DNA of 64,000 bases, taken from IMG/VR virus record IMGVR_UViG_3300033144_008489, positions 1 to 64,000 of that record; one strand, 5' to 3'. The position numbers and the translations under genes were made by a program. Within the stretch, counting starts at the first letter, position 1. Each line of letters starts with the position of its first letter. The DNA is from a virus. This document shows, piece by piece, positions 1 through 64,000 of the stretch. The notes under the pieces were generated by a model. The model had not been told where the DNA came from, ran no database searches, and saw only the letters and a program-made list of their open reading frames with translations.

Positions 1-965
1 TCCGCCTGGACCGCAGAAGGCCCGGTCGCCCGCACCGTGGATTTCTTGTTGAAATCAGGAACGACGTACTCCTTGAGGAATTTCTCCTCGTTGGGAGCCA
101 ACGTCGAGGTCTTGAGCTTGTCGTATTCCAGGCCGAGGCCGGTGATGCCGAGCTGTTCACGGACCTCCCGGAACTTCTCATGCGCCGAGTGCATCGCCAT
201 GATCAGGTTGCGGACCTGCACGTAGGGCATCTCGATCGAGAAGTAGACGGAGCTGGCCCGGTAATAGATGGCTTGGATGTAGGCCCAGTGCAGGGCGAAC
301 GTGGACTTCAAACCGCCGGTGTACGCCGTGTGCAACCACAGCTCGTACCGTTTGGCACCGTTGAGCACGGCATCGATCTGGCTGATGCCACACTGCTGCC
401 CAACCCCGTAGAGAGGGTCGGCTTTGATGCGGTCATAGCGATCGATGAAGTCATCCTCATCCTGCATCAAGTTGCCGGAGAGCTTGGACCCCAGTGTCGG
501 TGCCACAATGTCGTGGCTCCGATCGAGGACGTAACGCATCGCGTCGATCGCCCCCAGGAGTTTCGTCGAATTGCCTTTCAGGTCTTTGACTTCGATGCCG
601 GTGGTGACGATCTGCGCCATCTCTTTGGCGAGGTCCATCACGATCCGGTTACGTCGGTCGGTGGCTTTCTCTTCGAGGTAAGTGAGGAAGTCACCCCGCA
701 TCCTCGACTTGAGCATCGCCAGACGTTCGATACGGTCCACCGCGTCCGTGTCTTGCACGGTCGCGAAGTGGGACCGCATCGTCTGGAGCTCGGGGACGTG
801 ACCATGGGACTTGAAAAAGTCCTGGATGAACGTCCACAGGATGTTGTCCTCCGGAGTGTCAAACCCGAGGCCCGAGTCCACCATCGCGTGGTAGTTGTGA
901 GCGAACAGCTCAGACTTGTCCGTCGTGGGGTCCGCGACGAAGCAGGAACGAAGTAGATTCTTCAT
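1..965 (-). CDS. DnaB-like replicative DNA helicase, N-terminal part (runs off window)
   Basis: Reading the minus strand from the ATG at 965 gives 321 open codons that leave the window at base 1, so the C-terminus is missing. The first ~150 residues are helical, as in DnaB N-terminal domains. Residues 214-222 (AYTGGLKST) form a P-loop-like motif, and residues 242-246 (FSIEM) match the F-S-[IL]-E-M motif that follows strand 2 of DnaB/RecA-fold helicases. The P-loop has Leu where GK[ST] motifs have Gly before Lys; I recall this GxLKST variant from other phage DnaB-like proteins. The start overlaps the upstream gene's stop by 4 nt (ATGA, 962-965), implying translational coupling. Its place behind an SNF2 helicase, a methyltransferase and a possible loader supports a replication role. 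The DnaB-fold assignment is fairly secure; the active state cannot be judged without the C-terminal half. Confidence 0.78.
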   Translation of the reverse strand, partial: MKNLLRSCFVADPTTDKSELFAHNYHAMVDSGLGFDTPEDNILWTFIQDFFKSHGHVPELQTMRSHFATVQDTDAVDRIERLAMLKSRMRGDFLTYLEEKATDRRNRIVMDLAKEMAQIVTTGIEVKDLKGNSTKLLGAIDAMRYVLDRSHDIVAPTLGSKLSGNLMQDEDDFIDRYDRIKADPLYGVGQQCGISQIDAVLNGAKRYELWLHTAYTGGLKSTFALHWAYIQAIYYRASSVYFSIEMPYVQVRNLIMAMHSAHEKFREVREQLGITGLGLEYDKLKTSTLAPNEEKFLKEYVVPDFNKKSTVRATGPSAVQA

Positions 966-2026
966 TTCTTGCGCCCCCAGCTACTCTTCTTTTTCTTCTT
1001 GGGCTTGTACCGCTCTTTTTCAGCAGCCCGCTCCTCGTTGGCTTGAAGGGCCGCGATCATCGAGTTTTCGGTCTCCTCTTCATCGTCGTCTTCTTCTTCT
1101 TCTTCGACCTCCTCTTCGTCCTCAGCATCCTCAGCATCCTCAGCATCCTCAGCATCCTCAGCATCCTCAGCATCCTCAGCATCCTCAGCATCCTCAGCAT
1201 CCTCGGTGTCTTCGCCGTCCTCAGCGTCCTCGGTGTCTTCGCCGTCGCCCTCGGTGTCTTCACCACCCTCGTCGTCGGCACTAAGTGCAGTTTCCAAAAG
1301 GTCATCCACACTCACATCCGAAACAACTTCTGGCTCACCTCGCGGCGGTTCCCCAGCGATCAACTTGATGTTGGGGCCTACCAAAGCAAGGTGTGGCCAG
1401 TGACCGAGCATCCCCTCAAGGATGTCGCTGTAACCGCGGTGGGTCATGTCGTCGATGCGTTGGTCAGGTTGGTCCACGATCCACGTCGGAAGTCCCAAAT
1501 GCCGACGAACGGCGAGGGCTTCAAGGATGACGCTGTGCGTCTCCTTGTTTGGGGCTTGCTTCACCCCGAGCTTCAAAATCACAAGGCCGAACGTTTCAAC
1601 GAGCTCGGAAACATCCATGGCAACGAACCGGTGGTCATGATTGTCGATCTCCGAATCGTAAATTTTGTGTCCCTGCGCTTTCGCGGTCTTGAGCCATGCG
1701 TCGAGCAGATCAAGGTCCGTGATCACTCTCGCATCCCACATGGTGTCCTGGACGAAAGCCACGGCTTTGAGGTGCGCTCGAAAATACGATTCTCTTCCTG
1801 TGATCCAAATACTGTGGTTCAGGAATTTGGCCAACGGAGGATTCAGACGCAGGTCCGTAAACTCCTTCGATGCCGCCAAGGACGGCCACACTTTGTCCAT
1901 GTTCTGGAGTTTCAGCGCATCCATCATGCAGTGGCAGCAATGACCCCCATCGAGCATGGACGCTCCGTAGATGAACCCCTCCCCCCGGCAGTCCGGGCAG
2001 TCGGGATCGGCGTACTCTCGGCTCAC
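962..2026 (-). CDS. Zinc-ribbon protein, possible helicase-loader-like, with expanded acidic repeat tail
   Basis: 354 aa. The N-terminus carries a CxxC...CCxC cluster (Cys10, Cys13, Cys30/31, Cys33) suited to one zinc. The central part (about residues 135-215) has the layout of the late half of DnaC/IstB-type loaders: a hydrophobic strand where Walker B would be (residues 148-153), a helix, then a GLPTWIVDQP strand like the sensor-1 segment. I see no P-loop and no DD/DE Walker B, so if it is a loader relative it has lost ATPase residues. From residue ~252 the chain becomes Glu/Asp-rich: nine perfect Glu-Asp-Ala units encoded by a 9-bp tandem repeat, then Glu/Asp runs, then a Lys-rich C-terminus. 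It overlaps both neighbours by ATGA and sits just before the DnaB-like gene, the usual loader position. Function is inferred from position and weak resemblance only. Confidence 0.6.
   Translation of the reverse strand: MSREYADPDCPDCRGEGFIYGASMLDGGHCCHCMMDALKLQNMDKVWPSLAASKEFTDLRLNPPLAKFLNHSIWITGRESYFRAHLKAVAFVQDTMWDARVITDLDLLDAWLKTAKAQGHKIYDSEIDNHDHRFVAMDVSELVETFGLVILKLGVKQAPNKETHSVILEALAVRRHLGLPTWIVDQPDQRIDDMTHRGYSDILEGMLGHWPHLALVGPNIKLIAGEPPRGEPEVVSDVSVDDLLETALSADDEGGEDTEGDGEDTEDAEDGEDTEDAEDAEDAEDAEDAEDAEDAEDAEDAEDEEEVEEEEEDDDEEETENSMIAALQANEERAAEKERYKPKKKKKSSWGRKK
1121..1201. repeat. 9-bp tandem repeat, nine perfect copies, in frame
   Basis: The unit ctcagcatc (plus strand) is repeated nine times without a mismatch and encodes Asp-Ala-Glu on the minus strand (residues ~276-302 of the zinc-ribbon protein). 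Degenerate 9-mers (ctcggtgtc, ttcgccgtc, ctcagcgtc) continue to about 1262. Because the unit is a multiple of three, copy-number change by slippage would lengthen or shorten the acidic tail without breaking the frame. Confidence 0.97.
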
Positions 2027-3180
2027 GAATCTTCTACCCCGAAGAACTCCAAGATCCCGTCGTCGCCATTTTCATCTTCTTTTGGCGGACGTTCACCGAG
2101 AAGACGGGCCTCGGCAAGAGCCCGGTATTCATCACTCAGATCCAGGCCGACGTAGTCCCGGCCATGGTTCAGGGCCACGAATCCGGTGGTGGCGCTTCCG
2201 CTGAAAGGGTCCAGAACCGTACACCCAACTGGGTCCCCTGCATCACACTCACAGGTGGGGCGCCACGTAACCGCGTCTTTCCCCCGCGATCCCGTCCGCT
2301 CCCAGGGATTTCCACAGTCAGGGCAGCAGCCTTTTGCCGAAGTGCCCGCCAAAATACACGGCTTGATCAGCTCAGGCGGGAACACGGCGAAGTGCGCCCC
2401 CGGGTACGGCTTGGGGTTCACGTTCCACACCGAGCGTTTGTTCTTGCCAGACTTGTGCGTGCCCGCATGTCCCTTCGGCTGACCCTTCGACGCGTCTCCT
2501 AAGCCGTAAGCGTTGTTGCGTGTAGCCGACCACGCTTCGACAGAACCAAGACCGTGCGCGACCGCTTTTGGGTTCGCCACCGGCACCCGGATAGCATCCG
2601 AATCGTAGAAGTACTTGGGCTGTTTGGACAGCAGGAACAGATACTCATGTGCTTTCGTTGGGCGGTCTTTCACGCTCTCGGGCATGCACGAGCTCTTGGA
2701 CCAGATGATGTCACTGCGCAGGTACCAGCCGTCTGCTCTCAAAGCGAACGCCACCATCCAAGGAATGCCGATCAGATCCTTGCTCTTGAGCCCCGTGTGG
2801 CGCTTCCCTCGTCCCACGCCAGTAGCACCGTGAAGCCCGGCGGCGTGCTTGCCCCCGCTACTGCCTCCCCATTTCGTGTCGTTGGCGTAGCTGTCTCCCA
2901 GGTTGAGCCACAGAGTGCCGTCGTCACGAAGTACGCGTCGAACTTCACGGAACACTTCAACGAGCTGGGCCACGAAAGCCTGTGGTGTTTTCTCGAGACC
3001 GATCTGCGCATCACCGGTCCCGTAGTCCCGTAGACCGAAGTACGGGGGCGACGTGACAACGGTATGGACGGACTTCTCAGGGATCCCTCGCAGAGTCTCT
3101 CGACAGTCGGCCCCGTAGTAGAGCGTTGCGGTAGACGCGTTGTCTCCGAGGGGACGCCGGACAGTCACGGGATCGATCAT
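2023..3180 (-). CDS. DNA methyltransferase, N4-cytosine/N6-adenine (beta-type motif order)
   Basis: 385 aa from the ATG at 3180. The catalytic motif IV TSPPYFGLRDYG is at residues 43-54, and the AdoMet-binding motif VLDPFSGSATTG is near the C-terminus (residues 322-333). IV before I is the order of beta-class amino-methyltransferases. Between them is a Cys-rich insert (CCPDCGNPW ... CECDAG) that could bind zinc. TSPPY is used by both N4-cytosine and N6-adenine enzymes, so the target base is open. The frame stays open upstream to 3420, but that part lies in the SNF2 coding region and reads as nonsense; the ATGA overlap (3177-3180) fixes the start. The stop overlaps the next gene by ATGA (2023-2026). 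No restriction endonuclease is adjacent, so this is probably an orphan phage enzyme for self-protection or genome marking. Confidence 0.9.
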   Translation of the reverse strand: MIDPVTVRRPLGDNASTATLYYGADCRETLRGIPEKSVHTVVTSPPYFGLRDYGTGDAQIGLEKTPQAFVAQLVEVFREVRRVLRDDGTLWLNLGDSYANDTKWGGSSGGKHAAGLHGATGVGRGKRHTGLKSKDLIGIPWMVAFALRADGWYLRSDIIWSKSSCMPESVKDRPTKAHEYLFLLSKQPKYFYDSDAIRVPVANPKAVAHGLGSVEAWSATRNNAYGLGDASKGQPKGHAGTHKSGKNKRSVWNVNPKPYPGAHFAVFPPELIKPCILAGTSAKGCCPDCGNPWERTGSRGKDAVTWRPTCECDAGDPVGCTVLDPFSGSATTGFVALNHGRDYVGLDLSDEYRALAEARLLGERPPKEDENGDDGILEFFGVEDS

Positions 3181-6100
3181 GCGTATTTCCTTGCGTCCGC
3201 CTGGAGGGCCGAGAAAATGTCGTCGATGCTGTTGTCGGATGACACCACCACGTCCTCCATCCCTTCGCCCTTGAGGCGCTTGCCCATCACGGCTTCGATG
3301 AGCTTCATCTTGGTGCGCAGAACGCCCATGACCTTGGTGTCGATCGTGCCCTTGGCTACGAGGTGGATCGCGTAACAGCGGTCGTGTGTCGATCCAATGC
3401 GGATCATGCGGCCCAAGCAATTTCCAACGACCGCCACCTTCCCAGCACGACGAGTGACCAGGGTCCCCATGTCATTCTCGACGCACCACACGCGTTCCTC
3501 TGGTTTACTTTGGGAAATAGTCAGATGAGAACGGTCACCATGTTTCAGGTTGCCACAAAGGGACCAAGAACTAGTTTTCTTGATGTGGAGATGAAACCCG
3601 TCCTTCTCACGGGCTTTTCCCGGCCCTCCTTTTTCGTGCCTCACGTTGCATCGGAAGCCTCGCCGCACGCATAGGCTTTGCAGCCTGTCCGCGAAGATCT
3701 TTCTACTTGTGTAGATGTGGTACGACCTTTGCGTCCAATCTGATCCGCGATATTTGGCGCCATCTCCAAGGTGCAGTCCTCGAAGCATGGCCGCAAGTTG
3801 ATGGTTTGTGGCTTTCTCCAACAGGAGAGGGAAATCCTTGTCCAGGTAGGGTTCGAGATCTTTCCACCCGTTACGAGCACGGGATCCTCCCTGAGTGCCT
3901 TTCGGGATGGAGAACACGATCTGAGGTTTTCCATTCGGAAATCCCCCACACTTTTCAGGGTCTCGGTCATACTCGCTCCAGTCAAAACCGCATTTCTGGA
4001 TACAATGACGAAGATCGTGAATTTGGGGCTGATGCACGGCCTGCGCAATGACGAGTTGCCGGTTCGCTTTGTTAAGCGATCCATCTGATAGAACCCACCC
4101 GATAAACTCAAGTTGGTCTTCAGTAAGGGGGAGTCCTTCGGCCTCCTGCTCACCCGAGACTGGAACTTGGTAGTGAGACCTCTCCGAGGCCATCTCCTCA
4201 GCAGTCTCGATCCTCCAGGCTTCCGGCCACACGGCTTTCTTGTCCTTGAGTGTCTTCCGTCTGTAAAGCATGCGGTGTCCCCCTGTTACGCGAAGATTCA
4301 GGTGCCGAGAGTTAATCTCGAACATCTGCTCCCCCTGCGCCAAAGGACGATCTGTAATGGATCGAATGGCTTGCCACCGAATCTCAGAAGTGTTCTGGTT
4401 GAAAGCCGCGACCTCGTCCTCTTTTCGGATCTCTGTGCGCCCCACGAACCCCCTCCGGGTTAAAATCTCGGTGTCGTCATCAAGACATTGGAGGTAGTCT
4501 CCCGCAGACCATGGGCTGTCGTAGAACACGAGGGCCTTGGCAGCCTGGAGATTGATGCCCTCCTTGGCCGCTTCCGTGATCCAGCAGATGCGCACATCGG
4601 AGTTCGGGTCCTGGAACGCCTGCATCGCAGCTTTGCGCTCGTCCTCGTTTTCGGCCCCGGTGACCCGAACGGTTTTCATCTTGTACTTCTTGGAACTCGC
4701 AACTTCCTCGAGCTTGTCGATCATTTTGCGGAACCGGCTGAACACGATGACCTTCTCGTCTGCGAGATCCCCCTCGGTCAACAACGTGAAAAGCTCGTTC
4801 ATCTTGTCGCTGTCGCCTTCGCAGTCAACAAGCTCAGGATGGTCCACGATTTGCTGGCAGTAGATCAGCGCGGTGAGCTTCGTGGTCTCGACCTCCTCGT
4901 CCAAGAGGTCCTTCTCCAGCAACCCTTCGAGGGCCTCCTGGTACTTGGCCTGCTGGGCCCGAGTCATGCCGCACTTGTGCTGCTTGATCTGGAGCACGGG
5001 CAGCTCTTTGGCCACGTCGAACTTGGCGCGCGACAGGAAGTACGGATCGATCTTGTCCTTGAACCGTTTGATCTGGTCGCTGCGGTATCCGATGATGACC
5101 GGAATCTGTCGGCGACTACCCGGGATGGGCTGCAACCGCGTGAGGCAGTACTCCATCATGAACTTGTTCTTCGAGCTCGGGAACAAGCCGGGAATGAGGA
5201 GCGAGTAGATGGCGAACCCCTCGATGAGATTGTTCTTGATCAGTGTCGCGGTGAGCGCCCAAAACCGACTCGCATTGCGGGACAGGTGACGGATGACTTT
5301 GTAGGTCTGCGTGGATGGGTTCTTGAACGCAGTGGCCTCGTCGCAGATCAGGACGAAGTCCTTCCAGTGCTGGAGAAACTTGATGTCCCGACGAGAGGTC
5401 GCGTACCCCATGATGAGGACGGTCGGCCCGGTGGACGCCTCGAACTCCTTGTAGATCTTCTCGCGCTTGGTGGGTGAGCCCACGCAGGTGATCACGTTGA
5501 TGTTGTCCGGCGTGCAGAACTTGTCGAACTCGAGCGCCCACTGACCCACCACCGACTTGTTGGTGAGGATGACGGCCTTCATGTTCGGGTCCTTGGCCCA
5601 CACGAAACATAGGGCCGCGATACTTTGAATCGTGTTGTGGTTGACGATGCCGTTGCCGACGAACGAGTGCTCTTCCGCGTCGATCTCCAGGTCCATTAGC
5701 GGACACACCCCATCGTCAAGGTATGTCACGGGGTCGTAGAAATGATGGTCCTGGGAGATGCGGTGAAGCTCTACGAACTCTGGGAGGGCCTCGAGATTGA
5801 AATCGGCGGCATGGCTCAAAAGCTCTTGCAGCTTGGGATACGTGAGGTTCCGACGCCCCGCCAAAACGTGCTGGATGGAGTTACGGAAACTGTCTCCAAA
5901 CTGCTTGATCCCGGACCCCTGGCGAGCCCCGTTTGGGCCGCCAACGTGCGTTGCTTCTTTCAGGGCTCCGTAAAGCGGCCCAACCAGATGGGCAACATGA
6001 GGGATGATGTCGTGGTTCGTGTTGCTGGGTTTGTCGAGACCAACTTGCAGATCAGCGGTCTTGCGGCGCGAAACGAATCCAATGCCATCGCGAAACACCC

Positions 6101-7235
6101 TGCCATCATCACCAAGAAGGGTCATACGCCAGTAGGACTCATCATCAATCACCTTCTCAGCTATTCGTGAAACAATTTCAAATCGAAGCAGAAGGGCCTG
6201 GATATCCCGTACTAATTGCAAAGACTTGGAGGTGTATTCGATCCCCCCAATGGCGAGCGCATGCCCATCGCCTTCAAACAACCCTCGTAGAAATTCCACG
6301 GCACAGTCCTGGGTTCCCTGCATGACGGACCAGGGGATCCGCTTGGCTTCCGAGGTGACATGTTTTGCCCCGGAGAACTCCAAAAAATCCCGAAGCACCA
6401 CACTCGACACCACGATTTCCTCGTTTCGGTTGGCGCGGTTTTCGTTCCCCTCCCAGCCAAACACGTCTTTCAAACACCCCCGGATGTCTTCATGAATTTC
6501 GGTGTCGTATTGCGTGATGGTAAACCCGTACTGGTTAGCGGAGTTCCCTTCGGCCACAAAGTAACCCAGCAATCGCGCGTAACGAGGAGTCAGTGTGGCG
6601 GGGAGGGGGTACGTCTTGGCGTTCGGTGCTCGACTGGGCTCCCATGTCAGGTCCGGTGCTTCTTGAGGCCATCGCACTTTGCGGCGTTCGACGACAACGT
6701 AATCGCCTTCCTGAATTTCAGGAAGGCGCCGCCATTCTTCTCCTGCTTCCGTGCGAACCAGAATGGGATGGCGATGCGATCCTTCAACCGTGAACCCGTA
6801 TCGGGTCTCGACGTACTTGGTGGGCCGATCACCGTCATAGTAAAAGGACTTGATCTTCGCCCACCGCGCGCCTGTCCAAACCTTGTGGTCCGTTGCGGGC
6901 ACAAACGTGCCCGGTTCGGGGTGGTTGTCGAGATCACAGGGACCTTCCGCCCACAGGTCCTGGATGGGGACCAGTCCTTGATCGGTCAAAATCCGGGTGT
7001 CATGGGCGACGCACTTGCCGATGCCGGTGTCGTCGCCGAGCAGGAACCGGTTCATCGCCACCAGGTGGAGGACACCCTGCACCTGGTAGTACCGCAGGTT
7101 GAAAGGGTGCTCTTCGCCGTCGAACCCGGTGAAGGTCGTCTTGAGCAAAGGGGTTGGCTTGAGGGTGAGTTTCGTTTCGTTACGAATCTCTTTCAGCCGC
7201 TCATGAGCTGCCTTGAGGCGCGGGTCCAGATCCAT
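3177..7235 (-). CDS. SNF2-family helicase/translocase precursor with two inteins
   Basis: 1,352-aa precursor from the ATG at 7235; removing both inteins leaves a 536-aa helicase. Helicase motifs: Walker A GDDTGIGK|T split by intein 1, DEAT box (LICDEATAFKNP, near 5329-5364), LTAT (motif III), a VIVFSRF strand (start of lobe 2), EGINLQAA (motif V), and the Q-x-x-GR-x-x-RIG motif VI split by intein 2 (GDYLQ|CLGRMIRIG). These are SNF2/superfamily 2 features. Both exteins are in frame and rejoin into uninterrupted motifs, so splicing is needed for a working ATPase. The ORF extends 25 codons upstream, but the ATG at 7235 lies 16 nt after the preceding stop with a purine-rich stretch before it, and the longer form would overlap that gene by 59 nt. 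It precedes the methyltransferase with an ATGA overlap. Likely role: remodelling DNA or DNA-protein complexes in replication, recombination or repair. Confidence 0.92.
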   Translation of the reverse strand: MDLDPRLKAAHERLKEIRNETKLTLKPTPLLKTTFTGFDGEEHPFNLRYYQVQGVLHLVAMNRFLLGDDTGIGKCVAHDTRILTDQGLVPIQDLWAEGPCDLDNHPEPGTFVPATDHKVWTGARWAKIKSFYYDGDRPTKYVETRYGFTVEGSHRHPILVRTEAGEEWRRLPEIQEGDYVVVERRKVRWPQEAPDLTWEPSRAPNAKTYPLPATLTPRYARLLGYFVAEGNSANQYGFTITQYDTEIHEDIRGCLKDVFGWEGNENRANRNEEIVVSSVVLRDFLEFSGAKHVTSEAKRIPWSVMQGTQDCAVEFLRGLFEGDGHALAIGGIEYTSKSLQLVRDIQALLLRFEIVSRIAEKVIDDESYWRMTLLGDDGRVFRDGIGFVSRRKTADLQVGLDKPSNTNHDIIPHVAHLVGPLYGALKEATHVGGPNGARQGSGIKQFGDSFRNSIQHVLAGRRNLTYPKLQELLSHAADFNLEALPEFVELHRISQDHHFYDPVTYLDDGVCPLMDLEIDAEEHSFVGNGIVNHNTIQSIAALCFVWAKDPNMKAVILTNKSVVGQWALEFDKFCTPDNINVITCVGSPTKREKIYKEFEASTGPTVLIMGYATSRRDIKFLQHWKDFVLICDEATAFKNPSTQTYKVIRHLSRNASRFWALTATLIKNNLIEGFAIYSLLIPGLFPSSKNKFMMEYCLTRLQPIPGSRRQIPVIIGYRSDQIKRFKDKIDPYFLSRAKFDVAKELPVLQIKQHKCGMTRAQQAKYQEALEGLLEKDLLDEEVETTKLTALIYCQQIVDHPELVDCEGDSDKMNELFTLLTEGDLADEKVIVFSRFRKMIDKLEEVASSKKYKMKTVRVTGAENEDERKAAMQAFQDPNSDVRICWITEAAKEGINLQAAKALVFYDSPWSAGDYLQCLDDDTEILTRRGFVGRTEIRKEDEVAAFNQNTSEIRWQAIRSITDRPLAQGEQMFEINSRHLNLRVTGGHRMLYRRKTLKDKKAVWPEAWRIETAEEMASERSHYQVPVSGEQEAEGLPLTEDQLEFIGWVLSDGSLNKANRQLVIAQAVHQPQIHDLRHCIQKCGFDWSEYDRDPEKCGGFPNGKPQIVFSIPKGTQGGSRARNGWKDLEPYLDKDFPLLLEKATNHQLAAMLRGLHLGDGAKYRGSDWTQRSYHIYTSRKIFADRLQSLCVRRGFRCNVRHEKGGPGKAREKDGFHLHIKKTSSWSLCGNLKHGDRSHLTISQSKPEERVWCVENDMGTLVTRRAGKVAVVGNCLGRMIRIGSTHDRCYAIHLVAKGTIDTKVMGVLRTKMKLIEAVMGKRLKGEGMEDVVVSSDNSIDDIFSALQADARKYA
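3420..4487 (-). mobile_element. Intein 2 (LAGLIDADG) in SNF2 motif VI
   Basis: 356 residues, from Cys (codon 4487-4485) to Asn (codon 3422-3420), with Cys as the +1 residue. Block A is CLDDDTEILTRRGFV; block B is RVTGGHRMLY; block F ends KVAVVGN. The penultimate residue is Gly instead of the usual His, which occurs in a minority of active inteins. LAGLIDADG motifs are FIGWVLSDG and LRGLHLGDG; both keep the C-terminal Asp. Insertion is inside motif VI, which carries the arginine finger, so splicing is again essential for helicase activity. Sequence similarity to intein 1 is low, suggesting independent arrival. Confidence 0.93.
5634..7013 (-). mobile_element. Intein 1 (LAGLIDADG) in SNF2 Walker A motif
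   Basis: 460 residues, from Cys (codon 7013-7011) to the final Asn (codon 5636-5634), with Thr as the +1 residue. Splicing block A starts CVAHDTRILTDQGLVP; block B has GSHRHPIL with the conserved His; block F ends VGNGIVNHN, with His-Asn before the junction. Two LAGLIDADG helices (LLGYFVAEG and LRGLFEGDG) mark an embedded homing endonuclease with acidic residues in both motifs. Insertion between K and T of the P-loop is a classic intein site in ATPases. All splicing residues look intact, so self-excision is expected. Confidence 0.95.
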
Positions 7236-7251
7236 TCCCCACTTATACGCC

Positions 7252-7938
7252 TCACGAAAAGAGATCGACGACTTCTTGAACCGCGGGCTTGAGTTGGAAG
7301 CGATCCGCAACGAGACGTTTCTCGAAATCCCGCATCAACATGATCGCAGCTTTGGGATCACGCGGGGTGCCCTGGCCTCGGAACTGTTTCACCAAATCCT
7401 GCGACTGTTTGTAAATTTCACGAACGTACTTGCGTTCGATTTTCGGGATGACCGACTGCAAAAACCATTTGCCGAAAACTTTAAATTCACGATCCCGATC
7501 ACGGCTCTGAGCCATCTCAGGGATCTGCATGTTGTTCCAGTGGCTCGGCACCGCGCCGTACCACAGGTAGATGTTCTGGATCGCTCGAAGAGCCCGGTTC
7601 GCGTCTCTCGACATCGAGGGCCAATGTTTCCCGTTGATGAGGAACCAGTTGAAGTACAGCGGATCTACGCCAGCTCGGCGTGCGAACTGGGCCTCAGCCC
7701 TCTGGATGCCACCGATCTCCGACTTGATGGTCGCGATGAGGACCTTCAACGTCGCGTCGTACGCATCCTGGACGGACTGCTCCCGTGCGCGCGGCGTCAT
7801 TTTGACCGCAGGCGGAAGATCCGCAGGGACCGTTTGTGTGGGCGGACGCTTCTGGCCCCGCTGGGCCCTGTCCACCAGGTTGTCGAGCCACGCCCAGGCG
7901 ACCTTCTCGTGATTCGGGCTGAGCGTGGAAAGAGTCAT
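7252..7938 (-). CDS. Hypothetical protein
   Basis: 228 aa from the ATG at 7938, which overlaps the upstream stop by ATGA (7935-7938). The open frame reaches 8049, but the longer N-terminus overlaps the upstream gene and is low-quality. The protein is basic and mostly helical, with a Trp/Tyr-rich centre (residues ~105-135) and a Lys/Arg-rich C-terminal third. No signal peptide, transmembrane segment or recognisable motif was found. It lies directly before the SNF2 helicase in an operon with replication genes, so a nucleic-acid-related role is possible, but I do not recognise the family. Confidence 0.75.
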   Translation of the reverse strand: MTLSTLSPNHEKVAWAWLDNLVDRAQRGQKRPPTQTVPADLPPAVKMTPRAREQSVQDAYDATLKVLIATIKSEIGGIQRAEAQFARRAGVDPLYFNWFLINGKHWPSMSRDANRALRAIQNIYLWYGAVPSHWNNMQIPEMAQSRDRDREFKVFGKWFLQSVIPKIERKYVREIYKQSQDLVKQFRGQGTPRDPKAAIMLMRDFEKRLVADRFQLKPAVQEVVDLFS

Positions 7939-8756
7939 GTAGGAGGGTCCCGAACGTCGATGACGACACGGCCGGGACCGGAGATGTGAAAATCGGCCCC
8001 TCGAACAGTTCGCGTCGTGCGTACCTGTCCATAGGGATGTATAGACCAATCAACGTCAGGCATCTCCAAACGACCCTGCACATCCTTTTCGAGGATCGTT
8101 GGAACGTGCGGCACCATTTTCACGATCTGCTTGGCCACTTCGGTCATTTCCAAGGAGTGCATCCCAGCCGCCCTCAGCGCACCTTGGGTCTTGTTCCCTA
8201 CGATGCCGTCGATCGCGCCGACGTTGTAACCGATCCGGTGCAGGTGAGTTTGGACGAGCCGCTCGGTCCCGCGCCCGCCTTCCCACTTTCCTACGTCAAG
8301 TTGTGCAGCAGCACAAAAACCCGGCCACGCAGCCTCACCACGACCGGCCCCCAGGAGCTGGTCCATCATCGTGGTCCACTCTCCGAAGAAGTGAAACACC
8401 TGATCGTGGGGCCCTGGTAACGGGTAGCGCGTGTACGGAGTGAACCCCAACGGCACCGTGAGCCCCCACAGCATCGCCAATTCACGCTCACGCCGCGTTG
8501 CCTCGGAGCCTTCGTCCTTGTTCATCTCCAGGCGCATGTAAACTTCACGCCCCGTCGAAACCGCGCTCCACTCGGGAGGGAGCCCCGTCGGCCCTGGGTC
8601 CTCTCGAACCTGTCCCCACCCCATCGTCGGCTGTGGACGACCTTCAACGACGAGACTCGTGCTGAGTTTGGCAACACGCTGCTCGAGCGTCCGCAGGGCG
8701 TCCACGGTGTCCGGCGTGTACACGCCATTCTTGTGTTGGATCAGTTGATAGCGCAT
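7935..8756 (-). CDS. Peptidoglycan-binding-domain protein
   Basis: 273 aa. Residues ~165-200 match the PG_binding_1 fold: an L/VQxxLxxxGYNVGxIDGIxGxxTxxAL pattern (GYNVGAIDGIVGNKTQ is visible). This module usually anchors cell-wall hydrolases to murein. The first 160 residues and the last 70 show no lysozyme, amidase or endopeptidase signature that I recognise, and there is no signal peptide. It may be a lytic protein with an unfamiliar catalytic domain, or a virion or regulatory protein that only uses the binding fold. It starts 7 nt after the chaperonin stop and overlaps the next gene by ATGA. The domain call is moderately sure; the overall function is open. Confidence 0.72.
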   Translation of the reverse strand: MRYQLIQHKNGVYTPDTVDALRTLEQRVAKLSTSLVVEGRPQPTMGWGQVREDPGPTGLPPEWSAVSTGREVYMRLEMNKDEGSEATRRERELAMLWGLTVPLGFTPYTRYPLPGPHDQVFHFFGEWTTMMDQLLGAGRGEAAWPGFCAAAQLDVGKWEGGRGTERLVQTHLHRIGYNVGAIDGIVGNKTQGALRAAGMHSLEMTEVAKQIVKMVPHVPTILEKDVQGRLEMPDVDWSIHPYGQVRTTRTVRGADFHISGPGRVVIDVRDPPT

Positions 8757-8763
8757 GAGCTTT

Positions 8764-10392
8764 TCACGAGTTTACCCGCGTGATCACAACCTCGGCGGTC
8801 AGCAGGGTTGAGGCGGTCGAAATCGCCGTGAGCACGGTGGCCTTCACCACCGCCAAAGGGTCACAGATGACGGGGAGATCGCGGAGGTCCCGCACAGTGT
8901 CAGTGCGGGCATCCCATCCAGCCTCCCAGGAGGCCAGTGCCTTGGTAGTTCCAGGCTCCTGAGACGCCTCCAGGACGCGTTGCAGGACGACGGGTGCCTC
9001 CTTGCCCGCATTCCGGGCCAACGTCCTGAGAGGCTCCCTGAGCGCGTCCTGGAGTATCTTCGATGCGGGCCCATCCGTGGCGAATTCCAGGAAGTTCGAG
9101 AGCGCCAAGTACGCCACCCCGGCACCGGGAACGATGCCTTCGTCGATGGCCACACGAAGGGCCTCCAGCGCGTCCTCGATCCTCGCTCGCTTTTCACGAA
9201 GTTCCGTTTCGGACCACCCACCGACTCGCATTACGCAAAACCCGTCAGTCAGCTTTGCGATCCTCGTGCGGATTTCTTCGGCGTCGTGACTGAACCCGGT
9301 GTCCTCTTTTTGAAGCTGTTCGACGCGTGCTTCGATGAGCGGGAACTTGTCCTCGAACGCCACAAACGTCGCGGACTCCTTCTTCACCGTCGCCGTCTGG
9401 GCCGACCCCAACATCTCCGACGTGAACTTGTCGAGAGGCGTCACCAAAGGGTCGAGCACGGTCGCCCCGGTGAGCGCAGCCAAGTCGTCCAGGTGGGAAC
9501 GCATGAAATCGATATGGCCCGGACATCGAACAGCGATCACCTCGAACTTGCCCCCGTCACCACGCTCGAGTTTCCGGTCGTTGGCGATCAACACCTTGAG
9601 CGCGTCAGCGAAGCACCCACGCGACACGATGATGAGGGGGTGCGGGAACTGACTAGCCTGCTCCAAGATGGAGCTCACATCTTTCAAGGTCGTGAGCTCC
9701 GCATCGATCAACGCAACCAGCGGCACGTCCATGTGACGAGGTCCCCCGTCAGGGCCAGAGAGATCGCTGCTCTCCCACCCCTTCTCGATCTCCATCCCGG
9801 TCTTGTGATCGAGCTCGATCCCCCGGCTCTTCCCCTCCTCGACCACGATGATGCCTTCGGACCCCACACGGCCGAACGCATCCACAAGGGCGTCGGCGAT
9901 CTCCTCGTCTCCGTTGCTGGCAGTCAAAGCGACTTGCCGCATCAGCAGCTCGCTATCGACGGGAACGGGGCACATCACGTCCCATAACTCGGAGTGCTCG
10001 AAACTCTGGGCAATCCGTTGAAGGTGCTGGGCAAGCCGAGCTGGGTGCTCTCCGGCGGCCACGTACTTGAGGCTCTGTCGGAGGATCGCATGAACCAAAA
10101 TCGCAGTGGTCGTCGTGCCATCCCCACATGCTTTGTTGACCTTGTCGCAGGCTTCTTGGAGGAGGCGGGTTCCCAGCCGTGCGAGCGGGTCTGCCGGCTC
10201 GATTTCCCACGCGACAGACACCCCGTCTTTCGTGGAAAGAACACCGCCGGCTCGATCCAGCATCACGGTGCGCCCTCGGGGTCCGTAGGTAGCGGCGACC
10301 ACTCGGGTCATCTCAGCCACCCCAGCCAGCATACGGCGCCTGGCCGCAAGGCCCTGAGTCACCCGGATAGGTTGTTTCTTTCGTCGTCTCAC
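8764..10392 (-). CDS. groEL-like: GroEL-type chaperonin (HSP60)
   Basis: 542 aa from a GTG at 10392, collinear with GroEL throughout. ATPase residues are intact: YGPRGRTVMLD (36-46), TKDGVSVAWEIE (54-65), GDGTTTT (90-96), and IEDALEALR carrying the Asp equivalent of E. coli Asp398, followed by EGIVPGAGVAYL. In the apical domain the GroES/substrate contact stretch RGYLSPYF of E. coli reads KGWESSDL, so several key hydrophobic residues differ. The C-terminus ends VVITRVNS with no Gly-Gly-Met tail. No groES is visible in the window. Phage GroEL homologues are known from some jumbo phages. It heads the left operon behind a terminator and may fold large phage proteins. A paralogous host gene is unlikely given the phage context. 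Confidence 0.95.
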   Translation of the reverse strand: MRRRKKQPIRVTQGLAARRRMLAGVAEMTRVVAATYGPRGRTVMLDRAGGVLSTKDGVSVAWEIEPADPLARLGTRLLQEACDKVNKACGDGTTTTAILVHAILRQSLKYVAAGEHPARLAQHLQRIAQSFEHSELWDVMCPVPVDSELLMRQVALTASNGDEEIADALVDAFGRVGSEGIIVVEEGKSRGIELDHKTGMEIEKGWESSDLSGPDGGPRHMDVPLVALIDAELTTLKDVSSILEQASQFPHPLIIVSRGCFADALKVLIANDRKLERGDGGKFEVIAVRCPGHIDFMRSHLDDLAALTGATVLDPLVTPLDKFTSEMLGSAQTATVKKESATFVAFEDKFPLIEARVEQLQKEDTGFSHDAEEIRTRIAKLTDGFCVMRVGGWSETELREKRARIEDALEALRVAIDEGIVPGAGVAYLALSNFLEFATDGPASKILQDALREPLRTLARNAGKEAPVVLQRVLEASQEPGTTKALASWEAGWDARTDTVRDLRDLPVICDPLAVVKATVLTAISTASTLLTAEVVITRVNS

Positions 10393-10467
10393 AGCACAAA
10401 GAAGGGGAAGTTCCCCTCATTCTACGCAGGTCATAGCCTAGTAATCGTCACGACCTGAATCCAAGGC
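10393..10467 (-). promoter_or_regulatory. Leader and likely promoter region of the chaperonin-helicase operon
   Basis: This is the 75 nt between the terminator's T-tract and the GTG of the chaperonin gene, on the minus strand. A new transcript should start here because the previous one is terminated just upstream. I see only weak hexamers (TTGCCT near 10467 with an AT-containing stretch 17-24 nt on, including TATGAC), so no specific promoter is claimed. A perfect palindrome lies close to the start codon (separate entry). Confidence 0.3.
10403..10417. promoter_or_regulatory. Perfect palindrome in chaperonin leader
   Basis: aggggaagttcccct has 7-nt perfectly complementary arms around a central base, ending 11 nt upstream of the GTG start (minus strand). 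It could be an operator for a dimeric regulator or a small hairpin over the ribosome-binding region. The arms contain the only purine-rich stretch (AGGGGAA) that could act as a Shine-Dalgarno sequence. Role unproven. Confidence 0.35.
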
Positions 10468-10500
10468 AAAAAAAAGGGCCCGACCTTGTGAGTCGGGCCC
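10468..10500 (-). terminator. Rho-independent terminator of the late (structural) operon
   Basis: A 9-bp perfect GC-rich stem (gggcccgac / gtcgggccc, 10476-10484 and 10492-10500) encloses a 7-nt loop. On the minus strand it is followed by eight T residues (10475-10468). Geometry and T-tract fit leftward transcripts ending 18 nt after the stop of the membrane protein gene. Confidence 0.9.
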
Positions 10501-10517
10501 TTCCACATCACGCAACG

Positions 10518-11099
10518 CTACGCAGTGCTTTCCTCAGCATCCTTTTTGGAGAGGAAGTGCTTGAGCACCATCTCCCAGAGACCGACAGCCGCGACACCCG
10601 TTGTGGCACCTCCGACAATCGCATCCGTCATGTTGGCACCATCCGTCATGAGTGCGGCCACAACGTAGCCGACCACGCCGATCACAGCCGTGACCCACGG
10701 AAGCATCTTGGCAGGAACCTTGGCAAGCACCTTCGCCTTGCGCAGACCGAACACGAGTAACGAAAGGCCGAGACCCAACGCGAGACCCCAGTGCTTTTCC
10801 TGAATGGCGGTGAACAGCGCTGACGCTGCGGCAACCGCCTCGTCATCACTGGTGATTTCTGCCTTGGCTTCGTCCTTCGCGTCGACCTTGGCATCGCCTT
10901 CTTTGCCGTCTCCGGCTTTGGCGTCATCAGCTTTGGCGTCAGGCGCTTTGGCGTCGTCAGCCTTAGCGTCAGCTTTGGCGTCGTCGGTTTTGGTATCCCC
11001 AGTGGCAGCCGCGGCAGCCACAGGCGCCTCAGCAAGTACAGGGGCGCTGATGGTGAAAACGGCCAGCAACGCTAGCAGCATCATGAGTCGGTTCTTCAT
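10518..11099 (-). CDS. Secreted/membrane protein with D/K/A repeats, holin candidate
   Basis: 193 aa. The N-terminus is a clear Sec signal peptide (MKNRLMM, hydrophobic core, cleavage likely after VLA, residue 23). Residues ~34-80 are a flexible Ala/Lys/Asp repeat region with DDAKA/DAKA units. The C-terminal half has about three hydrophobic segments (103-119, 133-151, 158-176) and ends with charged residues (KHFLSKKDAEESTA). Size, topology and position as the last gene before the terminator suggest a holin or other lysis/envelope protein. A membrane-anchored virion or superinfection protein is the alternative. ATGA overlap (11096-11099) couples it to the gene before it. Confidence 0.75.
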   Translation of the reverse strand: MKNRLMMLLALLAVFTISAPVLAEAPVAAAAATGDTKTDDAKADAKADDAKAPDAKADDAKAGDGKEGDAKVDAKDEAKAEITSDDEAVAAASALFTAIQEKHWGLALGLGLSLLVFGLRKAKVLAKVPAKMLPWVTAVIGVVGYVVAALMTDGANMTDAIVGGATTGVAAVGLWEMVLKHFLSKKDAEESTA

Positions 11100-11485
11100 G
11101 GTTCTTCTCCTTGGTGTTCGGCCAAGATCGTCTTGACGACCAGAGCCTTGGTATCACCGGGTTTGACTTCCAGACCTTCCTGATATGCGTAGAGATAAAG
11201 CCGTGAATGCGGCAGCGTAGAGAGTGTTTCGAAGGTGGCACCGTCGAAGTCGAGTTCGATCTCAACGACAGGCATCGGTCCAGGGTCTATCGCCCCCGGT
11301 TGAGGCGTATCCGTCCATTTGTACTCTTTTGGTTTTCCAAGAAACCCCAACATGTTTTGCAGGGTGATCCGGTCCGTGGCCGAAAGGCCAGGTTGTCGCA
11401 GCTTCTCCTGGAGTCTCCGCCGTTGCCGCTGAATGTGCGGCTTCCGGAGCTCAATGGAGATCATTTGCTGCGACAAATGGTTCAT
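11096..11485 (-). CDS. Hypothetical protein with SAP-like C-terminal helix pair
   Basis: 129 aa. The first 45 residues are a basic helical segment (RKPHIQRQRRRLQEKL). Residues ~88-124 (LYLYAYQEGLEVKPGDTK and the following helix) resemble the SAP/LEM-type pattern: helix, Gly-x-x-x-x-x-Gly-x-Thr/Lys loop, helix. Such folds bind nucleic acid or occur as small modules in phage head/tail proteins. The gene overlaps both neighbours by ATGA (11482-11485 and 11096-11099). Function unknown; the SAP comparison is tentative. Confidence 0.65.
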   Translation of the reverse strand: MNHLSQQMISIELRKPHIQRQRRRLQEKLRQPGLSATDRITLQNMLGFLGKPKEYKWTDTPQPGAIDPGPMPVVEIELDFDGATFETLSTLPHSRLYLYAYQEGLEVKPGDTKALVVKTILAEHQGEEP

Positions 11486-14400
11486 AGAATCTCACTTTCG
11501 TCACGGCCCGGGAACGGTGCCATGGGCACGGTCTCCGGATCAGGCACGACCCGAGTGCGGCCCACGAACATGGGCTTCCCGTCGATGCGGTAACGATCGG
11601 ATGCCGCATACCCCTCACCGAAGCCGGTGGGGCTGATGATGCCGCCGATCGTGATGCCGTTCTGCTGTTGCTCGGCGCGCTCCTCACCGATGATGCCCAA
11701 GGTGAGCAACACCATCTGAATCTCGTCACCGTCCGTGGTCGTGTCGTCCGTCGAGAACGCTTCCTCGACGAAGTTGCGAACCAACAGAGCCTTGCAAGCC
11801 AGCAGACCACCCTTGAGCACCGGCATCAGAGCAGGCGCCATGGTGTCGGAGAACCAGTCCACAGGACCACCAGGGTTGCGACCGCCGAGCACGAGGCTCG
11901 AGCCGCCACCACGGAACAGACGGAAACTCCTGGAACCACCTGGGTTGGTGTCCTCGTTGAAGGCCGTGTACTGGAGGATCGCGCCATCCGACGAAGCTAT
12001 CAACTCGCCAGGGGACCCCGCGAACCGTGTGAACTCCTCACCGGCCGAAGCGGTCAGAGGCAACAGACTCTGCACCGGACGAATCCCTCCGAAGAAGGTG
12101 TTGACGGCCGAAGCGGTGTCGTTGAGCGGGTTCTCGCCGATGAAGTCGGAGTCCTGCAACAGAAGACCCAGCGGCATCCGCTCGGTCATACCGGTGAGGT
12201 CCAACTGCGTCGTTCCGTTGCCGGCGTTGAGACGAAGATCCTCACCACCAAGCAAACTGGTCGTCGTCAACAACGCGTTGAGTCCTTGCGCGCCCGTGGT
12301 CGGGACCTTGAGCAAGAAGTCGTCCGTGTTGTTGATCTGGACCTTGACCTCGTTGCCTGCAGCTCCCACCTCGAATGCCACGATCTCGATCTGAGGCGAG
12401 TCGATGTCGTTGAACGCGGCCACGATGCTCTGGATCTCGGTTCGAGCATTGATCTTCGTCCACAGCTCGCGTGCCACGACGGCCACATCAGGCGACGAAG
12501 CATCGAACTCATCGACGGCGGCAGTAGCCCCGTTGACACCCGTGAAGATCACGGGAAGCCCTGCGGGGGTGAAGATCGTGAGCGCCGAAACGGTGTAGTC
12601 GAAGACCGGAACCGTTGCCGACGAACCAGTGATCTCGAGGACAGCCTGAGCACGGTCCGTGTTGACGTTCGCCTGTCCCTCCGTGAAGGAACGGGTCAGG
12701 ATCTTCCAGGCCGGTGTGTTCGACGCTGGAGGAATGCGGTCTGCCGCGGGCAGTGCATCGTTGGTGTACCCGACATCGGTCACGGTGCCGGCGAACAAAC
12801 GACCGCCGATATTTCCCGTACCCATCGTCGTATAGAAATCCACAGCGGCGAGGACTTGGAACGACCGAGCGTTGGGACGCTCAGGGATTTGGTCCCCTTC
12901 TGCGTCGAACTGCTGGATGGACTCGTTCATGCCGAACGCATTGCCCTGAGAGACCTGTCCGTAGCGGTTCTCGTAGTCCGTGGTCGTCCGAGTCGCCCCT
13001 TGGCGAGTCATGTACGGGTCGCCCTGGTACACGGTGCGGTTGTACGCCGTGTAGAGGCGGCTCGAATCAGGCGCCGACGACGGGATGTTCATGAACGCAC
13101 CCGAAAGTTCGGGGTTGTCGATGTCCTGTCGGAGCGTGCCCTGGCCGTTGTGGCGACGAGCCATCACGAAGTTGTTCTCGTTGATCCACCCGTTGCCGAA
13201 CCCGTAGGAGGTGAACTCAAGCACATACTCAAGCTGCTCCGGGATCTCCCCGCCCACGAACTCCGGGGACTTGCTGATGTCGATCGTGTTGAACGGGACG
13301 ATGTACGTGTGGTCTCCGCGTACTCCGGTCAAATCGAACGCACCGTCTTCACAGATGAAGAGGGTCTGCTTGTCCGCATCGCGACGCAACAAGTTGACGG
13401 CCGGGTTGGCTTCGGGAGTGACACGGTCACTCTGGAAAGTCACACCACCCTTGGCCACGAAGTCACGTCGGTCGTAGACCCCGTACAGCCGGGCGATGCC
13501 CAGGTACGGCGGCAACATGATGCCCTTGAGGCCCGAACCGAAGTCCGAACTGACAACGCCGTTGAGCTTCGCGGTGATCTCAGCCGCCTCAGAGCAACCG
13601 TCCCCGATTTCGGTGGTCAAACGACCCTGGTAGGCGGGCGTGAGCGTGGCCAAGATGGTCGCGTACTGGCCGTACTCGAGACCGCCGGTGGCACCGGTTT
13701 GGAGGTAGAACGGAGTGACCTGAACGCCACCCGTCTGGTTGTCCTCACCGCCGATGATGTCGAACACGGGGTTCGTCAGATTGGTGCTGTCGCTGAACAG
13801 GTGGTTGATGCCTTCCAAGAAGACACCGGCCCCGAAAATCGGACCGTTGTCCTGGAAGTAGGGGATGTCCTGACGACCGAAGCGCGGCACGTACTGGGAC
13901 GGCACCGGGTACCCCATGCGCAGACCGGTCGTGAAGATGTTGGCATCGTCCTTGGGACCGTCCCAACCGTTGGGGATGAGGGACGGGTTCGGGTACTGGG
14001 TCCCGTTGAGCGGATTGGCGATCGTCGCCGCACCGAGCAACGTGTCAGTGTTGGCCGGCGGGAGCGACGTGAGGTCGGCCAGATCCGTGATGATCGTGAA
14101 CCCCTGGAAGGTCATCGCCTGCCGCTGGAACGGCCGGAACATCAGGGTCTTGGAGCCGTTGTCGAAGAAACTCTCGTTTTCACGATCGATCTCCGAACTC
14201 AGGACAACGTTGCCGCCGTAGTCCGGTGCCTGCGGAGCCGCAAGACCCAAACTGGGCAACCGGTTCCACGTCTGGACATGCGTGGGGCAGTAATCGACCT
14301 CGGCCGGGTTCCCAGGAGCGCCCGTCTCATTCGGGAAGTTGGGATCGAGAACCGCTTTGCTCTGACGAAGAATCGTACTGAGCGGCGACTGGATCGTGAT

Positions 14401-17187
14401 GCGGTTGATCTTGTCCGGCACACGAGCCATAGCCCCACGTCCGGGGTGGTACATCATCGTGACGTTCAAGACGGCCTTGAAATCGAACGGGGTCGTCAGC
14501 GAATGGCCCGGCTTCACACCAGGGTTGATGTTCTCCACGTTCCAAGGGTTCGACGCCCCACCCGCAACAGCCCGAAGGTCCGTGCAAGTGATGGTCATCG
14601 CAGCAGGGCCACCGGCCGAGCCGTTTCCGTCCTCGGAGTTGGTGATCTGCGACCGCATCTCGACCGTGACAGTCTTGGTGGTCGTGTTGTCGAAGTCATC
14701 GATCCCCTGCGAGATGAACTCGACACGAAGTCGGTTGCTCTGGCTGGCAGGGTTGGTGGTCAAGCCACCGTTGGCAGACGTGGTGCCCGCTCCGATGACG
14801 CGGAAAGCTCCGTTGTTCGCGGTGGTCTCGTCATCACCGAAGATGATGAGGTACACCTCCGACGACTTGCCGGTGATGTCCTTGCCTCCGTTGGTAAGGA
14901 GATCCCACAGGGTTCGCTGGCCCCGAATGACGGGGAAGTTCAAGAGGTTCGGGTCATTGGCGAACGCTCCCAGAGCGGTGGCACTCCACCAATCTGCCGG
15001 GGTATCGAAATCGATACCGGGCAAGACGATCTCGCCCTCTCCCAGAGGGATGGTGCCACCAGAGAGACTGTTCCCCTCAAGTTGAGTCGCACCATCGACG
15101 CCTGTGATGACAGAGGCCGTGTTGAGGACGCCGCCACACACCAGGAAGGGCTTCTCGAAGTCCTGTGACTGGAGCGGGTACATCGGTCCCGGGTGTTCGG
15201 TCGCGGTCTGACCTGGGCCAGCCGGCGTCAGGGACTGGAGTCCAGCTCCGGCTGCTGCGTTTCCGTTGTTGAACTCGGTCGAGTTCACCCAAAGGAGCGA
15301 CACCGGATGTTGCAGTCCCGTGTTGCTGTTGGGGAACTGGGTCTTCCAGTACTCCTGCGGAGCAACGAAACGAACGGCACGCGTACCGCCATCACGGAAC
15401 GTCTTGCGAGCTCCGTTGGAGCCGTCGTCACCACCGATGTACAGGAAAATCGTGGTGCCGTCGGTGAATCCCGGCGTCGTGTTGTTGATGTTGTTCATGA
15501 ACGCGGCGGGTTTGAAATCCGCGCCAACGTCCCAGTCCACCAGATCGTCGAGGGTCTGAATGAACCCCGCGTTGATGGTGCCATCGGGGTTGAGCAACAA
15601 CGTCACATCACCTTGAATGGCTGCAGCGTCCGACCAGATTTGTCGGATGCCGTCAGGACCATCAAGCGCTTCGGTGCCAAAAGGAGCCGCCGTGCCGCCG
15701 TCTTGGAGGAGGTAATCCACCTCGGTGATCGTCACGCCTTGCGTGTCGCCACCGTCGTTGCCGGCCTGCTTCCAGGTGGAGCGTAGACGGTTGCGCATCA
15801 GAGCGGCGACATTGTGCAGCAAGATGCGGCTGTAGTCCCAGTCTCCGAGGTTGCAGCCACGACGCAGGTCGAGGATGTCATCTTGTGCGATCTCGTCGGC
15901 GAACAAGCCGTCGTCACGCGTGTTGAAAAAGTTCACCGGGGTGCCGGAGCCAACATCGCCGTTGATGTTACGTCCCACATGGGTAAGAGGGTCGCTTCCC
16001 CACCGACCACGGCCACCTGCTGGAATCGTGATGGTATTGGGAGAGGAGGTGGTATCTACCGCCGAGATGCCGATCACCTCGTCATCCAGCACCATGAAAG
16101 CGTTCGTCAGGTTGATGTTGGGGTCGTCCCAACCCGAACCGATGAGGTTGTCCACCTCGATGAGGGTGTCCACGGTGAACTGCTCAGGGAGCATGTCGTT
16201 CACCAACGCCATGGTGGTCAGACGCTTAGCCCCGTCTTGCGGATCGGCCAAAGTGGCTGCCGAGGGGTTACGATCAAACGCACCGTTCTGGTTCGGGTTG
16301 CCGCTCAGGTTGACTGCCACGAACGGCTGGTTGTTGCGCCGGAACACGGCGCACATGGGAACCGCGTAGACGTAACCGTCGGTGGTGCCCAGGGTGTTCT
16401 GGGGGTCTCCGTCGCCGGCACGCCAGAGGGAGGGGTCCCCCAAAGGGTTGCGCATGTTGGCGAAGGTGAACGCGGTGATCGAACTCTGAGGTCCTTGAGC
16501 GAAGACGTTGGGGTCGCCCAAGCCATCCGGGTAAACCGAGAGATCCGGGCTCGAGCCCGCACCTGATCCTGAGCCCACGACCCGAATCTGGTACTGGAGC
16601 TGGACGCGCTCCGTGGTCTCGAAACCGATAGTCGGATCCGTGATGTCGTCGTCGAGGTTGGTGGCGCCGAACTCGACGTTGCCCCACTTCCAGATCTTGT
16701 CCGCCGCAGGCTTGTTGGCCGTGCTGGGATTGGGCGCGACATTGACGGTCCACGCCTCCAGGAAAATGAAGTCAATCCGGGCATCGCTCTCAGGGGGCGG
16801 GAACAGATTGATCTGGTTGGTAGTCGTCCCCTCCTGAATGATGTTGCTGCCAGCAACGGGGATGATCCAACCGTTGACGTTGGCATACATCACCGGAGCA
16901 AGCTCTTCGGGATCGCCGTCAGCGTCGTCCTTCTGCTGAGCGAACTCAAACAGGTTCGACCACGAGCCGTTTGTCACGAAGTCTTCGAGCGCACGAGTGG
17001 GGTCCAAGAAGAACCCGGAATGCGCTTCCGCCCGAACCATCTGGGCGAGCTGTTCGACCTGGTCCTGCTGGACGAGATTTAACTCGCTATCTAGCGGTGG
17101 CATCCCGGTCTGGAAAACCACGGTTTGAAACTGACGCGCGAACGCGTCGAGAGTGCGGCTCACGCCATTCCCAAAATCTTGACTCAT
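11482..17187 (-). CDS. Very large virion structural protein (paralogue of the 1,143-aa protein)
   Basis: 1,901 aa, preceded by a good ribosome-binding sequence (AAGGAGC). The N-terminal ~450 residues share an ordered set of motifs with the protein at 27441-30872: DFIFLEAW (~141-148), DDITDPTIGFETTERVQLQY (~180-199), DGYVYAVPMCAVFRRN and DDILDLRRG. These are characteristic of a phage virion family I have seen in large phages without an assigned role. The remainder is beta-rich and Asn/Gly/Thr-rich with few Lys, typical of fibres or baseplate-attached appendages. Near the C-terminus (about 12240-12670) is a flagellin/FliD-like module ending LLGGEDL. No enzymatic motif, signal peptide or membrane segment is seen. 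It is likely an external tail component, inferred from composition and context. Confidence 0.85.
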   Translation of the reverse strand: MSQDFGNGVSRTLDAFARQFQTVVFQTGMPPLDSELNLVQQDQVEQLAQMVRAEAHSGFFLDPTRALEDFVTNGSWSNLFEFAQQKDDADGDPEELAPVMYANVNGWIIPVAGSNIIQEGTTTNQINLFPPPESDARIDFIFLEAWTVNVAPNPSTANKPAADKIWKWGNVEFGATNLDDDITDPTIGFETTERVQLQYQIRVVGSGSGAGSSPDLSVYPDGLGDPNVFAQGPQSSITAFTFANMRNPLGDPSLWRAGDGDPQNTLGTTDGYVYAVPMCAVFRRNNQPFVAVNLSGNPNQNGAFDRNPSAATLADPQDGAKRLTTMALVNDMLPEQFTVDTLIEVDNLIGSGWDDPNINLTNAFMVLDDEVIGISAVDTTSSPNTITIPAGGRGRWGSDPLTHVGRNINGDVGSGTPVNFFNTRDDGLFADEIAQDDILDLRRGCNLGDWDYSRILLHNVAALMRNRLRSTWKQAGNDGGDTQGVTITEVDYLLQDGGTAAPFGTEALDGPDGIRQIWSDAAAIQGDVTLLLNPDGTINAGFIQTLDDLVDWDVGADFKPAAFMNNINNTTPGFTDGTTIFLYIGGDDGSNGARKTFRDGGTRAVRFVAPQEYWKTQFPNSNTGLQHPVSLLWVNSTEFNNGNAAAGAGLQSLTPAGPGQTATEHPGPMYPLQSQDFEKPFLVCGGVLNTASVITGVDGATQLEGNSLSGGTIPLGEGEIVLPGIDFDTPADWWSATALGAFANDPNLLNFPVIRGQRTLWDLLTNGGKDITGKSSEVYLIIFGDDETTANNGAFRVIGAGTTSANGGLTTNPASQSNRLRVEFISQGIDDFDNTTTKTVTVEMRSQITNSEDGNGSAGGPAAMTITCTDLRAVAGGASNPWNVENINPGVKPGHSLTTPFDFKAVLNVTMMYHPGRGAMARVPDKINRITIQSPLSTILRQSKAVLDPNFPNETGAPGNPAEVDYCPTHVQTWNRLPSLGLAAPQAPDYGGNVVLSSEIDRENESFFDNGSKTLMFRPFQRQAMTFQGFTIITDLADLTSLPPANTDTLLGAATIANPLNGTQYPNPSLIPNGWDGPKDDANIFTTGLRMGYPVPSQYVPRFGRQDIPYFQDNGPIFGAGVFLEGINHLFSDSTNLTNPVFDIIGGEDNQTGGVQVTPFYLQTGATGGLEYGQYATILATLTPAYQGRLTTEIGDGCSEAAEITAKLNGVVSSDFGSGLKGIMLPPYLGIARLYGVYDRRDFVAKGGVTFQSDRVTPEANPAVNLLRRDADKQTLFICEDGAFDLTGVRGDHTYIVPFNTIDISKSPEFVGGEIPEQLEYVLEFTSYGFGNGWINENNFVMARRHNGQGTLRQDIDNPELSGAFMNIPSSAPDSSRLYTAYNRTVYQGDPYMTRQGATRTTTDYENRYGQVSQGNAFGMNESIQQFDAEGDQIPERPNARSFQVLAAVDFYTTMGTGNIGGRLFAGTVTDVGYTNDALPAADRIPPASNTPAWKILTRSFTEGQANVNTDRAQAVLEITGSSATVPVFDYTVSALTIFTPAGLPVIFTGVNGATAAVDEFDASSPDVAVVARELWTKINARTEIQSIVAAFNDIDSPQIEIVAFEVGAAGNEVKVQINNTDDFLLKVPTTGAQGLNALLTTTSLLGGEDLRLNAGNGTTQLDLTGMTERMPLGLLLQDSDFIGENPLNDTASAVNTFFGGIRPVQSLLPLTASAGEEFTRFAGSPGELIASSDGAILQYTAFNEDTNPGGSRSFRLFRGGGSSLVLGGRNPGGPVDWFSDTMAPALMPVLKGGLLACKALLVRNFVEEAFSTDDTTTDGDEIQMVLLTLGIIGEERAEQQQNGITIGGIISPTGFGEGYAASDRYRIDGKPMFVGRTRVVPDPETVPMAPFPGRDESEIL

Positions 17188-17190
17188 AGC

Positions 17191-18426
17191 TCAAAGGCTC
17201 CTTGCAGCCGGTAATCCGTACCGGCGTCGATGATTCGAAACTGTGCTCCGGTCGATCCCAAGTTGTCTGGCGAGAGCAGAGTCAGACACTGTACCGACGA
17301 GTGCATGCCACGTCGGTGTTGAAGGGGTGTAAATCGGGACGGACATTTTGCGTCGGTAGTGCAGAACGGTGGCCGGAGAAATTCCGAACTTCGTAGCCAC
17401 ATGAGAATCGGGCATCCCTCCAACTGAGGAGTGCCACGGACGTGGGGCAATCTTCTTTGCCGGGGGCACCGGATCAATGCCCAGTTTTTTCCGAGCAAGG
17501 GCAACGGTGCTAACGGCCTTCCCGGTTTTCTTGGCGATCTGTCGATCCGGCAGTTGACCGAACCAGCGATGCCACGGTTGGGAACGCACCCCACGGAGAG
17601 GCTCGTAAGGGTCTCGTTCCGTGATCAGACCCCCAACGTCGGCCCGCATCGCACACCAGTTTTTCCAGACCTGGTGCTTGCGCTCGAGCCGTACACCGTC
17701 GCCTTCGTAGATGGCCTTGCAGAACAACTCGGCTTGGCTGCCATCCATACGGACCGTTTTCTCGGTCACCGTATGGGGCACTCCAAGGGTTTGGAGAAGC
17801 CGCGAAAGAAACAAGCGATCTTTCTTCGGATAACACACGATAGTGCTTCGGAGAGTTTTCCCTTTTGGCATTTTCGCGTTTTTGATGAACATGACAGAGC
17901 CGTCCCCATCACAAACCCCTCGTAGGAAATGGCTCACCATTGCATCCGGGACCTGCATCAGCCCATTGGCTTCTTTCGACTTGCGAGGACGAATGCCCAG
18001 ATCTCTGAGACGTGTCACTAGCGTATCGCTTGCGGTTATCGACCTGTACTGAGTCTTGGTGCTGTTGATGACGCATCCCTGGATCATCCCCGGCTCAGGG
18101 ATCACAACAGAAATCTTGTTCGGATTACCAACGAACCCGTGGAACCATGTCGTCTGTTCTGGGTCTGTGCTGATGAATTGGAGGCGCCAAGATCCGTGCT
18201 TCGGTTTGGTGATGTTGCCGTCGCTGAAAATCAGACCGAGCGCGTAGGCCATGTCGGGTGTCCACGCATCGAAAGCGTCGAGCCGGAATTTCAATTCAGA
18301 CTTCTGACGTTGAAGGGCACCTCGACACTGCGAGGAGCACGTTTGCGCAACGCTGTACTTGCTCGTGTCGAACGGCGACTCACAGACCGTGCAGGTCGCC
18401 GTCTTCCTGTATCTACGTTTGGCCAT
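17191..18426 (-). CDS. Free-standing LAGLIDADG homing endonuclease with three helix-turn-helix repeats
   Basis: 411 aa from the ATG at 18426 (the open frame continues upstream into the neighbouring gene in another frame). The N-terminus has a Cys4 knuckle (Cys12, 15, 30, 34). Two LAGLIDADG helices, ALGLIFSDG (62-70) and LRGVCDGDG (168-176), carry the catalytic acidic residues. The C-terminus has three tandem ~40-aa repeats beginning at Trp285, Trp331 and Trp373 with the pattern W-h-x-x-h-G-x-x-x-D-x-x-h-A-x-x-x-G-x-x-x-x-T-V; each looks like a helix-turn-helix recognition unit. It sits in a 2-nt/3-nt gap between two structural genes, breaking neither, the usual place of intergenic homing genes. 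It is expected to nick or cut intron- or gene-less alleles of this locus in competing phages. Confidence 0.92.
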   Translation of the reverse strand: MAKRRYRKTATCTVCESPFDTSKYSVAQTCSSQCRGALQRQKSELKFRLDAFDAWTPDMAYALGLIFSDGNITKPKHGSWRLQFISTDPEQTTWFHGFVGNPNKISVVIPEPGMIQGCVINSTKTQYRSITASDTLVTRLRDLGIRPRKSKEANGLMQVPDAMVSHFLRGVCDGDGSVMFIKNAKMPKGKTLRSTIVCYPKKDRLFLSRLLQTLGVPHTVTEKTVRMDGSQAELFCKAIYEGDGVRLERKHQVWKNWCAMRADVGGLITERDPYEPLRGVRSQPWHRWFGQLPDRQIAKKTGKAVSTVALARKKLGIDPVPPAKKIAPRPWHSSVGGMPDSHVATKFGISPATVLHYRRKMSVPIYTPSTPTWHALVGTVSDSALARQLGIDRSTVSNHRRRYGLPAARSL

Positions 18427-18427
18427 C

Positions 18428-19216
18428 TTAAAAAAGCAACCCGTAGTGCGCGATGAAGCGCTTGTTGAGGGAGTTGGTGTTCTTGAAAGCCAACCGGATG
18501 AGGAGCCCGGGGGTGCAGAACGCAACTGGGAGCAACCGCTCGATCGGAAAATAGTTGGCACCATCGTTGATCGAGATGAAGACCTCGAAGTCAGACGGTT
18601 CTTGGTCGATCTCAAGGACCTCCCGGATCGCCGGAGAGTTCTGACCCGTAAAAGTTCCGAAGCTGGACCGCACGTCAACGGTCGTCGAAAATTCGTACAC
18701 GTACCAATAAACGGCAAACTCCGTAGCGCCGATCCCACCGGTGAGTGGACCCACGTCGATGGTGTTCGTAACGATCACGCCGGGACGTTCAAAGCCAGGA
18801 CCCACACTCTCATTTTGAGGAAGGACCGCGACCGAGTTCGCAGCATTTCCCGAAGGGAGGGGCCCGGCCGTCCCACGACCAAATTGGAATCGTGAAATGT
18901 AGGAATCCGTCACCGGAGACCCTTCGTTCAAAACACCCGCCGGATCGAGATCGTCGATATCGCCGCCCTCGATGAGGGGGTTGAAGAGGACGTTTTCAAA
19001 CTGCGGGTGTTGGACGAGTAACCCTGCGAAGTTCCGCGCTACCACCGAGTTGGGATCGGAGGTGGGGATGATGAAACTATCGGGCTCAACAGCGACCTTC
19101 ACCCCCTCTGCGATAGGGACCATGTACTGGCCATTCCGAGCCACGCCCACGCCATTGGGTGGGTTCTTCTCCAACTGGATGATCTCGTTCGAGTCGAGTG
19201 TCGCAACGATCCTCAT
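18428..19216 (-). CDS. Putative virion structural protein
   Basis: 262 aa, preceded by GGGGGA as ribosome-binding sequence. It is beta-rich with Asn/Gly/Pro turns, no signal peptide and no membrane segment. The C-terminal part (VYWYVYEFSTTVDVRSS through SINDGANYFPIERL) looks like a beta-sandwich module of the kind found in tail and baseplate proteins. It is the first gene after the plus-strand cargo gene and is followed 1 nt later by the homing endonuclease gene. I do not recognise the family; the structural role is inferred from neighbours and composition. Confidence 0.7.
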   Translation of the reverse strand: MRIVATLDSNEIIQLEKNPPNGVGVARNGQYMVPIAEGVKVAVEPDSFIIPTSDPNSVVARNFAGLLVQHPQFENVLFNPLIEGGDIDDLDPAGVLNEGSPVTDSYISRFQFGRGTAGPLPSGNAANSVAVLPQNESVGPGFERPGVIVTNTIDVGPLTGGIGATEFAVYWYVYEFSTTVDVRSSFGTFTGQNSPAIREVLEIDQEPSDFEVFISINDGANYFPIERLLPVAFCTPGLLIRLAFKNTNSLNKRFIAHYGLLF

Positions 19217-19585
19217 GCCGTCTCCCCCTGCTCAGGTCGCACTGGATTCACCCTACCGAGGGGAAACTCGATCGCTTGTTGAAGGGGAGCGCCTTCGACA
19301 ACTGTGGCTTCGATCTGCATTCAGCGGCCCTACAACGGGGGCGCCTATAAGCGGAAAAATGGCCCCAGCCCTCCCAGTCTCAAAGGGGGCAGCAAGCACC
19401 CTGAGCGCTCCTGGCGCATCTCTCGATCCCGTGGATCGGTCGGGAGGCCCCCTGAGAGGCCCTTTGGCGAAATCCTTGTGTAAAAAGTTCCCTAGCTCCG
19501 TGCACAAAGCACCATGGGTCCCAACCAAAACAGTTCCCCGAGCGCGCTTTCCACGAAAGGGATCGCACCTGCTACACTTTTCAGC
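19217..19585. other. Divergent intergenic region
   Basis: These 369 nt separate the minus-strand 262-aa gene from the plus-strand lipoprotein gene and must hold the start signals for the latter. On the plus strand TGCTACACT (19570-19578) resembles an extended -10 element, but no good -35 is present. It lies only 7 nt before the ATG, so the mRNA would be almost leaderless. On the minus strand I see no convincing promoter. Direct repeats of gaggcc occur near 19462-19480. No protein-coding frame here looks real. Confidence 0.4.
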
Positions 19586-20674
19586 ATGAGGGGATCGATC
19601 ATTGGATGTTTGTTGGGTGCCGTTTTGACTCTCGGCTGCGCTGCTGAATTCAACCCTGATCTTTCGACCATGGAAGAGGCCGGTACGGGAACCGCAGGAA
19701 GTGGAGAAGGTGAAAACACGGACGCCTCCACGACCTCCAGCACGGACGCCTCCACGACCTCCAGCACGGACGCCAGCACGACCAGTGGAGACGGGGACGG
19801 CGACGGTGATGAGGATCTCCCGTGTGGCCTTGACCCGGACGTGGACTGCCCGGCATGCGTAGTCCCTCAGCACGCGCCTTGTGACGAAGGAGAAGGGCTA
19901 GACGCTGCGGCGTTGATCGGCCTTGGGTGCCCCGGGGAGATCCAGGTGTCGGCAGGGGTGACCGCGATGGAAGAGGGGTGGGAAGCACGAACCCATTTCG
20001 GCACAACGGACACCTGGGATCCCACCGAGGGTGAGCGCTATTTGGTTCTGGGCACGGGACACACTAGCGATCTCGATCTCCCTCCTGATATGACGACATG
20101 CAGCCAGTTTCTCGGCGACGTTGAGGAACCGGGAGATCTCGATCTCCCGGCCCCGATCCAGGAAACCAATGCCGGAGACTGCTACCTCTATCCCGAGTTA
20201 GTAGGCACAGGGGACTGCTCCAACACGATCCAGGGGCAGCTTTCTCAAATCTCCTTCAACACATACGACTACATGGAGCTTCGTGTCCAAGTGACGGTGC
20301 CTGAAACGGTGGACCAGTTCAGCTTCGACTGGGCCTTCCTTTCCAGAGGCATTCCAGGCGATGTGGGCAGCGGGTACAACGACATGTTCCTCGTTTGGCT
20401 CGAAGCCGGAGATTGGACGGGCAATGTTGCCTTGACGGACCAAGGAAACGCCGTCTCCCTCAACACAATCGGTTTTGAACCTGACTACGAACCTTCGGCG
20501 CCTGCTCTCGTGGGCACTTGCATGGCTGAGAGCGGGGCCACCGACTGGAATACCGCGGTCGCTTTTCTACCTCCAGGAGACACCGTGACGATCGTTTTCG
20601 CGGTGTTCGACGGATTCGACGGGACACTCGACAGTTACGTTTTCATCGACAACTTTCGGTGGGGCTGTCAGTGA
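19586..20674 (+). CDS. Lipoprotein, choice-of-anchor-L-like, bacterial-type cargo gene (moron)
   Basis: 362 aa and the only plus-strand gene. The ATG at 19586 gives a textbook lipoprotein signal with lipobox LTLGC (lipidated Cys18); an upstream in-frame ATG at 19514 would bury it. Residues ~30-77 are a low-complexity linker of TDASTTSS repeats and a Gly-Asp run. A Cys-rich patch follows, with two CxxxxxxxC/CxxC spacings. The C-terminal ~150 residues form a beta domain with FSFDWAFLS, GYNDMFLVW and DSYVFIDNFRWGC motifs, resembling the choice-of-anchor L domain found on myxobacterial surface proteins. Family and linker style suggest origin from a Nannocystis-like host. It would be displayed on the outer membrane of the infected cell or lysogen. 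Possible roles are receptor masking, adhesion or host-surface change; none is shown by the sequence. Confidence 0.85.
   Translation: MRGSIIGCLLGAVLTLGCAAEFNPDLSTMEEAGTGTAGSGEGENTDASTTSSTDASTTSSTDASTTSGDGDGDGDEDLPCGLDPDVDCPACVVPQHAPCDEGEGLDAAALIGLGCPGEIQVSAGVTAMEEGWEARTHFGTTDTWDPTEGERYLVLGTGHTSDLDLPPDMTTCSQFLGDVEEPGDLDLPAPIQETNAGDCYLYPELVGTGDCSNTIQGQLSQISFNTYDYMELRVQVTVPETVDQFSFDWAFLSRGIPGDVGSGYNDMFLVWLEAGDWTGNVALTDQGNAVSLNTIGFEPDYEPSAPALVGTCMAESGATDWNTAVAFLPPGDTVTIVFAVFDGFDGTLDSYVFIDNFRWGCQ
19718..19783 (+). repeat. 24-bp tandem repeat (2.75 copies) in lipoprotein linker
   Basis: The unit begins acggacgcctccacgacc and ends tccagc. Copies at 19718-19741 and 19742-19765 are identical; a third, diverged and partial copy follows. 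It encodes Thr-Asp-Ala-Ser-Thr-Thr-Ser-Ser and is in frame. Confidence 0.9.
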
Positions 20675-20677
20675 TCT

Positions 20678-20699
20678 CGTAGGATCCTGAGCGCCTACG
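20678..20699. terminator. Possible small bidirectional hairpin between convergent genes
   Basis: A 6-bp stem (cgtagg/cctacg) with a 10-nt loop lies between the plus-strand lipoprotein stop and the minus-strand gene's stop, overlapping the latter. There is no T-tract on either side, so termination would be weak or rho-dependent. Offered only because convergent transcripts meet here. Confidence 0.25.
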
Positions 20700-23600
20700 G
20701 CAGTGGAGGCAGGTCGTCGATGTCGGTGTCGAAAACGATGCTCATGGAATAAATGAGCATATTAACTCCTCGGTTCAGCGCGACAAATTCTTCACGAACC
20801 GCTGCGCTCGTGAAAAAGCCTCGTCCCGAAGGAGCGGGAAGCAGGTCTTTGTTTGTCACCGTGATGTTGCTCAGCAACACCTTGTTGGCGTCGTAGACCC
20901 CCATTTTAACAACCACCGAATCGACATCTGTGGCACCGATTCGGGGACTTTCGATGACGAAATAGAAGGGTCCTTGAAGGGTGAGCAGGATCGTTCGATC
21001 CACAACCGCCGTCGTAGAAATGAGGTTGTCCACACCACTCGAACCTCGCGTCCAAAAGCGCCAGACCGGAGCTGCCGTCGTATCGAACTGGAACCCGATG
21101 TAGTCGTGACCCACGGGCGCTAGGGCCGGATCTGAGAGCGTCGAAACGATGGGGGTGAGCGCTGGCCCCGTCGCGTCCTGAATGAGCCCGACGAAGCCCG
21201 TAGCGTCCGACACGGCGCCAGACGCCAAAAACGTCACCCCAATCTTCGCCACAAAACGGAAATTCGTGGAAAGGAAGAACGAACCCGCACCCGCAGTGCC
21301 CCCATCTTGAGTGATGACCCCGTGCCACAGCGGGAGGACTGCACCAGGCATCTCCAGACGCTGATCCGGACCACGGTTGTCCGTACCCACTCCTGGAAGG
21401 ATCCCCGCGTTGTACGTCAACCCCGCATTGATCCCGACAGGATTAGAGGCATCCGCCTGATAAGACAGCCCTGCGAAAACACCCTGCTCAGAGAAGTACG
21501 GGAACCCAGGGCCCGCAGGAGGCACCGGATTGACTACCGTGTCTAACGGAAGTGACAGTTTGGCCGGCAAAATATGACCGGTGGCGCGGTCGAGCTGGAT
21601 CGCCAGATCAGGACGAGGACGAACGCTCATCGAACCATCGAGCTGAGGCACCAGTGAAGCACGCTCAAATCGAAGGGTATCCGCACGAGTCGAACTTCCG
21701 TAGTAGGTGTCACCGCTCACAATGTCGGACAACGCCGCAATGCTTACGCCTTCCCTGTGAAAAACAACTTCACGTCGCAGGGTGATGTTGCGAGTCTGTT
21801 CGCCCGGAAACAAAGAGGGATCGGGGTCGGCTACTACGGTAAGAGACGAAAGTCCGCCGAGAGCGGTAACCGGAACCCCTCCTGCGGGCGTAACAGTACG
21901 TTTCGTGGTGTACCCCCACCGACCGAAAGAGGTAGCGGTGTCCGAACCTGCCGCGATCGTGATGACGCCGGTTTCCGGGCCGTCCCACAGACGGTCAAGG
22001 ACGATCTCGATCGGGAGCGGCGCAATAAGCGATGGCCCAAAGAAAGGAGCGACACCTGAGAACGTGGTGTTCGTCAGATCGATCTTGGCCGACACCTCGG
22101 TGCTGTAAGCATCGAAGTCTGAAGCCCCCTCCCCCGCACTCGCCGTCAGTCGGACACCGGTGCCGAGCTGGGAATCCTCCATCGAGTAAGGAACACAGGC
22201 CGCAAACAAGACCACCTCGCCACGCGGGTTGTTACCGGTGAGTCCGCTGATGCCATCCGGGATGACATCCGAAGGCTCACTGGGGATGGTCGTTCTTGAC
22301 TCAGGAGGTGGATGACTCAACCGTACGACACCCGACGAGTAGTCGATGTCGATGTACTGCTTCTCGTTGATGGAGCCGTCGATGACGAGCTCGCGTCCCG
22401 TGATCGGCAGATCGAAGTTCGGGATCGTCTGGGTAATGTCGTTAGGATCCGGTTTGGCTGGAAACAGCACCATCCGAAACCCGAGGTCCATCAGGTTGCC
22501 TGGGTTCTCGGCATTCGGAATGGGACCACCAGCCGCAATCGAACGCGTGTCAAAGATCGCACGGTCAGCCCGACCAGGCCCCGACCCGGGAGGGGGCGCA
22601 GGCTCAAGCCCCACAAGAAGTGGGTCAGAAATTTGCTTCTCAAACCGGCCTACCCACTGCGGGTCGATCATGGTTTTTACCCGCGATGCCTCAACCGCAT
22701 CCAGGTTGAACTCCTCAACCCACAAACTCGAGATGGGCTCATGCAGCGTGGCCAGAAGCCCTACGGTCTGAGTCCCAATCAGGCTGTTAACCCAGGGGCC
22801 AGGGCCCCAGTAGGTGAGACCCGTTTGGGGATCCGTCTCGGGTACCCGATTCAAGAAAACTCGATCAGGCGCCACGTTGGTAGTCACCGCATCGAACCAT
22901 CCAAGACAACTCGGAATCGATCCTTGACTTAGAGCCGGGAGATCGTCGGAACGCTGGGTGACCGTGATATTCACGATGGGGAATTGCGACGCAAAAAGAC
23001 CCGTCGTGTACGGAGTCAGCGAAGGCACCGTGATGGCCCACTGGCCCACCAAAACGGTCGGCACAAACGCTTTCTCCACGCTTGCACTTGCCTCTTGGAC
23101 TGGAATGGGAACGGGCAGACGGGCCGCACCACCGTACGCACTCGGCTCGCCAGCCGTGGTAGTTCCAGGCTGTCGAGAGTCCGTGAACCCACCCTGAATC
23201 CAGGTGCCGTCCGTCACAGCCGGGCCCTGAAACGGTGGGAAGTTGTCCCCGCTGGCTGCCCGCTCAGGAGACACCACCACGAACGCCTGCTCGCGTCCTG
23301 AGACCGATTCGCCATCGTTGCCCCCTGCCGCCCCGGACTGCGGAACAGCCTGGAGGCGTGCCACGTAGGGACGCACCATCGTGATGGCCCGGATGCTGCG
23401 GTCAATGGATACCGCGGGCAGATCGAAATAGGTGCTGAGGCTCTTGTCGGGATGCAGCTCGATCTCGTAAGGGTCGCCGACCCCGACGACTGGCAACGAA
23501 GCCACTCGAAAAATCTCGTACCGCGCCGTCTCAACAAACCGATCCAAGGCTGCCATCGGTACACGACCGGCCGGAATCGAACCCGAATTGAGACCGTCGT

Positions 23601-24252
23601 CTGCGATCAGGACATAGAGGCCGCCGTTCGGTTCCGCAGCGTCACCGATCGTCCATCCGCTGGTGCCGAAAGGCCCGTAGGCCAAACCCAAATCCCCAGC
23701 AGCGTAGGGCTCCATCACATTGGCGGTGCCATCAGTTTGCACAGCCATGCGAAGTAGGTCCCCGCCGTTGGGGCCAGCGCCTTCGAGGACCTGCCAGGTC
23801 CAGTTCATCACAGGAGACTTGAGCGTCGGACCCACGATCTGGAATCCGATGGGATGCCCCACCAGGGACGGCCCCTTGCTACCAAATGTGTTGGTGCGCC
23901 AGTTGTACGGGACGAAGTTGATCTCCGGTGCTCCACGCAAGCCCAGCTTGCTGGTCTTGGCACGGACGGGGATGGGAGGCCCCTGGGGATCGGCACTGGT
24001 CACCGCCTCGCTAACGAGCGCTCCCGAGGGCACGATGCTCGATCCCATACCGAAGTTGTACTGGGCTGCCCAAGAGCCTGCGAACCCTTCGATGATCTTG
24101 GCCGCAGCCGAAGCACGGTTCGCATTGACCGTCTCGTCCCGGTCGATGAGCTCTTGCCACGGCTCAAGCTGCGAACGCGTTTTGGCATCACTCTCAAACC
24201 CCTTGCGGAGTTTGTCGAGGAGTTCTTTTTCCTGATCGGTAAATTCGGCCAT
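20695..24252 (-). CDS. Large virion structural protein
   Basis: 1,185 aa with an AAGGATT ribosome-binding sequence 8 nt upstream. The first ~60 residues are charged helix (KELLDKLRKGFESDAKTRSQ), then an Ala/Gly-rich stretch. The rest is beta-rich with many Pro/Gly/Asp turns. One segment, ELVIDGSINEKQYIDIDYSS followed by GVVRLSHPP, recalls short beta-strand repeats seen in the 3,653-aa protein of this phage. The last ~250 residues contain lectin-like beta strands (FVAKIGVTFLA, ILLTLQGPFYFVIESPR, VVVKMGVYD). No enzymatic motif is recognised. Placement within fibre genes suggests a tail fibre or appendage subunit. Confidence 0.78.
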   Translation of the reverse strand: MAEFTDQEKELLDKLRKGFESDAKTRSQLEPWQELIDRDETVNANRASAAAKIIEGFAGSWAAQYNFGMGSSIVPSGALVSEAVTSADPQGPPIPVRAKTSKLGLRGAPEINFVPYNWRTNTFGSKGPSLVGHPIGFQIVGPTLKSPVMNWTWQVLEGAGPNGGDLLRMAVQTDGTANVMEPYAAGDLGLAYGPFGTSGWTIGDAAEPNGGLYVLIADDGLNSGSIPAGRVPMAALDRFVETARYEIFRVASLPVVGVGDPYEIELHPDKSLSTYFDLPAVSIDRSIRAITMVRPYVARLQAVPQSGAAGGNDGESVSGREQAFVVVSPERAASGDNFPPFQGPAVTDGTWIQGGFTDSRQPGTTTAGEPSAYGGAARLPVPIPVQEASASVEKAFVPTVLVGQWAITVPSLTPYTTGLFASQFPIVNITVTQRSDDLPALSQGSIPSCLGWFDAVTTNVAPDRVFLNRVPETDPQTGLTYWGPGPWVNSLIGTQTVGLLATLHEPISSLWVEEFNLDAVEASRVKTMIDPQWVGRFEKQISDPLLVGLEPAPPPGSGPGRADRAIFDTRSIAAGGPIPNAENPGNLMDLGFRMVLFPAKPDPNDITQTIPNFDLPITGRELVIDGSINEKQYIDIDYSSGVVRLSHPPPESRTTIPSEPSDVIPDGISGLTGNNPRGEVVLFAACVPYSMEDSQLGTGVRLTASAGEGASDFDAYSTEVSAKIDLTNTTFSGVAPFFGPSLIAPLPIEIVLDRLWDGPETGVITIAAGSDTATSFGRWGYTTKRTVTPAGGVPVTALGGLSSLTVVADPDPSLFPGEQTRNITLRREVVFHREGVSIAALSDIVSGDTYYGSSTRADTLRFERASLVPQLDGSMSVRPRPDLAIQLDRATGHILPAKLSLPLDTVVNPVPPAGPGFPYFSEQGVFAGLSYQADASNPVGINAGLTYNAGILPGVGTDNRGPDQRLEMPGAVLPLWHGVITQDGGTAGAGSFFLSTNFRFVAKIGVTFLASGAVSDATGFVGLIQDATGPALTPIVSTLSDPALAPVGHDYIGFQFDTTAAPVWRFWTRGSSGVDNLISTTAVVDRTILLTLQGPFYFVIESPRIGATDVDSVVVKMGVYDANKVLLSNITVTNKDLLPAPSGRGFFTSAAVREEFVALNRGVNMLIYSMSIVFDTDIDDLPPLP

Positions 24253-24263
24253 CGTGGTAATCC

Positions 24264-26201
24264 TTACGGGAACGGGGTGGGAGGCCCGTAGGGAGTTGCA
24301 TCGTTGGGGCCCAGGCCAGTGCTGTGCCGAAGAAGGGTGACGCCCGTGAGAGCACGAGGAACATCCGTAGTCGCGCTAGGCCCTCCCTGTGTGAAGTTCA
24401 GCGCAAGACCTCCTCCGGAACGAATCCGGGCACGGAAGAACACGGGAGCAACCCCGGCAGCCGCTCCAGCAACTGCGCCGGTATTGGCGAAGATGTTGAT
24501 GGCCGGCCCCACGTTCACACGCACCTGACAAAACACAGTACCGGTGACAGCGTCACGCCCATCGAAAGTCGCAGTGGGGTCGATGATCTGGCACCCGGCA
24601 CCATCGGCCAGAGGATCTTGTTTCGACGGACCGTCCATGTCCTTGCGACCCATGTCCATCCATGTCGTGAGGCCAGGGATCTTGAGCTCGAGCGCAATCT
24701 CAGGGCTACCCGGTCCCGCAGGCGTGTACACAAAATCAGCCAGCGTGAGCCCGTCGATACGGAACGTCAAAAAGGGCTGACCCACAACGGTGGGCTCCTG
24801 ATCTGGGGCTGCCTGGTTGCTGTAGGCAGCATCGAACATCCGGTAGTAGAACCGATCAGCGGCACCACCAGCCGAGTAGTCGAACTGCGCAGCAGTGATG
24901 TCACCATCCGCCAGGGAAGGGCGGAAGCCACCGCCCAGGTAATCGATCTGCGGGAAGAGCACCTGACCGCTGAACGGACACGGGTTCTCGACCCCGTCCG
25001 TAGCTGGCGGATCGCGATCTGGAAGCCCGCTGACTTGGAGCTCAAGCAGAACGAGGCCACTCGTAGCAAGGTCCTCAACGTAATAGTCCGCACGCAGGTA
25101 AGACGCGCTGCCGAATGTTGCGAAAGGCTCACCGGCAAACCGGACTGGAAGCTCGAGAGGGCCTCCAGGTCCAAAAGGAAGTCCCGGTCCTACCAAGTTG
25201 CCGATCCCCAACCCGGCGTTGTAACTCGCATCGATCGAGACCAGCGTCGTCTCAGCGACACGGTAGACCTCGTCATAGAACCGCTCTTCCACGTCCTTGC
25301 GAGGGTTCTCGAGGTTGACACGAGGAGGCGAATCGCCAGCACCGGTCTTGAAGTTGCCGTAGTCACCACCGCTGTCGAACGACGGCGAATGGGACGTGGT
25401 GTGCATGAGCAGCGAATCCCCTGTGGGGTTCGGGAACAAGAACGTCGTGTTCGGGGTCGTCGCGTCTTGCTGGTTCTGCGGTTTCCGAGCGAAGACTCGA
25501 AGCCTTGCGTCGAACCAGAAGTGACACTGGTTGTCGTCACCGCCGAATGTGACCGCCGTATCACCACCGAGAAGGATGATGTCCGCCGAATCCAGGGTGG
25601 TCGGGCCAACGGTCAGATCGAAGGGCCCGCTCACGGAGTCGAGGTCCGTGTAGTTGAAATCCACGCGCTGGTAAAACGCGGTGCCGGTGTAGCCGACGCC
25701 CAGGCCATTGATGATGTTGGAGTCGGCCGTGGCCATCCCCAGGTACAGGATGGTGTTCGGCCGGTGCCAAAAACCCGGAGTCTCGTCTGTGGGCGGAAGG
25801 TTGTCATCGCCCAGCAGATACGTGGGCGAGAACATCCCGCTCGCACCCCACGTCAGCGTATCAATCTGCCAGTTGGTACCGATCCCGCTTCCGTTGGGAA
25901 GGAAGTATTGGATCCCCGACACGAACATGGTCTCGTCCACTTCGCTTGCGAAGGTGTACGCCGCGCCGAGAGGGCCCACGATGGTGTCAGAATCGACGAA
26001 AACCGCCGACCGGTGCAGGTGGTACGCCGTCGAGGTCGTGGGCGCGAAGGGGAGCGAAGAGTCCACCAGGTTGTCCACGCTCTCGGGGTTGATGTAGTTC
26101 ACCATGTTGGCGCTCCACATGTCGTACCCGAACCCAACGTCGTCCGGCATGATGCCGTCTCGAGCGAACGACTCGAAATCCGTTTCCCGACGGAAGTGCA
26201 A
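24264..26201 (-). CDS. Tail-fibre-like protein, C-terminal part (downstream of frameshift)
   Basis: 645 aa from an internal Met, but the true reading frame continues upstream of this ATG (NNGSYILLHFRRETDFE) into the region of the preceding ORF, and no ribosome-binding site precedes the ATG. This is therefore the C-terminal ~60% of a single ~1,055-aa gene whose N-terminal part is at 26099-27436. The sequence is beta-rich with repeated lectin-like stretches (AYHLHRSAVFVDSD, CHFWFDARLRVFA, VLLELQVSGLP, LKIPGLTTWMDMG, VFCQVRVNVG, FRARIRSGGG). It has no catalytic motif. A receptor-binding or fibre role is inferred. If the frameshift is real, this part is not made or is made only by independent initiation. 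Confidence 0.72.
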   Translation of the reverse strand: MHFRRETDFESFARDGIMPDDVGFGYDMWSANMVNYINPESVDNLVDSSLPFAPTTSTAYHLHRSAVFVDSDTIVGPLGAAYTFASEVDETMFVSGIQYFLPNGSGIGTNWQIDTLTWGASGMFSPTYLLGDDNLPPTDETPGFWHRPNTILYLGMATADSNIINGLGVGYTGTAFYQRVDFNYTDLDSVSGPFDLTVGPTTLDSADIILLGGDTAVTFGGDDNQCHFWFDARLRVFARKPQNQQDATTPNTTFLFPNPTGDSLLMHTTSHSPSFDSGGDYGNFKTGAGDSPPRVNLENPRKDVEERFYDEVYRVAETTLVSIDASYNAGLGIGNLVGPGLPFGPGGPLELPVRFAGEPFATFGSASYLRADYYVEDLATSGLVLLELQVSGLPDRDPPATDGVENPCPFSGQVLFPQIDYLGGGFRPSLADGDITAAQFDYSAGGAADRFYYRMFDAAYSNQAAPDQEPTVVGQPFLTFRIDGLTLADFVYTPAGPGSPEIALELKIPGLTTWMDMGRKDMDGPSKQDPLADGAGCQIIDPTATFDGRDAVTGTVFCQVRVNVGPAINIFANTGAVAGAAAGVAPVFFRARIRSGGGLALNFTQGGPSATTDVPRALTGVTLLRHSTGLGPNDATPYGPPTPFP

Positions 26202-27436
26202 CAGGATGTACGACCCGTTGTTCCTGCCTGCGTCAGATCCGCACCGGGATCCAACGAAACCGCAGGCTTCTCGAAATAGCGCGGCTTCTGGACAGCCGGC
26301 GTGAATTCGATGCCCGTGGCAGTCGTGTAGTCGTCGAGGTACGGCAACCGGTATCGGAAGAAGTTGTTGATGTTGCCACCACCAGTGCCTGCCGGGGTGC
26401 CACCAAAGATGGGAATCCCACCCACTACGACAGGAACCCCAGCAGCCGGGTCGGTACCCAACCGCACCTGACCCGCTCCCGGCTCAGGACCAGCAGGGAT
26501 CGCGACACCGGCCTGTGCGTCGAAACCGGTATGGATTTCGAGCAGGTCGTACTGACCAGCAGCTCGACCTGGGAACGCGAATACATTCGGGTCGCCCTCC
26601 GCGAACATGCCGCCTGGGCCTCCGTCACAGTCGCCGTCGCCGTCGCCGCCGTTGATTCCTTGGCCACACAGGAGAGCCGCAATGACACGGTCGGTCAGGG
26701 GCTGTGCCAGGAACTCCGCAATACCCCCGTCGGCCGGCCAATGGAACAGGGCAACCACACCTCGGTCTGCGGGATAGACCGCGCCAGAGAGGACCACTTC
26801 GGGGTCGGCTGCGGTGTTCAAAGTGCGCGCCGTCTCCACGACAGGGACCGTGCGCGTAAAACCACCTTGATGTGTAAACCCAGGACCCCCGCCGGTGTAG
26901 CCGCCGTCTGCCACATTGAACGTAAGGTCCGTATCCGGGTCGTTACCCGGAGTCGTGAACACATCACCCGGAGGGTTCGGAGCAATCGCAGTGGCGAAAA
27001 TGTTCTGCGCTTCGTATGGCGGGAACCAAAACTCGCTGTAGACGAAGAAATCGTTCGTCGGACTCGCCGCAACTGGAGGCGTGACATCACCGCGCTGGAC
27101 AAAACCCGCATCGCGCATCTTGAGCACACCCCAGTCGGTGATCCCCGTGAACGTCGTGACCGTTTCGAAGTTGCCGATCGTGGGAGGTCGCATCGGAACC
27201 AGGCCCGCGAGCTCATCCAGGTTCTCCTGGACATCGTTCCCATCGTAGGCACCGTTGGATCCCGTGGTCGAGATCGCCGAAGCCGGGTGCGCATCCTCGG
27301 GGTCGTTGAGGTGAGCGTCGAGCCCCTTATTCTGTCCCTCGATGACTTCGTCCGTGAACGAGTTGGAGCCCACCGAGTCCTGGTTCGCAAGACCAGTACC
27401 CTTTTGGATAGTGCCGGGATCTACTTCACGAGGCAT
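26099..27436 (-). CDS. Tail-fibre-like protein, N-terminal part (frame breaks near 26221)
   Basis: The ORF is 445 aa, but only the first ~405 residues look genuine. After DPGADLTQAG the frame turns into a Ser/Arg/Cys-rich nonsense tail while the sensible sequence continues in the -1 frame. Residues ~40-75 have the phage fibre signature LDAHLNDPEDAHPASAIS followed by NDVQENLDEL, found in neck/fibre proteins. A Gly/Asp-rich loop (GGDGDGDCDGGPGG, ~residue 270) may bind divalent cations. The gene starts 4 nt downstream of the stop of the 1,143-aa protein gene. Read with the downstream ORF it forms one ~1,055-aa protein. A missing A in an A-rich stretch (restoring gga aac aac) would repair it. Confidence 0.75.
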   Translation of the reverse strand: MPREVDPGTIQKGTGLANQDSVGSNSFTDEVIEGQNKGLDAHLNDPEDAHPASAISTTGSNGAYDGNDVQENLDELAGLVPMRPPTIGNFETVTTFTGITDWGVLKMRDAGFVQRGDVTPPVAASPTNDFFVYSEFWFPPYEAQNIFATAIAPNPPGDVFTTPGNDPDTDLTFNVADGGYTGGGPGFTHQGGFTRTVPVVETARTLNTAADPEVVLSGAVYPADRGVVALFHWPADGGIAEFLAQPLTDRVIAALLCGQGINGGDGDGDCDGGPGGMFAEGDPNVFAFPGRAAGQYDLLEIHTGFDAQAGVAIPAGPEPGAGQVRLGTDPAAGVPVVVGGIPIFGGTPAGTGGGNINNFFRYRLPYLDDYTTATGIEFTPAVQKPRYFEKPAVSLDPGADLTQAGTTGRTSCCTSVGKRISSRSLETASCRTTLGSGTTCGAPTW

Positions 27437-27440
27437 GGCG

Positions 27441-30400
27441 TTACTCCTGGTTCCCCGCGACCATCAAAAGGTTCTTCGTCCGGAACACACCGACGCCGGT
27501 GTTGCCGCCCGAGTCCGCAAAGGTCAGGTCGTTGTTGGCATCGAGCACAGCCCAGCGTGTCACCACAAGCAAGAGCACCTCGTCCTTGCGGAACAGCACG
27601 CTGTCCTGCTTGGAGCGAACCAGCGTGGGCTGGAACACCTTGTGACGCACCACATTGCTCATGCCCTGAGCCATCCCCGTGGGCCGGTGACCGCTGCGGT
27701 TGATGACGGGGTACACGGCGCGGAACTCGATGTCCTTGAAAGGCTCGTCCGTCGTAGGCGTCCCACCGATCGTCCACTGGATGGACCCCTCGGGTGGCAC
27801 CAACGTGTGCAGGGCAAGCGTGCCGACCTCAGCATCGAAGTCGTCGATGGAGATGTTGGCCGTGGCCGCGAAGTAGTACTCGCCGGGGAACGCGTCTGGG
27901 GGCGGCACCGTCTCCGTCTGGCCGTCGTTGACCGGGAGCTGGTCCAACGGGGCGAAGTACGGGAACGGAAGCTCCACGCTGCCCATGCCCACTTGGCCGG
28001 TCCAGACGTTCTGGGACACGTACAGCGGCTCGACCTCAAGCGTCGAAGGCAGCGGCCCGGTAGCACCCGTGTACGGGAAATCCTGGATGGTCGTACTGAT
28101 GACGCCTTCCTTGGTGCCAACCGTCTGAGGCGCGTTCGTACGGAAGTAAATGGTCTGCTGGTAACCGGCTCCGGCAGGACCGAAGTTGGGAACAGGATCC
28201 TGAGCGAAGAATCGAACTTCACACAACGTCTGCCCTGCGCCAGACAGAGGGATCGCCGGGGCGGGCCCTCCAATGTCGAGATTCACCAAACGGGTGGAAG
28301 CACCGTAGTCGGTGTTAGGGTCGTCCACATCACGCGGGTTGCCATCGTCCCCGTCCGTAACCGTGATGCTTGTGGTCGCATCGCCGAAGAAACGACGCGG
28401 GAGCACAAAACTGCTCGGGTCTCGGCTCACCACCGTCTCCGGCGTCAAAGTACCGATGGGGATACCCGCGTTGCCACCACCGCCCGTAGGATCGTTGGCG
28501 ATGTACTCGATATGAACTTCACGAAAACCAGACCGGAAGTTCGGAGCCAACCGATCTTCCATGTCCGTAGGTCGCTGGTCCGGTCCCGTGGGAAGCCAGT
28601 TCTCCAGCATCGGACCGTACGGGTACGGCGGATCGTCAGGAGTGATCTCAAGATCGGGCGTGTCTGTGGTCCCCACTCCCAGCGGGTACGTCACTTCAAG
28701 CTCGATGAAAATACGACGAGGCGAACCCACGTCACCCGACACCAACGTGCCGACCATGTCGTGATCCGCTGCATTGATACCGCCCGTCACCTGGACAGGG
28801 TTCACGTCGAGCGAGACTTGGATGTGAGACGTGCCAAGTCCAATGATGGCCGTGGGCTTGACCGTCTGGTCTACGGCAACGTTCCAGTTCCCGTCATCGT
28901 GGAAAATCGACAGCACGTCCGTGACGAACGTCCCAGGCGGAATCAAAGACGCGTAGTCGGCTGCGGGTACGGGCCACGATTCGACGTTCGTCGGATCGAA
29001 GTCTCCCAAGGTGGACATGTTGAAGTCCGCCAGGTTGATGTTGATCTCGTCCTCTTCGGCCCAACCGGCAAACGCTGCCGCGTAGCCAGGACGCACCACG
29101 TACTTGCCTGGGAACGTCGCAATGTCGTCTCCGGGCAGGAGAGCCAGAACGACTCGCTCGACAACGGGCTGGTCACCGAAACGACGTGCGAAGTGATCGA
29201 AGTTGCGGATGGTGACGCCACGCGTGGTGTCACCGGAAAGTGGGGGGATGCCTCCTGATGCGGCCGTGCGGCCGACCTCGTTGGCCACAAGGTTCTGCGT
29301 GGACACATCGCCCGAGCCAGACCCCATGATCTGCTTGGAGGCGGTGTCGATGGCCCAGGTCCGCGTGGTGCCATCCTGGAGCGCCTGCATCTGGAACTGG
29401 AGCTCGGCTGCCAGGTCCTGACCGTTCATCCGGATGTGACGACGAAGGTCCATCACGTCCGTGGGACCGATGGCATCTGCGAAGCCACCATCGGGACGAC
29501 TCGACTCGCCAACAGCGACGGGCGTCAGGAACAGGTTGGTGTTCGGCGTCGCAGCGTGGTTGTAGAGGAGGCCGCCATTCGTGTTGCTGGCAGGATCGAA
29601 GCCACCACTGGCGGTGTTGTCGTTCTTGCGGAACGCGAACGCGATAGGAATGGCGTAGACGAAACCGTCGATGGTCCCGAGGTCCGCGGCCGAAGCGGCG
29701 GTGCCCTCACCCGAAATCCACAGGCCGTTGTCGAGGATGCCGTATCCAATGTCGGGACCGGCCACGCCATCTCGAGCGTCACTGTTGTCGATGACGGTCT
29801 TGTTGTCTGCCGGAACGAACGGGTACAGGGCCACAGGAGCAACCTGAGATCCCTGCGCCAGGATGAAGGGGTTGGAGAACCCGTCTGCCTGGAGCTTGAA
29901 ATCGACACCCTCGGCCTCACCGGTGTGGCGGATGCGGTACTGAATCTGGACGCGCTTGGTCGTCTCAGCCCCTACCGTGGGGTCTTCGATGTCATCGGGC
30001 AATGCGACCGCAGCCGATGAATCCACGTTGCCGTGACGGTAGATGGAGTTCTGCGTCGGTTTGTTCGGGGTATCGACGCCGCCAGTCAGGAAACCGCCGG
30101 ACGCCAAAATCCCCGCAGGGTTGGAACTCCCCAAGGTGTAGGCGTTGCCCACGGTTCCAGAATCGTTGGCCGTGATCCGAACGATGTTGGCGTTCGCCGT
30201 CGCCGTGACCGTCGGGACGATGCCATTGATCTGAGTAGCGATACTGGCAGCCGTGTTCGTAGGACTGACGTTGAAGATCTGGAACTGGTTCGCGGCCGGC
30301 GCAACGAGGACGCCTGTGAGGACCACACCGTCCACGGTGATGGTGTCACCAGGGTTGGCCGTGACCGGATCGCTCACAACCAGCGTGCCACGAGCGGCCG

Positions 30401-30872
30401 GGCTGTCGCTCACCAGAGCAAGCCAAACCTCAAGGAACACGAAATCGGTACGTTTGAAACCGGGAGGAGCTCCTGGAGGGCTCGGAACGTCGAGCGTGAT
30501 CAGGTTGTCGCCCTTGGTGTCCGTGTCCACGTACTCGATGTCGAGCAGCATCCCGGCCACGAGCGCCTGCACCTTCTGCATGTGGAAAGTGTTGGCGATG
30601 AAGTCGGGGTTGAGGACGGGACCCGCAAGCCAAGGGTCATCGAAACTGAACTCGTCGAAAGCGTCCCCGCGACTCTGACCTCTCACCCATCCCGAAGGGA
30701 CGGAGCGCGACAGGTCTCGGATACGGTCCAGATCACGGATGTCCTGCTCGAGGTTCTTCTCCGAGTCGAGAACGAGCTTTCCAAATTCGGCAACGACGGT
30801 GTCCCAAGATCGCTCTTTGGGATCCAGGTACCGGCTGACAGAAGCCGGATAGAACTTGGGACGAGTGGGCAT
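27441..30872 (-). CDS. Large virion structural protein (paralogue of the 1,901-aa protein)
   Basis: 1,143 aa. Shared family motifs, in the same order as in the protein at 11482-17187: DFVFLEVWLALV (143-154), NSIYRHGNV (~275), DDIEDPTVGAETTKRVQIQY, DGFVYAIPIAFAFRKN and DVMDLRRHIR. The N-terminal ~115 residues are helical. Between the first two motifs (residues ~158-266, about 30075-30401) an extra module with PGDTITVDGV, TAASIATQIN and TVGNAYTLG is inserted; the module resembles flagellin/FliD-type beta domains. No membrane or catalytic features are seen. It is probably a tail-tip or fibre-attachment component. It starts 2 nt after the HNH gene stop, so the HNH gene separates it from the 219-aa protein gene. 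Confidence 0.85.
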   Translation of the reverse strand: MPTRPKFYPASVSRYLDPKERSWDTVVAEFGKLVLDSEKNLEQDIRDLDRIRDLSRSVPSGWVRGQSRGDAFDEFSFDDPWLAGPVLNPDFIANTFHMQKVQALVAGMLLDIEYVDTDTKGDNLITLDVPSPPGAPPGFKRTDFVFLEVWLALVSDSPAARGTLVVSDPVTANPGDTITVDGVVLTGVLVAPAANQFQIFNVSPTNTAASIATQINGIVPTVTATANANIVRITANDSGTVGNAYTLGSSNPAGILASGGFLTGGVDTPNKPTQNSIYRHGNVDSSAAVALPDDIEDPTVGAETTKRVQIQYRIRHTGEAEGVDFKLQADGFSNPFILAQGSQVAPVALYPFVPADNKTVIDNSDARDGVAGPDIGYGILDNGLWISGEGTAASAADLGTIDGFVYAIPIAFAFRKNDNTASGGFDPASNTNGGLLYNHAATPNTNLFLTPVAVGESSRPDGGFADAIGPTDVMDLRRHIRMNGQDLAAELQFQMQALQDGTTRTWAIDTASKQIMGSGSGDVSTQNLVANEVGRTAASGGIPPLSGDTTRGVTIRNFDHFARRFGDQPVVERVVLALLPGDDIATFPGKYVVRPGYAAAFAGWAEEDEININLADFNMSTLGDFDPTNVESWPVPAADYASLIPPGTFVTDVLSIFHDDGNWNVAVDQTVKPTAIIGLGTSHIQVSLDVNPVQVTGGINAADHDMVGTLVSGDVGSPRRIFIELEVTYPLGVGTTDTPDLEITPDDPPYPYGPMLENWLPTGPDQRPTDMEDRLAPNFRSGFREVHIEYIANDPTGGGGNAGIPIGTLTPETVVSRDPSSFVLPRRFFGDATTSITVTDGDDGNPRDVDDPNTDYGASTRLVNLDIGGPAPAIPLSGAGQTLCEVRFFAQDPVPNFGPAGAGYQQTIYFRTNAPQTVGTKEGVISTTIQDFPYTGATGPLPSTLEVEPLYVSQNVWTGQVGMGSVELPFPYFAPLDQLPVNDGQTETVPPPDAFPGEYYFAATANISIDDFDAEVGTLALHTLVPPEGSIQWTIGGTPTTDEPFKDIEFRAVYPVINRSGHRPTGMAQGMSNVVRHKVFQPTLVRSKQDSVLFRKDEVLLLVVTRWAVLDANNDLTFADSGGNTGVGVFRTKNLLMVAGNQE

Positions 30873-30874
30873 GG

Positions 30875-31660
30875 CTACGCTGCTTCCCTCATGCGAAACA
30901 CGGTGCGTTCACGATGACAGTTTGCACAAGTCAGTTCACACTTGGCGATTTCAGCGAGAACCTTGGGGCGTCCCCAAGACCACATATCTGAAATTTGGAT
31001 AATCTTTTCACCGTTTACGTGATCAAAATCCATGGCTTCGGGAGGAAACACCAAAGAACAACCCGTGCAAGGTGCGTCTTTGATTTCGTTGATCCACACC
31101 CGGAACTGAATCAATTTAGGGGTCTTTGCTGGCTCCCGGCGTGCGTGACTGCGGATGCGGTGACAGACACAACAGATGAGTTCACATTTCTCGATCTCAG
31201 CGAGAACACGCTCTCGACTATGGTTGGCCATTTTGCCGATGTTGTGACGTTTGACCCCTCGTACATGATCGAACTCCATCACGTAAGGAGGGAAGGTCTT
31301 GTCGCAATCGAGACACGGTTGACCGAACTTAATTTGGTCAACGAAAACTCGGTGCGCGGTGCCCTTGTCCTTGTAGTAGCCGAGCATCTTGTCCCGGTTG
31401 TCTGCAGCCCACTGTTGCCGCGCAGGCTCGTATTTCTCTTTGTTGGTCTCCCAACGCTCCTTGTTCTGGACTCGAACCTTCTCCCGGTTTTCCTGATACC
31501 AGCCTTTGCGCTTGATCTGTTGGGTCGGCGTCCTGGCGTACTCCCGGGCTTTCTTGCGCGAGCACTCCCAGCAGTAACACGCAAGGCCGTCCTTCCGGCG
31601 CTTGTTCTTGCCGAATTCGGAGGCGTCTTTATCGACGCAGCATGAGGGACAGGTCTTCAT
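30875..31660 (-). CDS. HNH endonuclease with two HNH domains
   Basis: 261 aa. The N-terminus has a Cys cluster (Cys4, 7, 28, 33) for zinc. Two similar HNH domains follow: residues ~115-172 (PCLDC ... MEFDHVRG ... CELICCVCH) and ~197-253 (PCTGC ... MDFDHVNG ... CELTCANCH). Each keeps paired zinc cysteines, the FDHV histidine/aspartate motif and the terminal CH. A basic helical linker (~residues 35-95) could contact DNA. HNH genes in virion gene blocks are usually homing endonucleases; the gene here fits into a tight gap (7 nt and 2 nt) between structural genes without disrupting either. The tandem duplication suggests a single chain able to cut both strands. Confidence 0.93.
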   Translation of the reverse strand: MKTCPSCCVDKDASEFGKNKRRKDGLACYCWECSRKKAREYARTPTQQIKRKGWYQENREKVRVQNKERWETNKEKYEPARQQWAADNRDKMLGYYKDKGTAHRVFVDQIKFGQPCLDCDKTFPPYVMEFDHVRGVKRHNIGKMANHSRERVLAEIEKCELICCVCHRIRSHARREPAKTPKLIQFRVWINEIKDAPCTGCSLVFPPEAMDFDHVNGEKIIQISDMWSWGRPKVLAEIAKCELTCANCHRERTVFRMREAA

Positions 31661-31667
31661 GGCCTAC

Positions 31668-32327
31668 TCAAAAACTTAAGCGCCAGGTCACCGTCAAAAT
31701 TGAGGTCACGGGTTTCGAGATCACGCTGAACGTCAGGTAGTTGACGAGGATGTCGTAGTTCGTGACATCGATGGACGGGTCGTATGCCTGACCGCCGTTG
31801 CCTGCGAAGTTCGGATTGTTGTTGATGGTCCCCGTGTTGTCCGAGATGGTCGAAAGCAAACCCATCTCGTTGAGCGGCCCGACGGCCTCCGACTCACCGT
31901 AGATCGTCGTGAAATCCACGACGTTCGTGGGAATCGCGACTGCCGCTCCGTTGGCATCACGGAAAGTCGTTTCGGAGAAAGGCTTTCGTGCAATCGCGTT
32001 GTTGAGCCGACGCTGTTCGTTCGACGGGGCGTCGGGGTTGAGCACAGCGCCTGGGGCCCCGGTGCCAACACCGAGCATGTTGATCCCGTGTGCGGGCTCT
32101 CGCGGGTCCTTCATCAAGCGCGCAACCAAAAGGCTGGCGTCGAGCGTGACGACGTTGTGGACATCTCGATGTTCTTGCAGGATGCCCGTTGCGGCATCGT
32201 GCATCTCGATGAAGACGCGGCCTTTGGCGGTCGCCATGATCATGGCGTTCTCCGCCATGCGGGTTCCCATGCCGACCTTGAAGCCCGTGCGGGCTCTCTG
32301 CATGTTTTCACGAATTACTCTGGGCAT
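31668..32327 (-). CDS. Putative tail/fibre structural protein
   Basis: 219 aa, preceded by AGGGAGA. It has a basic N-terminus (MPRVIRENMQRARTG), then a beta-rich body with GINMLGVGTGAPG, an RKPFSETTF segment and a PTNVVDFTTIYGESEAVGPL stretch, the last typical of small tail-associated phage proteins that I have seen without a defined role. There is no signal peptide, no helix-rich region and no catalytic motif. It lies between the 1,832-aa lectin-like protein and the HNH gene. Structural role inferred from composition and context. Confidence 0.72.
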   Translation of the reverse strand: MPRVIRENMQRARTGFKVGMGTRMAENAMIMATAKGRVFIEMHDAATGILQEHRDVHNVVTLDASLLVARLMKDPREPAHGINMLGVGTGAPGAVLNPDAPSNEQRRLNNAIARKPFSETTFRDANGAAVAIPTNVVDFTTIYGESEAVGPLNEMGLLSTISDNTGTINNNPNFAGNGGQAYDPSIDVTNYDILVNYLTFSVISKPVTSILTVTWRLSF

Positions 32328-32367
32328 GGGATCTCCCTGTTATTGCCTTCTGATAGGACGAAAACCG

Positions 32368-35300
32368 CTACGGACCGAGCGACTCTGTTCCGAAAAAGAT
32401 GTTGGTGGTTGTGTCCGTGAGCGTGTCGTAAAGCTGACCAAACACACTCCATCCCACAGTACCGTCAGGACCTTGGAAGGGAGGCGTTTCCGGACCGAGC
32501 GGCGTGAACAAAATCGCTTCTTGGAGATTGCCCCCTGGTGGTGCGTCTCCCCCGCTCGCCATGAGGAAAGTGCTGCTGGTAGGTTGACCAAAACCATTGA
32601 CTGGCCCGTCACTGAATGTGATGGGCTGCGTTTCGGTGAAAGCCAAGCCTGAGAGTCCGATGCCGATCAATCCGTTGCCGATGTCGCCAGGATCGTTGCC
32701 GGGATTTCCCGCTTCTGCGGCACCCGGTAAGCCATCGTCACAAAACGGCGAAAGGCGACACTCTTCACCTTCGGACACTTCGCAGAAATCGATGTCCTCG
32801 AACTGCGTCTTCGGGTCTGAACGGAAATCTCGGAACCGAAACGGATCGTTGAGGATGAAATCCGGGTCCGTGTTGAGCAGGTCGTTGGGATCGTTGATCC
32901 TCGATCCCCACGCCAAGAAGCCCTCGTCCGTCATCACCTGAGAAGTCTCGAAAGGTGGCGTCCCCTCGTTGAGCAACGTGGTGCCATCCAGGAGTGGCTG
33001 CGAGCACAGGTAGGTCTTGGTCAGCGGTCGGCCAGGGGCAAAGCTGACCTCCACCGGGATCTTGATGGGAGTCTGGTTATCATCCGGGAACTCGACATCT
33101 TCGTTGAAGATAGCAAGATCCTCGTCAACCGGTTCCTCTCCAAAAAACAGGATGTCGAGCTCAAAGGCTGGATCGGTGATGGTGATGATCTGGGTCGCTA
33201 CGTCGAAGGAGAAAACGTCCGGCAAAAGGAGGATCTGCGACCCATCCCGCACTGTGACCAACACCTGGAACACACGAGCTGCGGTGATGTTCGCGCCGGC
33301 CAGTTGGATCGTGGTGGCGTTCTCCGAGATCACCGTCACCACCTCCACGGTGGTGTCCTCGAAAAACTCTCCGCTCGTGATGACGTTGAACTGGTTCAAC
33401 ACCATGTGCGGCGGCATGATGATGTCTTCGGTCGCGTACTTGTAGATCCGGTAGCGAACCTCGTCGATGCGCGTCTGGCTGATCGACCTCGGGTCCAGAG
33501 ATCCGAAGGAAACGAACCCCAACGTTTCATCCGACGGGCTTCGCGGAAGGTCTCGGTACTCGACGTTGATCCACCCAGCACTCGGCTCCGTGAACTGCGT
33601 CGCAAAATCCCCAGTGAACCCAGGAGGAGGCGGCAGGTCTGGACGCAAAATGGTGACACCCCAACCGGGATCTCGATGAATCCGGGCCCGAATCCTCGAA
33701 CGCCAGTCCATCTCTTCGACCACGGCAGTGAGATCGGAGTTGGGCACATCCAGCGTGTCCGTCCGAGGGATTTTCCACTGGTTGATGTCGTCTACGTCAC
33801 CTCCGAGCCAAACGCCCAACGTGCGCATGGCTGTCGAAGGCGGCAGCACCACCACCGAGAAATCTTCGATCTGGATCTGGGCATCCGTCGTCGTGCTTGC
33901 GAACCCCAACGTGGCTTGCGTGTCCGTGGAGGAGAACGAAAACAACGTGTAGTCCGTGGTCCCAAGAACCACGTCGTCCACAACCACAGTGACCGTATCC
34001 GTGTCCGTGTCGGCAATGACTCGATACGTGTGGATCTCACCGTCGTTCCATGCCACGTCGAAGGCTGCAACTTCGAGGCCCGTCTCCAGGGAAAACAGGA
34101 ACACCTGGTCGGGGTCGGCACCGGCTGCGACACGAAGCTGTAGGCCAACACCCCGAGCAGCGCCAATCGGCCCCACATCGGTGCCGATGAAGATGCCGGT
34201 ATCGCCATCAGCGTCCGTCGCCCCTATCGTCACAACTTGGATGCGCGACTCAAAAATACGGCCATCACCAGCCAACTCCGTGACTCCGGTTTGAAGCAGA
34301 ATCAGGGAGTAGAGGAGGGTCTCCCCAGCAACCTGGGTGAACTGGAGCCGCTGCCCTTGAACTTGCTCGAGAGTCAGACCCCCGCTCTTGATCCATCCTT
34401 GTTGGTCAGGCAACAACAGGCCCGACAACGAGAGGTTTTCGAGATTCAACAGAGACCGCTCGGTCGCACTTTCCACGTACAAGAGGGTCCCCAGGCGAAC
34501 TTCGCGTAGGCCATCACGGACGCTGTAGAGCAGGTCTCCCGCACCCAGGACTCCGCTGTCCACCTGGAACGTGGTGTCCAAGTCAATGGCCAGGCGACGT
34601 GTCAGGAACGGCTCAACGCGCGCATACCCGATGGTCAAATCCTGGCCTTCAACTCCGAGCTGGTTGTCAGCAGAGGTCGCCTTGAGCAAAACCTGGTCGC
34701 CCGTCGCATCGATGATGCGCGATCCAAACTCTTGGGTGAGGAACCAGATGTTATTCGGGTCGTCCTCGGGGAGGACGTTCATCTCCGCGGCGACAACGAT
34801 CTGACGGAAGTTCTGTGTGGTGACCGCCGGATCGACGGCGTACCGCATGAAGTTCCAGCTACTCAGGTTGCGAGCTCGACGGTCCAGGGACCCCCAGAAG
34901 ATCTCCCCGTCCTGACCCGTGGGGTACAGCAGCACACCATCGGGAGGGATCGCAAAAGGAGGAGCCCCCTCGAGCGTCAAAGAAGACCCGGCAAAGGAAC
35001 TCCCCACAAACAACTCAGCGAAGCCCTTGGGCAACAGCTTGATGTCGTTCTTGATGACGAGCCGGTAGGTCACTGGACGCCCCACCTGGCCGTCCCCATC
35101 CCAACGAGCCTCGAACACGATCGTGAAATCACGGTTCCCGAAAAGCTGAGAGTCGGCCGGGAAAGAGGACGAGGGATCGATGAAAACCGTGCTCGTACCG
35201 TCAGTCTGATCGACGATCTGGAGGACTTCGTAGGTACCGGCTTGGGTCCCGTCCAGGATCTGGAAGCGAACAAGGTCGTCCGAAATCAACCGCTCTCGAA

Positions 35301-37866
35301 TGAGCTGCGGCAGCGCGTCGCTGTCCGTCCGGAAAGACGTAGCGTCCAAGATCTCGATAGGAGTTTGGTACGCAAGCTCCCAGGACTCTGCAAGCTCCGG
35401 GAAAGCCGGGTCCACCAGCATGCCGACGTGCTGCACGTCATTGATGATCAAGCACCCCACCAAGTAGAGGTGGTCGTTCGTGTGACACCCGAACCCAACA
35501 CCCGTAAACACCCCATCCGGAGAGGGGAGGATCTCGGCCTCTTCTTCGGTTGCCGCAAACGTGGTTGACGGAAGCACCTGGAACCGCGCCACCAAAATGA
35601 GGGACTGCTGGAAGTCCGTCTCGATCTCTTGCGTGAAAAAGGTAACTTCACCTTCACCGTAAGGACCGCTGGTGGCCTTGAAAACCTGGAAAATCCCGTC
35701 AGCCATGGCCTCTTCAAGAGACAAGAGGTTGGGAGGCTGGATGAGATCGAAAGCCGGATCGGTAGGATCGAACCCGTCGAGCTCATCGACCCCAACAAGG
35801 GCCCAAGCGGGAGTGGCGTCCACGGGGTCAACGGTGCCCTCGTAAAACACCACGACACCCTCAAGATCGCGCTCTTCATCGGAGAGTGCGACCTGGTGCG
35901 GGTTGCGGTTCAACAGCATCGACGTGGGGCTGTTGAGAGACGCCGTGTAGGGTTTTTGGAACGCGACGAACCGAGGACTGCGGAGCAGCGGCTTGCGGAT
36001 GTCAGGGCCCCCAGGGCCCAGCACGAGGCCCATCGGGAACCGGGAGAACTCGATGCCGTTGGTGCCCCCACCAGGCAGGCCTACCCCATTGGAGTTGCCT
36101 CCCGTGGGACACAGCGGCTTGCAGTCGTACTTGTTGAGGACCACCCCCAAGGTGTTGAGGCCGGCCATCGCCATGATGGGCGACGGGAACCAGATGTAGT
36201 CCACAGCCACGTCCATCGTGCCAGGAGGCATCAACGGAATCGGGATGACGAGGAAGATCTTGCCGTAGTACGGGTTGACCAACTCGACCTCGATCGGTGT
36301 CCCGTTCACGTAAACCACCACGTCCCCCTTCGTCGCAGGGGTGGCGTCTCCCCACCCCTTCACCAACGGCCCCTTGGCCGTCAGGAGGAAGTCCTTGGCA
36401 TTCGCAGCCGACCCCAGGAAAGGCGCCCCTAGGTTGTGAAGGAAGTTCCACGCTGCCGAGAAAACCGTCTGCGTTGCCGTGAACAAGATGCCCTGCAACG
36501 GGAAATCGATGATGTCGTAGACGCCGTCAGGGTTGAGAAGGAACTGGATGCCTGCGGGGAATCCTGGGGCTCCGTCGAAATCCGCAGTCAGCCCCGCAAC
36601 GATGGGCTCGCCGTTAACGACGACGGTGTACGTGTCCGCCTTCTGGTTGCGAACCAAAGAGACCGTGACGGCTTGGCTTGTCCAATCGATGCTCGAACTG
36701 GCTGTGAAAGTCCCTGAGTTGATCTCGAGGGTGTCGATCCCAGCGACACGCTTGAACGACAGGTCGACCTGGACGGCCCCATCGTTGATCAAAATCAGGA
36801 GGACACTGTCGGCACCCGGTACCGGGTCGATCTGCACAGCCGCCGACGCATCGAACGTCACATCCGCGCGGTAACTCGACCCTGGGATGAGCTTGCCGCT
36901 CGTGTCCAGGAACCTCCAGCCGTACCCGAACCCGATGGGCACGGTGAGCAGGATTTCGTCGATGCCTTGCGTCGTCGTGCCGCTCCCGATCTCCTGGGAC
37001 ATGAAGTCCGCCTGGGGATCGTTCGGCAAAAACGTCGCATCATAGTCAAATGCCGTCGCAGGGCTCACGACACCGACGTAGTCGGCCGAGGTCATCCCGA
37101 TGACATCGACCTTCACCTGCTTGAAGTCGGCGTTGTACGGATGCGTGACGCTCTGAGGGATGATGTTCTGCGGGAAGGTGGTCTCGTACCCGTAGGCATC
37201 GAGTTGCAAGATGCCAGGAGTGAACCCAGCTTCGTCCAACATGTCCTGCTCGAAGTCGTACCGAAGCTCCGTACCCGACTCAGGAGTGATCGTGAAAGGA
37301 GGCGGCTCGCCTTTGCACAGCACTTCGGCTTGGTTCAAAGGGGCATAGGCGGCGATTGCAGTTCCACCAATATCTCGAGGCCCAACCACGATCACGCGGT
37401 AGAGGCCCCCGAGGGTGGTGCCGGTGTGGTTCAGGAGAACGGAAGTCGGACCCCAGACACCAGGGACGCCCTCTTGGACGCTGATGACCGTGACGGGCGC
37501 AGCACCGATGAGGTCGAGGATCGTGTAACTTGCCGGATCGAAAAGATCGGCATCCGGCGACATCTCGTTCGAGAAAAAGACCTCGATGATGAACCCGGTG
37601 ATGGAGATCGCTGCGATGACCTCTGGCGGGTTCGCCAGCGCATCCATGCAGCCGTACGCGCCGGTGCCATAGGCGCAGCCGCCGTAGCCCCCAGTGATCG
37701 CGATCGTTGGTTTTCCGAAACCGCCCAGGGCTCCGTAAGGACTCGTGCCGTAGCCGTACCCCCCATACCCTCCAAGCGGAGGGACCGTGGGTGGAAGCAT
37801 GACGCCCCCCAGTCCCCCATAGGGTCCTGTTCCGTAGGGCTCAAGTCCGTAACCAAAAACGCTCAT
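32368..37866 (-). CDS. Very large virion protein with Gly/Tyr-rich N-terminus and lectin-like domains
   Basis: 1,832 aa. The first ~75 residues are made of YGTGPYGG/YGGYGYG-type repeats, a flexible aromatic low-complexity region. Several later segments look like laminin-G/concanavalin-type beta sandwiches: RADVTFDASAAVQIDP ... YTVVVNGEPIVAGL (about 36580-36880), and FESRIQVVTIG ... IHTYRVIADTDTDTVTVVVD (about 33900-34260). The C-terminal third contains a Cys-containing patch (FCEVSEGEECRLSPFC). No catalytic residues were identified. Such modules bind glycans, so a host-surface or capsule-binding appendage is a reasonable inference. The gene is preceded by a short C-rich leader with a six-base repeat and lacks an obvious ribosome-binding site. 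Confidence 0.82.
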   Translation of the reverse strand: MSVFGYGLEPYGTGPYGGLGGVMLPPTVPPLGGYGGYGYGTSPYGALGGFGKPTIAITGGYGGCAYGTGAYGCMDALANPPEVIAAISITGFIIEVFFSNEMSPDADLFDPASYTILDLIGAAPVTVISVQEGVPGVWGPTSVLLNHTGTTLGGLYRVIVVGPRDIGGTAIAAYAPLNQAEVLCKGEPPPFTITPESGTELRYDFEQDMLDEAGFTPGILQLDAYGYETTFPQNIIPQSVTHPYNADFKQVKVDVIGMTSADYVGVVSPATAFDYDATFLPNDPQADFMSQEIGSGTTTQGIDEILLTVPIGFGYGWRFLDTSGKLIPGSSYRADVTFDASAAVQIDPVPGADSVLLILINDGAVQVDLSFKRVAGIDTLEINSGTFTASSSIDWTSQAVTVSLVRNQKADTYTVVVNGEPIVAGLTADFDGAPGFPAGIQFLLNPDGVYDIIDFPLQGILFTATQTVFSAAWNFLHNLGAPFLGSAANAKDFLLTAKGPLVKGWGDATPATKGDVVVYVNGTPIEVELVNPYYGKIFLVIPIPLMPPGTMDVAVDYIWFPSPIMAMAGLNTLGVVLNKYDCKPLCPTGGNSNGVGLPGGGTNGIEFSRFPMGLVLGPGGPDIRKPLLRSPRFVAFQKPYTASLNSPTSMLLNRNPHQVALSDEERDLEGVVVFYEGTVDPVDATPAWALVGVDELDGFDPTDPAFDLIQPPNLLSLEEAMADGIFQVFKATSGPYGEGEVTFFTQEIETDFQQSLILVARFQVLPSTTFAATEEEAEILPSPDGVFTGVGFGCHTNDHLYLVGCLIINDVQHVGMLVDPAFPELAESWELAYQTPIEILDATSFRTDSDALPQLIRERLISDDLVRFQILDGTQAGTYEVLQIVDQTDGTSTVFIDPSSSFPADSQLFGNRDFTIVFEARWDGDGQVGRPVTYRLVIKNDIKLLPKGFAELFVGSSFAGSSLTLEGAPPFAIPPDGVLLYPTGQDGEIFWGSLDRRARNLSSWNFMRYAVDPAVTTQNFRQIVVAAEMNVLPEDDPNNIWFLTQEFGSRIIDATGDQVLLKATSADNQLGVEGQDLTIGYARVEPFLTRRLAIDLDTTFQVDSGVLGAGDLLYSVRDGLREVRLGTLLYVESATERSLLNLENLSLSGLLLPDQQGWIKSGGLTLEQVQGQRLQFTQVAGETLLYSLILLQTGVTELAGDGRIFESRIQVVTIGATDADGDTGIFIGTDVGPIGAARGVGLQLRVAAGADPDQVFLFSLETGLEVAAFDVAWNDGEIHTYRVIADTDTDTVTVVVDDVVLGTTDYTLFSFSSTDTQATLGFASTTTDAQIQIEDFSVVVLPPSTAMRTLGVWLGGDVDDINQWKIPRTDTLDVPNSDLTAVVEEMDWRSRIRARIHRDPGWGVTILRPDLPPPPGFTGDFATQFTEPSAGWINVEYRDLPRSPSDETLGFVSFGSLDPRSISQTRIDEVRYRIYKYATEDIIMPPHMVLNQFNVITSGEFFEDTTVEVVTVISENATTIQLAGANITAARVFQVLVTVRDGSQILLLPDVFSFDVATQIITITDPAFELDILFFGEEPVDEDLAIFNEDVEFPDDNQTPIKIPVEVSFAPGRPLTKTYLCSQPLLDGTTLLNEGTPPFETSQVMTDEGFLAWGSRINDPNDLLNTDPDFILNDPFRFRDFRSDPKTQFEDIDFCEVSEGEECRLSPFCDDGLPGAAEAGNPGNDPGDIGNGLIGIGLSGLAFTETQPITFSDGPVNGFGQPTSSTFLMASGGDAPPGGNLQEAILFTPLGPETPPFQGPDGTVGWSVFGQLYDTLTDTTTNIFFGTESLGP

Positions 37867-37882
37867 CTACCACAGCACAAAG

Positions 37883-37905
37883 TTGGGGTTGGGGTTGGGG
37901 TTGGG
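37883..37905. repeat. (TTGGGG)n repeat, G-quadruplex-forming
   Basis: The plus strand carries TTGGGG three times followed by TTGGG, giving G-runs at 37885-37888, 37891-37894, 37897-37900 and 37903-37905 with TT loops. This is the canonical form for a stable intramolecular G-quadruplex. It fills most of the 40-nt gap between the tail fibre stop and the 1,832-aa gene start. The G-rich strand is the template for leftward transcription; the mRNA is C-rich. Confidence 0.9.
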
Positions 37906-37906
37906 A

Positions 37907-40240
37907 TTAGACACTACCGGTGAGAGACACAGTCAGTCCGTCTGTTCCGACAGGTTGAAGTGCTGGGTAGGTGACCTGGAACAGAAGCATGTGGGGAACC
38001 GTGGGAGGCACCACAAAGCCCAGTTGCGCAAGCGGTTGGACGATGAAAGCGCCGACGGGGACACCCGGTGCGATGGGACCAGGCAAGAAACTGAGATCGA
38101 AACCGGCTGCGGCGTATCCCGCACCACCGCCAGGATCGATGATGGGAACAATCGGGCCACCGAACGGCGCCAAGTACACTTGAAGGAAGGTACCGACCGT
38201 GAATGGGCCACCTACAGCCCAGATAAGCTGGAGGGGACCGGCAGCCCCTGGAGCGCCCGCAGGGCCCGCAAGGAACGTGAACCCCGTCGCGCTGTTGATG
38301 ACATCGTATTCCTGAACGATGAGCGGCGGAACGATGACCGCAGGCGGAGTCACGACGAGCATCTGCCGGGAGTAGGTCTCTTGGACCACACCGCTCGCAG
38401 CCAACGTGAGCTGCCCTTGCGCATTGACCGTCAGATCGGTGCGTGTGTACGCGCCCGCAGCCACACCGGTGGCCGTGATATCAACCTGAGCCGGTGTACC
38501 GTTGCCGCCGCCGACAGTGGCTGTCGTACCAGTACCGTTACTGAAAATACGGTAATCGGTCAGGGCGCCTGAAACCGCATGCGTGACGAACGGTGCGGTA
38601 CTCGGAGCCGCGCCACCACCACCGCCGCCGGCAATCTCGTCGATAGCGTCCTGCACGTTCTCCGACACAAGGCCCGAAACCGTGTTGTCGTAGAACAAGG
38701 ATGTACCGATGGTGAGGGCCTGACGTGTGACGGCACCGACCTGGGTGATCGTGCCGTACTCCGACGACGCCATCCGCAAGTAGGCCGTGCCACCAACACC
38801 GGTGCTGTCGATCGTGAAACCCAGGAACCCAGGAGCTCCTGTGGTCGTATCGCCAAGAAGAGTCCGACGAAGCGTCAGGGAAAGATCGCCCAGGACGCCC
38901 ACGGCATCCGCGTTGACCTCGATGGCTTCCGTGATGGCACTCGCCGCATCGACGATGACCTGACAGCCATCGTCAAAAATGAGGTCTTCGGACCAGCTCT
39001 GGATCGCGAACTCGGTGCCGGCACCGGCGTTTTGAACCTGTTGGAACTTCGTGCCCTTGAACAGAGCCGTGACGCCACCGAACTGGGTGGGGTCCACCTG
39101 ACCAATACTCGGCCCGATGAACATCGACTCCTTCGCAAAAAGAGCGGAGGTGCCCAACGTCGAGGTGACACTGAACGCAGTCGATTCGTGACTGAATGTA
39201 TCGGTCTGAATGACCCGAGTGTTCTCAAGGAAAGCCCGACCGCGTTCGACGGAAACACCGGACCCTTGATCGACCGCGCCACCGCCGTTCTGGAGCAGCT
39301 CGGTGTTGACCAGGTACACGTCACCCTCACCAACTTTGCGAAGCAGCGCGTTGGTCGTGGCCCCGACGTTCTCGAGGATGAGGTTCGAGAGGTAGCAGTA
39401 CTCGCCCAGGTTCGGGAGGTTGGCCGTGAACGTCAGTTCGGCGGGAGCCACGCCTCCGTTCGCGGCCCGAATGTTCACGCTACGATCAAAGTCAGGGTGC
39501 TCACCGGTCCCGCCGCCGGATGACGGCCATCCGATGACGTGAACGTAAGGCTTGAACTCGATGTCCTCTTCGTAAAAACCAGGCCGCACGGCCACGATCA
39601 TGGGCTGTGTTGCGCTCGGGAGGACGCCACCGTTGAAATCGGCGTTGGTCTCGGCCGCGAGGATGGCCTCGGTGATCGTGGAAAAGTCAGCGAACCCTTC
39701 TGCGATGGCGGGATCGTTCGGAACCGCCAAATTGTCTTTGCCACGGTTCGCATCGACGTAGATGATGCGACCGCTCGCACTGACGTGCTGGACCAGACAA
39801 AGAAGTCGGTTGAGATTGAAGTTCTGGTCGTCGGCCCACCCCTCTGCGGAGATGTCCACAGGGATGATGCCACTGCCGTCACGGCGCTCACCGGCCGCGA
39901 CCAACGACAAATCCCCGAAGAACGTGTCGTAGCGAAGACGAACGTACTGTTCGTCTTGGGTTGGGAGACCTGCGTCAATGACGAGACGAATCAGGTACGC
40001 GCCCTGGTTATCGACATCGAAGGTGACGGGACCAGGGCCGAAGATGTTGCCAACAAGGACGGCGGCAGAATCCACCCGGTCCTTGTCTTGGGGGGCGTAA
40101 GCGATCGACCAGGCGTAGGTGTTGGCGGGACCGCCAACATCGGAGAGCTCTACGGTATCCCCTGCCCGGAGATCATCGCGGCTCGCCCCAACCACCGGAT
40201 TGATACCGTTGACGAGACTTTGGATCAGTGCGGTAGCCAT
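37907..40240 (-). CDS. Tail fibre protein with beta-helix domain
   Basis: 777 aa with GAGGAAG as ribosome-binding sequence. The N-terminal ~100 residues form an Ig/PKD-like domain (DTVELSDVGGPANTYAWS). From ~residue 150 the pattern IIYVDANRGKDN ... FSTITEAILAA ... IVAVRPGFYEEDI is that of right-handed parallel beta-helix (pectate-lyase-like) tail proteins, continuing to about residue 500. The fibre motif SGLVSENVQDAIDEI (about 38625-38680) precedes a Gly-rich hinge, then a Pro/Gly-rich C-terminal part suited to a trimeric tip. No polysaccharide-degrading active site is identifiable. Position right after the J and I genes matches the H (tail fibre) position of P2-type clusters. It is likely the receptor-binding or side fibre. 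Confidence 0.85.
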   Translation of the reverse strand: MATALIQSLVNGINPVVGASRDDLRAGDTVELSDVGGPANTYAWSIAYAPQDKDRVDSAAVLVGNIFGPGPVTFDVDNQGAYLIRLVIDAGLPTQDEQYVRLRYDTFFGDLSLVAAGERRDGSGIIPVDISAEGWADDQNFNLNRLLCLVQHVSASGRIIYVDANRGKDNLAVPNDPAIAEGFADFSTITEAILAAETNADFNGGVLPSATQPMIVAVRPGFYEEDIEFKPYVHVIGWPSSGGGTGEHPDFDRSVNIRAANGGVAPAELTFTANLPNLGEYCYLSNLILENVGATTNALLRKVGEGDVYLVNTELLQNGGGAVDQGSGVSVERGRAFLENTRVIQTDTFSHESTAFSVTSTLGTSALFAKESMFIGPSIGQVDPTQFGGVTALFKGTKFQQVQNAGAGTEFAIQSWSEDLIFDDGCQVIVDAASAITEAIEVNADAVGVLGDLSLTLRRTLLGDTTTGAPGFLGFTIDSTGVGGTAYLRMASSEYGTITQVGAVTRQALTIGTSLFYDNTVSGLVSENVQDAIDEIAGGGGGGAAPSTAPFVTHAVSGALTDYRIFSNGTGTTATVGGGNGTPAQVDITATGVAAGAYTRTDLTVNAQGQLTLAASGVVQETYSRQMLVVTPPAVIVPPLIVQEYDVINSATGFTFLAGPAGAPGAAGPLQLIWAVGGPFTVGTFLQVYLAPFGGPIVPIIDPGGGAGYAAAGFDLSFLPGPIAPGVPVGAFIVQPLAQLGFVVPPTVPHMLLFQVTYPALQPVGTDGLTVSLTGSV

Positions 40241-40308
40241 GTTGCTTCCTCGGCCGGGAATTCGGCAGTTCTATCCTTGGGCTGGGTATAGGCCGGCCAC
40301 CGAAGCCG

Positions 40309-41742
40309 CTAGATGTAGAATTGAGCCGAAACGTCCTCGGCCAGAACGGTAAAAGGTGTGCGGACACCCAGGCGCTCCACCGTGACCTTGTAGATCTGCC
40401 CTATGGCTTCCTGTGGCATCCTGGTGGCGATTTGGAGGATACTCGGCGCAACTCGCACACCCGTCACCAGGGACCCCGCAGGGACCAAACCAACGGCTCC
40501 TCCGTTGTTTCCGAGAAGAGTTTCGAGCCGATAACTTCCCGCATTGGGCCCTACGAGAAAAGTCAGGATTTCACCTTCCACGGCATCGGAAAAATCCTGG
40601 TTCAGATCTTCCAAGTCACCCTCGGCATCCGCGGTCGCTTCCCCGCTCAGGCCAGTTGGGCTCGTGCTGTAGGACCGCGGGTTAAGCGTCGTGATGCCGT
40701 CGGTCGTCGTGCTGTCTTCGCCAAAAATGAGACGTTGAAGACCCGCCACACGAAATCGCCCAAAAGTGGCGCCATCGACTCCCCCGTTACCGGGCGCGCT
40801 GTTGACCCCTTCGAGCACCTCCAAAGTAGCGCCGGGACACACCGAACGGAAATCGAGCGTCACATCTTGAAAAAGCATGCGGCCCGGCAGCGTGGTGCCC
40901 TGGTCCCCATTGATCTCCTTCATGCCGCAGCAGAACTTCCGGAAATCCTCGTAGTACCAGGGGTCCAGATCGATCATCGGCTCGGCGGAGAACAACTCGC
41001 CAAACGCATCAAGGAAAAGGTGCCGGTACTCGTACAGAGCCTTCGCCGGCTTGAGCGCACGCAGGATGCGGATGTTGTTGCGAAGAACCTTGAAAGGCTC
41101 CTCGGGAAACCCGGTGCCGAGCGCCCCAGTAATCAGGTCGCCCGTAGTAGGGTCCGTGAAAACGGTCACACACAAGACGTTGATCTCGAACTCGTTCTGT
41201 TCACCGAAGCCCCATGCGGTGTTCGGGTCGGTGGCGAAGTCCACTTTGGCCAACACCTGGATCACCGCTTCCGTCAAAAGCTCGAGACCCTCCTCGACCA
41301 CGTCTTTCGTTGCCCCTTGGAGGAGCAGCAAAATCATCCGACGAAGGAACTCACGGTAGGTCAAGTCACCATCGACCTCTGGAATGCCGGGAGGGGACTT
41401 GGTCGTGTCGGGGAACACGAGCGTCCCGATCATCTGCCAGAGGAACTCTGGACGTGCGAAGTCCACATCGGACTCCAGACCTACGTCCTCAAGTTCGAGT
41501 TGGATCTGGGCAAGCTGCTCCGCCAGGGCTTGGTATTGGAGGACGTAGTAGGGGCCCGGAACTTCGGCAACATAGTTCGAAGGGAGGATCTGCTGAAACG
41601 TCCGCAGGATCGAGTTGGTGATGTCGCGAAGAGTGCGACTCCCTTGCTGCCCTGCCGTCGTGATGGGCGCCGGGTTTTGCTCACGCGTGAACGGCAGGTA
41701 CGGCGTCTCAGGAAGAACGAGTGGCTTCTTTTCGTCAGACAC
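40309..41742 (-). CDS. Baseplate/tail protein in gpI position
   Basis: 477 aa; its start overlaps the J-like gene's stop by 8 nt. The N-terminal half is helical (LQYQALAEQLAQIQLELEDVGLES; FLRRMILLLLQGATKDVVEE), and the C-terminal ~200 residues are beta-rich. In P2-like and many other myophages the gene after J encodes gpI, which links the baseplate wedge to tail fibres, and the tail fibre gene follows; that order is kept here. Sequence resemblance to gpI is not strong enough to be sure by eye, so the call rests mainly on synteny plus the helical N-terminus. Confidence 0.72.
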   Translation of the reverse strand: MSDEKKPLVLPETPYLPFTREQNPAPITTAGQQGSRTLRDITNSILRTFQQILPSNYVAEVPGPYYVLQYQALAEQLAQIQLELEDVGLESDVDFARPEFLWQMIGTLVFPDTTKSPPGIPEVDGDLTYREFLRRMILLLLQGATKDVVEEGLELLTEAVIQVLAKVDFATDPNTAWGFGEQNEFEINVLCVTVFTDPTTGDLITGALGTGFPEEPFKVLRNNIRILRALKPAKALYEYRHLFLDAFGELFSAEPMIDLDPWYYEDFRKFCCGMKEINGDQGTTLPGRMLFQDVTLDFRSVCPGATLEVLEGVNSAPGNGGVDGATFGRFRVAGLQRLIFGEDSTTTDGITTLNPRSYSTSPTGLSGEATADAEGDLEDLNQDFSDAVEGEILTFLVGPNAGSYRLETLLGNNGGAVGLVPAGSLVTGVRVAPSILQIATRMPQEAIGQIYKVTVERLGVRTPFTVLAEDVSAQFYI

Positions 41743-44700
41743 TACGCACGTCCTCTGCGAACGTGAAGATCAAGCTGCCCACTTCAAACACTTCGAGGGA
41801 GCTGCCTTCGATGTCCTGAACTCGCGTCTCGAGGAAGGCCACCGTGTAGGTGACGGTGTAAGCGTGCACTTGCGGACGGTCGTTCGCACCCAGCGAAACG
41901 ATCATCCGGTTCGCAGTGAGGTCTTGCCGGATCGCTTGGATTTCCTGCGCGGTGTTGGCCGATGGAAAGTTGTTCTCGATGGTCTGGTCGTCCGTAAACC
42001 CTGGGATGATCAGGCCGTCGTTTCCAATGATGAACGCCCGGTCGGGCCCCTCATGAAGAAATTCAGGGCTGCTGAGCTGCAAGGTCAAGGCGCGGTCGTC
42101 TTGGAACACACCAGCGAACTGGGTGCCGTCTCCGCCACCCGTGGTCGTGGGGTTGTCCAACGGGTTCTCCAGCAACCAGGTTTTGACGGTGTCCGTCGAG
42201 TAAGGAACCGCTGGCGTCCCTACAAGCAGCATGACTTCGCCGTCTTCCGAAGAAACCGATTCCCGCACCACCAGGCTGCCAGCCCCACGGGACAGCTTAC
42301 GAAGGGGGCTCTCGATGTACGACACCCCAGAGGTGTTGTCGATCACCGCAATGATATCGGATTGACGCACTGCGGAGCCTGCGGGAAGAGCCCGAAGGAA
42401 GGTAGTCAAGTTCGTACGGACGTTGGTGTCGGCCGTAGACGTACGGAAACCTGACACGGTGACGACGGTCGCCGTAATGTCGATGGGGACTTGGATGGCA
42501 GCTTTGCCCAGAACGTCGGCAGTCAGGTGCTTCTGAGCATCCAACACCGCTTGCGTGCTGGGGATGACGAAGTTGTTCTGGTACAGGACCGTGAAGTTCT
42601 CGACGTGCTCGTAGCTGACCAGGACCGTTTGGCCACTCACGATCGCGCTGTTGGCCGTACGTCGAATGGCGAGCGCCGTGGTCTGGCCACCGGGAACGAT
42701 CGTGTAGTCCGAAACGCCACTGGGATCGCTTGGGCCTCGGTACAGGATCGTGCCATCCGAACTGGTGACGGATACCGTCAGGGGATTGGCTCCCAAGTTG
42801 CTGACGAACTCGTTGAACTCGCCCAGCAAAATGTGCTGTTCGTTGGTCACCGTGATGGAGTCGCCGCTCGGCACCCCGTTGATTTGAAGCACGTTCAAAT
42901 ACGCTTGGGCCTTGGTGGAGCGCCCCAAGATCAGAGGGTCATCAGGACGTACGAACTCCCAGTTGTCGGTGGAGAGGAGCCCGGAAATGGTACCTGTCAC
43001 GCTCGTCACCGAAGTCACAGGCTGTCGCGTGAAGACGAATCGAGTCGTAGTGATGTACCGGTAGTCACCCAACACGATGTCTCCGAACGTCACAGGAGGT
43101 TGGAACACCTCGATGGAAAGCTGGATAGTCCGATAGTCGATAATCTCGACATCCGTCAGATCGAAGAAAGCTCCGGTCGTGGCATTTCGGAGCCCGAGCC
43201 CTTCCGTAACATCGTCGATCATCGCAGCGATGGGGTTCTCCACCGTGAGTGTCTCGTCCAAGGCCCGGAACTGGAGGATCGCAGGATTCCCGATGATGGC
43301 GAACTGAACGTCCTGAGCCGTCTCGAACGTGAACGCGAAAGTGTCAGTGACGGTGCCGAGGGACTCGCCCCGTAGCCATACATCGACCTTGCCTCCGACG
43401 TGTTTGTCGAAGTCGTCGTCGAAGTCGCGCTGCATCAAAGAGTCGCCAGCAGCAACGATCGAAACTTCCTGGACACCGGCCACATCGGCCGCAGTTTGAA
43501 GTGTCCCTCGTTCGGTTCCACTGTCCACCGCAGCCAGCGCGTTGCGGGCCCGGATCGAAAGCTCGAGGTTGGTCTCTTGGTTGGTGCCTCCGAACGTGGC
43601 ATTCGAGTTGGTGACCGAGAGCCCCGGCAACGAACTCACGATGGTGCGGATCTGCCCGGCCCCCAGGTTCGCCGCCGACCCCGGAGAAGCAGCCTCGATG
43701 GGAAGTTCAATCCGGTAGGTGTTCGTGGTGGGGTCGAAGAACGACGCGATGTTGTTGATCGGGATCGCACCATCCGTCGTCGTAACGAACTGGACAGAGC
43801 CACTGGCCACCCGGGTTCCCAACGGGATGAAAACCGTCGAGGTAGGACGCGTACGCGTGAAGAAAATGACGAACCCTCGAGCGCGGTCTCCCGACTGACG
43901 GAAAATCCCGTTGCGAGACGCAAGCTGATCGAACGAAAGGTCGATGATGGCCTGTACGTCACCAGGGTTTTGCAGCTCGAATACCCGTTGAAGGGCCTGT
44001 TTGTAAGGGCTCTGTGCCACAGCCGTGGAGCTACCGTTTGCTTCGATGCCGTCGATCTGCAACAGCGTGTCGAAGGACTGGATGCGGTACAGGAAGTCCA
44101 CCAGGAACCGAAGACGCACGGCCTCGCTGGCAATCGGATCCACCACCGTGTCTCGGATAACGGCTCCCGGTTGAATCGCGATCTGTGGGGTGGTGCGCCC
44201 AATCGCGCTGATCGTGTCTTCGACGATGTCGAGACGTGACGGTGATGGGAACGTACCCACGTTCTGACGGATCACGGTGGGCTGTGCCGAGACCTCCGTC
44301 GAGAACGCCGACTCCACTTCCAGGAGCGTTGCATCGTCAAAAAAGACTGCGCTCGTGACGTAGAACAAAGGCTCCGTCAACGGCGTGCTGGCGAACACCC
44401 CAACCGGAATGGTGGCAGGGTTGTTGGCCGATCCGAACTGGCGGTTGTGCTTAAAAGTGTAGAAGGGACGCGCCACCAACGAATCCACGGAGTACGTGCT
44501 CCGGATCACCGTCGTCGTTTCCGGGACCTCGAACACCTGCACGAAATCGGTTTGCAGAAGATTCGCTTGCTCTTGCTCCGTGATGGCTGCGGCGAGCTCA
44601 GGAGTCAGCGTGATGTCTTCGAGGTTCTCGAGGATATCGTTGCTGCTGGTCTGCGTCTCACGGATTTTGACGTACAAGGGATCGGCGGCCACCGTGCCGT

Positions 44701-45280
44701 CCGTGTTCGTCGCCACTGCCGACTCCACCTGGAGAGCCCCAATGTTCGTAGTCTCCTGCACCGTCACAAAATCCGAGACGGTGTTGAGGTTGACGCGCTG
44801 GTACCCGGTGGCACCACCCCCAGAGAATCGGGATGCGTAGAAGTTGATCCCTCGGAAGGTGGGATCGTTGACCCCTTCCACCCTGATCTCCACCTCATCG
44901 TCGAGTTGCTCAACGCTGACGTTCGTAGGGACCGTTCCCAGTAGCCCAATGTCGGACTCCTGGACGAGAGTCACCTCAAGGCGAGCTGACGTAGAGACTG
45001 CTCCGGAGAACGAGATCGAACGAACCTCGATCACGTTCAACCCGGCGCCGAACTCAAGGCCATCGGGAAAAGATGTGGAGTTGGGGAACGAAAAGGTCGT
45101 CCCTTCAAAGATGATCAAGTCCGGGTCCGACGTGAAAGCACCACCACGGATGGAGATCTGCATGTCCACCGTGCTCTCTTCCATGGTCCCCTCGAAAAAA
45201 CGAGAAGTCATGGTTGTGGAGAACAAGGTGTTCTCACGAGCAACTCCGTCGGGACCGATGATTTTGGGCGTAGATACCAT
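41735..45280 (-). CDS. Baseplate J-like wedge protein
   Basis: 1,181 aa with AAGAGG upstream. The central part (~residues 450-690) carries the Baseplate_J signature: TVFIPLGTRVASGSVQFVTT, EAASPGSAANLGAGQI, then LSVTNSNATFGGTNQETNLE and SIRARNAL. This is the P2 gpJ/T4 gp6 type of wedge protein, which forms the baseplate ring around the tail hub. The N-terminal ~300 residues hold additional Ig-like domains and the C-terminal ~450 residues extra beta modules, making it far longer than gpJ (about 300 aa). The start of the gpI-position gene overlaps its end by 8 nt. It is the strongest evidence for a contractile tail. Confidence 0.9.
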   Translation of the reverse strand: MVSTPKIIGPDGVARENTLFSTTMTSRFFEGTMEESTVDMQISIRGGAFTSDPDLIIFEGTTFSFPNSTSFPDGLEFGAGLNVIEVRSISFSGAVSTSARLEVTLVQESDIGLLGTVPTNVSVEQLDDEVEIRVEGVNDPTFRGINFYASRFSGGGATGYQRVNLNTVSDFVTVQETTNIGALQVESAVATNTDGTVAADPLYVKIRETQTSSNDILENLEDITLTPELAAAITEQEQANLLQTDFVQVFEVPETTTVIRSTYSVDSLVARPFYTFKHNRQFGSANNPATIPVGVFASTPLTEPLFYVTSAVFFDDATLLEVESAFSTEVSAQPTVIRQNVGTFPSPSRLDIVEDTISAIGRTTPQIAIQPGAVIRDTVVDPIASEAVRLRFLVDFLYRIQSFDTLLQIDGIEANGSSTAVAQSPYKQALQRVFELQNPGDVQAIIDLSFDQLASRNGIFRQSGDRARGFVIFFTRTRPTSTVFIPLGTRVASGSVQFVTTTDGAIPINNIASFFDPTTNTYRIELPIEAASPGSAANLGAGQIRTIVSSLPGLSVTNSNATFGGTNQETNLELSIRARNALAAVDSGTERGTLQTAADVAGVQEVSIVAAGDSLMQRDFDDDFDKHVGGKVDVWLRGESLGTVTDTFAFTFETAQDVQFAIIGNPAILQFRALDETLTVENPIAAMIDDVTEGLGLRNATTGAFFDLTDVEIIDYRTIQLSIEVFQPPVTFGDIVLGDYRYITTTRFVFTRQPVTSVTSVTGTISGLLSTDNWEFVRPDDPLILGRSTKAQAYLNVLQINGVPSGDSITVTNEQHILLGEFNEFVSNLGANPLTVSVTSSDGTILYRGPSDPSGVSDYTIVPGGQTTALAIRRTANSAIVSGQTVLVSYEHVENFTVLYQNNFVIPSTQAVLDAQKHLTADVLGKAAIQVPIDITATVVTVSGFRTSTADTNVRTNLTTFLRALPAGSAVRQSDIIAVIDNTSGVSYIESPLRKLSRGAGSLVVRESVSSEDGEVMLLVGTPAVPYSTDTVKTWLLENPLDNPTTTGGGDGTQFAGVFQDDRALTLQLSSPEFLHEGPDRAFIIGNDGLIIPGFTDDQTIENNFPSANTAQEIQAIRQDLTANRMIVSLGANDRPQVHAYTVTYTVAFLETRVQDIEGSSLEVFEVGSLIFTFAEDVRSV

Positions 45281-45290
45281 CAGTTACCTC

Positions 45291-46466
45291 TTACGCGGGC
45301 GCAACCCCCGGAATCGTTCCGGTGCGGGGATCGAGCCCAAAACCGCTCAAGCCGAGCGACAGGCCATTCGTCCCAGCAAGTGCTGCTGTACCAGGAGCGG
45401 CAAACACCGTGGACACCACGACGGGGACGTTGGAAGCATTCGCTGCGATCACCTGCACCTCGAACACCGTGGGGTCGAACTCGGACGGGAAAGTGTTGAT
45501 GGCGATGATATTGGCCAGACGCTGTCGCGCAGTGACCTCCTGGTATCGGCCAGCAGCTTCTTGTAGACGTTGGAACACGGTCAGCGATGTGATCACGTCC
45601 TCGTTGATCGCCGCGACCCCGGAACCCACAGCCTTCGTTCCGATGCGTGTGAGAAGCAACGTCCCGTACTCGGGGTGGAAAGCATTGGACCCCTTGATGG
45701 TGCTCAGCACCTTAAGCACGTCCTGGTTGAGGAGGTCTTCGTTCACAATCTGGAACGGGGAGCCATCCGCCGCGATCAGGTAGTCGTTCTCGATCCCGAA
45801 GCCCTGGCAACGACGGCAGTACTGCTGGTACGTCGTGTACGAGATCTTGAAAACCGGGTTGCTCTTCACCGGTTGTGTGAACTTGGGGTACCGAGCGGGG
45901 ACTTGTCGGACACTGGCAAGCCCAGGAGTCACCGTGATGGTGGGGCGTTCCGCAAAAATCCAGGAGGGGTACACGATGCGACCCCGCTCCCGAATCTGGT
46001 CCACGAATCCGACCTGGCCCACCGCATCACCTGACACACGCACTTGGGATTTCCTCCCGGTGTCCGAGAGATCCGTGAGACGCAGGTAACCGTTGACGTT
46101 TTGCGGAACGATAGAAACCTGGCCAGTCCGCAGCGCCGCGGTGAGAATCTCCACAACGCGATCCGTAGTCACCCGGTTCCCCACCGGAAGCTCCACCTCT
46201 TGAACTCCCTGAGTCCGGTTTTCAATGGTGATGGTGTTCTCGTTCTGAACGATTCGAAACGGACCGCTGACCGAGCCCGAAAGCTGCGCTCGACTCAGAA
46301 GACCCCCCTGCGGCACGGTCAACTGGTCGTTCACCGTGATGCGGATATGGTTCGAGGACGCCACTGGCTGGCGTGTCACCAATTCTCGCCGGTCGGCGCC
46401 GAGGATCACTTCTTCCTCCACCGTCAGGTGGGGGCAGGCGTGGCCGAGTTGGAAGTCGAAACTCAT
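45291..46466 (-). CDS. Baseplate wedge protein, gp25-like C-terminus
   Basis: 391 aa. The C-terminal part (~residues 248-360) has the gp25/W-like layout: DVLKVLSTIKGSNAFHPEYG, then a second helix, INEDVITSL and an IAINTFPSEFDPTVFEVQV strand. Gp25-type proteins form the inner baseplate wedge and typically precede J, as here. The N-terminal ~165 residues contain a beta module (ITVNDQLTVPQGG ... VVEILTAALR ... LRLTDLS) resembling flagellin/FliD-like insertions also seen in other proteins of this phage. A CRRC pair near residue 216 could bind metal. Longer than the usual gp25 (about 130 aa) because of that N-terminal extension. Confidence 0.75.
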   Translation of the reverse strand: MSFDFQLGHACPHLTVEEEVILGADRRELVTRQPVASSNHIRITVNDQLTVPQGGLLSRAQLSGSVSGPFRIVQNENTITIENRTQGVQEVELPVGNRVTTDRVVEILTAALRTGQVSIVPQNVNGYLRLTDLSDTGRKSQVRVSGDAVGQVGFVDQIRERGRIVYPSWIFAERPTITVTPGLASVRQVPARYPKFTQPVKSNPVFKISYTTYQQYCRRCQGFGIENDYLIAADGSPFQIVNEDLLNQDVLKVLSTIKGSNAFHPEYGTLLLTRIGTKAVGSGVAAINEDVITSLTVFQRLQEAAGRYQEVTARQRLANIIAINTFPSEFDPTVFEVQVIAANASNVPVVVSTVFAAPGTAALAGTNGLSLGLSGFGLDPRTGTIPGVAPA

Positions 46467-46496
46467 GGTCTACTAGAAACGGGGCTATAGGCAGAA

Positions 46497-47492
46497 TCAG
46501 GCAGCAAACGGGTCGGTTCCCGGGGGATCTGCATTGAGCGTGTCGTAAAAAGCGATGCCGCTCGGGATCACCTGAGCATTTTCACCTTCGATGTCGTCCG
46601 TAGGGTCCGAAAGGGACGTTCCGTCGGCTCGCTTGCCCAGGTTGATACGTGTGAAATCGGGTTCTCCGTTCTCATCGGTTTCGTAAAAAACTGAATCCAT
46701 CTCGGTGACGATCTCCGTGAGATGGAGGTTTCGTGCAAACCGAGAAGGATTCGGCGGAAACAGCCCCAGGAAGGTCGATCCTCCGACGCTTTGCTGGATC
46801 AGGATGTCGCGCTCCTGCATGAGCTGCTCGCGCAAATCCATGAGTTTCAGGATCTTCTCTCCGAGCTGCGTCACCTCAGCGATTTCCTGTCGGACCCACC
46901 GACGTGCCCAGTCCATCTTGATCGCGATCTTGGCCCCGGCATCGCCCTCCTCCACATAGCGGCCGGCCATACGAGTGAGATCCGTGAGTTTCACCGAAAC
47001 GCCACCCATGTACTGGCCGCCCACGCCATACGAGGTCGTGCTCTCCGACGAAATCACGGCGCCGTAAGGCTGGTCAAAAGGTGTGGACGCGAGTCCCGCC
47101 GAGGTCGCACGCTCGTTGGGATCGTCGGCAGCATCCTCTTGGGGGTCCTCGTCGGTCGTGAACTGCACATTGTCCGGTTGCAGCCACAATGAGATCGCCA
47201 TCGGGTTGCCACCTTGGGCGATGTACGCCTGCACGAGCTTCTCGAGCGAAGACTCGGGCGAAACCACAAACCGAGTGCGCTCCTCCGTCACGGTTTCAAC
47301 TTCCTGCTCCGCTCCACCCAGAGTTTGGACCGTCTGTCCGCGTGTCTTGTAGAAAACCGTGATGCAACCGATCCGGTCGAGCTCCGCGTTGATCACCCCC
47401 ACACGACGAGGCACCGCTCGACGCTCGTTCAACGTCCAGTCACGGAATGATTTCCACTGACACTGCCTCATGGTCCCCAGAAAGTTAAACAT
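46497..47492 (-). CDS. Putative baseplate/tail structural protein
   Basis: 331 aa. AAGGAGA lies 8 nt before the ATG at 47492, supporting this start over the Met at codon 8. The start overlaps the previous stop by one base (TGATG). The middle has a long helical region with coiled-coil character (MDWARRWVRQEIAEVTQLGE, KLMDLREQLMQERDIL). An acidic loop (TDEDPQEDAADDPNE) precedes it. No known motif is recognised. Position just before gp25-like and J-like genes suggests a baseplate hub or wedge component. Confidence 0.7.
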   Translation of the reverse strand: MFNFLGTMRQCQWKSFRDWTLNERRAVPRRVGVINAELDRIGCITVFYKTRGQTVQTLGGAEQEVETVTEERTRFVVSPESSLEKLVQAYIAQGGNPMAISLWLQPDNVQFTTDEDPQEDAADDPNERATSAGLASTPFDQPYGAVISSESTTSYGVGGQYMGGVSVKLTDLTRMAGRYVEEGDAGAKIAIKMDWARRWVRQEIAEVTQLGEKILKLMDLREQLMQERDILIQQSVGGSTFLGLFPPNPSRFARNLHLTEIVTEMDSVFYETDENGEPDFTRINLGKRADGTSLSDPTDDIEGENAQVIPSGIAFYDTLNADPPGTDPFAA

Positions 47493-50194
47493 CAGGTGTC
47501 TCCTTGGAAAAGCGATCGGAACACGTCGATCGCCAGGTTGGGGATGCCACCAGCAAACAGCACGATGCCACCGCCGTAGGAATCCGACTGAGGATTCTCA
47601 GGACCGATCGGCTTGTTCTGCGAGCCCAACAACGCGGCCGTGACACCATCGGTGCCGGGAGCGACGACGATCAAACCGGCTGCCGGGGTGATCGAGAAAA
47701 AGAACCGAAGCAGTCGTTGGATGAGGGCGTTGATACGGTTGAGGAACGCTTGAAGCTCCCGAATACGACTCTGGAGGAACTCGATGTAGCGGCGGATGGT
47801 CTCGGCAATGCTCTCGATCGCCGCCTGGATCGAACGCAGAAGCGCGAGGATCTGATCGAAGAAACGGTCGATGGCCGGAATGCCTTGAGGGAATACCCGG
47901 AAAGCAATCCACCCACGCTCTTGAGAGCGTACGGCCGGACCGGCCGCCACCTGGAGAACAAACGCCGCGCCCTCGTAGACGCTGTCGGGGATGAGGTTAC
48001 GGAAAAAGTCGATCTTCCTGAGCCGGTTGTTGGTGCGGTTGTAGACGACGGGGGCCATGTCGTAGGAACCACGCCCTGCCGTGATGAGAGGATCCGACGG
48101 AGACGCAAAGAAGAAGTGCGGCTCTCGTGCCAACTTGCTCTCCTGGTTGATTTCTGCCCGAATGCGTTCGGCAGCTCGACCGTCCGCGATCCCCAGGGAC
48201 AACGGGTTGGGGGCGATTCCCATTTGAGTGCTCGTATCTTGGAGAAGCTCCAAGACAGAGCCTCCAGGAAGTGTCTCGAAAAGCTGCGTGATGTTGGGAT
48301 CGACCGAAGTGAAGTAGCTCTCGTCTCCAAAAATGATCTGGAAGTTGAGAAGGTCCTCGGCACGCTCGACCGCAAGCTGACGCGCTGCCAATGGGGGCAA
48401 GTTCTGCGACAACAGACGGTTCGTGTAGTTGATGCAGTTGACGAAGAGACTCTTGCGGAACTTGGCGGGGTCGGCTCCGGTTTTCTCAAAGAACTTCTTG
48501 GTCTGCCGACGCCCGACGATGCGGATCAGCATGAACTTGGCGATGTCTTCGAGCTGAGTACTCTTCCTGGAGCGGTCCTGGTACGTCTCCCACCAAGGGT
48601 TCTGCTCCCCGTCCTTGAGAACGTCATTGGGACCATTCGGGGGGAAATCCACAATGCCATTCTTGCCGAGCAACAACGGGATGTCCGCCCGCGACAACGC
48701 CATGATGGCCAAGGCTTCTCCCACCGCACGCAGATAGAGCTGCGTACTGGCATCCGGGAATAGGATGGGCACCAAGTCCGAAGGAGGCCCTGCGTCGTTG
48801 AAACTGACCGGGACATCAGAGAAAGGCCCAGGATCGATGGTGACGATTGGACCGTTGGGCGACGGACGCAACGCCGTCTGATCGAGGACGTACTTGTAGC
48901 CGATGGTCTCTCCATCAGAGATCTCCGCTACAGGCTGGTTGACCGCACGAACCCGAACGAAGTAACGCTCAGGCTGTTTGCTGTCGTTGAGGCGTCGGAT
49001 ACGGCCCCTCGGGAACGTTGAGAACTCGAAGTCCGCAGCGAACGGCATGTCCTCGAACTTGAAGGAGGCACCGTACCCCTTACCAGGGAAAAACAAATTC
49101 TGGGTAAAGGGAACGAAGAAGGTCTTCTGGATGAAATGCTTGCCGTCGCCTTCAAGCAGGCTGAGGTCAATGGGCGCCGGATCGTTGATGTTCCGGACAC
49201 CGTACACACGCACCGCATCGGACTTGAAATCCCCACGGGAATCGACCGCGTCGTTCCAGTTGATCCTTCCCTGGATGTCGAGCTGCTGACTGCCACCACG
49301 AAGGAGGATCGGCTGCCGGTCCTGATCGAGAAGTTCAATCACCTCGGTCTTGGCCGGCTGATTCAGGAGCTCCATATCCTGCGCGGACCCTTGGATCACA
49401 CGCTCGGCCACGAGCTTGATGGGCTGCTCACGCGTCGAGAACTCGACCAGGAACCCGGCCGGTGGGATGACCGGCGTGTCAGGGAAAGGAGACCCGGGAA
49501 TGGTCGCCATCTGCCACGTCAGGTTCACCGCGTTGTACGGGTTGTTGAGGCTGTCGTCGGGGCTCTCTTTGTCGAAAAGCTCGTCTCGGAAAAAGCTCTT
49601 GTTGAACGAGAAAATAGTAGCGCCGTCGTAGCCGTATGTGGCTTCGATGCTCACCGCCTTGTTCTGCATCCGGGGCAACGGATACTGGCGGTTGAACAGC
49701 CCGAGGATGGACTGGACGAGCTGGACGATGCGGTTGATGCCACGAATGTCCGTCTGTACGAACAGGAACACAGCCAAACATGTCGAGAACTCGCTGATGT
49801 CCGGACGGTTCGGATCCTGGGAGTCTTGGAGACGCCCCACCATCCGACCTTGGTAGGTCAGGTAGCCACCCTTGAGGGCCGAGAAATCGGGCCCTTCCAG
49901 ATTATAGATGTCCCCGTGGATGTAAATACCGAGCTGTCTCAGGTCAGCTAGCAGCGCCTCGATAATGCTCTGGATCAGCGTGATGAGTGCGATGAGCGGG
50001 TCGAGCAACCCGGTAGCGAAAACCTTGAGGATCTCCAACACCGCCAACAGGATGTTGAGGATCTGGATCAGGAACGAGAAGAAGGCATCGATCGCCTCGC
50101 GAACCGGCTCGAGGAAGTCCGGGATCTCCAAAGAGATCGTCTGCCATTGCCCGACTATCCCCTGGCTCTCTGGTCCTTGTTCTGGATTAGGCAT
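47492..50194 (-). CDS. Large virion protein with hydrophobic helical ends
   Basis: 900 aa; the start overlaps the previous gene's stop by one base (TAATG). Residues ~25-95 (AFFSFLIQILNILLAVLEIL and following) and ~785-860 are long hydrophobic/amphipathic helices, the latter with a coiled-coil pattern (AIESIAETIRRYIEFLQSRI). The ~600-aa centre is beta-rich and mixed. No signal peptide or catalytic motif. The terminal helices could bundle in the tail or baseplate or interact with the cell membrane during DNA delivery. It is short for a tape measure and lacks that class's coiled-coil repeats. Structural role inferred from context. Confidence 0.75.
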   Translation of the reverse strand: MPNPEQGPESQGIVGQWQTISLEIPDFLEPVREAIDAFFSFLIQILNILLAVLEILKVFATGLLDPLIALITLIQSIIEALLADLRQLGIYIHGDIYNLEGPDFSALKGGYLTYQGRMVGRLQDSQDPNRPDISEFSTCLAVFLFVQTDIRGINRIVQLVQSILGLFNRQYPLPRMQNKAVSIEATYGYDGATIFSFNKSFFRDELFDKESPDDSLNNPYNAVNLTWQMATIPGSPFPDTPVIPPAGFLVEFSTREQPIKLVAERVIQGSAQDMELLNQPAKTEVIELLDQDRQPILLRGGSQQLDIQGRINWNDAVDSRGDFKSDAVRVYGVRNINDPAPIDLSLLEGDGKHFIQKTFFVPFTQNLFFPGKGYGASFKFEDMPFAADFEFSTFPRGRIRRLNDSKQPERYFVRVRAVNQPVAEISDGETIGYKYVLDQTALRPSPNGPIVTIDPGPFSDVPVSFNDAGPPSDLVPILFPDASTQLYLRAVGEALAIMALSRADIPLLLGKNGIVDFPPNGPNDVLKDGEQNPWWETYQDRSRKSTQLEDIAKFMLIRIVGRRQTKKFFEKTGADPAKFRKSLFVNCINYTNRLLSQNLPPLAARQLAVERAEDLLNFQIIFGDESYFTSVDPNITQLFETLPGGSVLELLQDTSTQMGIAPNPLSLGIADGRAAERIRAEINQESKLAREPHFFFASPSDPLITAGRGSYDMAPVVYNRTNNRLRKIDFFRNLIPDSVYEGAAFVLQVAAGPAVRSQERGWIAFRVFPQGIPAIDRFFDQILALLRSIQAAIESIAETIRRYIEFLQSRIRELQAFLNRINALIQRLLRFFFSITPAAGLIVVAPGTDGVTAALLGSQNKPIGPENPQSDSYGGGIVLFAGGIPNLAIDVFRSLFQGDT

Positions 50195-50550
50195 TACCCG
50201 CCCCCTCCCTTCTTGAGGCGACGCATCTTGACGCCAAGTTCGTCGATCTCACGAAGGTCACGACTGACCTGGCCTTTGCAGATGTCCCGGATCTCCCCGA
50301 GCATCTCCGCGTAAAACTTGAACGTAGGGATCTGCGCTGTATCCCCCTCCTTCACTTGGCCTTCGTTGTCCGTCCAGGAGTTGGGCTCGATACCCATCTC
50401 ACGGAGTTTCGCTTCGGCCTCCTCGACCGTCATCTTGGACAGATCAAAGTCGAACGGTGACCGGTACCGCTTCTTCTCATCGTAACCGTCAGGGCCCGGT
50501 GCAGGTCCCGTACGGAAACCGTAGTGCGGCTTTGATTTGCGTTGGGTCAT
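50194..50550 (-). CDS. Small hypothetical structural or assembly protein
   Basis: 118 aa from the ATG at 50550, which overlaps the giant gene's stop by ATGA (50547-50550); a longer frame to 50688 lies in the giant gene and reads as nonsense. The N-terminus is basic and Tyr/Gly-rich (KPHYGFRTGPAPGPDGY). The middle has a short SAP-like helix pair (MTVEEAEAKLREMGIEPNSW), and the C-terminus is a charged helix (GQVSRDLREIDELGVKMRRL) ending KKGGGG. Possibly an adaptor or assembly factor for the giant protein; family not recognised. Confidence 0.72.
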   Translation of the reverse strand: MTQRKSKPHYGFRTGPAPGPDGYDEKKRYRSPFDFDLSKMTVEEAEAKLREMGIEPNSWTDNEGQVKEGDTAQIPTFKFYAEMLGEIRDICKGQVSRDLREIDELGVKMRRLKKGGGG

Positions 50551-53500
50551 GAGATACCCGCATCGGTGAAGGACTGGGATTGCCGAAGAGCACGAAGCTC
50601 CTTGGCCCGCTTCTTGGGAAGCTGGCTGATGAAACGACGGATTTCGACCAACGTCCCGTCTTCCTGGTTGACCCGGAAATCGAGCCACGCGAACCGAAGT
50701 TCACGGAACTGGTCGTTGTCGTCCAACACCTCGTCGATGCGGTCCGTCAAAACTGGGCGCCCATCCCCCACGTCGGCCGTCGGGTTGTTGACGTTGCTTT
50801 CGAGTGTCGCGTAGCTGGGGACACCTGCCAGAGAATCCACCGGGAACTCGTTGTCCAGGCGCGAGTCGTTGACCCAGAACCGACGATCCAAGACCCCAAG
50901 CGAATCCGAGTTGTTCGCGTACGGGCTGATGCTTACGAGACCTCGAGCCCCGTCGATGAGTTCGTTGCTCATGACTCCCTTACCTTCGTCGGGAATCAAC
51001 GGGTTACCGAGATCTGCCACATGCTCATCGCGCTGGAAGACGAAGTAGCTTCCGAATTTGTCCTCACGGAAGAACACGTCGAACTCTTCAAGGAAACTCA
51101 GGGTGCGCTCTCGCATCAGGAGCACCAGGTCGATGGCCTCGGACGAGAACAGACCGCTCGGCCGAATGATCTTGTAGGAGAAGGGAGCGATGCTGAACAG
51201 ATTGCCGCGGAAGGAGTCCGCGCCAGACCCGAGCTCACCTGCCAGGGCTGTCGGGCGCAGGTCCAACTGCCCCTCCTCTCCAGGGCCACCAGGAGGGTCC
51301 GCAAAGGCTGCCGTCGATCCCGAGATGGTAGGAAGCACGGCGTACTCGGCCTCCACACCGAACGTCACAAAGCCTCCTCCGGGGTCGTTGCTGTACTCGG
51401 TCTCGCTGGACACCGTGACGGCATCCCCAGTCACTTCCGTGACCCGGTACCAGCCCCGGTTGTCGTCCAGTTCGGATGGGGCACCTGCAATGAAAGGCAC
51501 CTCCTGGCCCGCCTCAGCCGTCAAACGGTTGGGGACACTTCGGTCCCCAAAGGGTCGAAGGCCGCTCTCCTGGCCCGTCACAGGGACACCTGTGGGGCCC
51601 TCCACATCTCCCGCCGCATCGATGACGACGATGTCCCCGACTGCGACCCCAATGGCCGCAAAGTTGAGGGTTCCGTCGCTATCCCTGAGCCGCCGGGGAT
51701 CTGTCACCTCCGGCTCGGTGGGAACGAACCCACCCTCCTGGGTCGTGTAGTCAGCGGTCCGTTCGAGCACAACCTGATCGGTGATCTGCCCGAAAAGCTG
51801 TGCGTTGCTCTGCTCGTGAGGCACCGGAACTTGCTGCAAGTAGATCTCGAATGGCTTGCCAGCCACATCGGCCGCAGGGACCTTCGTGATGCCAGGCTCT
51901 TTGAGCCAGATCTGCGTCGCCGACTCGATGCCACCAATCTCGACCTCATCGAGCAATGTGACCCCGTCGGTATCGAACAGGCGGAACAGGTCACCGGGGA
52001 AGATATTCACGAACTCGTCGTTGAACGGACCCAGGTTGGTGGCGTCGTCGGCCGTGATCACGAACGGGTAGACGAAGGACTCCGTACTCACCGGCGCGGA
52101 CCCGAAGGTCGTCACCGTCCCACGGCGGATTTGGTAGACGTATCGAAGAGGCCCGAGGAGTTCTCCAATGCCCTGGAGCACGTCATGGAAACGACGAATC
52201 CTACGGACGGACCAGGACACGGCTTCGGGATCGGCTTCGCCAAAAGCACCAGGGTCTCGGTACCCAATTTCACCAACCGCGACCGAGTGCCCAGCATCGA
52301 CCACACGTTCGGTCGCCCCTCCCAGATCGAGTGTAGGACGTACCCATGAAGGCTCAAGGAAAATGCCGGCTTGAGCCCGGAAACCCTCCGTAAACGCAGT
52401 CGTGAGCGTGCGCAAGCTATCCCCGGGCATCAACGCGAACAAATCTGGGAGCGTGTGGATGGTGTTCCAGTCGGAGCCCGGCGCGTCCGTCTGGTCAATT
52501 TGGAGGTAATGCGGAACGTTGTCGTAGACGTACGCATCCGGATTCGGGTCAAACGCAGTGTTGGCGATGGGGGTGGCCACCGCGACAGCGAGCTCATTGA
52601 TGATCGGAGCGCCCGGTACGAGGTTTGCCAGCGCAATGTCATAACCGATTTGGCCACCGGAACCCGAAACCACGATGCCTGCAAACCCTCCAATCGGAAC
52701 ATCAGCCCCAATCGGCACCAAAGAACCCACGGTGTTCCGCGGGAACAGTTTCTCAGGAACGCCGACATCGGGGGGCGGGGCTCCGAAAGGAGCGCGGTCC
52801 AGAGTCACGTCAAACCGGAAGAACCCCGAGATGACGGTGCCCGGTTCGATCGCATCGATGTCCGCCACAGTAATCGAAGTGCCCAAGAAGTCTGTCGCAC
52901 CTACAGCCGAGACCGTGAAGGTGTTCGTCACGGTATCGACCGCCGTGTACGGGATCTTGAAGTTGGCCGTACCGTAGTCGGAAGCCGCGGAGTCCAGGAC
53001 ATTCATGATGTACAAGAACCCAGTGCCATCCCAAGCCGCGGTCACCCCGTCATTGAGAAGAGTGCTCGAAACGGTAAGAGAACCAAAACCATCCACGTCC
53101 ACGCTGACCAACGTCGGGAAAATCGGACTTGCCCACCCGGACTCTGTATTCACCGGGAGAGTCGCCGTATTCATGGTCGCCAGACGCTCTTGGTCTGTCG
53201 CTTCGGTGGGCGAGATGGCATGACGCACCAGATAGGTGCCTGCCGTGGTCGCGGCCCTGGCGGGGACATCGTCCGTACCAGTGATCGTCAAAATGTCTCC
53301 GGCCTCAACAGCCTCGAACCCTTGACCGACCACCGTGAACAACGGGGTGCCATCCGTCGAGATTCGGAAGTTGCGTTCCGTTGCAACGCCGGCCAACCCC
53401 ACGCCTTCCGCGATGACGATCACTTGATCCGTGCCATACCGAGAAGACGGAAGGGCCGAGAAGGTGATGTCACCGGTCGTCACGATGGGAAGGTTCCCGT

Positions 53501-56500
53501 GCCCTTCAAAGGCCATGACTTTGATGGACCCACGACCCGATCCAGGAGCCGGATCAAAGGTGCCGATGAACGGAGCAAACTCGTTACGTGTCAGGAAGGT
53601 GTACGGAACGCCGCCATTGGTCGAAACGTTGTCATTGACCGTGCAAATCGAAACGGTCTTACCGGTGACGAAATTGACGCTGAGCTCCGATGCCACCGCC
53701 ACCGCCGCAACCGGGGGCTCGTCTCGTGGAAGCACCGTACGAAGGTCGTAGCCTTCACCAAACGTGAGCCGGTCGGTCTCGATCTGAGCCGTGGTGCTGA
53801 TACCGGTAGCACCTCCGACATTGATGTCGATCGTGAACCAAAGCGGCAACGTATCTCCCGGATTCAACGGGTCTTCCGGAAGGACAGGAGGAGCACCGGG
53901 GCCAATCGTCACAAACGCAGCCGGGGTATCCACGAAAATGAAGTTGTCGTCCGACGTGACCGTAGTGATGGCCGAAGCCGCCGCATCACCCGTCACAAGA
54001 CCGGTACCGAAGTCGATGGTCACCGCCTGGAGGAACACCGGAATCGGGACGGCATCCGAGGACGAAGTCCACAGGTTGATCGTGATGATGTTCGTGCTGG
54101 CCAGGTTGAACACGTTGTTGAGGCCACCAGCGATAACGCTTGGCGTCCCATCGTTGAACACCAGGAGCGCTGTCGAGATCTGCGTGATGTCGAACTGGGT
54201 CACGGTGCCCACTCGACGCACGATCATTCCCGGCGGTTCCGGGAGCGTCGTCTGGTTCACGAAAGACATCGCCGACGTGAACAGGTACTCCACGTTGTCG
54301 CCCAACGCCGTCGGGGTCACGAACCGCGGCGGCTCAAGGGTGCTCCCGGCGGCGGACCCGTTGGTGCCGCCAACGGACAAGATGCCCTGGGATCCCGGGG
54401 GAAGCCCGAGAGCTGTCTGGTTGGTCTCCACGAGCAACACATCGAACGGCTCCACGTCCTTGATGCCGCTGTGCGGTGTGTAGCCACCAGCCGTGGTCAC
54501 CGGCTCCGTATCGAGACCTGTGTTGATCGCAGCCGGTAGATCGGTTCCAGTCAGCACGCCGACGATGACGCCGTCAACTCCCTGGATCTCATCTGGGAAC
54601 ACCGCGTTGGGAATTCCGGAGTCCGCGAAAAGATCGTTGAAAGCGCCGGCCACGATGCCGAGCTGATCGATCTCAGTGTTCTCGGCGTAGATGTACGGCA
54701 ACGTGTAGTCGCCCGAGTCGTTCGTAAAACCACCCAACAACGCCGGGAGGGGTGCGGGCTCGGTCAGCGCATTTCGGAACGTGACGAATCCTTCGACGTT
54801 GCTGAGCGGCTTGGGAGGCCCCTGCCCCCAGGCTTCCTTGAGAGGGATATTCGGGTCCGCCAACGAAGGAAACGTGATGTCCCGGAGTTCACCATCAGAA
54901 CGGTCCACGCCGATATCGAAACCCACCCGGTAGTTGGGGTTGCCCTTAGCCAAGGCACTGGCCTCACTGTTGGTTAGAGGGTCATCCACATCGGCAGGGG
55001 CCGTTAAAAACGTATTTGGGGGAGAGATGAAAACGGTGTCTCCCCGATCGAGCTCGACAGGCCCATCCGTAGTCCCTTCCTCCTCCCCAACTTCGAGGAT
55101 CTCGCCAGGGTTGAGTTGAACACCGTCTTCATCAACAAACGTGAGGATGCAACCAAGGAGGATCTCGCCAACAAAAACGGACTTGAGACTCGTGAACGAA
55201 ACGCCACCGAATTCGTACGAAAAAGAGTCGGGCGTAGCCACGTCGATGACGGTGCCATTGGGGTGGCCGAAGGTGGCCTTCGGAAGATTGCTCCCCGTGG
55301 GGTCAGTCCACACCGAGAAAGCGGGAGTGAACAGGACAGGGTCGCCAGTCGTCAGGTCGATGGTCTCACCCCCCTGAGCCGCAAGCTGCGTAACATCGGG
55401 AAGCCCCTCCTCATCGAGCGGTAGCTCGTGCAGAGGAAGCGGAGTAGCGATGACCGCAGGTCGTGGGTTCGCTCCGAAGCCGTCCGTGGTGGCCAGGAGG
55501 TCGTCGAACTCAGGGAACCCGACCTCGCTGTAAGCGAAAATACGGGCTCGGGGAAGACGGTTTTGAACCGAAAGGGACCCGATGTTCTCGACCGTCCCAA
55601 GTACAGGATTGCCCACATCAGCGATGCCCTTGAAAAAGGTACTGGCCCGCTTGGGCAGCTCAATCTTGAGGTTACCCCCGCCGCCCGTGATGGACAGACG
55701 CTTGATCTTTTTGCTGAAAGAGTAAACCCCACGCTTGACGGGCTCCGCTTCCAAATCCGCCCCAATGCCGGGATCGGTCAACGTGAAAAACTCAGTGAGC
55801 TCCGGGAAGACGCGAGAGAACCGACTGGGCTGTCCCAAGACCCGGTACCGTCCGAAAGCCTCTAAACGAAGCGGGAACAGACGCAGACGTTTGCGAGTGC
55901 GAGCGAACAACACGATGTCGTCCACTTCGTTCATGGCGAACTGGCGCTGGAGTCCCTGCAGATCCCCCAGGAAATCGGGGTCGAGGAAAGAACCTTCGAG
56001 TTGATCACCCGCGACGATGAAATCGGTGGGGTCCACCACCGGGTCACGCGTCATGAACGTGGCCTTCGGGTTGTAACCGAAGAACACCTCGGAGAAGAGA
56101 TTGCGCCGGTTCAACTCACCGGTGATGGCGTCTTCGTATCCGGGAGGCGCAACATCCTTGCCCTTCCCGATGAAGAATTTGAACTTGCCATCTCGGTCAC
56201 CAATGATGTTGCCGGTGATCGTTTCGAGGATCTGCTCGAAGTTGATGACGTTGACGTTGTAGAACTCGAGGAAGGCTCGAGCCCCACGATCCGTGTCCTC
56301 CAAGTCCCGGCTCTGGGACTTGAGGCCAAGGCGTCCTTGTGTGGCGTTCTCGGTCGGAGGAATGATGGCGGGAGCCGGACCCTGCGAAGGAAGCTGAGCC
56401 GCAATCTCCTGGGCCACTTGCTCGGCCATCTCTCCCAGGTAGTTCAGAAGGGGGACCGTTCGGTAGAAGAACGTGTCCGGGTTCGAGAACGTATACGTGC

Positions 56501-59500
56501 CCCGGAGAATCTTCCCGAGACGACCGTTCCCAGCCGCACCCGTGATGGGGTCTTCTTCCGCCGATGGTGGCTGGATGTAGACGAACCGTGCGTCGAACCT
56601 CGGGTTCAGGATGAATCCGTTTGCGAGAAGCGGCGCAATGATGCGTTGCTGGGTGTGACGAAGATAAAGACTCTGCGTCGGCTCCAACGGACCTTCCGGC
56701 GGATTGAGGAACTCCACGGACCCATCGTCGTTGTTGAGGATGTAGTCGATGGACGGACGGAGCGTGCGTCCAGGAAGCAGGTTGCCATCCGTATCCGTCT
56801 CTCCGAACAGGATCAACTCACTGGGCTCGGTGTCCACCACCCCGCCACGGCCAATGAACTGCTCAGGCAACGGCTGGTAGACGGGACGCACACTGATCTT
56901 GGCCGCGTCCTGACCAAACGCGTACCCGCGTGGGAAGAAACTCGTGACATCCACTTGAGTCCGAGTCCCGTCATCGATCTGCGTAGACCCGCTGATGACG
57001 AAAGGAGTCCCTCCGAGCTCAAGGAGGTGGCCGGCAACAGCGACGGCCGTAACATCTCCTCCGAAAATGATGTTCTGGAACCCACGGTTGATCGGCTCGT
57101 ACTGGTTCGTGATCTCGAGCCAGAAACCATCCGGGGCTTCGGGCACGATGTCCGTAGCCAGCGGGATGTCGGACAACAGCGACAAGGAATCCGAGCCCGG
57201 GTCACGGGATCCAGCCTCAAGTTGCGTCTCGGGAATGAACTCGACCGTCGTGACATCCGTCGTCGCGTTGTACGACGAAGCCGTGATGTAGAAAGGGAAC
57301 TCCCCAACACGCAGGAGCTTGCCCGGTGACACCTCGGCGGTGCGATCCGTCTCCAACGCGAAGCTGGTCTGGTCTGCCTCGATCCGGAACGGTGGCCGGT
57401 ACACGGGAGGCTGACTCACCGTGTAGGTCTGCTCGCCTCCGAATGCCTCGAACACCCCGTAGGTGATCAGGGATTCGCTCAAAGCATCGACGCCTTCTTC
57501 GAGGTGCACCACGTACACGTCGTTGTCGTTGTCGATATCGAAAGTAGCGATCGGCGAACTGCCGATGTTGTAGAGCGTCGAACCGATGTAGAAGGCCGGC
57601 TCGTTCGCCTCGTCGGTATCCACCGTGCGCTGGGTGGGGTTGAACTCCCACCGTTTTGACGGAGTGGGGTCCAGCGATGTGGCCGTATCAAGACGTACAA
57701 ACAACGGAAGCTGCTCGATGACCTCAACGGGAGCGAGCCCGCTCTCGGGGTCTTCGGGATCGATGGGCTCAAGCAACAGGTTGCCGGTGCCGATTTCAGC
57801 TTGGAAGTACTTGACCTCGACAACCTGGAATTCACGAAGGGGCTTCGTGAAAAGGAACGAGCCCTGAATCGGGTTGAGCGTCACATCGACGCCCCCGTTG
57901 AGCGTGTTCATGGACTCGACGAGGTAGACCTCCGTGCCTCCGAACTCCGTGAAGGCAGAGGAAGGGAAATTGAGCAGCCCGTTCTCGGGGTCGTACTCCA
58001 CATTGGACGACTCGACCAAAATGGGGGACAGGAAGTCCTCGACGTAGATGGCATCCTGGCCATCGAACTGCTCGAACACTTCGGTGCCGAAGTTGAGCAA
58101 CCCACTGACCGTCTGGACCTCGATCACGTCCCCGACCAGAGGGAACGACAAAACCCCAGCCACCTTGATCAGATTGCCGTCATCAAACGTGTAAGTCTTG
58201 GTGCCAACGCGAATCGAAAATGCGTCATCCAGGAAACGATCACCCGTCGGGTCCGGCACGTTTCGTGCGGAGTTGAGGATGACCCCCAAGTTCGTTTGGG
58301 TAAGACCCACCATGTTGGCCTCTTGCGACCCGCTGGTAAGTCCGTATCGGATGACGATGAGGCGTCCCGAAGACAGCGCGTCGCCTAGAACAGCGACAAG
58401 GCGGTTATCCTCTTGTTCGGAGGCGCTCGTAGGCACCTCACCCAAAGGCGACAAGACGCGAACCTTCCACGGGTCGTCGGGCAAATGCTGGAACTGGACG
58501 TACTGGGTATCGGCTACAACGCCCAGGTCGAACTCTTCACGAGTCTTGCCCTCATAGAGATCCCAAGGAATGGTCGTGCCACTCACCGGGAACTGCTGCT
58601 CCACGATCAGGGAGTTGGTGTCGGTCGCGTCTTCGGCCACCACGTAGGTGCCCTGTGCGTCCCCCTGGGTGATCTTGAGCTGCCACCCTGCGAGGACCTC
58701 CAGAGCCACGAAGTCAACGTCAGGAGACGTGTCCGTGAACGTGGTGGTCCCAGAGGTGAAGGTTCCTCGAGCCCCAAGTTGTTTGAGGGCTCCTACGGTC
58801 TCGATGAGAATGACGAGACCGGAGTCTCCGTCCGCGTCCAGGATGAAGTCCTCGTCGAGGACCTGGTCCTCGAACGGCGCTCCCAGAACCGACAGGCGTA
58901 GCCCGTTGCCAGGAAGCCGGAACGAGTTGGGGATGACCGGAGCCTGCCCCATGTAGAGCGTGTTGGTAGGCTGCTCGACCGTCTGGGCCTGACGGAACTC
59001 ATCGGCCCATGAGAACTTGCCGAGGCCGAACTCGTAGAAGACCTCCTCGAAGTTGTCCAGGTTGAACTGAATCAGGCCGTCCTGGATCTGGAAGAAGATG
59101 TTTTCGTCGTAGCCGGCCACGTCCTCAAGAGGAGGACGGTCCAGGACCACAATCGGAGACGCCGAAATACTCGACGTGAACACTACATTCTCGAACCGAG
59201 CGATGTGGTTCGAGTCCGCGATGTTGTCCTTGGTGCCGTTGCGATTGAAAGGGCTTCGGAACACCCCGACGTGGGAACCGTTGTCCGGCAACCACCGGAG
59301 ATCGGGAGGGGCGTCTACCAGACTGGGCTCCGCGATCCGGATCACCCAACCCGGCAAGAACCCAAGGGCCGCAGGTCCCGACAGGTCTTTCGTGTTTCCA
59401 GGTCCGAAACCGATTTCGATCTCACCGTATCGAAGGTCCCCCGACAAACGGGTCGAGCGCAAAATGACACGCCCGTTTTGAACCACTACTTCGCTGTCAA

Positions 59501-61508
59501 GAGGTGCGACGGCACCCAGGCTCGTGGCGATCTCGTCGGCCGTGAAAGTCCCACCAGCCGAGGTGGCTACCCCGCCAGGGTCCAGTGCCGCGTTCCATGT
59601 CACCTCCGTACCGTGAACCGCAAAGACCATCACCTCGGTGCCGACGAGCGTCCACTCGTTGCGCACTCGAGCGACCATGGTCGCGTCCTCGGAGTAGACC
59701 GAAGGTTGCGTGCCCGACTGGAGGAAGTACATCGGCTTCCCGTCGAAGCGCTTGAAATCCTGGCGTCCCAGAATGACTTCGCTGCCAGCGGAACCCAGTC
59801 GCTTATCGACGTAGGCAACACCACGAGGAATCCGAAACCGGAAGCGCGGTATCTCGTCATCATCGTCAAAAACACGGATGGTCCTGATCTGACCGTCCTC
59901 TGTGAACAGCACCAAGTCCCAAGGACCCTCGAACGCGCGGATCAACCCAGAGCCTTCTCCGAAACGGATGCCCGCAGGAACCGACGTGTTCGGGATGGTG
60001 CCCGTGGTGTCGGGGATGTGGAGCACCCCAGAGGTTCCGGGGCCCGGCGTCGGGATCGCGTCGGGGATGAAGATCTGGTGGTTCTTCCCATCGACAACGG
60101 TGGGGTCGCCGCTGCTGTTCACCAGTTGGATGGGATCACGAAGAGGAACCGGACGACGAGTCAGAGAAACGCCATCGTAAAACACCTGCGCGCCCAGGTA
60201 CGTGTTGTTGAACCCCGGATCGTCCGGATCCGCTTTGGCCAGATCGGCATCGGAAAACTTGAGGCGACCTGTGGACAGGGAGACCCCGACCTCACCCTCT
60301 TCGGGCGTGATGAGGGCCAGGTCCGCTTCCGTGTCGGCAAACTTCACGATCAGCTCCGAGCGGGATCCGATGCGGATGAACGGGTAATCCGTCGGCCCGG
60401 GGATCGGCGAAACGAACATCAGGTTCAGATTGCCGTCCTCGAGATCACCGAGAGGCTCTACCTCTTCCTGATCCACGAACTGGTCGTAGGAGTAGAAAAT
60501 GGTCTGGCCGGCGAACTCCTCCACGAATGTGGGGTTCCACTTCAAAGTGCCTGTGCCGCTGCTGACGATGCCGGAGAGTTCGGGCTCGACCCCGAAATCG
60601 AAGTCCTCGATCTCCTCGTCCGTGACGACCTTGATGCCACTGAACCCGGAGATCGCCACGGGAGGCGCCACAGGGATGGAGGAGGCGTCAGGACGCGTTC
60701 CAAGGCGCACCATGCAGTACGAGTCTGGAACATCGCTGTCGCCCGGCAGGAAGTCTCCTACGGTGACTAGCGGGACAGGAGTGAGCGTGTACTCGGTGTC
60801 AACGAGGAGCTGGCCCAGATCGCGTGGCGGAGTCCCTCGAATGGGGCGCCAGCGATCCACTTTTCCGTCCCAGATGAACCGGTTGCCGTAGATGTCGTTT
60901 TTGGACCACCAGAAAGTGGGGGCTGACAGGACATACTTGAGCTCCGTCGCGCGGTCCCCACGGACGCTCGAAACACCTCCGCCAAGAGCCTCAAGGAGGG
61001 CGTCATTGGTGATCGTGAAAATACCGGTGACCGAGTTCCAGTCGCCGTTCCCAACAAGTTGGAACTCGTCCCCGGTGTCGCCACGCCGGACGACGAGGCT
61101 CGTGATGTCTCCGATGCTTCGGTTGGCGTCATCGATGATGATGACCCGGTTAGATCCAGTCGTCAGGAAAAAAGCGGTCGGAGGATTAGTGTTGGCTACA
61201 GGCGTCGTCCCCGTTGGGAACGTCGCATCTCCCTCCCCGCTGACCTCGAACCCACCAATGTCGGCCAGGTTCGCGGTGTTGGCAGCCCAGACCAGGTACT
61301 CGGTCTGGCTGTCATTGGGACGGAGAAGGACGGCAGCGCGATACTGATCTGCGGAGACCTCGACAAGGTCTGGCGACGTGATCGTGTAGTCCGTGCTGAG
61401 CGGTTTGAAGTCCCGATCGACACCATTGGATGCCTCCTCCGTCGTAACAGCATTCGATGGAGCAGTGCGTGGCGCCCGAAGGACGAATCCTGAAAAGTCG
61501 AAGCCCAT
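50547..61508 (-). CDS. Giant virion structural protein, 3,653 aa
   Basis: An uninterrupted 10,962-nt gene, about 17% of the window, encoding roughly 400 kDa. The chain is almost wholly beta-rich and poor in Lys and Cys, with recurring short strand-turn patterns (LSTGRLKFSDADLAK, YDPENGLLNFPSSAF, LNNDDGSVEFLNPPEGP), suggesting many serial beta domains. A flagellin/FliD-like module appears at about 59330-59700 (GTFTADEIATSL). Charged helical stretches appear near 55700-56450 and in the last ~200 residues (MRERTLSFLEEFDVFF; ISQLPKKRAKELRALRQ). No signal peptide, membrane anchor, peptidase or glycosidase signature is recognised. Size and place next to baseplate genes suggest a long fibre, whisker or baseplate-encircling appendage. 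The continuous frame over 11 kb argues strongly that it is real. Confidence 0.88.
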   Translation of the reverse strand: MGFDFSGFVLRAPRTAPSNAVTTEEASNGVDRDFKPLSTDYTITSPDLVEVSADQYRAAVLLRPNDSQTEYLVWAANTANLADIGGFEVSGEGDATFPTGTTPVANTNPPTAFFLTTGSNRVIIIDDANRSIGDITSLVVRRGDTGDEFQLVGNGDWNSVTGIFTITNDALLEALGGGVSSVRGDRATELKYVLSAPTFWWSKNDIYGNRFIWDGKVDRWRPIRGTPPRDLGQLLVDTEYTLTPVPLVTVGDFLPGDSDVPDSYCMVRLGTRPDASSIPVAPPVAISGFSGIKVVTDEEIEDFDFGVEPELSGIVSSGTGTLKWNPTFVEEFAGQTIFYSYDQFVDQEEVEPLGDLEDGNLNLMFVSPIPGPTDYPFIRIGSRSELIVKFADTEADLALITPEEGEVGVSLSTGRLKFSDADLAKADPDDPGFNNTYLGAQVFYDGVSLTRRPVPLRDPIQLVNSSGDPTVVDGKNHQIFIPDAIPTPGPGTSGVLHIPDTTGTIPNTSVPAGIRFGEGSGLIRAFEGPWDLVLFTEDGQIRTIRVFDDDDEIPRFRFRIPRGVAYVDKRLGSAGSEVILGRQDFKRFDGKPMYFLQSGTQPSVYSEDATMVARVRNEWTLVGTEVMVFAVHGTEVTWNAALDPGGVATSAGGTFTADEIATSLGAVAPLDSEVVVQNGRVILRSTRLSGDLRYGEIEIGFGPGNTKDLSGPAALGFLPGWVIRIAEPSLVDAPPDLRWLPDNGSHVGVFRSPFNRNGTKDNIADSNHIARFENVVFTSSISASPIVVLDRPPLEDVAGYDENIFFQIQDGLIQFNLDNFEEVFYEFGLGKFSWADEFRQAQTVEQPTNTLYMGQAPVIPNSFRLPGNGLRLSVLGAPFEDQVLDEDFILDADGDSGLVILIETVGALKQLGARGTFTSGTTTFTDTSPDVDFVALEVLAGWQLKITQGDAQGTYVVAEDATDTNSLIVEQQFPVSGTTIPWDLYEGKTREEFDLGVVADTQYVQFQHLPDDPWKVRVLSPLGEVPTSASEQEDNRLVAVLGDALSSGRLIVIRYGLTSGSQEANMVGLTQTNLGVILNSARNVPDPTGDRFLDDAFSIRVGTKTYTFDDGNLIKVAGVLSFPLVGDVIEVQTVSGLLNFGTEVFEQFDGQDAIYVEDFLSPILVESSNVEYDPENGLLNFPSSAFTEFGGTEVYLVESMNTLNGGVDVTLNPIQGSFLFTKPLREFQVVEVKYFQAEIGTGNLLLEPIDPEDPESGLAPVEVIEQLPLFVRLDTATSLDPTPSKRWEFNPTQRTVDTDEANEPAFYIGSTLYNIGSSPIATFDIDNDNDVYVVHLEEGVDALSESLITYGVFEAFGGEQTYTVSQPPVYRPPFRIEADQTSFALETDRTAEVSPGKLLRVGEFPFYITASSYNATTDVTTVEFIPETQLEAGSRDPGSDSLSLLSDIPLATDIVPEAPDGFWLEITNQYEPINRGFQNIIFGGDVTAVAVAGHLLELGGTPFVISGSTQIDDGTRTQVDVTSFFPRGYAFGQDAAKISVRPVYQPLPEQFIGRGGVVDTEPSELILFGETDTDGNLLPGRTLRPSIDYILNNDDGSVEFLNPPEGPLEPTQSLYLRHTQQRIIAPLLANGFILNPRFDARFVYIQPPSAEEDPITGAAGNGRLGKILRGTYTFSNPDTFFYRTVPLLNYLGEMAEQVAQEIAAQLPSQGPAPAIIPPTENATQGRLGLKSQSRDLEDTDRGARAFLEFYNVNVINFEQILETITGNIIGDRDGKFKFFIGKGKDVAPPGYEDAITGELNRRNLFSEVFFGYNPKATFMTRDPVVDPTDFIVAGDQLEGSFLDPDFLGDLQGLQRQFAMNEVDDIVLFARTRKRLRLFPLRLEAFGRYRVLGQPSRFSRVFPELTEFFTLTDPGIGADLEAEPVKRGVYSFSKKIKRLSITGGGGNLKIELPKRASTFFKGIADVGNPVLGTVENIGSLSVQNRLPRARIFAYSEVGFPEFDDLLATTDGFGANPRPAVIATPLPLHELPLDEEGLPDVTQLAAQGGETIDLTTGDPVLFTPAFSVWTDPTGSNLPKATFGHPNGTVIDVATPDSFSYEFGGVSFTSLKSVFVGEILLGCILTFVDEDGVQLNPGEILEVGEEEGTTDGPVELDRGDTVFISPPNTFLTAPADVDDPLTNSEASALAKGNPNYRVGFDIGVDRSDGELRDITFPSLADPNIPLKEAWGQGPPKPLSNVEGFVTFRNALTEPAPLPALLGGFTNDSGDYTLPYIYAENTEIDQLGIVAGAFNDLFADSGIPNAVFPDEIQGVDGVIVGVLTGTDLPAAINTGLDTEPVTTAGGYTPHSGIKDVEPFDVLLVETNQTALGLPPGSQGILSVGGTNGSAAGSTLEPPRFVTPTALGDNVEYLFTSAMSFVNQTTLPEPPGMIVRRVGTVTQFDITQISTALLVFNDGTPSVIAGGLNNVFNLASTNIITINLWTSSSDAVPIPVFLQAVTIDFGTGLVTGDAAASAITTVTSDDNFIFVDTPAAFVTIGPGAPPVLPEDPLNPGDTLPLWFTIDINVGGATGISTTAQIETDRLTFGEGYDLRTVLPRDEPPVAAVAVASELSVNFVTGKTVSICTVNDNVSTNGGVPYTFLTRNEFAPFIGTFDPAPGSGRGSIKVMAFEGHGNLPIVTTGDITFSALPSSRYGTDQVIVIAEGVGLAGVATERNFRISTDGTPLFTVVGQGFEAVEAGDILTITGTDDVPARAATTAGTYLVRHAISPTEATDQERLATMNTATLPVNTESGWASPIFPTLVSVDVDGFGSLTVSSTLLNDGVTAAWDGTGFLYIMNVLDSAASDYGTANFKIPYTAVDTVTNTFTVSAVGATDFLGTSITVADIDAIEPGTVISGFFRFDVTLDRAPFGAPPPDVGVPEKLFPRNTVGSLVPIGADVPIGGFAGIVVSGSGGQIGYDIALANLVPGAPIINELAVAVATPIANTAFDPNPDAYVYDNVPHYLQIDQTDAPGSDWNTIHTLPDLFALMPGDSLRTLTTAFTEGFRAQAGIFLEPSWVRPTLDLGGATERVVDAGHSVAVGEIGYRDPGAFGEADPEAVSWSVRRIRRFHDVLQGIGELLGPLRYVYQIRRGTVTTFGSAPVSTESFVYPFVITADDATNLGPFNDEFVNIFPGDLFRLFDTDGVTLLDEVEIGGIESATQIWLKEPGITKVPAADVAGKPFEIYLQQVPVPHEQSNAQLFGQITDQVVLERTADYTTQEGGFVPTEPEVTDPRRLRDSDGTLNFAAIGVAVGDIVVIDAAGDVEGPTGVPVTGQESGLRPFGDRSVPNRLTAEAGQEVPFIAGAPSELDDNRGWYRVTEVTGDAVTVSSETEYSNDPGGGFVTFGVEAEYAVLPTISGSTAAFADPPGGPGEEGQLDLRPTALAGELGSGADSFRGNLFSIAPFSYKIIRPSGLFSSEAIDLVLLMRERTLSFLEEFDVFFREDKFGSYFVFQRDEHVADLGNPLIPDEGKGVMSNELIDGARGLVSISPYANNSDSLGVLDRRFWVNDSRLDNEFPVDSLAGVPSYATLESNVNNPTADVGDGRPVLTDRIDEVLDDNDQFRELRFAWLDFRVNQEDGTLVEIRRFISQLPKKRAKELRALRQSQSFTDAGIS

Positions 61509-61515
61509 GTGCTTA

Positions 61516-62100
61516 TCAAAATACTACCGAGACACTGGTCCCGACGGCCGCGGTAGGTGAAGGGCTTCCCACCACGCCACCGAGTCCAGCACCGGTAAGA
61601 AGAAGGTTTGCGATCCCAGTTGCGAGACCGGTCGCCAAAAGGGTGTTGTTCACGCCAGCAACAGCTTGTGCGCTTAAATTTGCGAGGAGAATAGGAATCA
61701 GCGCTGCGGGATTTGCATTGGTGACTTTTGACGTATCCCCACCGGCTGCAACTCCGATCGATGCTCCCGTGTACTGAGCCGACGAATTGAACGTAGACAG
61801 AACCCCCCCACCAACCGACATTCCGACGCCAGCAGATGAAGGGCCCGTGACCCCGGCTTGTTGAAGGCCAGCGGATACGATGTTGGGAGGTCCCGAAAGA
61901 GTGAGCTTGCCATTCACGCTCCCTGTCCCAGCGGTGCCAGCAGTGACTCCCAGCATCGTCACATTCACGGGCGCCGACACCCACGCCAGGATGGACCGGG
62001 CAACCGCTGGCGCGATCTTCGGGATCACTTGCGAGCCCGGAAACCGGGCCTGCCCAAAGGAGATGATCGCTCCACTCAAAGATGGGGTGGTGAGTGCCAT
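61516..62100 (-). CDS. Small Gly/Ala-rich probable structural protein
   Basis: 194 aa from the ATG at 62100, 4 nt after the preceding stop; the frame is open further up but there overlaps the 630-aa gene. The sequence is rich in Gly, Ala, Ser, Thr and Val with almost no charged residues (e.g. GVTAGTAGTGSVNGKLTLSG, AGVTGPSSAGVGMSVGGGV). The C-terminal stretch (LLATGLATGIANLLLTGAGL) is hydrophobic enough to be a membrane or tightly packed fibre segment. No signal peptide. Between a spike-like protein and the giant protein, it may be a small tip or plug component; family not recognised. Confidence 0.68.
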   Translation of the reverse strand: MALTTPSLSGAIISFGQARFPGSQVIPKIAPAVARSILAWVSAPVNVTMLGVTAGTAGTGSVNGKLTLSGPPNIVSAGLQQAGVTGPSSAGVGMSVGGGVLSTFNSSAQYTGASIGVAAGGDTSKVTNANPAALIPILLANLSAQAVAGVNNTLLATGLATGIANLLLTGAGLGGVVGSPSPTAAVGTSVSVVF

Positions 62101-62104
62101 AATG

Positions 62105-63997
62105 CTAGATCGGGAGACCGAGCCGGTGCCCAGTGCTGCCCATGCCGAAGAAGGCGAAAGGGAGGTTGGTGAGGGGATCGCGGTCTGTACTGCTGATGAT
62201 GCGGCCTGGGGTTCCAGCACCACCCAAGGTCGTCACCAAACTCGACAGCTTGGCGCGGATGGCCGCCTTCATGGTGATCGAGGCGAGTGCCGCGATGGTC
62301 GTCGTCAGCGTGGAGGTCATCGTCGTGCTCGTCACGGAGGTCATCCGAATCCCCGTCACGGTATCGACCGCGATCGTGTTAATGCCGGCACGCTGCGTCA
62401 CGGTTCCGATGCGGGTCTGGTACGTGATGTTCCCGACGAAGCACGTCGTTTTGTGACTGCCAATCCGGAACCGTTCGTCACGGTTGCCGAACAACATCAC
62501 GTATTTGTCCGTGTCTCCGCCGACGTGTCCGGTCAACGGGGTTCCGATGAACTTGGTTTCACGAAGTGGTGCATTCGTGGGAAGGAAATTCAACGGCCCC
62601 GAGTACAAGTTGGTCTCTCGACCCTGCACCGTCTTGTCGTGCGTGTTGCACTGGAGCAACTTCTTGTCGGTGAACACGTTGATGTTCTGCTTCGCAGACA
62701 TCAGGATCTCGTTCGTATCGACGAACTGAATACCGTTGGCTCCGGTGATTTTCGTGAAACGGCCAGATTTGATGTGGGTGTTGCCAGTCGGGCTCTCGAT
62801 GAGAACGGCCGGGAAAGTGTTCTCCTGGAGGTCCGAACTCGCGAGTCGTGCCGAAAAGCTACCTTGCGTCGTGGGGGCGTTCGCGCGAATCACGATAGCG
62901 CCCGTGTCGGAAGCGATGAGAGCCGCGATGTTGTTCGTGATGTCCCCGTTCTGAAAGTTCATCACCATGTTCGAGGCGTTGAACATCAAAGGGCCGTTCG
63001 CCTGCATCCGCATGCCACCGTTGAGCGCAAGCTCAAGGGAGTTGGCATCCTGTGACCCACTCAAGAACCCTTTCACGCTGCCGTCTTTCGTGGTCGAAAT
63101 GAACATCGGGGGGACGGAGGAGGGGTCATCGATCGGAGCATCGACACGGAACAGAGAGGCCGCGTGCTGCCCGAGGGGGAGGCCGATGCCAGAGCCCATC
63201 TGCGGTTCAATGCGGTCCGCTGCGAAGATCTGAGGGGCCAGAGGGAGACCGTAAAGCTCACGCCCTCGACGGGTGAACGCATCGTTCCCGACCACGGAAC
63301 CCAGCACAAATTGAATGTAAGGACCGGCGTTGGACATCGCCGTCACCTGCTTTGAGTTTGTGGGGAGACGGTCAGCATCAAAACCGTCTGTCTGTTCGGT
63401 GACAGGAAGAGTGCCGTCCCAAGAGTGATCGAGTTCGATGCGGTACTCGGTAAGGGTGTCCGCGTCGGAGCCACCCGACGATAGCGCGCCGTTGGTCGGG
63501 ACCGTGTTGTTCTCCGGGCTCGGATCGATGGCCACACGGTAGATGGGTTTGCCGCCATACTCGGCATCTGGAATCCCACGAGACGCGTCCAAAATGTAAC
63601 CGTCGGTTCCAATGAAAAGACCCCGACCCAAAAACGAATACGGGTCTATGTTGGTGTCGATGGAAATTCCGCTGGCAGCAAAGGGTCTCGTGGCATCGGA
63701 ACGCAAAAACACTCTGTGCGGCGACAAAGAACCTTGGGGAAGCGGCGAAGCACCCAAATCCGCTGGGGTCAGCGGATCGCCGTTGTCATCCACCTGAACA
63801 CCAGCGGTCCAGTTGGTGCCATCGCTAAACATACGACTCGGCAAGAGTTGGGCGTCGCGCTGCACCATGCCCGCGTAGACCCGAGCACCACCCATGGCAT
63901 GGAACTGCTGGAGGGACCGGAAAACGATCGCCTGATCTTGATCACGCAGTCGGATTTCGGTTGCGCGCCGGTTGGTGATCAGGACGCTCTCGTCCAT
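62105..63997 (-). CDS. Possible baseplate spike/hub-like protein with beta-helix region
   Basis: 630 aa from an ATG only 3 nt inside the window; the frame is still open at the edge, so the true start may lie outside. The central region (~residues 310-480) has short repeated strands (LELALNGGMRMQANG, MFNASNMVMNFQNGDI, AIVIRANAP, IKSGRFTKITG, EILMSAKQNINVFT), typical of spikes with interlocked or beta-helical trimers such as T4 gp5-C or VgrG. Such spikes often have repeats of this kind after an OB-fold, and the N-terminal half here is beta-rich. The C-terminal ~90 residues are Thr/Ser/Met-rich (TSVTSTTMTSTLTTTIAALA). Being upstream of gp25-J-I fits the gpV/spike position. The spike call is inference. 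Confidence 0.65.
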   Translation of the reverse strand: MDESVLITNRRATEIRLRDQDQAIVFRSLQQFHAMGGARVYAGMVQRDAQLLPSRMFSDGTNWTAGVQVDDNGDPLTPADLGASPLPQGSLSPHRVFLRSDATRPFAASGISIDTNIDPYSFLGRGLFIGTDGYILDASRGIPDAEYGGKPIYRVAIDPSPENNTVPTNGALSSGGSDADTLTEYRIELDHSWDGTLPVTEQTDGFDADRLPTNSKQVTAMSNAGPYIQFVLGSVVGNDAFTRRGRELYGLPLAPQIFAADRIEPQMGSGIGLPLGQHAASLFRVDAPIDDPSSVPPMFISTTKDGSVKGFLSGSQDANSLELALNGGMRMQANGPLMFNASNMVMNFQNGDITNNIAALIASDTGAIVIRANAPTTQGSFSARLASSDLQENTFPAVLIESPTGNTHIKSGRFTKITGANGIQFVDTNEILMSAKQNINVFTDKKLLQCNTHDKTVQGRETNLYSGPLNFLPTNAPLRETKFIGTPLTGHVGGDTDKYVMLFGNRDERFRIGSHKTTCFVGNITYQTRIGTVTQRAGINTIAVDTVTGIRMTSVTSTTMTSTLTTTIAALASITMKAAIRAKLSSLVTTLGGAGTPGRIISSTDRDPLTNLPFAFFGMGSTGHRLGLPI

Positions 63998-64000
63998 GAT

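Follow-up and report, generated by a model that had tools for sequence, protein, structure and literature searches.

Does a virus-encoded GroEL with a rewritten GroES-contact surface still act with the co-chaperonin of its host, with a different partner, or with none? The question is raised by a chaperonin gene at positions 8764–10392 (minus strand) of the window, the 64,000-nucleotide stretch analysed here, which is part of a 70,155-bp IMG/VR record (IMGVR_UViG_3300033144_008489). A second record, IMGVR_UViG_3300033388_006651 (G001; 146,769 bp), overlaps the first by ca. 40.7 kb at ca. 100% identity, so that the merged sequence of this only partly sequenced phage genome amounts to ca. 176 kb. 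The same strand encodes, further into the window, a Baseplate_J protein and a weak baseplate match, so that the phage is of a contractile-tail-like type; among the relatives, the checked records of 618,736, 213,010, and 485,040 bp likewise contain Baseplate_J.

Overall Architecture and Catalytic Site

The gene starts with GTG and encodes a 542-residue protein, confirmed as a full-length group I (GroEL/Cpn60) chaperonin by its sequence, catalytic residues, and predicted fold. It matches the Pfam family Cpn60_TCP1 (E = 9.4e-56) and, over nearly its whole length (residues 10–539), PHROG 5725, ‘chaperonin groEL’ (E = 3e-94). The best PDB matches are bacterial GroEL structures, scoring up to 292 bits, whereas two entries that we take to be phage-derived chaperonins score 156 and 103 bits. 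Identity to E. coli GroEL amounts to 34%, and the two proteins share the domain order, the ATPase motifs, and the predicted fold. The nucleotide-binding motif GDGTTTT (residues 90–96; positions 10105–10125, minus strand) includes D91, the equivalent of E. coli D87, and D407 (positions 9172–9174, minus strand) corresponds to the catalytic D398; with D56, equivalent to D52, all catalytic aspartates are retained in the alignment, in agreement with the preliminary description of a GroEL with an intact ATPase site. The ring–ring residues are mostly retained as well (the equivalents of K105, A109, R452, E461, and V464), which suggests that the phage chaperonin may form a double ring.

An AF2 monomer model, built from an alignment that included the relatives described below, displays the three-domain GroEL fold with a pLDDT of 86.8. 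It superimposes on GroES-bound group I subunits with TM scores of 0.82–0.85 and on apo subunits with 0.54–0.58, a similarity that stems from the domain angle the predictor settled on and carries no evidence on GroES binding. In addition, dN/dS between close members of the lineage lies at 0.09–0.13 (in some pairs the synonymous sites approach saturation), which indicates a protein maintained under purifying selection.

The GroES-Contact Loop, the Apical Groove, and the C-Terminal Tail

Compared with E. coli GroEL, the phage protein displays a rewritten GroES-contact loop, a six-residue insertion after helix I, and a shortened C-terminus, and no groES partner gene was found in its records. The E. 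coli loop RGYLSPYF (residues 197–204) is replaced by KGWESSDL (residues 204–211; positions 9760–9783, minus strand), so that the alignment bears out what had been read from the letters alone; likewise, the chain stops one residue beyond the equivalent of E. coli residue 525, and the GGM tail is absent as first described. Acidic substitution at position 203 of GroEL would be expected to affect the interaction with GroES. The hydrophobic groove is only partly altered: the alignment discloses, in E. coli numbering, L200E, Y203D, F204L, L234S, A260K, and V264A, with L237, L259, and an aromatic residue at position 199 (Y199W) kept and V263 replaced by isoleucine. Substrate-binding residues of GroEL include Y199, Y203, F204, L234, L237, L259, and V263 (PMC3268035); among the positions defined by mutagenesis, the window protein keeps S201, L237, and L259 and carries Y199W, Y203D, F204L, L234S, and V263I.

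Scans of viral contigs showed that the altered loop is shared by five other contigs, whose proteins are 62–77% identical to that of the window. These closer relatives follow the pattern [RK]G[WC]E[ST][SL][DE]L, reading RGWETSDL (L040), RGWESSEL (L041), RGWESSDL (L042), RGCESLEL (L043), and KGCESSEL (L046), and the changes at the mouth of the apical groove run through the lineage as Y199W/C, L200E, Y203D/E, F204L, and V264A/T. This conservation, together with a dN/dS of ca. 0.1, argues that KGWESSDL did not arise by chance. Two distant viral relatives, L047 (38% identity) and L044 (33%; the same locus as LR745208), also carry non-canonical loops, GGMASTEL and QGWCAHGM, respectively. The window protein and its seven relatives form one clade in the tree with 100/100 support, and all eight lack the C-terminal tail. 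Judged from these sequences, the altered loop and the loss of the tail are traits of a lineage and not of one odd protein.

Loss of the tail is already known in viral GroELs and common among them (28 of 103 sampled sequences), and GroEL itself is not rare in phages, with a match in 267 of 50,697 phage records. Odd contact loops, such as AGYCAGAF, and a missing tail also mark a second lineage of viral GroELs (L087, L095, L108, L112, L115, L116, L120, and L122); the record of L087 contains a weak Cpn10 match. A cellular source for the window gene was considered and set aside, a single scan of genome contigs having returned only an ordinary bacterial GroEL with a canonical loop.

Search for a Co-Chaperonin

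The Pfam Cpn10 model (PF00166), which recognises both E. coli GroES and T4 gp31, found no match at E ≤ 10 in the 70,155-bp record or the overlapping 146,769-bp contig of this partly sequenced phage, and none at E ≤ 1 in the records of the lineage relatives, including those of L040 (618,736 bp) and LR745208 (485,040 bp). The PHROG GroES and PHROG gp31 models were equally empty at E ≤ 10 in the records of the window and of these relatives (618 kb and 485 kb). The initial observation that no groES is seen therefore stands beyond the window itself, through the ca. 176 kb available and in relatives of up to 618 kb.

Of 14 named phages that carry groEL, eight yielded a groES with the same Cpn10 model, in several cases far from groEL: the two genes are widely separated in Vibrio phages, near each other in Cellulophaga phages, and adjacent in Flavobacterium phages. 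Since groES can be distant, its absence at the groEL locus alone means little; more weight attaches to its absence from the relatives of 618 kb and 485 kb. In Vibrio phage SRILMA (L023), groEL is flanked by the genes for the tail sheath and the tail tube, and groES is encoded at another site. Among records of at least 80 kb, a Cpn10 match occurs in 10 of the 14 with a canonical loop and in none of the 11 with other loops (Fisher p = 5e-4, on records that are related to one another). Once relatedness is controlled, a single supported loop/groES pair is left (four at most) and the test has no power, so that an association built on independent evolutionary events was discarded, the independent pairs being too few for significance. 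Three phages with non-canonical loops do carry groES (L087, L024, and L026).

The alternative that survives best is that host GroES is still used, the loop tuning affinity or fitting an unusual mobile loop of the host protein within a cycle that is otherwise GroEL-like and includes encapsulation. The equatorial and intermediate domains and the double-ring contact residues are indeed GroEL-like, the hydrophobic residues of helices H and I are kept (L237, L259, and, as isoleucine, V263), and the four large canonical-loop records without a groES of their own presumably rely on that of the host. We nevertheless consider this reading unlikely, because an acidic residue in place of Y203 and the loss of F204 are fixed in the six-member lineage, the two more distant members are also without a canonical loop, and the named canonical-loop phages mostly bring their own groES.

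A phage co-chaperonin that escaped recognition, either unrelated in sequence to GroES and gp31 or encoded in the unsequenced part of the genome and matched to the altered apical surface, is rather improbable. The partial sequencing of this phage leaves room for such a partner, T4 gp31 illustrates how strongly phage co-chaperonins can diverge, and the authors of the phage EL study could not exclude one in their system (PMC7185714). Furthermore, small ORFs occur between groEL and the terminator that precedes it in L041 (9713–9949), L042 (9578–9940), L043 (9575–9945), and L046 (2545–2946), those of L041 and L042 being acidic and homologous to each other (34%). However, the Cpn10, GroES, and gp31 models remain empty in the two largest relatives, and this leader ORF was rejected as a co-chaperonin candidate: it is missing from the records of the window and from the 618 kb record of L040, which makes it no general partner.

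Comparison with Known Phage Chaperonins

Phage chaperonins with which to compare the window protein include EL gp146, OBP gp246, and that of AR9, all phage-encoded and retaining the catalytic residues as the window protein does. The three need no co-chaperonin, and those of OBP and AR9 are single rings (PMC9598537); the EL chaperonin is unaffected by GroES, gives no mobile-loop protection, prevents aggregation, and stays open (PMC7185714). The tested substrate of the EL and AR9 chaperonins is an endolysin (PMC9598537), and for EL a timed release of the endolysin has been proposed (PMC7185714). The contact loops of AR9 (RGYITNDF) and OBP (GSFPIETQ) are non-canonical like KGWESSDL, both proteins are without the GGM tail, and no Cpn10 gene was found in the OBP or AR9 records. 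On the other hand, the window protein is closer to E. coli GroEL (34% identity) than OBP, AR9, and HHBS47 are (21–24%). The best tree sets the window lineage apart from the EL/OBP/AR9 group, with long branches, but the test does not reject a joint clade (p-AU = 0.21); a separate loss of GroES contact is thus likely. Co-chaperonin-independent phage chaperonins are already known, and on the present reading the window lineage is another, closer to bacterial GroEL. Viral chaperonins from soil, too, have been described as a group of their own that is expressed in situ (PMC8390657).

The chaperonin of LR745208, an uncultured 485-kb phage, resembles that of the window in its tryptophan at the Y199 position within QGWCAHGM, the missing tail, and the absence of a Cpn10 match in 485 kb; it differs in being only 33–36% identical and in its neighbourhood, where a 924-residue protein of no assigned function lies downstream. 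The GroELs of Vibrio, Flavobacterium, Cellulophaga, and crAss-like phages are orthologues 25–34% identical to the window protein, most of which keep [YF]..[YHF]F in the loop together with a groES in the same genome.

Gene Neighbourhood and Putative Transcription Unit

The gene order around groEL is conserved in six phages and comprises, all on the minus strand in the window, (i) a 1901-residue giant protein (positions 11482–17187), 74–86% identical in L040–L043 and L046 and without a PHROG or Pfam family match; (ii) a 129-residue protein of no family (11096–11485), 50–70% identical in the five relatives; (iii) a 193-residue holin-like membrane protein (10518–11099); (iv) groEL; (v) a 273-residue PG_binding_1 protein (7935–8756); and (vi) a 229-residue protein (7252–7941), 40–75% identical in the five relatives, followed by the helicase region. 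The holin-like protein matches a PHROG holin family (E = 2.8e-08), with Pfam holin families below cut-off, and consists of an N-terminal signal-like segment, an Ala/Asp/Lys-rich linker, and a hydrophobic C-terminal part, with 44–58% conservation in the five relatives. The PG-binding protein passes the Pfam cut-off (E = 5.9e-06) and is 65–82% identical in L040–L043 and L046. Family searches recognised no catalytic domain in it, its AF2 model was discarded (pLDDT 41), and no homologue lies near groEL in L044 or L047.

The gap between the holin-like gene and groEL contains an intrinsic terminator with a GC-rich stem and a T8 run (positions 10468–10502, minus strand; −24.4 kcal/mol), and a similar stem and T-run are found in L042, L043, and L046. 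It is followed by a putative −10-like element, CGTAGAATGAGG (positions 10415–10426, minus strand); in five of the six phages a similar element, TAGAAT or TACAAT, lies ca. 30 bp upstream of the GTG start codon. TAGAAT was not enriched (six found, nine expected) and was rejected as a late promoter used throughout the phage. The PG-binding gene begins 7 bp beyond the end of groEL, and with the terminator and the putative promoter this gives the two genes the appearance of a single transcription unit, separate from the giant gene. The weakest alternative, a non-foldase ring co-opted, for instance, to prevent a lysis protein from acting until late in infection, or to serve as scaffold or decoy, would suit the position of groEL between holin-like and PG-binding-domain genes in six phages and the timed release proposed for EL, but it is improbable given a fully conserved ATPase site, which suggests an ordinary ATP cycle, and a PG-binding protein that shows no recognised catalytic domain and has no homologue near groEL in the two distant relatives.

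Several further features of the window were recorded. Upstream of the giant gene, a 515-residue endonuclease-like ORF (17191–18738; PHROG 4645, E = 3.8e-23) shares only a 126-residue part with L040 and has no match in L041–L043; it is possibly a mobile endonuclease insertion. A 261-residue HNH endonuclease (30875–31660; PHROG 2255, E = 1e-42) lies inside the structural gene region, and a 3653-residue ORF (50547–61508) has no PHROG family match. At 24264–27436, the window is without 88 bp (at 26221/26222) relative to G001, where a single open frame of 1095 codons replaces the two ORFs of 645 and 445 residues, a difference due to either strain variation or an assembly error. Lastly, a perfect 9-bp tandem repeat of 9.6 copies (1119–1204) encodes a Glu-Asp-Ala repeat in the acidic tail of a 354-residue ORF.

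Proposed Mechanism and Biological Meaning

The window gene probably encodes a group I-type chaperonin ring of the phage that is ATPase-active and does not use canonical GroES. The preliminary description had proposed a chaperonin working without host GroES or with a different co-chaperonin, a proposal that holds in part: the lineage-wide altered loop, the empty Cpn10, GroES, and gp31 searches, and the precedent of EL, OBP, and AR9 argue for it indirectly, but host GroES is always present in the cell, part of the groove remains, and this phage is only partly sequenced. Thus, L237, L259, V263 (as isoleucine), and the aromatic residue at position 199 may preserve some affinity for GroES; the closeness of the AF2 monomer to the GroES-bound form, not decisive in itself, does not speak for an always-open ring; and the correspondence between loop and partner gene is imperfect on both sides, with canonical-loop phages without groES (4 of 14, at ≥80 kb) and the three non-canonical ones that have it.

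In mechanistic terms, an acidic residue in place of Y203 and the removal of F204 would weaken docking of the GroES mobile loop, and the ring would then act as an open, ATP-gated binder that prevents aggregation and holds and releases its client, as in EL, OBP, and AR9. The main client may, more tentatively, be phage-encoded. The first candidate would be the apparently co-transcribed PG-binding protein, and the second the giant proteins of the tail/baseplate region; the endolysin substrate of EL and AR9 makes a cell-wall-acting client a reasonable first guess, in our analysis at least as plausible as the exceptionally large virion proteins suggested initially.

A broader scenario is speculative and, as a whole, doubtful: a GroEL lineage of very large phages would have lost its dependence on GroES separately from EL, OBP, and AR9, stayed near bacterial GroEL, and joined a cassette associated with lysis, where it would retain a cell-wall-acting protein until this is released. 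If true, the lineage would represent a natural intermediate between GroEL and a lidless chaperonin. The known lidless phage chaperonins are only ca. 20–25% identical to GroEL, which makes single changes hard to interpret; the present lineage keeps the GroEL-like ATPase and ring contacts and alters few GroES-contact residues, and therefore offers a good natural test of how a GroEL can act lidless, bearing also on why very large phages carry a GroEL.
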